From the IMG/VR virus record IMGVR_UViG_3300025652_000715, positions 1 through 20,457 of that record: a stretch of 20,457 bases of DNA. The stretch is one strand, 5' to 3'. A program made the position numbers and the translations under genes. Below are positions 1 to 20,457 of this stretch, one piece after another. This DNA is from a virus. The notes beneath the pieces were generated by a model that saw only the letters and a program-made list of their open reading frames with translations, had not been told where the DNA came from and searched no databases. The first letter of the stretch is position 1. Every line of letters starts with the position of its first letter.

Positions 1-115
1 GTCCGCAAAGTATACAGGTACACTCGTCAAAGGTATTGCCACGATGCACAAATCGAACGCAGTTCCTATAACAAGCGGTGAACAAGCAATTGAGATATCG
101 AAAATGAGGCGCTGA
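1..115 (+). CDS. C-terminal end of a phage protein of unknown function (partial)
   Basis: An open frame entering from the left edge reads through 37 codons (first complete codon at base 2) to a TGA at 113-115. The visible tail includes the stretch VKGIATMHKSNAVPI and ends in KMRR. I recall similar short tails, with a conserved (T/M)HKSNxVP segment and a terminal MRR, in T4-like marine phages, where their role is unknown. The stop codon sits in the loop of the terminator that follows, so this gene ends its transcription unit. No start or full domain can be seen, so the assignment rests on an uninterrupted frame and on the terminator placed exactly at its end. Confidence 0.6.
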   Translation, partial: SAKYTGTLVKGIATMHKSNAVPITSGEQAIEISKMRR

Positions 116-133
116 TGCGTCTCTTTTCTTTTT
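106..133 (+). terminator. Rho-independent terminator
   Basis: A 7-bp stem (GAGGCGC 106-112 with GCGTCTC 117-123, one G-T wobble) closes a TGAT tetraloop and is followed by TTTTCTTTTT. The loop contains the stop codon of the preceding gene. The T-tract runs directly into the late promoter octamer at 133, so one unit ends where the next begins. Confidence 0.7.
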
Positions 134-140
134 ATAAATA
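133..140 (+). promoter_or_regulatory. T4-type late promoter
   Basis: A perfect TATAAATA octamer, the T4 late-promoter consensus recognised by gp55-programmed RNA polymerase. It lies 32 bp before the start codon at 172 in a short AT-rich gap just after a terminator. With T4-like spacing, transcription would begin near 146. Confidence 0.75.
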
Positions 141-171
141 AGAGTGTAATTATCAATTAACGGAAAGTAGT

Positions 172-1206
172 ATGATTAGATTTAAGCGGTACTTGTCAGA
201 AGCAACTCTTGCGGGCAAGTCAACTAACGGTACTCCAAATGCAATGAAGTATGTTGTTGACAATCCTAAAGCCATGGAGATAGAGTATGAAATTGAAAAA
301 GGCAAAAAGAATGTACCTGTCTTTGAATTAACTTCAGCGGGTACCGCCGGCTCTCCCATTCGTACAATTGAAGCTGGTCAAAAGTTCAAACTTAGATCAA
401 AAAAACTGATTAGCTTGGATGAGTATTATCCATCTAACAGAAATCCTTTTGGTTTAGACACTGAACTGGGAGTTATACCCATTAGCTTCGTTCGTAAGCC
501 TTCAGGCTTTAAAGCTATGGATGCTGAAATTATTGCTACCAATTCTCTTGATACTGAAATCAAAAAAGCTGTAAGTGAGAATGATGGTAAAGGTATCACA
601 GTCAAGATAGGTAAGTTTACAATCAAAGATGTTGTCGCTGCAGGATCAGATCACATCAAAGGTGATCCCAAGGCAGATATCGCACTCATGGATTCTAGAG
701 GTAAAGAAGTAGGATTTATATCGCATAAAAAAGAGGGTGGTGCTAAAGGATTCTCACAATATGGTGGTATCTCTATGTCTTCTGGATTAAAGCATAAAGA
801 GATTGAATCGTTTATAAAAGCTATAGAAGACCACTATAACGGAGAGTCCGTCAAATCTGGCGATGCATTCTTTAGACTACTCAAAGACCCAAAACTAATC
901 AATGCATCTATCTATGGTCCAGAATACGGTGGTAGTTTTGGCAGAGAAAACGTCCATTGCATTGGTCAAGGTAATCCCCTTTTGACTAAAAATAGAAATG
1001 TTTGGGAACTCGAATTTTCTGAAACTATGCATGTCAATGGCGATTATCGTTTTGCGACTAATGGTAAATTTACTGCAGTCTTCGGTGCCACTTATAGATC
1101 GGGTCGTAAAATAAGATCGGCTTCAGGTAATGAAGTCAGAAATATTCGTGCAGCAATATATCCTATAGCGTATATGGAAACGAGAAAGAAGTTAAAGGAA
1201 CTGTAA
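172..1206 (+). CDS. Capsid-tag-bearing phage protein, possible nuclease-like core
   Basis: 344 residues with no family I can name surely. The N-terminus, MIRFKRYLSEA, resembles the T4 internal-protein capsid-targeting sequence and holds a possible prohead-protease site (LSE before Ala11). Around residues 164-199 is a highly patterned segment: GDPKADIAL, a turn (DSRGKEV), then GFISHKKEGG and a Gly/Gln-rich FSQYGG. An Asp on one strand followed by a Lys on the next (D169, K186) recalls PD-(D/E)XK nuclease cores, but the usual acidic residue before xK is replaced (SHK), so this is weak. The rest is mixed alpha/beta without membrane segments. The start has a GGAAAG ribosome site and a perfect late promoter upstream. 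Its TAA shares one base with the next ATG (TAATG), implying coupled translation. Product named by tag and context, function inferred only. Confidence 0.85.
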   Translation: MIRFKRYLSEATLAGKSTNGTPNAMKYVVDNPKAMEIEYEIEKGKKNVPVFELTSAGTAGSPIRTIEAGQKFKLRSKKLISLDEYYPSNRNPFGLDTELGVIPISFVRKPSGFKAMDAEIIATNSLDTEIKKAVSENDGKGITVKIGKFTIKDVVAAGSDHIKGDPKADIALMDSRGKEVGFISHKKEGGAKGFSQYGGISMSSGLKHKEIESFIKAIEDHYNGESVKSGDAFFRLLKDPKLINASIYGPEYGGSFGRENVHCIGQGNPLLTKNRNVWELEFSETMHVNGDYRFATNGKFTAVFGATYRSGRKIRSASGNEVRNIRAAIYPIAYMETRKKLKEL

Positions 1207-2435
1207 TGTTAAAATTTTCATCGTTTCTAGCAGAAGAGAAGAATACTCATATGGAACACCTTGAGGATGCTATCCTCAACGCAGGTGTAAATGGCGCGAG
1301 ACAGGCAATCAACCATCTAAGAGCATTGCGTGATATGCTTGCAGGTAACACTAATGCTCCCGTGAACGTGACAATTAAGTGGGACGGCGCGCCGGCGGTG
1401 TTTGCTGGAACTGATCCTAGTGATGGTAAGTTCTTTGTCGCAAAGAAAGGTATCTTCAATAAGAATCCTAAAATATATAAATCAAACTCTGATATAGATG
1501 ATGACACCTCAGGTGATTTGAATACAAAATTGAAGCTGGCACTAAAGCACTTGCCAGCACTTGGCATTAAAGGAGTAGTTCAAGGTGATTTCTTATATTC
1601 GCGGGAGGATATCAAGGACATTGATATTGACGGAGAACCGCATATTACTTTCCATCCTAATACGATTGTTTATGCGATACCAAAGAAAAGCGAACTCGCA
1701 AAAACAATACTTAAATCCAGAATCGGAGTGGTTTGGCACACTACGTACCGAGGAGACTCTTTTGAAACAATGTCTGCTAGTTTTGGAGAGGAGATTGCAA
1801 GCGGTCTCAAAAAAACTTCAGAAGTCTGGTCGTTAGACGCAACGTACAGAGATTTGTCAGGTTCAGCTACAATGACGAAAGCTGAAACAAAAGCGGTGAC
1901 AGATATTCTTTCAAATGCAGGTAGACTATTCAGAAAGCTAGATCGAAAAGTTCTTGACGGTATATCGGACGATCCAGAAAGACTAATGCGAACAAAGGTT
2001 TTTGTCAATAGTAAAATTCGTGAAGGTCAGCGCATCGGAAATCCTAAGAAATTTGTCGATGATCTTGTCAAGTACATCAACGATTACTATGGTAAAGAAG
2101 AATCCAAGCGTACATCTGAAAAAGGTAAAATCACTCAGCGTCAGAAAAACGAAACTGTGCTCGAATACTTCAACAGAGTTGACAAGCGCGAGATTGTCAA
2201 GATGTTTGAGATGTACAATCTACTGATAGACGCTAAGTTGATTATCATAAAAAAACTTGACAAGGCAAAACAGATCGACACGCTATTGCTTACACCTAAC
2301 GGATACAAAGTAACAGGTCAAGAAGGATTTGTTGCAATCGATCACACGGGAAAGAACGCAATAAAACTTGTTGACAGATTGCAATTCTCACACGCAAATT
2401 TCTCATCAGATATTATCAAGGGTTGGGATAAGTAA
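1206..2435 (+). CDS. Ligase-superfamily-like nucleotidyltransferase with capsid tag (DUF6267-like)
   Basis: 409 residues. I recognise the family (DUF6267-like) from marine T4-like phages, where it is usually unannotated. The sequence TIKWDGAPAVF puts a KxDG box at residues 58-61, the adenylylated-lysine motif I of DNA/RNA ligases and capping enzymes. Further boxes are in order: GVVQGDFLY (123-131, motif III-like), EGFVAI (373-378, motif IV-like) and AIKLVD (385-390, motif V-like). The spacing between III and IV is much longer than in ordinary ligases, so a helical insertion (about 200-350) must be assumed. The N-terminus MLKFSSFLAEE carries the same tag seen on other proteins here, close to T4 internal-protein leaders. 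Coupled to the preceding gene by TAATG. Catalytic activity and substrate are inference; it could be a non-catalytic relative. Confidence 0.85.
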   Translation: MLKFSSFLAEEKNTHMEHLEDAILNAGVNGARQAINHLRALRDMLAGNTNAPVNVTIKWDGAPAVFAGTDPSDGKFFVAKKGIFNKNPKIYKSNSDIDDDTSGDLNTKLKLALKHLPALGIKGVVQGDFLYSREDIKDIDIDGEPHITFHPNTIVYAIPKKSELAKTILKSRIGVVWHTTYRGDSFETMSASFGEEIASGLKKTSEVWSLDATYRDLSGSATMTKAETKAVTDILSNAGRLFRKLDRKVLDGISDDPERLMRTKVFVNSKIREGQRIGNPKKFVDDLVKYINDYYGKEESKRTSEKGKITQRQKNETVLEYFNRVDKREIVKMFEMYNLLIDAKLIIIKKLDKAKQIDTLLLTPNGYKVTGQEGFVAIDHTGKNAIKLVDRLQFSHANFSSDIIKGWDK

Positions 2436-2438
2436 TTA

Positions 2439-2446
2439 CATAAATA
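2439..2446 (+). promoter_or_regulatory. Possible degenerate late promoter
   Basis: CATAAATA, one mismatch from the late consensus, lies 31 bp before the start at 2478, the same distance as for the perfect octamer at 133. Position supports it; the mismatch at the first base and AT-rich surroundings weaken it. Confidence 0.4.
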
Positions 2447-2477
2447 GCAGAAACATGTTATATATTAAGGTAGACAT

Positions 2478-3203
2478 ATGAGCAAGTATTATCCAGTAGA
2501 AGACACATTCTTGAACGCCTCTCGTGGTTTGATTAAGGGTGGTTCAGTAAGAAACATTTTCGGCAAAGCACTTGGTACAGGCTCAATTGTGACTGCTGAA
2601 TATAGAACGCCATGGGAACTCGCCAGTAACTACGCTTTTCCTACAGCGGCGTCTGTAATGAGTATTGTGAGTACAAGCGAAACAGATGACTCACAAATAC
2701 TAGTCTCTGGATTGGATATTAACTTTGAGCCAGTATCACAAGTCGTTACTCTAACTGGGTTGACTCCAGTTATCACTACAGTAGAATTTTATCGCATCAA
2801 CGATCTTGTTGAACTCAGCGATAATTTGGCAGGAGATGTGACTGCTTCTGCTGGTGGTACAGTTTATGGTAAAATAATTTCTGGAACTGGTAAGATGCAG
2901 TCTGCACACTATACTGTACCTGCAGGACATTGTTTCTATCTATATCGTATCGACGCCTTTGCAACGGATTCGAATGGTGGTAAAGCTGCTTTCTTTAGAA
3001 ACTATGTTGGTAACAACACGGCAAATACTATATTCAGAGTTGCTGAAACACAGTTCTTCAACAACATGAATATCGTAAGACGATTCCCATTCAAATATGA
3101 TCAAAAGTCTGACATTAAATTGCAATTGAAATCTTCTTCGGGTTCAATTGACGGTTCTATTTTTGCTGAAGGATTGCTTTTAGCTGAGCCACTAGGCGGC
3201 TGA
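2478..3203 (+). CDS. Probable virion-associated protein, unknown role
   Basis: 241 residues, rich in Ser, Thr, Gly and Val with alternating hydrophobic residues, suggesting a mostly beta fold. There is no signal peptide, membrane helix, catalytic motif or capsid tag. Starts MSKYYPVEDTF; the middle (about 120-150) has a Gly/Ala/Thr-rich turn region, and the part after residue 165 is more charged. I recall related proteins of unknown function from T4-like marine phages but cannot name one. It stands alone as a transcription unit, with a degenerate late promoter before it, an AAGG ribosome site about 9 bp before ATG, and a strong 12-bp-stem terminator 32 bp after the stop. Being singly transcribed late fits a high-copy structural or decoration protein, which is inference only. 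Confidence 0.8.
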   Translation: MSKYYPVEDTFLNASRGLIKGGSVRNIFGKALGTGSIVTAEYRTPWELASNYAFPTAASVMSIVSTSETDDSQILVSGLDINFEPVSQVVTLTGLTPVITTVEFYRINDLVELSDNLAGDVTASAGGTVYGKIISGTGKMQSAHYTVPAGHCFYLYRIDAFATDSNGGKAAFFRNYVGNNTANTIFRVAETQFFNNMNIVRRFPFKYDQKSDIKLQLKSSSGSIDGSIFAEGLLLAEPLGG

Positions 3204-3234
3204 TATTTTGTCACATGTGCGTATTACGCATAAC

Positions 3235-3272
3235 GGGGTTGAGAGTTTAACAAGACTCTCGACCCCTTTTTT
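3235..3272 (+). terminator. Strong rho-independent terminator
   Basis: A 12-bp stem (GGGGTTGAGAGT 3235-3246 with ACTCTCGACCCC 3255-3266, one T-G wobble) around an 8-base loop, followed by six Ts. It ends the single-gene unit at 2478-3203 and stands 13 bp before the next late promoter. Confidence 0.9.
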
Positions 3273-3284
3273 CTGCACCTGCAT

Positions 3285-3292
3285 TATAAATA
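3285..3292 (+). promoter_or_regulatory. T4-type late promoter
   Basis: A perfect TATAAATA, located just after a strong terminator and 47 bp before the DUF1127 gene. The expected start of transcription is near 3298. A clear AGGAGAA ribosome site follows before the ATG at 3340. Confidence 0.75.
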
Positions 3293-3339
3293 TGCGTATG
3301 AGCAAAGGCTCAATTACACAACACATACAGGAGAAATAA

Positions 3340-3573
3340 ATGTCACATGCAATGATATATGCAAAGGGCATTCTAGCAGAGTGTATAATATCACTCGTGG
3401 AATTGATCGACGACATTAAGCTATCACACAAACACAGAAAAGATGTTAATAGAACAATCTCAGAATTGAGCAAGCTTACAGACAGAGAACTTGCTGATTT
3501 AGGCATGAATCGTGGAATGATTCGACAGGTTGCAGAAGGTACAGTTAATTGCGAAGGTCGTATTGCGAAATGA
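3340..3573 (+). CDS. DUF1127-type small protein
   Basis: 77 residues. The C-terminal half contains LSKLTDRELADLGMNRG followed by a basic helix, the hallmark of DUF1127 (YjiS-like), a domain abundant as short proteins in alphaproteobacteria. In bacteria some members act in RNA-related regulation and phosphate or arginine metabolism; others are uncharacterised. Here it has an unusual 35-residue N-terminal extension that is hydrophobic (MIYAKGILAECIISLVELI) and may associate with membrane or form a helix bundle. An AGGAGAA site 6 bp before ATG and a perfect late promoter upstream imply late expression. The stop overlaps the next start (ATGA). A host-derived regulator captured by the phage is the simplest reading; its effect on the host is unknown. 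Confidence 0.88.
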   Translation: MSHAMIYAKGILAECIISLVELIDDIKLSHKHRKDVNRTISELSKLTDRELADLGMNRGMIRQVAEGTVNCEGRIAK

Positions 3574-3722
3574 ACATTCTTTCAAAATTATTAAATAGAT
3601 TTATGAGAGCATTCGAAATAGCTGGGTATCTTAGGGCAGGTAACGTTATGCGACAGTATGGTCTAGACGAACACGCAAAAAGTTGCTTTACTATGGCTAA
3701 CGAGCTAAGAGCGAAAAAATAA
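3570..3722 (+). CDS. 50-residue basic small protein coupled to DUF1127 gene
   Basis: A 50-codon frame begins with the ATG that overlaps the DUF1127 stop (ATGA) and ends with TAA at 3720-3722. The protein begins MNILSKLLNRFMRAFEIAGY and ends LRAKK: short, basic, two likely helices. It resembles in style the tiny DUF1127/YjiS-like proteins that occur in tandem in alphaproteobacteria, but lacks the DRELxDIG box, so I do not assign the family. Translation is probably coupled, as no separate ribosome site is visible. The terminator at 3750-3775 closes both genes as a bicistronic late unit. The overlap, ORF length filling the gap, and the following terminator are the case for a real gene. Confidence 0.7.
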   Translation: MNILSKLLNRFMRAFEIAGYLRAGNVMRQYGLDEHAKSCFTMANELRAKK

Positions 3723-3724
3723 TA

Positions 3725-3743
3725 AATAGACTTGAGGTCTATT
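3725..3743 (+). other. Perfect inverted repeat overlapping an AATAAATA element
   Basis: AATAGAC (3725-3731) and GTCTATT (3737-3743) form a perfect 7-bp stem with a TTGAG loop, directly after the stop at 3722 and 6 bp before the true terminator. It overlaps AATAAATA (3721-3728), one mismatch from the late promoter octamer. It could protect the 3' end, be a protein-binding dyad, or be chance in an AT-rich gap. Confidence 0.45.
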
Positions 3744-3749
3744 AATCAC

Positions 3750-3775
3750 AAAGGCGGGCTTCGGCGCGCCTTTTT
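3750..3775 (+). terminator. Rho-independent terminator with UUCG tetraloop
   Basis: AAAGGCG (3750-3756) pairs with CGCCTTT (3767-3773), then a G-G mismatch and two GC pairs close a TTCG tetraloop (3760-3763). The stem runs into five Ts. It ends the DUF1127 unit and separates it from the methyltransferase gene. Confidence 0.88.
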
Positions 3776-3823
3776 CTGTTTAGAGACTATAACTTTAGTA
3801 ACGATCTAATATGGAATATAGTA

Positions 3824-4462
3824 ATGACCACGCATAAAGAACTTACATCATACAGAGAATGTGGACACGAAGGTGTCGATGAACTTCTTTGGGTTACCAC
3901 AGATACAGGCGCTTTTGGTCACGAAAATGATGGACCTCTTAGAGACTGGATAAAAGGTAAAGACAACATATTAGAACATGCTGAAAAATTTGACACTGTT
4001 GTTCAGGCTGGCGGAAACTGTGGAATGTACGCTAGATTTTACAAGAATTATTTTAAAGAAGTCTATACATTCGAACCCGATGAACTTAACTACTACTGCT
4101 TAGACGCAAATTGTCAGGGAGAAGATTTTCATAAGTTTCTAGGTGGACTCGGAAACACTAGAGAGAAGTTTTCACTAAAAGCTGGTAGTGAGACTAATGT
4201 TGGAACGCATAAAATTGTTGAATCCGCTGGGGATGTACAGATGTACATGTTAGATGACATGAACCTAAACCATTGTGATTTAATTCACTATGACTTAGAA
4301 GGTTATGAAGAAACTGCACTTAAAGGATCGATAGAAACTATAAAAAGATTTAAGCCTGTTATCGTGGTAGAAAGACTTAGTGGAAGCGATTTACTAGAAA
4401 ATCTGGGCTATAAAGAACACGGTAGAACTTTCATGGACCACATCTATATTTACAATGCATAA
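3824..4462 (+). CDS. FkbM-family SAM-dependent methyltransferase
   Basis: 212 residues. A Rossmann-type SAM site is visible: VVQAGGNCGMYARF (59-72, glycine loop) followed by an acidic strand end FEPD (83-86). The FkbM signature appears as IHYDLEGYEETALKGS (154-169). FkbM enzymes O-methylate sugars or other small groups; in phages they are linked to glycan or lipopolysaccharide modification, substrate unknown. The start has only a weak GGA site, and no good promoter is visible after the terminator 49 bp upstream, so its expression is unclear. Its last 8 bases overlap the next gene, a sulfotransferase-like enzyme, so the two probably act on the same surface or virion glycan. Both look AT-richer and less phage-core than neighbours, consistent with recent acquisition. 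Confidence 0.88.
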   Translation: MTTHKELTSYRECGHEGVDELLWVTTDTGAFGHENDGPLRDWIKGKDNILEHAEKFDTVVQAGGNCGMYARFYKNYFKEVYTFEPDELNYYCLDANCQGEDFHKFLGGLGNTREKFSLKAGSETNVGTHKIVESAGDVQMYMLDDMNLNHCDLIHYDLEGYEETALKGSIETIKRFKPVIVVERLSGSDLLENLGYKEHGRTFMDHIYIYNA

Positions 4463-5096
4463 TTTTTATATATTCGGTCTACAGAGATCAGGCACAAATT
4501 TTATCGAAACCATAATGCAAAAAAATTTCGAGTGTAAGAAAGGTAACAATGCTACTGTTTGGAAGCACTCAATAGATGTGCCATTAGAATATGACGAATC
4601 TTTAAAGACAATCGTGATACACAAAAATCCATATACTTGGGTTGAGTCTATAGCATATAGAACCAGCATTGATTGGATCGATACGCAGACAACATATGAT
4701 CCATTAGAGTATTCAAAATTCTGTACGATAGGTAAGAAGAGAAAGTTTAATGTTATAAATCTATGCAAAACTTACAAGCACTTTCATGACACATGGTTAC
4801 CTCGGGCTGATATGATTATAAGATATGAAGATTTGCTCATACCAGAGAAACGCGATAATATCATATCTCGTATACATACAGACTTGCATATACCAAAGAA
4901 ATATGTTGTAGATAATACATGGGAAATACCTGAAAAGGGCACAATATCGCTATCAAGAAAATATGACGATTCGCGTGAACAATACTACATAAAAGGTCAA
5001 CCAGAACACTTGAATGATCGTATAGTATTCGCCATCAATCACACTGTAACACCCGAATTGATACGAGATATGGGATATAATGTCTTAGGTCAATAG
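4455..5096 (+). CDS. Sulfotransferase-like protein
   Basis: 213 residues. The N-terminal FGLQRSGTNFIETIM (7-21) matches the phosphosulfate-binding loop (5'-PSB) of PAPS-dependent sulfotransferases, which resembles a P-loop. HKNPYTWVESI (56-66) matches the 3'-phosphate-binding region, and IRYEDLL (122-128) is the typical RYEDL box. These give good support for the sulfotransferase fold; the acceptor is unknown. ATG lies inside the methyltransferase frame (8-base overlap), so translation is likely coupled. Together the pair would methylate and sulfate a carbohydrate, possibly host surface sugar after infection or a phage glycan. The unit is flanked by the terminator at 3750 and the late promoter at 5100, as an inserted cassette would be. 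Confidence 0.8.
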   Translation: MHNFYIFGLQRSGTNFIETIMQKNFECKKGNNATVWKHSIDVPLEYDESLKTIVIHKNPYTWVESIAYRTSIDWIDTQTTYDPLEYSKFCTIGKKRKFNVINLCKTYKHFHDTWLPRADMIIRYEDLLIPEKRDNIISRIHTDLHIPKKYVVDNTWEIPEKGTISLSRKYDDSREQYYIKGQPEHLNDRIVFAINHTVTPELIRDMGYNVLGQ

Positions 5097-5099
5097 ATG

Positions 5100-5107
5100 T
5101 ATAAATA
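5100..5107 (+). promoter_or_regulatory. T4-type late promoter
   Basis: A perfect TATAAATA just after the stop at 5096 and 54 bp before the start at 5162. It would drive the long run of virion and cargo genes that extends to the terminator at 12274. Expected transcription start near 5113. Confidence 0.78.
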
Positions 5108-5113
5108 ACACGT

Positions 5114-5143
5114 ATCACAGTGAGTCTACGGAAAACCTGTGAT
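5114..5143 (+). promoter_or_regulatory. 5'-leader hairpin
   Basis: ATCACAG (5114-5120) and CTGTGAT (5137-5143) are perfect complements around a 16-base loop. The stem would sit at the very 5' end of the late transcript and leaves the AGGAG ribosome site (5151-5155) free. A role in transcript stability is possible; this is inference. Confidence 0.4.
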
Positions 5144-5161
5144 GGAAAATAGGAGAACAAA

Positions 5162-7576
5162 ATGTCAGACGATGTTGAAAAGAAGGCTGAAAAAAAGCCA
5201 TCGAAAAAAGATGAAAAGATTATCAAAAACACTATCGAAGTGAATCCTACGTTAAAAGAGCAAACTGAAAAGACAGTTGTGTTAGGATGGGGTCGTATGA
5301 ACCCAGTGACAGTTGGTCACGAAAAACTCGCAAACAAGATCAAGTCTGTTGCAAAGAAAAGCAACGCAACTCCTTTGATCTATCTCACACATTCCCATGA
5401 TCCGAAGAAAAACCCTTTGAAGTATGACGATAAGGTCACTCTTGCTAAGAAAGCATTCGGTCGTGATGTTGTACAAAAGTCCAAATCAAAAACAATCATT
5501 CAAGTAATGCAAGAACTAGATGGTAAGTATGACAATGTTATCGTTGTCGTGGGTCAAGATCGCATTGCAGAATTCGAAAAGCTTCTCACAAAATATAATG
5601 GTAAAGATTACACATTCGATAGCATCAAAATTGTATCAGCAGGTGATAGGGATCCAGATGCAGAAGGTGTCGAAGGTATGTCCGCATCAAAGATGAGAGC
5701 CGCGGCAGCGTCAGGTAAAAAGGATGACTTTATGTCAGGTCTACCAAAGGCTCTTCAGCGCGACGGAGAAAAGGTATATGATATGGTTCGTTCTGGTATG
5801 AATATTAACGAAGAAGTCGATCTTGAAGAAGATCGTGAACCTATGACACGCACACAACGCCGCAATATGGCTATCGCAATGCGCCGTAATAAATCAAAGA
5901 TTGCAGCAGGTCGTCGTAGAGCCGCAAATCGTAAGCCTACACCTGAGAAGATTAAGATACGCGCTAATAAGCGCGCCCGCGATATCATCAAGAAGAAAGT
6001 CATTGGCAAATCTGGAATGTCGTATGACGAACTAAGCGATTCGCAAAAGCAAATGATAGACAAAAAAGTGATGAAGCGTCAGGCTGCCATAAAGCGTCTT
6101 GCAAAAAAACTCATTCCAAAAATTAGATCAGAAGAACTTGATATTAACGCAGCGTTTACTCTCAATGAAGATTTTGAAACTTTGGTTGAACGTAAGACAC
6201 CACAAGATGACAATATCAAAGACATGGAAGGCACACAGCCTAAAAAGTATTATAGCGGTGTGAAGAAATCTGAAAAAGATGATCGCGCTCGTCACTTTGC
6301 TAAGGGTGCAAAAATGGACGATGATAATCCAGCTGCATACAAGCCAGCACCAGGTGATGAAGATGCTGAGACAAAACCATCTAAGCATACCAAGAAGTAT
6401 AAAGAGATGTTTGACGAAGCCTCAGAAAATGATGTTAAACCTAGAAAGCGATATCACAATCTACTAAACTCTAACGGTACACCTAAAATTGATATGCGTT
6501 TCAAAGCGTTTCGTGCAAAGAAGCCTATGACTGAAGAGTTTGAAAATGACACGCAAGTTATCAATCTTATCGACAATATCTGGGAATCAGTTGAACTTGA
6601 AGAAAGCAAGACAGATGCCGCACTTCAGAAGAAGGCTGACAAGACTGAAATCTCAAAAAGCATTCTAAAGAATGTTTATGATAGAGGTGTTGCAGCATGG
6701 CGCACTGGTCATAGACCTGGTACTACCCCAGCGCAATGGGGTATGGCGAGAGTAAATAGTTTTGTCACAAAGGGCAAAGGTACATGGGGCAAAGCTGATT
6801 CTGATCTGGCTGCAAAAGTTCGTAGTGAAGAAGTTGAACTAGACTCATTCTTTGACTTGAACGAACAGCTTGAACTTACTGAAGCGTCAATTCTCGACAA
6901 AGCACTTGCTGCAGTACATAAGCACGTTCTCGGTGGAACTGAACTTGGGGACATTGCATATCAAGTATCTCGTGCGCGTGGCGTAGACATGTCTGGTCGT
7001 GAACTTGAAAAGGCGTATGTAAGCAAATACGGCAAACCTGATACAGATAAAAAAGTTAATCCAGAATTACGTGCAAGACTCATGAAGAAATATAGCGTCA
7101 AGGAAGAGCATGGCGCAGGCGACGAAGGAACTGACAAGCTTACTAAGAAGTATAAGAAAGATACTCCTGGTGAAGATATGAACGAATCTTTTGACTCGTT
7201 GATGGAAGCCGAATGTCAGCTAATTGGCATGAAACAAATCAAACAGTTTGAAAAAGTTGTTGATGAACTGTTCAAGAAGTTTGATATTGACTTCAACTTT
7301 ACAAAGCACTTCGGTGAACGTATGAGTGATGGCAGAAACACTCCTTGTATCACACTCAAAGAGTTGGCTGCATTTATCAAGAAGATTTACGCAAAGCAAG
7401 GTAAATCGATCAAAGGCGTTGCTGGCGCAGAAGCTGTCATCAAAGACATCCAAAGTGACTTGAATATTCCTGTTGCTGTTACTTACGACACGAAAAACGA
7501 TGAATTCGATGTTGTCATGAAAACTATCATGCGCAAGAAGAACTTCAAGAGTCCAGATAAAGTGATTACATACTAA
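5162..7576 (+). CDS. Mosaic virion protein with N-terminal nucleotidyltransferase domain
   Basis: 804 residues in several modules. Residues 38-205 are a cytidylyl/adenylyltransferase-like (HIGH superfamily) domain: GWGRMNPVTVGH gives the TxGH box (50-53) and GMSASKMR (172-179) the C-terminal ISSTxxR-like box, as in NMN or phosphopantetheine adenylyltransferases. Residues 226-325 are a very basic helical segment. Residues 501-554 contain VYDRGVAAWRTGHRPG and WGMARVNSF, a conserved marine-phage domain (I believe DUF5824). Residues 705-804 form another small domain (KHFGERMSDGRN, TIMRKKNF). Linkers carry prohead-protease-like sites: LTE/A 572-575, LME/A 680-683, with looser LEE/D and LNE/D. Strong AGGAG site and late promoter. 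I read it as an internal or scaffold-like virion protein cut during maturation; enzyme substrate unknown. Confidence 0.85.
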   Translation: MSDDVEKKAEKKPSKKDEKIIKNTIEVNPTLKEQTEKTVVLGWGRMNPVTVGHEKLANKIKSVAKKSNATPLIYLTHSHDPKKNPLKYDDKVTLAKKAFGRDVVQKSKSKTIIQVMQELDGKYDNVIVVVGQDRIAEFEKLLTKYNGKDYTFDSIKIVSAGDRDPDAEGVEGMSASKMRAAAASGKKDDFMSGLPKALQRDGEKVYDMVRSGMNINEEVDLEEDREPMTRTQRRNMAIAMRRNKSKIAAGRRRAANRKPTPEKIKIRANKRARDIIKKKVIGKSGMSYDELSDSQKQMIDKKVMKRQAAIKRLAKKLIPKIRSEELDINAAFTLNEDFETLVERKTPQDDNIKDMEGTQPKKYYSGVKKSEKDDRARHFAKGAKMDDDNPAAYKPAPGDEDAETKPSKHTKKYKEMFDEASENDVKPRKRYHNLLNSNGTPKIDMRFKAFRAKKPMTEEFENDTQVINLIDNIWESVELEESKTDAALQKKADKTEISKSILKNVYDRGVAAWRTGHRPGTTPAQWGMARVNSFVTKGKGTWGKADSDLAAKVRSEEVELDSFFDLNEQLELTEASILDKALAAVHKHVLGGTELGDIAYQVSRARGVDMSGRELEKAYVSKYGKPDTDKKVNPELRARLMKKYSVKEEHGAGDEGTDKLTKKYKKDTPGEDMNESFDSLMEAECQLIGMKQIKQFEKVVDELFKKFDIDFNFTKHFGERMSDGRNTPCITLKELAAFIKKIYAKQGKSIKGVAGAEAVIKDIQSDLNIPVAVTYDTKNDEFDVVMKTIMRKKNFKSPDKVITY

Positions 7577-8022
7577 TGATACGCTTTAAACATTATATCA
7601 GCGAGTTGCATATATGGCAACCAACTAAAGCTCAAACTAAAGGCATCGCACGTGGTGACATGCCTCAAGTGAGAACATCCGACTACGAAGAATTGATAGA
7701 ATTTCTTCGCACTAAGGACATAAAACTAAAGAAGATGAAAGTGAAAGCTAGTGCATTGAAAGCTACGCAGCGCAACTTTAATGTTGATAAAATTACAAGT
7801 GCTGCTCAGAACTATTCAACGCTACACAAGGCTAAACCAATCATCGTAAGTTCAGATAATTATATTATCGATGGGCATCATAGATGGTTAGGTGCTGTGA
7901 ATGTTGGTGGCGATATCGACATATATAAAGCAAACGTGAACGTCAATGAACTTCTAGACGCAGTTAAAGAATTCCCGAAATCATTCACAAAAAATATTAA
8001 TGAGGAAACCAATGACATTTAA
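7576..8022 (+). CDS. ParB-like domain protein with capsid tag
   Basis: 148 residues. KPIIVSSDNYIIDGHHRW (87-104) is the characteristic box of the ParB N-terminal/sulfiredoxin-like fold (PI.VS.D.YIIDGHHR), whose members bind or hydrolyse nucleotides (CTP in ParB, or DNA in ParB-like nucleases). A preceding segment, KASALKATQRNF (57-68), fits the fold's first half. The N-terminus MIRFKHYISEL is nearly identical to that of the gene at 172 (MIRFKRYLSEA) and ends in a possible prohead-protease site (ISE before Leu11), suggesting packaging into the capsid. No helix-turn-helix DNA-binding domain follows, so a plasmid-partition role is unlikely. Start shares one base with the preceding stop (TAATG). 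Activity not predictable from sequence alone. Confidence 0.85.
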   Translation: MIRFKHYISELHIWQPTKAQTKGIARGDMPQVRTSDYEELIEFLRTKDIKLKKMKVKASALKATQRNFNVDKITSAAQNYSTLHKAKPIIVSSDNYIIDGHHRWLGAVNVGGDIDIYKANVNVNELLDAVKEFPKSFTKNINEETNDI

Positions 8023-8464
8023 ATTATCAAAAAGATCGCTAAACAAACTCGAAGGCGTGAAGCCAGAACTTATCAGAGTTGTAAATCGTGCAATTGAACT
8101 TTCAAGCGTAGACTTTGGTGTTATACAGGGTATGAGAACAGTCGAAGAGCAAAGACAACTTGTTGCTAAAGGTGCTTCACAGACGATGAAATCTAAGCAT
8201 TTGACAGGTGATGCAGTCGATCTTATGGCATACATCGGATCACGTGGATCGTGGGAACTTAATCTATACGACAACATCGCAGACGCTATGAAAGCTGCTG
8301 CTTTGGAAGAGGATGTGAAGATTCGCTGGGGTGCAGCATGGCAGATTTCTGACATCCGTGATTGGGATGGTACGATGCAAGACGCTATGGATGCATACAT
8401 TGATCTTCGCCGTTCGCAGGGTAGACGCCCGTTCATCGACGGTCCACATTTCGAATTGAACTGA
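8012..8464 (+). CDS. Endolysin, L-alanyl-D-glutamate peptidase type (M15)
   Basis: 150 residues from the ATG at 8012. SKHLTGDAVDL (61-71) is the SxHxxGxAxD zinc motif of M15 peptidases (zinc ligands H63 and D70), and GPHFEL (144-149) supplies the third ligand H146. IRWGAAW (104-110) and GMRTVEEQ (40-47) also match phage M15 endolysins such as the T5 enzyme, which cut the L-Ala-D-Glu bond of peptidoglycan stem peptides. No signal peptide or transmembrane arrest signal is present, so release from the cytoplasm would need a holin. An earlier in-frame ATG at 8000 would add four residues, but GAGGAAA (8002-8008) is well placed for 8012. Overlaps the ParB-like gene end by 11 bases. It sits among capsid-tagged genes yet lacks the tag. 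Confidence 0.92.
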   Translation: MTFKLSKRSLNKLEGVKPELIRVVNRAIELSSVDFGVIQGMRTVEEQRQLVAKGASQTMKSKHLTGDAVDLMAYIGSRGSWELNLYDNIADAMKAAALEEDVKIRWGAAWQISDIRDWDGTMQDAMDAYIDLRRSQGRRPFIDGPHFELN

Positions 8465-8465
8465 T

Positions 8466-8759
8466 ATGAAGTCTTTTAGTTCTTATATCAGTGAAGGTGT
8501 TATGCTACAGTTCATACGTGGCAAAGATCAAGATGTTCTAAAGATGTGGGACACTAAAGAAAAAAGCTGGGTAGAACTTCGTGGTAAAAAGGGGTTCGAG
8601 ACTACCTACGATGCAAAAGATCCTCTACACAGGGCGATTACTGCACTTGGCAAGTCTGCTAACATATCGGATTTTATGAATGGCGATGTTGTCAACATAA
8701 ATCCAAATCACCCAGACGCGAAGAAAGCTTTGAAGACAATACAGGGACTAATGAAGTGA
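8466..8759 (+). CDS. Small capsid-tag-bearing protein, unknown function
   Basis: 97 residues. The N-terminus MKSFSSYISEG closely parallels the T4 internal-protein leader (MKTYQEFIAEA) and the other tags in this window, with a possible cleavage site ISE before Gly11. The remainder is a small alpha/beta domain with a basic-polar stretch (WVELRGKKGFETTYD) and a C-terminal helix ending KTIQGLMK. No known motif is visible. It starts two bases after the endolysin stop and its TGA overlaps the next start (GTGA). Most likely a packaged internal protein of about 9 kDa after trimming; that role is inferred from the tag. Confidence 0.82.
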   Translation: MKSFSSYISEGVMLQFIRGKDQDVLKMWDTKEKSWVELRGKKGFETTYDAKDPLHRAITALGKSANISDFMNGDVVNINPNHPDAKKALKTIQGLMK

Positions 8760-9310
8760 AGACACTTAAAAAGCACATATACGAATCGACTGTAAAGGAA
8801 GGCGTAGATTATCACGTCAAAAATGAAATACCGTTATCGGAATGCGTGTTTCGTCCTCACTCAGAATGTTTCTACGAATTCTTTGTTGAAGCGCGAAAGC
8901 AATTCAACGAAGGTAAGCTAGACCTCTATAGTAAGTTTGACATCGACATGATGGGAACCGATATTGGCGAAAGAGCGATTTATGAAGATGAGATTGTTCC
9001 ACTTGACATACCGTTGATGGAATCAGAATACAACGGAAAAGATGTTGAATTAAATCAGCCAAAACGTGGTGGTAAAAAGAAGTATTACGTGTATGTCAAG
9101 AATGATAAGGGTAATGTAATTAAAGTACAGTTCGGTGACACGACAGGATTGACAGCTAAGATTGATGATGTTAAGGCGAGAAAATCTTTTGCGGCTCGCC
9201 ATAACTGTGATCAAAAGACTGATAAGACAAAGGCTGGTTATTGGGCATGTCGTTTACCTTACTATGCAAAACAACTTGGACTTTCAGGTGGTGGAAACTT
9301 TTTCTGGTAG
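8756..9310 (+). CDS. Capsid-tag-bearing protein with C-terminal DUF5872-like domain
   Basis: 184 residues starting with GTG, chosen because it overlaps the upstream stop (GTGA) and yields MKTLKKHIYES, the same tag pattern seen on neighbours. Residues 15-88 form a helical domain with several acidic residues. A second possible prohead-protease site, LME before Ser90, divides it from residues 105-184, a highly conserved basic module (KKKYYVYVKNDKGN; FAARHNCDQ; GYWACRLPYYAKQLG) that I know from marine T4-like phages and believe is DUF5872. Two cysteines and a histidine (H149, C151, C165) could bind a metal. Function unknown. Maturation cleavage would free the C-terminal basic domain as a DNA-associated peptide; that is inference. 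Confidence 0.85.
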   Translation: MKTLKKHIYESTVKEGVDYHVKNEIPLSECVFRPHSECFYEFFVEARKQFNEGKLDLYSKFDIDMMGTDIGERAIYEDEIVPLDIPLMESEYNGKDVELNQPKRGGKKKYYVYVKNDKGNVIKVQFGDTTGLTAKIDDVKARKSFAARHNCDQKTDKTKAGYWACRLPYYAKQLGLSGGGNFFW

Positions 9311-9314
9311 AATC

Positions 9315-9587
9315 ATGACAAAACCATATTATGATATAAAGACTGATGGCGATAGCGAATGGATTAGAATGTTCGACACATCTACCGACAATGAAGAACT
9401 TCTATGGCACAGAGATCACAAAACTCGTCATATTGAAGTTATATTTGGTCGCGGTTGGAAGTTTCAGCGAGACAATGAAATACCGTTTGACATAAATACA
9501 AGTAGTAAATTCGAAATAGAATCCATGGTGTATCATAGACTCATAAAGGGTAGTACACCACTGATTATAAAAATAAAGGAACAATAG
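9315..9587 (+). CDS. Conserved 90-residue phage protein, possibly cupin-like
   Basis: 90 residues from ATG 9315 (MTKPYYDIKTDG). The frame is open further upstream into the preceding gene, but an upstream start would overlap it by some 150 bases with no ribosome site; 9315 lies four bases after that gene's stop. The segment EELLWHRDHKTRHIEV and the C-terminal MVYHRLIKG are typical of a small beta-sandwich family found in T4-like marine phages, with paired WHRD and YHR boxes suggesting a cupin-like fold. No catalytic residues can be assigned. The position between cargo genes and the repeat protein suggests virion-related use, which is not proven. Confidence 0.8.
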   Translation: MTKPYYDIKTDGDSEWIRMFDTSTDNEELLWHRDHKTRHIEVIFGRGWKFQRDNEIPFDINTSSKFEIESMVYHRLIKGSTPLIIKIKEQ

Positions 9588-9588
9588 C

Positions 9589-11256
9589 ATGACTAATAAG
9601 TTATCTGCATCTTTCATCAAGGCTTTCGGTGAAAAAACTGCTCAGTTAAACCCAAAGGCAGTAGTCAATGAGGAAACTAGTAGAACCATTATCGAACGTA
9701 AAATCTCGGAACTATCTTCCAAGATCAATGCAGCACGTATTGGTGGTACAGGTCACATTGGCAAACTGACTGAAGAGAAAGCACTTCTACAGCATCAGCT
9801 TGCATCACTGAATGAGACCTCTAAGATTGAACGTATTAGTGAAGCTATGGATCCAGTTAATCCAAAAGCAGTGAAAAAGAAGTTTGATGATCGTAAAGAC
9901 AAAGACATTGACAATGATGGTGATGTTGATTCCTCTGACGAATATCTACACAAGCGCCGTAAAGCTATCTCAAAAGCTATGAAGAAAGAAGAAGTTGAAC
10001 TTGATGAAGTTTCAAACGCAGTTAAAGATCAGTTGGGCAACATCGACCTATCAATCCGCGATTGGGAAAGACGTTGGAAAAATAAGAGTGCTGGTAATCC
10101 AAATGACATGAAGGCACCTCAGAAAATCCAGGATCTGAAAGCGCAAAAGGCTGCGCTCATGAAAAAACATGGTATCAAAGAAGCTGTAGACCTAGACGAG
10201 GCTGGTCCAAAGATGAAGCCAGACTTCGTGAAGACTCAGCGAGCAAAAGATGCTGCGCACAACGCTGCAATGGGTCGCACTGCTACAGGTCGTAAGAAGC
10301 CAGTTCGTACAATGACTTCCACCCAAAGATCAATGGCTTCTATGAAGAAAGAAGAACTTGAGCTTGATGAAAAGGTCAACGAAAAAGCAATCAAAAAAGC
10401 TGTTGATGACGGTAAGTCTATGGACGTTATTGTCGGCATGTTTGCTAACAAGCGCACGACAAACACAGATGAAATTCGTCAAGTTGTGAAAGACTACATG
10501 TGGAATAAGCGCATGAAGAAAGAAGAAGTTGAAAATCTTAAAGAATTGACTGCTTTCGAAAAGAAACTGATTAACCAAATGTATGATAAGAAAGGCAACC
10601 TAACACCAATTGGTAAGAAGGTGATGGATGCTGGACAAAAGAAAGAAGAAGTTGAAAATCTTAAAGAATTGACTGCCAAACAACGCGCTCTTGCAAAGGC
10701 TGATGATGAAGCTAAATCAAAGGACAAAGTTTCATTGAAGAAAGCACCTTGGGATACAAAAGAAGAAGTTGCTGAATCAGTTGGTCTAACGCAGACACTC
10801 ATAGAAAAAGCTCTTTCAAAGAAACAACAGATGGCAGCAGGTGCGGCACTCGCAGCAAAGCGTGGAGATGCAGATCCTTCTGAACTCGTTGGCGCATCAA
10901 AAGAGATGTACGATAGTATGTCAGAGAAAGACCTAGAAGACTTTGCCAAGACGAAGCATAAAGGTCTTCCTATGAAGAAAGAAGAAGTCGAACTTGATGA
11001 AGCCTACACAATCAATCACAAGACTTTCTCTGCAGCCGTTCAACATGCGAAAGCACAAGTAGAAAAGCAAGGCTACACTATCGATGATGACGAATGGGAT
11101 CGTAAAGTTGCGATGGGTCCAAAGAAGCCTGGTACAGGTAAGACCAATCGTTACACAATCGAATTGATGAAAAACGGAAAGCCTACTAAGCGTATGCTTC
11201 AAATGCAAGTTTACTACGATGAAGGTCGTTACGAACTTAACATGTATGTATCGTAA
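9589..11256 (+). CDS. Repeat polyprotein-like virion protein with KKEEVELDE linkers
   Basis: 555 residues, mostly basic helical segments separated by about seven copies of an acidic linker: MKKEEVELDE (131-140), KEAVDLDEA (197-205), MKKEELELDE (252-261), MKKEEVENLKEL (309-320), KKEEVENLKEL (351-361), KEEVAESV (391-398) and MKKEEVELDEA (462-472). Many end in hydrophobic-x-Glu, the T4 gp21 prohead-protease pattern; ISE/A (83-86), LDE/A (202-205) and LDE/A (469-472) fit best. Residues 107-118 (DIDNDGDVDSSD) form an EF-hand/dockerin-type calcium loop. Residues 473-555 are a separate alpha/beta domain. AAGGA site 9 bp before ATG. I infer a head-internal precursor cut into several peptides, like T4 gp22 and the internal proteins. 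Related repeat proteins occur in marine T4-like phages without known function. Confidence 0.85.
   Translation: MTNKLSASFIKAFGEKTAQLNPKAVVNEETSRTIIERKISELSSKINAARIGGTGHIGKLTEEKALLQHQLASLNETSKIERISEAMDPVNPKAVKKKFDDRKDKDIDNDGDVDSSDEYLHKRRKAISKAMKKEEVELDEVSNAVKDQLGNIDLSIRDWERRWKNKSAGNPNDMKAPQKIQDLKAQKAALMKKHGIKEAVDLDEAGPKMKPDFVKTQRAKDAAHNAAMGRTATGRKKPVRTMTSTQRSMASMKKEELELDEKVNEKAIKKAVDDGKSMDVIVGMFANKRTTNTDEIRQVVKDYMWNKRMKKEEVENLKELTAFEKKLINQMYDKKGNLTPIGKKVMDAGQKKEEVENLKELTAKQRALAKADDEAKSKDKVSLKKAPWDTKEEVAESVGLTQTLIEKALSKKQQMAAGAALAAKRGDADPSELVGASKEMYDSMSEKDLEDFAKTKHKGLPMKKEEVELDEAYTINHKTFSAAVQHAKAQVEKQGYTIDDDEWDRKVAMGPKKPGTGKTNRYTIELMKNGKPTKRMLQMQVYYDEGRYELNMYVS
10516..10676 (+). repeat. Two identical 38-bp direct repeats within the repeat protein gene
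   Basis: 10516-10553 and 10639-10676 are identical over 38 bases and encode the same linker (KKEEVENLKELT). They are 123 bp apart (41 codons, in frame). Base identity, not only amino acid similarity, indicates a recent duplication or gene conversion of one linker-plus-segment unit. Further linker copies near 9979, 10341 and 10974 are related but diverged. Confidence 0.9.
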
Positions 11257-11265
11257 AGCACGATC

Positions 11266-11514
11266 ATGTTGAGGTTAATCAAAAAAATATTCCGCGCAAA
11301 GGTATCAAAGGAAGATGATGTGCAAATTGTGCCTCAGCATTTTCATATTGAAAGACGTCCCATAAAGCGCGAGTTACCTGATTTTGATAGTTGGATGAAG
11401 ATCGACATCGCTGCATGGGCAAAGGACAATTACGACATCAAACTGGATAGACGAAATAGCAAAAATAGTATGATAGAAGAACTCAAAACTCAATTAGAAA
11501 AAAAGGAGAGCTAG
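11266..11514 (+). CDS. Small basic protein with SAP/HeH-like C-terminal motif
   Basis: 82 residues. The N-terminus is basic and amphipathic (MLRLIKKIFRAKVSKED). Residues 44-80 (MKIDIAAWAKDNYDIKLDRR, then a helix KNSMIEELKTQL) follow the helix-extended loop-helix pattern of SAP/HeH/LEM-like domains, in which a short Asp-Arg-Arg-x-(S/T)-K turn joins two helices. Such domains bind DNA or anchor other factors. Similar small proteins sit next to virion genes in marine T4-like phages. It begins 9 bases after the repeat protein and ends one base before the next start, so it belongs to the same late operon. Function not assigned; DNA binding is inferred from fold resemblance only. Confidence 0.75.
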   Translation: MLRLIKKIFRAKVSKEDDVQIVPQHFHIERRPIKRELPDFDSWMKIDIAAWAKDNYDIKLDRRNSKNSMIEELKTQLEKKES

Positions 11515-11515
11515 A

Positions 11516-12259
11516 ATGGCACTTTGGGGTAATAAAGATACCAAAGCTGTAACTGGTACGGTTGCAGTCACTGAAACGGACACTGCAGTAACAGGTACAG
11601 CAACAGACTTTGTAACAGAACTTGCTTCAGGACAAACTCTTGTGATCGCATCTGTTCCGTATAAAATCGCGGCTGTTGCTAACACAACATCAATCGAACT
11701 TGAGACAGCGTATGCTGGTACCACGGCAAGCGGTCTTACCGTAACTGCCAATGAATCGCCTGCATATGTTCCACACGCAGATAAGCCAGAAGTATATGGT
11801 GTAGATGCAGTAGAAGCTGCAGAGCTACCAGAACTCACACACGCTGGTTGGGTGAAGAGAACTGTTGGTACAGGTGGTCGTGCAGGACGCGTGACATATG
11901 AAACACTTGTTGCGATGGGTTCAATCTCTGGTGACGCAGAAGACACAGTATTTGTTGACGCGACAATCACAATTGGAACACAGCCAGTAGCAGCTAGTGT
12001 AACAGCACCAGATGCAACATCATTCACAGTAACAGCAACTGCAACACAAAGCGCAGTTATCGCTTACGCATGGCAAGTTTCTGATGACGCAGGTGTTACA
12101 TGGGTATCAGCAACTGGTGGAGTATATTCTGGCGAAAATACAGACACACTTGCAATCTCAGACTCAACTGGTCTAGATACATACCTATATCGTTGCGTGT
12201 TGACAGCAACTGGTGCAGCTACAGTCACATCTGACGAAGCTGAGCTTACAGTAGCATAA
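11516..12259 (+). CDS. Virion structural protein with C-terminal Ig-like domain
   Basis: 247 residues. The N-terminal half starts MALWGNKDTK and contains the conserved THAGWVKRTVGTGGRAGRV (108-126) and YETLVAMG, a family I recall in structural-gene regions of T4-like marine phages. From about residue 150 to the end is an Ig-like/PKD-type beta sandwich: ITIGTQPVA, the core AYAWQVSDDAGVTW (183-196) and YLYRCVLTATG (223-233), with the typical Trp and Y-x-C pair. Such domains decorate phage virions and may hold carbohydrates loosely. Strong AGGAGAG ribosome site. A terminator follows 15 bp after the stop. Composition is very rich in Thr, Ala and Val, as usual for beta-rich surface proteins. Exact location (head, neck or tail) is not clear. 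Confidence 0.85.
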   Translation: MALWGNKDTKAVTGTVAVTETDTAVTGTATDFVTELASGQTLVIASVPYKIAAVANTTSIELETAYAGTTASGLTVTANESPAYVPHADKPEVYGVDAVEAAELPELTHAGWVKRTVGTGGRAGRVTYETLVAMGSISGDAEDTVFVDATITIGTQPVAASVTAPDATSFTVTATATQSAVIAYAWQVSDDAGVTWVSATGGVYSGENTDTLAISDSTGLDTYLYRCVLTATGAATVTSDEAELTVA

Positions 12260-12266
12260 TTTCTCT

Positions 12267-12274
12267 GATAAATA
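12267..12274 (+). promoter_or_regulatory. Possible degenerate late promoter overlapping a terminator
   Basis: GATAAATA, one mismatch from the late octamer, directly abuts the terminator stem. With T4-like spacing transcription would begin near 12280, inside the 5' arm, so the new transcript could not form the whole terminator hairpin and might run into the gene at 12324. Confidence 0.4.
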
Positions 12275-12302
12275 AAGACACGGGGAAGACCCCGTGTCTT
12301 TT
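12274..12302 (+). terminator. Strong rho-independent terminator
   Basis: A perfect 12-bp stem, AAAGACACGGGG (12274-12285) with CCCCGTGTCTTT (12290-12301), closes an AAGA loop and ends in a short T-run. It closes the long late unit that begins at 5100. Confidence 0.9.
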
Positions 12303-12323
12303 CAATGATAATGGAATACAATA

Positions 12324-12701
12324 ATGCATCTCACGGAACGAAATTTTATGTTATATGCAGCAAAGCATTACGATATGGCAAAAGCTGCATCTGAAGAAGA
12401 GTTTCTTGATGATGTTAAAAGATTCCAGTATTTGAAAAAACTATTCAAGCGCTATGATGAAGATAACGAACTTCGGGTCAGATTGATATTGAACCATATG
12501 ATCATTCTATATAATTGTTTCGGACCAGGAGCCACGCAGATGTTGTTTATGCGATTAGAAGAATACCATTCGTATTTGGCACCTTTTGTTATATTTCTAT
12601 CTTATATGCCTGATATCATATCATACGATGAAAAGACGATTCGTTCAAGCGAAATATCACTAGACACAAAAATAGTGCAAGAATTAAGGGCCCAATTATG
12701 A
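12324..12701 (+). CDS. Conserved T4-like marine phage protein (DUF7207-like)
   Basis: 125 residues, helical. The pattern MHLTERNFMLYAAKHYD, then a charged helix (FLDDVKRFQYLKKLFKRY), RVRLILNHMIILYNCFG (46-62) and a hydrophobic C-terminal half, belongs to a family conserved in T4-like marine phages that I believe is DUF7207. No membrane segment, active site or tag is visible. The ribosome site is weak (GGA about 10 bp upstream). It overlaps the next gene by four bases (ATGA), and the two are regular partners in related phages, so they probably act together. The role is unknown; its place at the end of the late block suggests assembly or virion-related use. Confidence 0.82.
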   Translation: MHLTERNFMLYAAKHYDMAKAASEEEFLDDVKRFQYLKKLFKRYDEDNELRVRLILNHMIILYNCFGPGATQMLFMRLEEYHSYLAPFVIFLSYMPDIISYDEKTIRSSEISLDTKIVQELRAQL

Positions 12702-13216
12702 TCGTCGATCTATTTCTAGTCTATCAATTTATTAAGCGTCTCGCTACACCATTTGATGAATGGCAAGCATACGATTTGGGCATCATCGATGAACGCGGCG
12801 AAATCCTGATAAAGCGTAAAGATATGACGATTGAACAGAGAAGCAATTGGGGTAAGTTTGATGTACTTGTCCTAAAGCTGAAAAGATTGCTTGAGAAGAT
12901 TCCTGGTGGTAGATCGCGTCTCGCATCATATGCAGCAGCGCTCTGGCTTATCAAAGAAGATGAAAATCGTGATGCTGATATGCTAACAGAAGAATTGATC
13001 GAAGACGAATTGAATCAACTCATTAATCAAATCGAAGAGCATTACAAAGTTGAAGAAGACGCACCAGCAAATGCCGCTGGTGGTGGCAATATTGCAGGCG
13101 TTGGAGTAGGTCCAGACGGTGAACCAGGATTCACATCGTCAGCTATGAATAAATATAAAAAACGAAACAAGAAAAAAGTGAAAAATTTTGTTGACATGAT
13201 CACTAAAATAAAGTAG
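12698..13216 (+). CDS. Conserved T4-like marine phage protein with Gly-rich linker
   Basis: 172 residues. The N-terminal 95 residues are helical and strongly conserved in related phages as I recall them: LVYQFIKRLATPFDEW (7-22), a Gly-Ile-Ile-Asp turn, LKRLLEKIPGGRSRLASY (61-78) and AALWLIKE. A very acidic helix follows (98-118), then a Gly/Ala-rich flexible linker (127-146, NIAGVGVGPDGEPG) and a highly basic tail (KKRNKKKVKNF). The architecture of globular domain, flexible linker and basic tail suits a protein that tethers nucleic acid or another virion part. Start overlaps the previous stop (ATGA). Function unknown; confidence is for the gene. Confidence 0.83.
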   Translation: MIVDLFLVYQFIKRLATPFDEWQAYDLGIIDERGEILIKRKDMTIEQRSNWGKFDVLVLKLKRLLEKIPGGRSRLASYAAALWLIKEDENRDADMLTEELIEDELNQLINQIEEHYKVEEDAPANAAGGGNIAGVGVGPDGEPGFTSSAMNKYKKRNKKKVKNFVDMITKIK

Positions 13217-13228
13217 GGGAATATACTC

Positions 13229-13540
13229 ATGTCCGAAGAATCACGAATAAATCTTATACCAGCAGAAGCTGTGAATGAACGCTTTGATAGAATCGAGAAA
13301 AAGATTGACAAGTTATCAGATGCGATGATCGCAATGGCTCGCACCGAAGAGAAACTCATTCAAATGCAAATAGATCGTGCCAACACACTTGACCGCCTAA
13401 ACCGTCACTCTGAGAAGATTGACGAACTTAATGATGATGTGAAAGAAAATTCAAGAGTGACGCAGAACATTACCAAGATAACTTGGATGATTGTGGCAGG
13501 TCTTGTTGCAGTCGCCACAAAAATGTTCATGGGCGTATAA
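13229..13540 (+). CDS. Coiled-coil protein with C-terminal membrane helix (XhlA/holin-like)
   Basis: 103 residues. Residues 13-80 show heptad-like spacing of Ile, Leu and Met with many charges (FDRIEKKIDKLSDAM; LDRLNRHSEKIDELNDDV), predicting a long coiled coil. Residues 84-101 (ITWMIVAGLVAVATKMF) form a single transmembrane helix at the very end. This layout matches haemolysin XhlA-type proteins, which assist holin-mediated lysis in some phages. It could also be a spanin-like or other membrane-anchored protein. The endolysin is 4.8 kb upstream, so lysis genes would be unlinked. AGGGGAA ribosome site. It is the last gene before the early promoter at 13547. Confidence 0.8.
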   Translation: MSEESRINLIPAEAVNERFDRIEKKIDKLSDAMIAMARTEEKLIQMQIDRANTLDRLNRHSEKIDELNDDVKENSRVTQNITKITWMIVAGLVAVATKMFMGV

Positions 13541-13546
13541 AACTAG

Positions 13547-13575
13547 TTGACATGGTAGCCTCATAAGTGTATAAT
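13547..13575 (+). promoter_or_regulatory. Consensus sigma70 promoter of the nucleotide-metabolism operon
   Basis: TTGACA (13547-13552) and TATAAT (13570-13575) are both perfect consensus hexamers with the ideal 17-bp spacer. Expected transcription start near 13582, 29 bp before the primase ATG. Host polymerase would use it immediately after infection, so the genes to its right are early. No perfect late octamer is seen between here and 19878. Confidence 0.92.
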
Positions 13576-13590
13576 GCTTATAACGCATTA
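13572..13590 (+). promoter_or_regulatory. Dyad overlapping -10 and start site, possible operator
   Basis: TAATGC (13572-13577) and GCATTA (13585-13590) form a perfect inverted repeat with a 7-bp spacer. It covers the end of the -10 hexamer and the expected start site, as an operator for a repressor dimer would. As RNA it could only form a short unstable hairpin. Inference from position and symmetry. Confidence 0.4.
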
Positions 13591-13610
13591 GAATACTATA
13601 AGAGGTTACT

Positions 13611-14657
13611 ATGAATCACATTGACTTGAAATACTGTGGTATATTATCAACACGACTCGATCAATACGAAATAAAACAGACTAATCCTTATGAAGCAAAC
13701 TTTAGATGCTTTATATGTGGCGATAGTAAGAAATCCTCGAATAAGAAACGTGGTTGGATGCTTGACAAGGGCAACAAGGCGTTTTATTATTGTCATAACT
13801 GTGGTTACTCAAAACCAATCGACTATTTTTTGAAGCATAATTTTTCATCTCTATATGATGAATATGTTACTGATATTATTCTTGAGAAGAAATCTCTAAA
13901 CAGATCACTGCCTAAGAAGAAAGACATAAAACCTCTTGACAAGCTTGTTATGGCTCAGCCTAAATTCACGAGTAAATCGTCACCTCTGAGTCGCATCAAA
14001 AAAGTATCATCATTACCTGCATCTCATCCAGTGAAACAATATGTAGAGAATCGTAAGATACCTGCAAAACATCACTATCGATTGTACTATGCTCCAAAGT
14101 TCAATAAGTGGGTCAATAGTATCATACCCAAAAAACTAGATGACACTTATGATGAACCTCGTCTTGTCATACCTTTGATTGATAAGAATGATACGATGTT
14201 CGGCTTTGCTGGCAGGTCGTTTAAACCTAAGTCTTCTCTACGCTATATATCTATTATGATAGACGATACGCAATCAAAGATTTTTGGTTTAGACACTGTT
14301 GATTTTGATAAGAAGTATTATGTTGTTGAAGGTCAAATTGATAGTCTATTTTTGACAAATGCAGTTGCGATGGCTGGTGCTGACGGCAATACACGCGCAT
14401 TAGAATCACTTGATAACGCAGTATTTATGTTCGACAATGAACCCAGAAATATTGAGATTGTGCATCGTATGGAGAAAGTTATTGAACGTGGTAATAAGAT
14501 TGTCATACTACCAAGCTCAGTTTCAAAGTATGGAAAAGATATAAATGAAATGGTGTTGAACGGTTTACGAACGGCAGATATAGAGTTGCTACTTGATAAT
14601 AACACATATTCAGGTCTAGAAGCAAAGCTTGCATTAACGATATGGAAGAGGGTCTAA
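13611..14657 (+). CDS. 61: DNA primase, T4 gp61-like
   Basis: 348 residues, matching T4 gp61 (about 342). The N-terminal zinc finger has CFIC (33-36) and CHNC (61-64), which in primases reads the template. The TOPRIM catalytic core has VVEGQIDSLF (238-247, the E-G box with Glu240), MFDNEPRN (273-280, Asp275) and the KDINEM box (309-314), as in gp61. The enzyme makes RNA primers for lagging-strand synthesis together with the gp41 helicase, which is not in this window. AAGAGG ribosome site. First gene behind a perfect sigma70 promoter. Its stop overlaps the next start by one base (TAATG). Primase ahead of nucleotide synthesis genes makes one early replication unit. Confidence 0.95.
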   Translation: MNHIDLKYCGILSTRLDQYEIKQTNPYEANFRCFICGDSKKSSNKKRGWMLDKGNKAFYYCHNCGYSKPIDYFLKHNFSSLYDEYVTDIILEKKSLNRSLPKKKDIKPLDKLVMAQPKFTSKSSPLSRIKKVSSLPASHPVKQYVENRKIPAKHHYRLYYAPKFNKWVNSIIPKKLDDTYDEPRLVIPLIDKNDTMFGFAGRSFKPKSSLRYISIMIDDTQSKIFGLDTVDFDKKYYVVEGQIDSLFLTNAVAMAGADGNTRALESLDNAVFMFDNEPRNIEIVHRMEKVIERGNKIVILPSSVSKYGKDINEMVLNGLRTADIELLLDNNTYSGLEAKLALTIWKRV

Positions 14658-15139
14658 TGAGTATTAACGCGATTTTAGCCATGGATAACAACATTGGAAT
14701 TGGTCATGAAAACGATTTGCCATGGCCACGCAATAGAAAAGATATGAAATGGTTTCGCGAATGTACGATAGGTAATGTAGTTGTCATGGGTCGCAATACA
14801 TGGGAGTCGTTTGGATCAAAGTCTTTACCAAATCGTATAAATGTAGTAGTTACCAATAGAGAAGTCGAAGGTGATCCTGATGATGTCGTCTCAGGGGATT
14901 TAGATGGTATTCTAGAACTTATCGGGCACAAATATCCACAGCTAGATATTTTCGTCATTGGGGGTGCCAACATATATAGACAGGCTCTACCTTTCTGCGA
15001 TAAACTTTATGTTACACGCATAAATGGTGTTTACAAGTGTGACACTTTCATGTATAATCAAGACTTCGATGGTTTTGATGTGCAGGAATATATTGATTCG
15101 AATCAGGATTTAACAATACAGATTAGGAGTAGATCATGA
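14657..15139 (+). CDS. frd: Dihydrofolate reductase
   Basis: 160 residues from ATG 14657. It reduces dihydrofolate to tetrahydrofolate with NADPH, regenerating the cofactor used by the thymidylate synthase downstream. Visible marks: INAILAMDNNIGIGHENDLP (3-22, substrate and loop region), Asp29 in RKDMKWF (catalytic acid), VVVMGRNTWESFG (41-53, NADPH site), LPNRINVVVTN and the FVIGGANIYRQAL box. An in-frame ATG at 14642 would add MEEGL but lies inside the primase; the GAAGAGGGT ribosome site supports 14657. Overlaps both neighbours by 1 and 4 bases. Order frd then td, as in T4, though a small gene is inserted between them here. Confidence 0.95.
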   Translation: MSINAILAMDNNIGIGHENDLPWPRNRKDMKWFRECTIGNVVVMGRNTWESFGSKSLPNRINVVVTNREVEGDPDDVVSGDLDGILELIGHKYPQLDIFVIGGANIYRQALPFCDKLYVTRINGVYKCDTFMYNQDFDGFDVQEYIDSNQDLTIQIRSRS

Positions 15140-15363
15140 CTGATCTTTTTGTAGAATGCAGTTGTGTATCACGATACAGCATAGAACCACAAGATAGTGA
15201 TTATGCTCTCTACTATGGGCGTTGCAGGCATCGTCATGGATACAATCTTGTTACTATGGTAGATCCAGCTTTTAACTTTGAGCTACGTCATATAGAAAAA
15301 CTAATTAATCTCGGTGATAAAGAATATGAAAAAAATCCAGATGGAGGACATTTAGCGGAATGA
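15136..15363 (+). CDS. Small Cys/His-containing protein, unknown function
   Basis: 75 residues between dihydrofolate reductase and thymidylate synthase, joined to both by four-base overlaps (ATGA), with an AGGAG site before the start. Composition is mixed; CSC (8-10) and CRHRH (30-34) could form a metal site, but there are only three cysteines and the pattern matches no family I know. The C-terminal half is charged and helical (FELRHIEKLINLGDKEYEKN). Its tight embedding in the folate/thymidylate cassette suggests regular co-expression; a direct link to that pathway is not shown. No homologue recognised. Confidence 0.75.
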   Translation: MTDLFVECSCVSRYSIEPQDSDYALYYGRCRHRHGYNLVTMVDPAFNFELRHIEKLINLGDKEYEKNPDGGHLAE

Positions 15364-16238
15364 AGCAATATCTTGATGCATTGACCCATGTACTAGAGAA
15401 CGGTGAAGATGTAAGTGATAGAACTGGCATAGGCACCAGAAGTATTTTTGGTTATCAGATGCGTTTTGACTTGACAAAAGGCTTTCCTGCTGTTACAACT
15501 AAGAAGCTTGCTTGGCGTAGTGTCGTAGGCGAATTACTTTGGTTTCTAGAAGGTAGCACAGATGAACGCAGACTAGCAGAAATTACATACGATAAAGATC
15601 GAACGGAACTGACAGAAAAGAATACTATCTGGACTGCGAATGCTGACAATCAAGCGAAAGCCCTTGGCTATGTAAATACTGATTTTATGAAGCAACTTGG
15701 ACCAGTATATGGTCATCAATGGAGAAGCTTTGATGCACTTGGTGACAACACTTTAGGTAAGGTTGATCAAATCGAATGGCTTATAAACGAAATCAAAACC
15801 AATCCAGATAGTCGTAGACTTATCTTATCAGCATGGAATCCTAATCAGTTGCATATGATGGCTCTACCGCCATGTCATACACTTGCACAATTCAAAGTAA
15901 ACAATGGTAAATTGTCTTGTCAGTTGTATCAAAGAAGTGCGGATATGTTTTTGGGCGTCCCGTTTAATATAGCATCTTATAGTCTTTTGACACATATGTT
16001 ATCACAAATATGTGACCTAGAAGTCGCAGATTTAGTGTGGGTCGGGGGTGACGTTCATATATATAGTAATCATATGGAACAAGTAATTTCTCAAATACAA
16101 AGAGAACCTCTTGGTCTTCCTACATTAGAAATGCCCAAGTTTACATCACTAGAAGAGATTTTGACTTCTAGTGTAAAAGATTATGTTTTGCGTGACTACG
16201 ATTCCATGGAATCAATCAAGGCGCCAATGGCAGTATAA
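15360..16238 (+). CDS. td: Thymidylate synthase (ThyA type)
   Basis: 292 residues. It methylates dUMP to dTMP using methylene-tetrahydrofolate. The catalytic cysteine is C172 in ALPPCHTLAQF. RTGIGTRSIFGYQ (21-33) with Arg21 binds the substrate phosphate, SRRLILSAWNP (151-161) supplies the phosphate arginines from the other subunit, and QRSADMFLGVPFNIASY is the dUMP-binding signature. Length and order match classical ThyA. No intron or endonuclease insertion interrupts it, unlike td in T4. The product feeds thymidine to phage DNA together with the dCMP deaminase downstream. The C-terminus (KAPMAV) ends with Ala-Val as in many ThyA proteins. Start overlaps previous stop (ATGA). Confidence 0.97.
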   Translation: MKQYLDALTHVLENGEDVSDRTGIGTRSIFGYQMRFDLTKGFPAVTTKKLAWRSVVGELLWFLEGSTDERRLAEITYDKDRTELTEKNTIWTANADNQAKALGYVNTDFMKQLGPVYGHQWRSFDALGDNTLGKVDQIEWLINEIKTNPDSRRLILSAWNPNQLHMMALPPCHTLAQFKVNNGKLSCQLYQRSADMFLGVPFNIASYSLLTHMLSQICDLEVADLVWVGGDVHIYSNHMEQVISQIQREPLGLPTLEMPKFTSLEEILTSSVKDYVLRDYDSMESIKAPMAV

Positions 16239-16255
16239 AAATAAAGAGGTAATAA

Positions 16256-17227
16256 ATGCTATTCGAAGAACAAATTTCAAGAAAACCAGACTTATATCCA
16301 CAAGCGAAGAAATTCGTAGACGCAATCTGGCAAGGTTTCTGGACACCAGATGAATTCAATTTCCGCTCTGATTACTCGCAATATAAATCAGATTTGACGC
16401 CCGAAGAGCAAGAAGTGATTGTTCGTGCTCTATCAGCTATTGGTCAAATCGAAGTTGCAGTGAAAACATTTTGGGCTAATCTAGGCGACAATCTACCTCA
16501 TCCGTCGCTGCGTGATCTTGGTTACGCAATGGGAAACTCAGAAGTTATTCACAATCTTGCATACGAAAAACTACTTGACGTTCTACACCTAACTGACGTG
16601 TTCGAGAAGAATATGCAAGAAGAAGTAATCAAAGGTCGTGTCAACTATCTTCGAAAGTATCTAAAGAAAGCATATAAGAACAAAGAGAAGCAGTACATCT
16701 ACTCCATCATCCTCTTTACATTGTTTGTAGAGAATGTTTCATTGTTCAGCCAGTTCTATATCATCATGCACTTCAATCGCAACAAATCTGTTTTGAAAGA
16801 TTGTGCGCAGCAAGTCCAGTACACTCGCAACGAAGAAATGCTTCATGCACAAGTAGGCATCTGGCTTATCAACACGATGCGCCAAGAATATCCTGAAATG
16901 TTTGACGCAGAACTAGAAGCCCGTGTAAAAGAAGAGATTGTTGCATCGCTTGAAGCTGAGGGTAAAGTGATTGATTGGATCATGGGTAACTACTCTACAG
17001 AAGGTCTGAGCGCAAACATTTTGAAGTCATTTATCGCAAAGCGTATGAAAGAGTCTATTGAAGCAATCGGTTTTGATTCTAGTGGTATTGAATACGATCA
17101 ACATCACATTAATCAGACTTACTGGTTTGACGAAGAATTGCATGGACAAAACATGACTGATTTCTTCCAGAAGAGACCTGTCGAATATGCTAAGGGTACA
17201 GGCATCACGGCTGAAGACCTTTTTTAA
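16256..17227 (+). CDS. nrdB: Ribonucleotide reductase small subunit (class I)
   Basis: 323 residues. It carries the di-iron/tyrosyl radical cofactor for ribonucleotide reductase. Metal ligands are visible: Glu66 (IGQIEVAVKTF; an acidic position equivalent to Asp84 in E. coli R2), Glu96 and His99 in SEVIHNLAY, Glu159 (FVENVSLFSQF), and Glu194 and His197 in RNEEMLHAQ. Tyr103, four residues after His99, is the radical tyrosine, so this is a tyrosyl-radical type rather than the Phe-bearing class Ic. The C-terminal tail, needed to dock the large subunit, is present (ITAEDLF). Ribosome site AGAGG before ATG. Precedes the large subunit, the reverse of the T4 order (nrdA then nrdB). Confidence 0.96.
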   Translation: MLFEEQISRKPDLYPQAKKFVDAIWQGFWTPDEFNFRSDYSQYKSDLTPEEQEVIVRALSAIGQIEVAVKTFWANLGDNLPHPSLRDLGYAMGNSEVIHNLAYEKLLDVLHLTDVFEKNMQEEVIKGRVNYLRKYLKKAYKNKEKQYIYSIILFTLFVENVSLFSQFYIIMHFNRNKSVLKDCAQQVQYTRNEEMLHAQVGIWLINTMRQEYPEMFDAELEARVKEEIVASLEAEGKVIDWIMGNYSTEGLSANILKSFIAKRMKESIEAIGFDSSGIEYDQHHINQTYWFDEELHGQNMTDFFQKRPVEYAKGTGITAEDLF

Positions 17228-17242
17228 TAGGAGAAATAACTT

Positions 17243-18901
17243 ATGATCGATACTAAAAATAACTGGTGGTGGGCAAACGAAGACTCGCGTTTGTTTCTAT
17301 CCCGCGGATACATTGATGGTAATATGACGGTGGAAGAAAGAGTCCGCGAAATTGCAAAAGAAGCTGAACGCATTCTTGACATTGAAGGCTTTGCTGACAA
17401 ATTCTATCACTATATGAGTCGAGGATACTACTCTCTATCTTCTCCAGTTTGGAGCAACTTTGGTACTAAGAAAGGTCTACCTATCTCTTGTAACGGCGTT
17501 TGGATTGATGATTCAGTAGAGTCCATTCTTGAGAAAGTTGCAGAAGTTGGTATGCAGACGAAGATGGGCGCAGGCACATCTGCATATCTTGGTGCTATTC
17601 GTCCACGTGGTTCGTCAATTGCATCTGGTGGAAAGGCAGACGGTCCAGTACATTATGCTAATATGTTTGAGACGACTGTTGATGTGATCTCACAGGGCAA
17701 TGTTCGTCGCGGTTCTATGGCTGTTTATCTTGATGTAGAGTCGCCAGATATCACTGAGTTTCTTGAAATTCGCGAAGTTGGCTCTGAGATTCAAAATCTT
17801 TCAATCGGTGTTTCTGTTGGAGATAGATGGATGCAAGAAATGATTGAAGGCGACACAGAGAAGCGTGGCATTTGGGCTCGCATTCTTCGTAAGCGCAAAG
17901 AGACAGGTTATCCATACATCTTCTTCAAAGACACTGTGAACAACAATAAACCACAAGTGCTAAAGGACAAAGATCGCACAATTTGGGCATCTAATCTATG
18001 CTCAGAAATCGCTCTTCCTTCAAATCACGACGAATCATTCGTATGTAATCTGGCGTCTATGAATGCTCTTATGTTCGATGAATGGCAGCATACAGATGCA
18101 GTTGAAACGATGATTTATTTCCTTGATGCTGTCATGGAAGAATATATCACGAAGCTTGAAGGCAACAAGTTTATGCAGTCTTCTTACAACTTTGCGAAGC
18201 GTTGGAGAGCATTAGGTCTAGGTATTCTTGGATGGCATTCTTATCTACAGTCAAAGAAAATTTCTTTCGAGTCTTTCGCAGCGCAGATGGAAACTGTCAA
18301 AGTCTCTAAATTTATTGATGATCATTCTATGGCTGCAACGAAAGAGCTTGCAGAAGAGTATGGTGAACCAGAAGGTATGCTTGGATATGGGCAGAGAAAT
18401 CTTACTCGCACTGCGATTGCACCTACGACATCATCTAGCTTCATTCTCGGTCAAGTATCACCTACGATTGAACCTCTTGCAAGTAATTACTTCACTAAAG
18501 ACCTCGCAAAAGGTAAGTTCACATATAAGAATCCATTCCTAAAAGCTTTGCTTGAAGAGAAGGGTCGCGATGATTTTGACACATGGGAGAACATTCTAAA
18601 GCATGGTGGTTCTGTTCAACATCTTGAATTCTTAGATCAAAATGAAAAAGACATATTTAAAACGTTCTCTGAAATAACTCCACTGACAGTTGTTCAACAA
18701 GCGGCCGCCCGTCAGAAGTATATTGATCAAGCACAGTCTCTAAACTTGATGATACATCCCGATGTTTCAGCAAAGGATGTGAACGCGCTTATTATCGAAG
18801 GTTGGAGAATGGGGATTAAAACATTTTATTATCAACGCTCAGCTAATCCAGCACAAGAACTTGTAAGAGACATAATGAATTGTAGTGTTTGCGAGGGCTA
18901 G
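17243..18901 (+). CDS. nrdA: Ribonucleotide reductase large subunit, short form without ATP cone
   Basis: 552 residues against about 750 for T4 or E. coli NrdA. It reduces ribonucleotides to deoxyribonucleotides. All catalytic residues are here: C83 (LPISCNG) and C268 (SFVCNL) as the redox pair, N251, C253 and E255 in NLCSE (radical cysteine), tandem Y529-Y530 (FYYQRS) for radical transfer, and a C-terminal C547-x-x-C550 for re-reduction by thioredoxin or glutaredoxin. The N-terminal ATP-cone domain (about 90 residues or more in other phages), which shuts the enzyme down with dATP, is absent: the protein starts directly with the reductase fold (NWWWANEDSRLFLSRGYI). AGGAGAA ribosome site 9-10 bp before ATG. 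Other trims lie within the family's loops. Confidence 0.95.
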   Translation: MIDTKNNWWWANEDSRLFLSRGYIDGNMTVEERVREIAKEAERILDIEGFADKFYHYMSRGYYSLSSPVWSNFGTKKGLPISCNGVWIDDSVESILEKVAEVGMQTKMGAGTSAYLGAIRPRGSSIASGGKADGPVHYANMFETTVDVISQGNVRRGSMAVYLDVESPDITEFLEIREVGSEIQNLSIGVSVGDRWMQEMIEGDTEKRGIWARILRKRKETGYPYIFFKDTVNNNKPQVLKDKDRTIWASNLCSEIALPSNHDESFVCNLASMNALMFDEWQHTDAVETMIYFLDAVMEEYITKLEGNKFMQSSYNFAKRWRALGLGILGWHSYLQSKKISFESFAAQMETVKVSKFIDDHSMAATKELAEEYGEPEGMLGYGQRNLTRTAIAPTTSSSFILGQVSPTIEPLASNYFTKDLAKGKFTYKNPFLKALLEEKGRDDFDTWENILKHGGSVQHLEFLDQNEKDIFKTFSEITPLTVVQQAAARQKYIDQAQSLNLMIHPDVSAKDVNALIIEGWRMGIKTFYYQRSANPAQELVRDIMNCSVCEG

Positions 18902-18906
18902 GGCTA

Positions 18907-19338
18907 GTGTTAGTGAATAAGTGGCAAGAAGCATACATGGACACGGCAGAGCGTTTCGGCGCTCTGTCTACTGCCAATAGGCTTAAAGTTGGAGCAATCG
19001 CAGTTAAAGACAATCGTATCATCTCAATTGGATATAATGGTATGCCTTCCGGTTGGGATAACGTTTGTGAGTGGACTGTCGAAGATGCTATGGGTTATGA
19101 CACTGGAAAGACTAAACCAGAAGTCATACACGCAGAATCAAATTGCATCGCAAAACTTGCAGGTTCACACGAGAGTGGTAGAGGTGCAGAAATGTATGTG
19201 ACACATGCTCCTTGCATTGAATGTGCAAAACAGATATATAGTGCAGGTATATCGAAAGTATACTATAGAGAAACATATAGATCGAAAGATGGTCTAGAAT
19301 TCTTGCAAAAATGTAGAATAGAGGTAGAGCAGATATGA
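18907..19338 (+). CDS. cd: Deoxycytidylate (dCMP) deaminase
   Basis: About 143 residues. It converts dCMP to dUMP, substrate for the thymidylate synthase upstream, so the cassette can turn host DNA bases into dTTP. The zinc site is HAESN (His and the catalytic Glu) plus PCIEC (two Cys). The N-terminal domain has RLKVGAIAVKDNRIISIGYN, typical of the family. Start is uncertain: GTG at 18907 has GAGGG nine bases upstream; GTG at 18913 (beginning with NKWQEAYMD) has AGGG nine bases upstream. A TTG further up, inside the reductase gene, has no ribosome site. The stop overlaps the zinc-ribbon start (ATGA). Compared with T4 Cd (193 residues) it is short, close to bacterial and cyanophage forms. Confidence 0.93.
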   Translation: MLVNKWQEAYMDTAERFGALSTANRLKVGAIAVKDNRIISIGYNGMPSGWDNVCEWTVEDAMGYDTGKTKPEVIHAESNCIAKLAGSHESGRGAEMYVTHAPCIECAKQIYSAGISKVYYRETYRSKDGLEFLQKCRIEVEQI

Positions 19339-19502
19339 GTTATAGATTTCACGAACATTGTCAATATTGTGACACTGAGTATGTTGTAGAATTTGAAAGC
19401 GAAGATGGTGAGTTAATGCATTGCCCATCATGTGGTGAAGAGATTCCTGAATTCGAAGAAGATGAAGTTTATCTTGACGAAGACGGTGAATGGGAAGAGT
19501 GA
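19335..19502 (+). CDS. 55-residue zinc-ribbon protein with acidic tail
   Basis: A 55-codon frame starts with the ATG overlapping the deaminase stop (ATGA) and ends with TGA at 19500-19502. The protein begins MSYRFHEHCQYCDTEYVV and has two CxxC pairs: C9/C12 and C30/C33 (MHCPSCGEE), a classical zinc ribbon. The last 20 residues are nearly all Glu and Asp (FEEDEVYLDEDGEWEE). Ribbons with acidic tails often contact RNA polymerase or other nucleic-acid machinery; in phages such small proteins are frequent and mostly uncharacterised. Overlap on both sides with coding genes and the intact double CxxC pattern support it as real. Confidence 0.83.
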   Translation: MSYRFHEHCQYCDTEYVVEFESEDGELMHCPSCGEEIPEFEEDEVYLDEDGEWEE

Positions 19503-19503
19503 T

Positions 19504-19698
19504 ATGTACAACAAAATGTTCGAATTGCATCCAGATGACATCGAACTGATAGAAGGTGCGCTTAATAAAAGACTTGCGGAACTATGTGCAGAAAACGGAG
19601 TGAGCGAAGACATAAAAAGTATCACTGACTTACTGGGAAGACTTCATTATCAGAAAGTTTGGTACAGACCTAAGAGTGATCAATATGTCGGAGGATAA
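19504..19698 (+). CDS. Small acidic protein, unknown function
   Basis: 64 residues from ATG 19504 (MYNKMFELHPDDIELIEGAL), one base after the zinc-ribbon stop, with GGAAGAG just upstream. An in-frame Met at 19516 is an alternative start. The protein is a helical, acidic segment (ELIEGALNKRLAELCAENG) followed by a more hydrophobic, basic region (LLGRLHYQKVWYRPKSDQY). I recall short proteins with this helix-loop-helix style next to nucleotide genes in related phages but know no function. The stop TAA overlaps the ribosome site of the next gene. Confidence 0.75.
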   Translation: MYNKMFELHPDDIELIEGALNKRLAELCAENGVSEDIKSITDLLGRLHYQKVWYRPKSDQYVGG

Positions 19699-19699
19699 A

Positions 19700-19882
19700 A
19701 TGTTCAAAAAGATTTGGCGTATATGGGCAAAATCACTTGGAGAGAAAGTCGGAGAGACCGATAGACAAGCAGATTCTGTAGCAATCATTCGAACATTTTG
19801 GTGGTGTATACATGTAGTGACATGCTTGGCAATCATTCTAAACGCTATAGCTAATCATGGATGGGGTTTGTTTGGTCTATAA
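19700..19882 (+). CDS. Conserved 60-residue single-membrane-helix phage protein
   Basis: 60 residues. MFKKIWRIWAKSLGEKVG followed by ETDRQAD and a hydrophobic helix (about 32-51, FWWCIHVVTCLAIILNAI) is a family I recall in T4-like marine phages. The cytosolic N-terminal half is basic and the short C-terminus carries Trp and Gly. GGAGGA (19690-19695) sits just before ATG 19700 and decides this start over the GTG/ATG codons further upstream. The gene is coupled to the preceding one (the stop lies in the ribosome site). Likely an inner-membrane protein made early; role unknown. Its end overlaps the next late promoter. Confidence 0.82.
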   Translation: MFKKIWRIWAKSLGEKVGETDRQADSVAIIRTFWWCIHVVTCLAIILNAIANHGWGLFGL

Positions 19883-19885
19883 ATA
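19878..19885 (+). promoter_or_regulatory. T4-type late promoter inside an early region
   Basis: A perfect TATAAATA overlapping the end of the preceding gene (stop at 19880-19882) and 21 bp before the GIY-YIG start. Expected transcription start near 19891. It is the only perfect late octamer among the early genes and stands next to a start-masking hairpin. Confidence 0.75.
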
Positions 19886-19910
19886 CATGTAACGAAAGGA
19901 TGTTACATGT
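19885..19910 (+). promoter_or_regulatory. Hairpin masking the start codon of the GIY-YIG-like gene
   Basis: ACATGTAAC (19885-19893) and GTTACATGT (19902-19910) form a perfect 9-bp stem with an 8-base loop. The loop holds the ribosome site (AAAGGA, 19895-19900) and the stem's 3' arm contains the ATG at 19907. Read-through transcripts from upstream would fold it and block translation; a late transcript beginning near 19891 would lack the 5' arm. Confidence 0.8.
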
Positions 19911-20335
19911 GGTATTATAATGGAGAAGAGTTTACTTCCGACATGATTGGTGACTATATTGGGTTTGTCTATTGTATCACTGATATGTCAACGTCCAAGA
20001 AATATATCGGAAAGAAAAACTTCAAGTCTACGCGGAAATTAAAACCGCTCAAAGGGAAGACCCGAAAGAGAACTGTAGTCAAAGAGAGTGACTGGCAGGA
20101 CTATTTCGGGTCTTCTGACATCGTGAAAGCTCTACTTGAGGAACACGGTAAAGACAATTTTCATAGGGAGATATTGCATCTATGCACCTTCAAAGGTGAA
20201 TTGTCATACATGGAACTGAAAGAACAGATGGACCGCGAGGTGCTATTGTCAGATGAATATCTGAATGGTATCATACAGGTGCGTATTAATCAATCTCATG
20301 TAAAAAGTTTACACAAAAATAAAAGTAATTCTTGA
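19907..20335 (+). CDS. GIY-YIG-like nuclease domain protein
   Basis: 142 residues. GFVYCITDMSTSKKYIGKKN (19-38) is a GIY-YIG motif variant (GFVY, then YIG at 33-35), the catalytic site of homing endonucleases and SegA/I-Tev-like enzymes. A basic region (STRKLKPLKGKTRKR, 41-55) follows, then WQDYFGSS (63-70) and a helical C-terminal part with EYLNGII (117-123). No separate DNA-binding domain is attached. Members of this family occur free-standing in T4-like phages and may be mobile or may cut host DNA. Translation seems controlled by the masking hairpin and a late promoter directly upstream. The stop TGA lies inside the -35 box of the next promoter. Confidence 0.82.
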   Translation: MWYYNGEEFTSDMIGDYIGFVYCITDMSTSKKYIGKKNFKSTRKLKPLKGKTRKRTVVKESDWQDYFGSSDIVKALLEEHGKDNFHREILHLCTFKGELSYMELKEQMDREVLLSDEYLNGIIQVRINQSHVKSLHKNKSNS

Positions 20336-20360
20336 CATTCATAACGAATCACTCTATACA
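20332..20360 (+). promoter_or_regulatory. Sigma70-type promoter
   Basis: TTGACA (20332-20337), a 17-bp spacer and TATACA (20355-20360, one off TATAAT) drive the gene at 20388. A small dyad, TACAT-AAG-ATGTA (20357-20369), covers the end of the -10, echoing the layout at 13572-13590 but with a different sequence. Confidence 0.8.
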
Positions 20361-20387
20361 TAAGATGTAACAAGAGAGAGATACATC

Positions 20388-20457
20388 ATGACCACTTTTA
20401 CTTTTACCGCATATAACAAAGTCTTTACTGCACAAGCGGTCAAAGGTTTAGATGTTA
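20388..20457 (+). CDS. N-terminal end of an early phage protein (partial)
   Basis: Twenty-three codons from ATG 20388 to the window edge, starting MTTFTFTAYNKVFTAQ. It has its own sigma70 promoter and a purine-rich leader (AAGAGAGAG, about 8 bp before ATG). Too little is visible to assign a function; likely an early gene. Confidence 0.65.
   Translation, partial: MTTFTFTAYNKVFTAQAVKGLDV

Follow-up and report, generated by a model that had tools for sequence, protein, structure and literature searches.

Five open reading frames on a 20,457-nt stretch of viral DNA (the window throughout) encode proteins that begin in much the same way, which raises the question of what one leader might do on otherwise dissimilar proteins. 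A sequence-only reading had described these N-termini, called the proteins otherwise unlike each other and proposed a common T4-type label on capsid-loaded cargo. The five reading frames and their described N-termini have both been verified, and beyond the leader, which takes up roughly the first ten residues, the sequences belong to different families. For comparison, a non-circular motif was defined solely from T4 IpII/IpIII (leader MKTYQEFIAE↓A, the arrow marking cleavage) and the published T4 CTS mutagenesis, in which residues 4 and 7 serve targeting and residues 8 and 10 processing (PMC9026906). This T4-defined motif consists of an aromatic residue at positions 4 and 7, Leu or Ile at 8 and Glu at 10.

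172-1206, + strand: N-terminus MIRFKRYLSEA; leader MIRFKRYLSE (172-201) fits the T4-defined motif
1206-2435, + strand: N-terminus MLKFSSFLAEE; leader MLKFSSFLAE (1206-1235) fits the motif and occurs in 72 of the 81 members of its family
7576-8022, + strand: N-terminus MIRFKHYISEL; leader MIRFKHYISE (7576-7605) fits the motif
8466-8759, + strand: N-terminus MKSFSSYISEG; leader MKSFSSYISE (8466-8495) fits the motif
8756-9310, + strand: N-terminus MKTLKKHIYES, GTG start; weaker leader MKTLKKHIYE (8756-8785) misses the motif at position 4

Both targeting positions are aromatic in the reading frames at 172, 1206, 7576 and 8466, the gp21 site (L/I-x-E, with Leu or Ile at 8 and Glu at 10) is present in all five, and the complete motif is found in four of the 28 genes called in the window. 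The ORF at 8756 has Leu4 and His7; its homologues begin MKTFKQHMEA and MMKFEQYVDV, in which the targeting half is kept.

Frequency and Conservation of the Leader

In 81 loci, comprising the window and 80 related ones, the T4-defined leader begins 127 of 1,389 genes. The controls gave one of 10,653 for internal start codons and 20 of 230,060 for internal residues. A motif derived from the window was found in the same loci on at least 35 protein families, and in a wider sample the leader was present on 67 clusters. Across IMG/VR, a DNA pattern for the leader matched at least 120 stretches, against nine for the reversed pattern; among the matches listed, T4-like genes were present in 108 of 119 leader-pattern loci, the leader being nearly confined to contigs with such genes. 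The DNA pattern had no match in phiM12 or HTVC008M, though both encode gp21. Among cultured relatives, Methylophilales phage Melnitz has the leader on its proteins 15 and 27, and phage DLP6 has it on its DUF6267 protein. In 81 DUF6267 homologues, the family of the ORF at 1206, relative entropy at positions 4, 7, 8 and 10 was 3.3, 3.0, 2.5 and 3.8 bits, as against 1.0-1.6 bits at positions 2, 3, 5, 6 and 9, and the most conserved positions are exactly those of the T4 mutagenesis. With this spread over families and this position-specific pattern, the leader is conserved independently of the domains behind it.

That the similar starts are functionless, by chance or as a relic of recombination between the 5' ends of adjacent genes, is scarcely credible, given rates hundreds of times above the internal controls, strong position-specific conservation and the excess over the reversed pattern in IMG/VR. 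Homologues exist both with and without the leader, so it may well spread by recombination; chance similarity is ruled out by the internal-start, internal-residue and reversed-pattern controls, and the pattern is not chance. Very improbable, too, is an address elsewhere, be it the host membrane, the tail or the outside of the capsid, or a DNA-level signal for translation start. In the matched sequences, the conserved leader residues are encoded by freely varying synonymous codons, so selection acts on the amino acids, and a nucleotide-level signal is ruled out. Virion mass spectrometry, which cannot tell the head interior from other virion sites, is compatible with another address, against which stands the specific match to the T4 CTS positions and the gp21 L/I-x-E site; a membrane address, in particular, agrees poorly with a leader that contains charged residues and no hydrophobic stretch of the membrane-signal kind. 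The shared N-terminus is most probably a capsid-targeting sequence like that of the T4 internal proteins, whose cargo would be packaged, cut by gp21 and presumably injected. Judging from these sequences, this type of leader is in use far beyond the T-even phages; a literature search covering mainly freely accessible journals found no description of it for marine T4-like phages, cyanophages included.

Detection of Leader Proteins in Virions of Relatives

Published mass spectrometry of S-CREM2, a complete relative, detected five of its six leader proteins in virions (p = 0.003), namely the SAM hydrolase, the kinase, the cytidylyltransferase, gp13 and gp136; the sixth, gp175 (55 aa), was undetected there. 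The leader proteins of this phage include gp6, gp14 and gp154. In S-SZBM1, neither strict-leader protein (191 and 192) was detected in virions, so that this phage alone does not support a correlation between leader and virion, and one variant-leader protein was detected. One of the two strict-leader proteins of S-SCSM1 is annotated as a virion protein and S-SCSM1_30 is not so annotated; the S-SCSM1 NMNAT, which starts MKSFLQFLKEA, is an annotated virion protein, and the interval syntenic to the window locus holds many others. Work cited in PMC10665884 reports kinases from the virions of S-CRM01, whose kinase has the N-terminus MISFDQFLSEK. The leaderless DUF6267 homologues S-SZBM1_141 and S-CREM2 gp87 were undetected in virions. 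In two of the virion studies, the authors state that contamination cannot be excluded. At its core, the proposed label on capsid-loaded cargo is well supported by the motif positions, the breadth of families, the near-restriction to contigs with T4-like genes, the S-CREM2 detections and the syntenic S-SCSM1 interval, and the earlier reading appears largely right; S-SZBM1, with none of two strict-leader proteins, and S-SCSM1, with one of two, give mixed support. A mis-annotated start in S-CREM2 gp12 was considered and dropped because S-CRM01_128 has the same type of N-terminal extension before a tag-like segment.

The leader might also direct proteins to the prohead as core or scaffold assembly factors, with a role in head building or genome packaging and perhaps later expelled or degraded, and not as injected cargo. 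S-SZBM1 191 and 192 and S-SCSM1_30, which were not found in virions, are encoded near the terminase genes, and T4 core proteins are likewise gp21 substrates with LxE sites (PMC9026906). Many leader proteins, however, resemble enzymes for cellular targets or nucleotides and not scaffolds, with families that include a SpoT-like HD domain, a Zeta/AAA_33 kinase, adenylate kinase, and RNA-ligase-like and RNA 2'-phosphotransferase-like proteins, and leader enzymes have been detected in mature virions; assembly factors are an unlikely explanation. For the five window proteins, we infer packaging, cleavage and injection.

Genes of the Proposed Cargo Locus

The locus lies directly upstream of the primase gene, in relatives within the helicase-primase interval, and has the following features.

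172-1206, + strand: leader-bearing protein of 344 aa, phrog_13937; family invariants E119, PK166-167, D169, SHK184-186 and Q196
1206-2435, + strand: DUF6267 protein (PF19782, 1.1e-112) whose KWDG and EG(F)V motifs are those of covalent nucleotidyltransferases
2478-3203, + strand: leaderless homologue (E = 2.5e-9) of S-CREM2 gp176, which is virion-detected in Table 3 of PMC10665884
5162-7576, + strand: cytidylyltransferase/NMNAT-like protein with a long LxE-containing tail and no N-terminal leader; the cleavage half survives as NPTLKE↓Q (residues 28-34)
7576-8022, + strand: ParB-like domain protein of 148 aa (phrog_8071 ParB-like, 1.4e-5; phrog_2859, 6.8e-28)
8000-8464: M15 peptidase-like endolysin, leaderless, between the ParB-like ORF and the ORF at 8466
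8466-8759, + strand: 97-aa protein of unknown function; leader in four of four family members
8756-9310, + strand: 184-aa protein with a C-terminal domain that in relatives is fused to the ends of cytidylyltransferase proteins
9589-11256, + strand: leaderless 555-aa protein with repeated (K)KEEVELDE-type linkers and DUF3008 at aa 408-464

The protein encoded at 172 is possibly a PD-(D/E)xK-like nuclease: E119, D169 and K186 are invariant and the order of elements suits the alpha-beta-beta-beta fold of that group; its predicted structure has a pLDDT of 69.7, and a fold search returned no significant match. The ORF at 1206 scores 377.6 bits against PF19782, above the curated cut-off of 27, and K58, D60, G61, E373, G374 and K387 are invariant in its family. 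Its earlier description as ligase-like holds for the KxDG and EG motifs; a PDB profile search gave no significant sequence match, and a structural search gave weak hits only, among them the RNA ligase 8ucf at E ~1, the alignment for the DUF6267 model having been drawn from the window and IMG/VR loci only. The ORF at 7576 is ParB-like by its phrog_8071 match, and all five members of its close family have the leader. The domain at 8756 matches residues 657-824 of the cytidylyltransferase gene of related locus L056 with 58% identity.

Prohead Protease and Likely Cargo Without a Full Leader

A gp21-like protease, for which a search had been suggested, is encoded by relatives and not by the window: the prohead protease gene is absent from these 20 kb, and a search for the gp21 family (PF03420) found it in each of six complete relatives and in six of 12 IMG/VR contigs. 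The MCP propeptides end LLTE↓A or LLME↓T. At the predicted leader sites, the P1' residue is often Glu or Asp, as against Ala after the T4 IpII/IpIII sites.

Homologues of the ORF at 5162, which has kept only the cleavage half of the leader, are the most often virion-detected of the locus (S-CREM2 gp154, S-SZBM1_140 and S-SCSM1_91). The ORF at 9589 has 13 LxE/IxE sites, against a mean of 5.5 in shuffles (p = 0.0025), its DUF3008 is flanked by LIE(406) and LDE(471), and parts of it match the virion proteins S-SCSM1_92 and S-SCSM1_93; judged by these sites, it looks like a candidate gp21-cut polyprotein with LxE linkers. The presence in the locus of some likely cargo without a leader is a new observation, and it means that the leader is not the sole route.

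Comparison With Known Systems

T4 IpI, IpII and IpIII resemble the window proteins in having a ten-residue leader, with aromatic residues at 4 and 7, Leu or Ile at 8 and Glu at 10, on otherwise dissimilar proteins; in T4 Ip1-3, the leader is the sole common part (PMC12373910). They differ in that the window cargo, beside a primase gene, includes larger enzyme-like proteins (DUF6267, ParB-like and a possible nuclease), and in that the window phage group is far from the T-even phages, with mostly Phe at position 4 where T4 has Tyr. T4 Alt and the ejection proteins of phiKZ-like phages (SPN3US, phiKZ) are also head-carried and trimmed after Glu by gp21-family proteases; the phiKZ-like propeptides have S/A-x-E sites, and the available part of that source (PMC9026906) describes no common short label like the one in the window. 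T4 gp61.1 starts MKTFKEFIKEA and is encoded within the helicase-primase interval beside the primase gene, but it is a 54-aa hypothetical protein, with no similarity to the window cargo apparent in this analysis.

Closer to the window are virion enzymes of the cyanophages S-CREM2, S-CRM01, S-SCSM1 and S-SZBM1, which are homologous or syntenic to window proteins and several of which have the same leader. In the accessible portions of those reports, they are kinases, NMNAT/cytidylyltransferase and SAM hydrolase, their true virion status is left open and the leader is unmentioned. The leader offers a reason for the occurrence in cyanophage virions of kinases, NMNAT-like enzymes and SAM hydrolase, which the authors could not separate from contamination. 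From sequence alone, the ten-residue signature would predict likely head-carried proteins among the unknowns of T4-like phages, making unannotated genes testable candidates for injected proteins of host takeover or counter-defence in the first minutes, as T4 Ip1-3 turned out to be.

Proposed Mechanism and Late Promoter Motifs

Expression of leader-bearing proteins would take place late in infection, driven by T4-type late promoters. Through residues 4 and 7, the proteins would bind the prohead core and so be enclosed in the prohead. The phage's gp21-family protease would then cleave behind Glu10 (L/I-x-E↓) and release the cargo into the head interior; together with the DNA, the cargo presumably passes into the next host cell. 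The helicase-primase-type interval would be a cargo locus, where leader proteins are accompanied by likely virion proteins that lack a complete leader (5162 and 9589); the latter probably enter in the manner of core proteins and are then cut at internal LxE linkers. With about even confidence, it can be proposed that in aquatic T4-like phages the leader is a general swappable label for a large, fast-changing arsenal of injected enzymes, alongside leaderless LxE-linker head polyproteins that the prohead protease would split into individual cargo domains. The arsenal so proposed would comprise SpoT-like alarmone hydrolases, kinases, RNA-ligase-like, phosphotransferase-like and NMNAT-like proteins, and possible nucleases.

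Cargo operons in the window begin at T4-type late promoter motifs.

133-140, + strand: T4-type late promoter motif TATAAATA, 31 bp ahead of 172, where the first cargo gene starts
5100-5107, + strand: late promoter motif TATAAATA, 54 bp before the operon at 5162

In related loci, 226 copies of the motif are sense and 13 antisense, a strong strand bias, and the motif is over-represented upstream of leader-bearing genes (43 of 154, against 139 of 1107; p = 2e-6).

Leader Sequence and Its Conserved Positions

The sequence-only reading had proposed an N-terminal tag shared by five open reading frames (ORFs, named by start coordinate), and all five are real, with starts as claimed. They are given here with two further ORFs of the locus.

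172, + strand: function unassigned, nuclease-like invariants; leader-bearing
1206, + strand: DUF6267; leader-bearing
7576, + strand: ParB-like protein; leader-bearing
8466, + strand: 97-aa protein, no assigned function; leader-bearing
8756, + strand: 184-aa protein, no assigned function; leader-bearing (weaker)
5162, + strand: cytidylyltransferase; without leader
9589, + strand: protein with a DUF3008 module

With high probability, the ten-residue leader is a T4-type capsid-targeting sequence (CTS), by which the five proteins would be packed into the head as cargo, trimmed and injected. T4 IpII and IpIII begin MKTYQEFIAE/A (slash, cleavage position); T4 work describes IpIII residues 4 and 7 as targeting, residues 8 and 10 as processing, and L/I-x-E as the specificity of the prohead protease gp21 (PMC9026906). 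A T4-like pattern had been claimed for all five proteins, which holds for Leu/Ile 8 and Glu 10 in each and for aromatic residues 4 and 7 in four, the exception being ORF 8756, with a GTG start and Leu4 and His7 in their place. Among 81 DUF6267 homologues, information is high at positions 4, 7, 8 and 10 and the other leader positions vary. The proposed comparison of homologues bore out that leader and domain are separable units, since leaderless homologues are known for several families. Such a leader was already known in T-even phages, where unrelated internal proteins have it in common (PMC12373910). New here are how widely it occurs in aquatic T4-like phages, that enzymes carry it, that it ties in with cyanophage virion-associated enzymes which had lacked an explanation, and that leaderless forms with LxE linkers exist.

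The structure model of 1206 is of good overall quality (pTM 0.81); confidence is low at residues 1-15, as expected if the leader is removable, and a fold search with the model gave no significant match. For 172, the model has moderate confidence (pLDDT 69.7) and its fold matches fall below significance.

Frequency of the Leader

Against circularity, the test used a motif drawn from T4 alone (aromatic 4 and 7, Leu/Ile 8, Glu 10). It opens 127 of the 1,389 genes counted in the window together with 80 related loci, vs 1 of 10,653 internal start codons. A DNA version matched 45 times in 18 relatives (reversed pattern, 0), a few matches not being gene starts, e.g., one within S-CREM2 nrdA. Across IMG/VR, a stricter pattern gave at least 120 stretches vs 9 for its reverse; among the matches listed, 122 of 128 examined open an ORF 50 aa or longer, the leader matches form 67 clusters, and T4-like genes occur in 108 of 119 loci vs 2 of 9 control loci. 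As a positive control, a T4-tuned pattern run on the T4 genome recovered ipII and ipIII, and gp61.1 besides.

In relatives, the leader is found on HD_4/SpoT-like hydrolase, Zeta-toxin/AAA_33-type kinase, adenylate kinase, cytidylyltransferase-like, lytic transglycosylase-type double-psi barrel and methyltransferase-like proteins, on polynucleotide-kinase-like and RNA 2'-phosphotransferase-like proteins (both weak), and on an RNA-ligase-like protein (match below Pfam's cut-off). The SpoT/HD_4-like leader proteins of IMG/VR loci L035, L126 and L153 are candidate injected alarmone hydrolases.

Virion Proteomes of Related Cyanophages

The S-CREM2 virion proteome comprises 52 of 219 proteins (PMC10665884, Table 3). 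With N-termini rebuilt for all 219, the window-derived motif occurs in six, five of them virion proteins (SAM hydrolase gp6, gp13, kinase gp14, gp136 and cytidylyltransferase gp154; p = 0.003), and the T4-defined motif in three, all in the virion (p = 0.013). Neither of two strict-leader proteins is among the 30 detected in S-SZBM1 virions; its cytidylyltransferase, with a leader shorter by one residue (MRFRQFIIEA), is detected, and pooling both phages gives p = 0.007. The syntenic interval of S-SCSM1 holds seven proteins annotated as virion, including an NMNAT with leader MKSFLQFLKEA; the leader protein SSCSM1_30 is annotated without that label. The S-CRM01 kinase begins MISFDQFLSEK, and kinases in S-CRM01 virions are reported in work cited by PMC10665884. 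S-SM1 virions, too, yielded a cytidylyltransferase (PMC3037559). The leaderless DUF6267 homologues S-SZBM1_141 and S-CREM2 gp87 are absent from published virion detections.

The virion protein S-CREM2 gp12 (OR473000 7704-10313, annotated Cas9-like) and S-CRM01_128 (L104 16388-16939) have leader-like segments, LRFASFMAEA and LSLDSFIKEA, each preceded by a short 'RW..W..G' N-terminal extension.

Processing and Expression

The proposed search for a gp21-like protease covered six complete relatives, each of which encodes the family, and a set of IMG/VR contigs, several of them fragments, half of which encode it. In relatives, the propeptides of the capsid protein terminate in LLTE/A or LLME/T, in agreement with L/I-x-E cleavage.

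TATAAATA, the T4 late promoter motif, lies 31 bp upstream of ORF 172 and 54 bp upstream of ORF 5162, is strongly strand-biased in related loci (226 vs 13) and is enriched 5' of leader genes, so that the cargo genes look late-expressed, though they lie amid replication genes.

Candidate Cargo without a Full Leader

The window cytidylyltransferase (5162) retains only NPTLKE/Q. Close homologues have a split leader, KGFKEFDPSKYIDTEPTIEEA, resembling that of T4 IpI (MKTFKEF...TITE/A), and cytidylyltransferases of relatives carry the 8756 domain fused at the C-terminus. ORF 9589 contains 13 L/I-x-E sites, where shuffling gives a mean of 5.5 (p = 0.0025), along with repeated KKEEVELDE linkers and a DUF3008 module (residues 408-464) flanked by LIE at 406 and LDE at 471, a module that is a standalone 69-aa virion protein in S-SCSM1. 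Together, these sequence features make ORF 9589 a candidate polyprotein that the prohead protease would cut. In the relative L098, a gene (2322-3440) near that of the prohead protease has the EEVDLDEA linker also found in ORF 9589, which puts linkers of this type within the cluster of head genes.

Locus Position

The window, an IMG/VR virus record of 20,457 bases, comes from a T4-like phage; primase and genes reading as DHFR, thymidylate synthase and ribonucleotide reductase lie 3' of the cargo locus. DUF6267 points to Stenotrophomonas phage DLP6, phage C48C1, Methylophilales phage Melnitz, Pelagibacter phage HTVC008M and many cyanophages as the closest annotated relatives. Counterparts of the cargo genes occupy the helicase-primase interval in DLP6, HTVC008M, Melnitz, S-SZBM1, S-CRM01 and S-SCSM1; in T4 this interval holds gp61.1. 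T4 gp61.1 (AF158101 18966-19130, L235) is a 54-aa hypothetical protein with a CTS-like start, MKTFKEFIKEA.

Between two cargo operons of the window (3824-5096) lie an FkbM-type methyltransferase (PF05050) and a sulfotransferase-looking protein. Near the cargo locus, the C-terminal half of an 82-aa ORF (11266-11514) resembles a PHROG 'prohead protease inhibitor' (phrog_8608, E = 2.8e-6). The protein at 11516-12259 shows similarity with the virion-detected S-SZBM1_136 and S-SCSM1_95 as well as with a PHROG 'head protein'.

What the first reader, a model, noticed from the sequence alone, without database searches (positions are those of the whole stretch)
1206..2435. Ligase-superfamily motifs in a DUF6267-like protein that also bears the capsid tag
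KxDG (58-61) plus ordered GDFLY, EGFVAI and AIKLVD boxes match motifs I, III, IV and V of DNA/RNA ligases and capping enzymes. The family is usually left unannotated in marine T4-like phages. Tagged for the capsid, it might seal or cap nucleic acid immediately at entry. The long gap between motifs III and IV is unusual.
Basis: partly seen in the sequence, partly recalled or inferred. Interest (0 to 1): 0.7.

Follow-up and report, generated by a model that had tools for sequence, protein, structure and literature searches.

The report
Ligase-like enzyme with phage capsid tag
A protein of unknown function, carried by nearly all T4-like viruses of marine cyanobacteria, is predicted to have the fold and conserved catalytic residues of enzymes that seal broken DNA or RNA, and in this virus it also bears a signal like the one that packs proteins into the virus head for injection with the DNA.

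Summary
ORF 1206-2435 is DUF6267 (Pfam E 1e-112). In 78 aligned sequences, down to 25% identity, K58, D60, G61, E373, G374 and K387 are invariant; position 128 is D in 77 and E in 1. The AlphaFold2 model (pLDDT 91.5) best resembles RNA ligases (Naegleria Z 8.8, TbREL1 8.3, T4 Rnl2 7.6); 46 of the top 50 structural rows are RNA or DNA ligases. Sequence profiles alone do not detect the kinship. The long motif III-IV gap is a family-wide helical insertion. The N-terminus (MLKFSSFLAE) resembles the T4 internal-protein signal (MKTYQEFIAE): 74 of 81 close relatives carry it, against 0 of 585 reverse-strand ORFs.

Context supports nucleic-acid processing. The overlapping upstream gene looks like a tagged MspI/HinP1I-type nuclease; a virion-associated nucleotidyltransferase usually lies nearby, sometimes fused; in relatives, phosphatase-like and kinase-like genes of polynucleotide-kinase type lie beside it. 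DUF6267 is nearly universal in cyanomyoviruses, and eight complete phages tested have no other detectable ligase.

Best reading: a new ligase-type nucleotidyltransferase family, here probably packaged and injected. Catalysis, substrate and packaging are untested.

The parts
1206..2435 (+). DUF6267 protein, 409 aa, ligase-type nucleotidyltransferase
   Evidence: Pfam 377.6 bits against cut-off 27; AF2 pLDDT 91.5; VIA-align to RNA ligases Z up to 8.8
1206..1235 (+). N-terminal capsid-targeting-like tag MLKFSSFLAE (residues 1-10)
   Evidence: same pattern as T4 IPII/IPIII; 74 of 81 close orthologues; disordered in the model (residues 6-13)
1377..1388 (+). motif I, K58-W-D-G (predicted AMP-accepting lysine K58)
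   Evidence: K58, D60, G61 invariant in 78 sequences
1446..1448 (+). K81, invariant lysine 23 residues after K58, possible motif Ia-like contact (inference)
   Evidence: invariant
1581..1592 (+). motif III, Q126-G-D-F (D128)
   Evidence: D in 77, E in 1 of 78
1878..2261 (+). helical insertion (residues 225-352) between motifs III and IV
   Evidence: AF2 secondary structure; length classes
2322..2333 (+). motif IV, E373-G-F-V
   Evidence: E373, G374 invariant
2364..2378 (+). motif V, K387-L-V-D-R391
   Evidence: K387 and R391 invariant
172..1206 (+). upstream gene, tag MIRFKRYLSE, predicted PD-(D/E)XK nuclease of the MspI/HhaI/HinP1I type; its stop overlaps the DUF6267 start
   Evidence: invariant E119, D169, S184-H185-K186, Q196; VIA-align MspI Z 7.9, HhaI 6.8, HinP1I 6.5, next row 4.0
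5162..7576 (+). cytidylyltransferase/NMNAT-like protein, family often adjacent or fused to DUF6267 and found in cyanophage virions
   Evidence: Pfam CTP_transf_like E 1e-5; 42% identity over 170 aa to S-SZBM1_140, which is in the virion list; adjacency 206 of 250 loci
7576..8022 (+). tagged ORF (MIRFKHYISE), ParB-like nuclease similarity
   Evidence: tag; PHROG hits to ParB-like and related families
8466..8759 (+). tagged ORF (MKSFSSYISE), function unknown
   Evidence: tag
8756..9310 (+). tagged ORF (MKTLKKHIYE), function unknown
   Evidence: tag; phrog_7595

Best explanation
The 1206-2435 protein belongs to a new family (DUF6267) of lysine-dependent nucleotidyltransferases with a ligase-type core and a helical insertion. 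It most likely forms a K58-AMP intermediate, transfers AMP to a 5'-phosphate and seals it to a 3'-OH: a polynucleotide ligase. It probably works with end-processing partners encoded beside it (a nuclease here; 3'-phosphatase-like and kinase-like proteins in relatives) and with a nucleotidyltransferase of the NMNAT type. In this phage the N-terminal tag would take it into the prohead, the prohead protease would cut the tag after Glu10, and the enzyme would enter the cell with the DNA, where it mends phage DNA (my lean) or RNA. In untagged Kyanoviridae it may serve as the phage's own ligase. Shown here: motif conservation, predicted fold, tag pattern, neighbourhood, and lack of other detectable ligases in eight such phages. 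Inferred: catalysis, substrate, packaging, tag removal, injection.
For: Invariant K58, D60, G61, E373, G374, K387 and near-invariant D128 at down to 25% identity. AF2 model pLDDT 91.5 whose structural rows are 46 of 50 RNA/DNA ligases, best Z 8.8 over 184 residues; the first named viral models after the family's own are RNA ligases. Best hhalign path to Rnl2-like ligases puts motifs I, III and IV in register. Tag: 74 of 81 orthologues, 0 of 585 control ORFs. Partners: nuclease fold; polynucleotide-kinase-family HAD proteins next to DUF6267 in 12 loci, 9 tagged, and a P-loop kinase near it in 77 loci. Eight complete DUF6267 phages lack PF01068, PF01653, PF09414 and PF09511; DUF6267 is nearly universal in cyanomyoviruses.
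Against: No significant sequence similarity to any ligase family; the hhalign score is matched or beaten by 5 of 151 controls including the reversed profile. Foldseek E-values against PDB are weak (best 0.1) and Z under 9 is not far above background (note). Motif V lacks the second lysine and motif III has D, not E. No OB domain or motif VI follows motif V. Some DUF6267 phages have ordinary ligases as well. DUF6267 is not in the S-SZBM1 virion list, though that orthologue belongs to the largely untagged cyanophage group.
Confidence: 0.55

Rival explanations
1. RNA repair ligase: it reseals tRNA or mRNA cut by host anticodon nucleases or other defence ribonucleases, as T4 Pnkp and Rnl1 do, with phosphatase- and kinase-like neighbours healing the ends first.
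For: Closest folds are RNA ligases (Naegleria, TbREL1, T4 Rnl2). End-healing-type neighbours in relatives.
Against: Upstream partner looks like a DNA restriction-type nuclease; the gene sits between replication genes in cyanophages; three near-complete tagged carriers already have a T4 Rnl1-type ligase.
Confidence: 0.3
2. A nucleotidyltransferase of the same fold that does not seal strands: it caps RNA, or attaches AMP/GMP to a protein or small molecule, in concert with the adjacent NMNAT-like enzyme.
For: Single-lysine motif V, D in motif III, a family-specific H-x-x-H-x-E-D block before motif I and a long helical insertion set it apart from known ligases; frequent pairing or fusion with an NMNAT/cytidylyltransferase domain.
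Against: No capping-enzyme partner seen (no RNA triphosphatase or methyltransferase identified beside it in relatives); end-healing and nuclease neighbours fit ligation better.
Confidence: 0.12
3. Common-fold coincidence or a dead relative: the motifs are structural, and the protein is a non-catalytic DNA-binding or head component.
For: No significant sequence match to ligases; Z values below 9 can occur among unrelated models (note).
Against: Ordered invariant residues of catalytic type, ligases filling 46 of 50 rows, agreement of PDB and viral libraries, and most cyanophage members lack the head tag.
Confidence: 0.08

Closest known systems
ATP-dependent RNA ligases: Naegleria RNA ligase, T. 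brucei REL1, T4 Rnl2
   Same: nucleotidyltransferase core, ordered KxDG / G-(E,D) / EG / K motifs, about 180 residues superimposed
   Different: no detectable sequence similarity, helical insertion of about 130 residues between III and IV, single-lysine motif V, no C-terminal domain after motif V
NAD+-dependent DNA ligase (LigA) adenylation domain
   Same: KxDG motif I and, from my own knowledge, a single-lysine motif V; weak Foldseek rows (1b04, 5fpr, 3jsl)
   Different: not among the listed VIA rows; no Ia domain signature, OB, helix-hairpin-helix or BRCT domains identified; PF01653 does not match
T4 internal proteins IPI-IPIII and Alt
   Same: N-terminal targeting-like decapeptide ending in Glu
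   Different: T4 internal proteins are inhibitors or an ADP-ribosyltransferase; none is a ligase-type enzyme
T4 polynucleotide kinase-phosphatase plus RNA ligase (heal and seal)
   Same: kinase-like and phosphatase-like neighbours plus a ligase-like enzyme in relatives
   Different: separate genes, several with head tags; the window itself has neither of the two healing genes; different ligase family

Membership tests
DUF6267 (PF19782) | profile score above the curated cut-off | tested here: met
   377.6 bits against 27, residues 13-400
Ligase/capping-enzyme covalent nucleotidyltransferase superfamily | motif I KxDG with conserved lysine | tested here: met
   K58, D60, G61 in 78 of 78
Ligase/capping-enzyme covalent nucleotidyltransferase superfamily | motif III acidic residue | tested here: met
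   D128 in 77, E in 1 of 78; Asp instead of the usual Glu
Ligase/capping-enzyme covalent nucleotidyltransferase superfamily | motif IV glutamate | tested here: met
   E373-G374 invariant
Ligase/capping-enzyme covalent nucleotidyltransferase superfamily | motif V lysine pair | tested here: inconclusive
   first lysine K387 invariant; second position is V or I in all; R391 invariant may stand in (inference)
Ligase/capping-enzyme covalent nucleotidyltransferase superfamily | nucleotidyltransferase core fold | tested here: met
   AF2 pLDDT 91.5; VIA-align Z up to 8.8 with ligases in 46 of 50 rows; Foldseek E only 0.1; residue-level superposition not available
Ligase/capping-enzyme covalent nucleotidyltransferase superfamily | covalent lysyl-NMP formation | not testable with these tools
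   needs an enzyme assay
Pfam RNA_ligase / DNA_ligase_A_M / RNA_lig_T4_1 families | recognised by the family profile | tested here: not met
   no hit for the window; only two of 75 members hit RNA_lig_T4_1, best E 0.07; hhalign not significant
T4 capsid-targeted internal proteins | N-terminal targeting decapeptide ending in Glu | tested here: met
   window and T4; 74 of 81 orthologues, 0 of 585 controls
T4 capsid-targeted internal proteins | presence in the mature head after protease cleavage | not testable with these tools
   no proteome of a tagged carrier was available; untagged-group S-SZBM1 list lacks it
PD-(D/E)XK nucleases, MspI/HinP1I type (upstream gene 172-1206) | fold and D...xK active site | tested here: met
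   VIA-align MspI 7.9, HhaI 6.8, HinP1I 6.5; invariant D169-x14-S-H-K186; the usual E/Q before the lysine is Ser, so activity is open

The most novel reading that the evidence does not exclude
DUF6267 and its adjacent, sometimes fused, NMN-adenylyltransferase-like protein form a self-recharging ligase: DUF6267 takes AMP from NAD+ (it has a single-lysine motif V, as I recall for NAD+ ligases) and releases NMN, which the partner turns back into NAD+ with ATP; with a tagged MspI-like nuclease and end-healing enzymes this makes a repair kit carried in the phage head.
Probability: 0.12. Interest if true: 0.85.

Novelty: new variant of a known kind. Interest (0 to 1): 0.68.

Why it matters
DUF6267 is one of the most widespread genes of unknown function in T4-like cyanophages, and the isolates tested here have no other detectable ligase. 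A ligase assignment would explain how these abundant ocean viruses seal DNA or RNA and can be tested with one enzyme assay. Head-tagged versions beside nuclease-, kinase- and phosphatase-like genes would mean that a virion can inject a nucleic-acid repair set at the first moment of infection.

Tried and rejected
Sequence searches of the PDB with the single protein and with the profile gave only unrelated low-score rows; NCBIfam gave none. hhalign against T4 Rnl2 relatives alone misaligned; a first run against wider ligase sets was invalid because minus-strand loci were read on the wrong strand and was redone. Shuffle and reversal controls then showed that the score is not significant, so only the motif register is used, with the caveat that the insertion was cut out after the motifs were known. 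HAD and kinase profiles were sought in the window and not found. PDB sequence searches of a HAD and a kinase neighbour found no convincing solved relative. The idea that DUF6267 always replaces a missing ligase was dropped, because DLP6, G406, G408 and G409 carry both. RNA capping was considered and has no contextual support. LigA-type structures do not appear in the 50 VIA rows listed, which does not exclude them.

Full report
Observation. The ORF at 1206-2435 encodes 409 aa and is a full-length DUF6267 (Pfam E 1.1e-112; PHROG 455 E 1e-107). The window is a 20,457-base virus record of its own with no near relative among phage records by megablast.

Conservation. Relatives were gathered from viral contigs with five different DUF6267 queries. 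Across 78 aligned sequences, 25-75% identical to the window, the invariant columns include G30, K58, D60, G61, K81, P151, N152, T153, H178, N268, K344, E373, G374, K387, R391, F394 and N398. Position 128 is D in 77 and E in 1; the natural fusion protein of L397 has motif I as KGDG and a canonical SGEF at motif III (sequence). K58 is not lost in any homologue aligned.

Fold. AlphaFold2 with 75 sequences gave pLDDT 91.5, pTM 0.87. VIA-align rows: Naegleria RNA ligase Z 8.8 over 184 residues, T. brucei REL1 8.3, T4 Rnl2 7.6, archaeal RNA ligases about 7, DNA ligases about 6; 46 of 50 rows are RNA or DNA ligases. Foldseek's own E-values against the PDB are weak (best 0.1, an archaeal DNA ligase). 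In the viral model library the family's own members come first, including a 591-aa S-PM2 protein in which DUF6267 is joined to a cytidyltransferase domain, and the first named entries after the family are RNA ligases at E 0.02 and 0.04. The large III-IV gap holds long helices (225-352); it is 220-260 residues in long members and 160-179 in short ones.

Limits. Sequence methods do not establish the link: in 75 members the only ligase family touched is RNA_lig_T4_1 (two members, best E 0.07). hhalign of the insertion-free core against 23 Rnl2-like ligases plus T4 relatives aligns end to end with motifs I, III and IV in register, but 5 of 151 controls (150 column shuffles and the reversed profile, which itself scores 22.2 against 21.7) match or beat its score.

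Tag. T4 IPII and IPIII begin MKTYQEFIAE, and T4 internal proteins share a capsid targeting sequence (PMC3012670). The window has five ORFs with M-x-x-[FL]-x-x-[YFH]-[IL]-x-E, all between 172 and 9310; a looser form of the pattern occurs at 0.11% of internal positions. In the 80 nearest loci, 74 of 81 DUF6267 proteins (window included) and 55 further listed ORFs (a few of them truncated DUF6267) carry it, against 0 of 585 reverse-strand ORFs. Many cyanophage orthologues begin MAKNTH, where the tag ends, so the tag looks like a detachable module. That gp21-type protease cuts after Glu10 is inference from T4.

Neighbours. The gene overlapping upstream (172-1206) has invariant E119, K167-x-D169, S184-H185-K186 and Q196. 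Its model is confident from about residue 118 on and matches MspI (Z 7.9), HhaI (6.8) and HinP1I (6.5), after which Z drops to 4.0; an S-CAM7 homologue is annotated as a type-2 restriction enzyme. A cytidylyltransferase/NMNAT-like gene lies downstream in 206 of 250 loci with enough flank and is fused in three loci on two distinct contigs. That neighbour family was reported in virions of S-SM1 (PMC3037559), S-SZBM1 (PMC9146016), S-SCSM1 (PMC9602691) and S-CREM2 (PMC10665884); the authors of the last two note possible carry-over. That the S-SCSM1 and S-CREM2 proteins are of the same subfamily as the window's was not checked. In relatives, HAD proteins of PHROG 415 ('polynucleotide kinase') lie next to DUF6267 in 12 loci, 9 with the tag, and a P-loop kinase lies within about 3 kb in 77 loci, tagged in L046; in L049 nuclease, HAD protein and DUF6267 stand in a row, all tagged. 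The kinase's best Pfam matches are Zeta toxin and AAA_33, with only weak similarity to polynucleotide kinase PHROG 505, so its substrate is open.

Distribution. 465 phage records hold DUF6267, 365 of them named Synechococcus, 61 Cyanophage, 24 Prochlorococcus; the T4-type gp41 helicase is found in 376 and 61 of the first two groups, so the gene is nearly universal there. Eight complete phages (S-RSM4, P-SSM4, P-SSM2, S-CAM9, S-SCSM2R, S-SZBM1, HTVC008M, Melnitz-3) have no PF01068, PF01653, PF09414 or PF09511 match, while T4 is found by PF01068, PF09414 and PF09511. Petrov et al. note that quasicore replication genes, a list that includes gp30, are often absent in cyanophages (PMC2993671). Tagged carriers DLP6, G406, G408 and G409 do have an ordinary ligase, whereas tagged Melnitz-3 does not. 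These counts ignore phylogenetic dependence, and a host ligase could serve any of these phages.

Mechanism. Best reading: a ligase-type enzyme with K58 as AMP acceptor, part of a nucleic-acid end-repair set, packaged here by its tag. My estimates: superfamily fold 0.85, ligase activity 0.6, packaging 0.6. DNA is favoured as substrate because of the replication-cluster position in cyanophages and the nuclease partner; RNA is the main rival because the nearest folds are RNA ligases.

Novelty. No paper in the searched library names DUF6267, and Pfam, PHROGs and nearly all phage records seen give it no function. It is a new variant of a known enzyme kind rather than a new kind.

Noticed in passing
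172-1206: Predicted tagged PD-(D/E)XK nuclease of the MspI/HhaI/HinP1I type with Ser in place of the usual acidic or Gln residue before the active-site lysine; unusual for a virion-directed protein.
   Followed up: partly
5162-7576 and 9589-11256: Long proteins with many repeats of an EEVELDE-like acidic, L-x-E-rich segment between domains, reminiscent of prohead-core or protease-site linkers; the first starts with a cytidylyltransferase domain.
   Followed up: no
L005, L028, L030, L044, L049, L076, L390, L451, L455 and L046: Head-tagged HAD phosphatase-like (PHROG 415) and P-loop kinase-like proteins beside DUF6267 in related phages.
   Followed up: partly
L397:2941-4743, L468, and S-PM2 A0A0M6VVW4: Natural fusions of DUF6267 with a cytidylyltransferase/NMNAT-like domain.
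   Followed up: partly
1248-1268: Residues 15-21 (H-M-E-H-L-E-D): a nearly invariant H-x-x-H-x-E-D block in the N-terminal helix before motif I, with no known counterpart in ligases; role unexplained.
   Followed up: no
3824-4462 and 4455-5096: FkbM-type methyltransferase (Pfam E 7e-10) followed by a protein that looks by eye like a sulfotransferase, inserted between DUF6267 and the cytidylyltransferase.
   Followed up: no
11516-12259: 35% identity over 168 aa to the S-SZBM1 virion protein _136, and PHROG 'head protein'.
   Followed up: partly
13611-19338: By eye, a replication and nucleotide-metabolism run: gp61-like primase, dihydrofolate reductase, thymidylate synthase, NrdB, a short NrdA (552 aa) and dCMP deaminase.
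   Followed up: no
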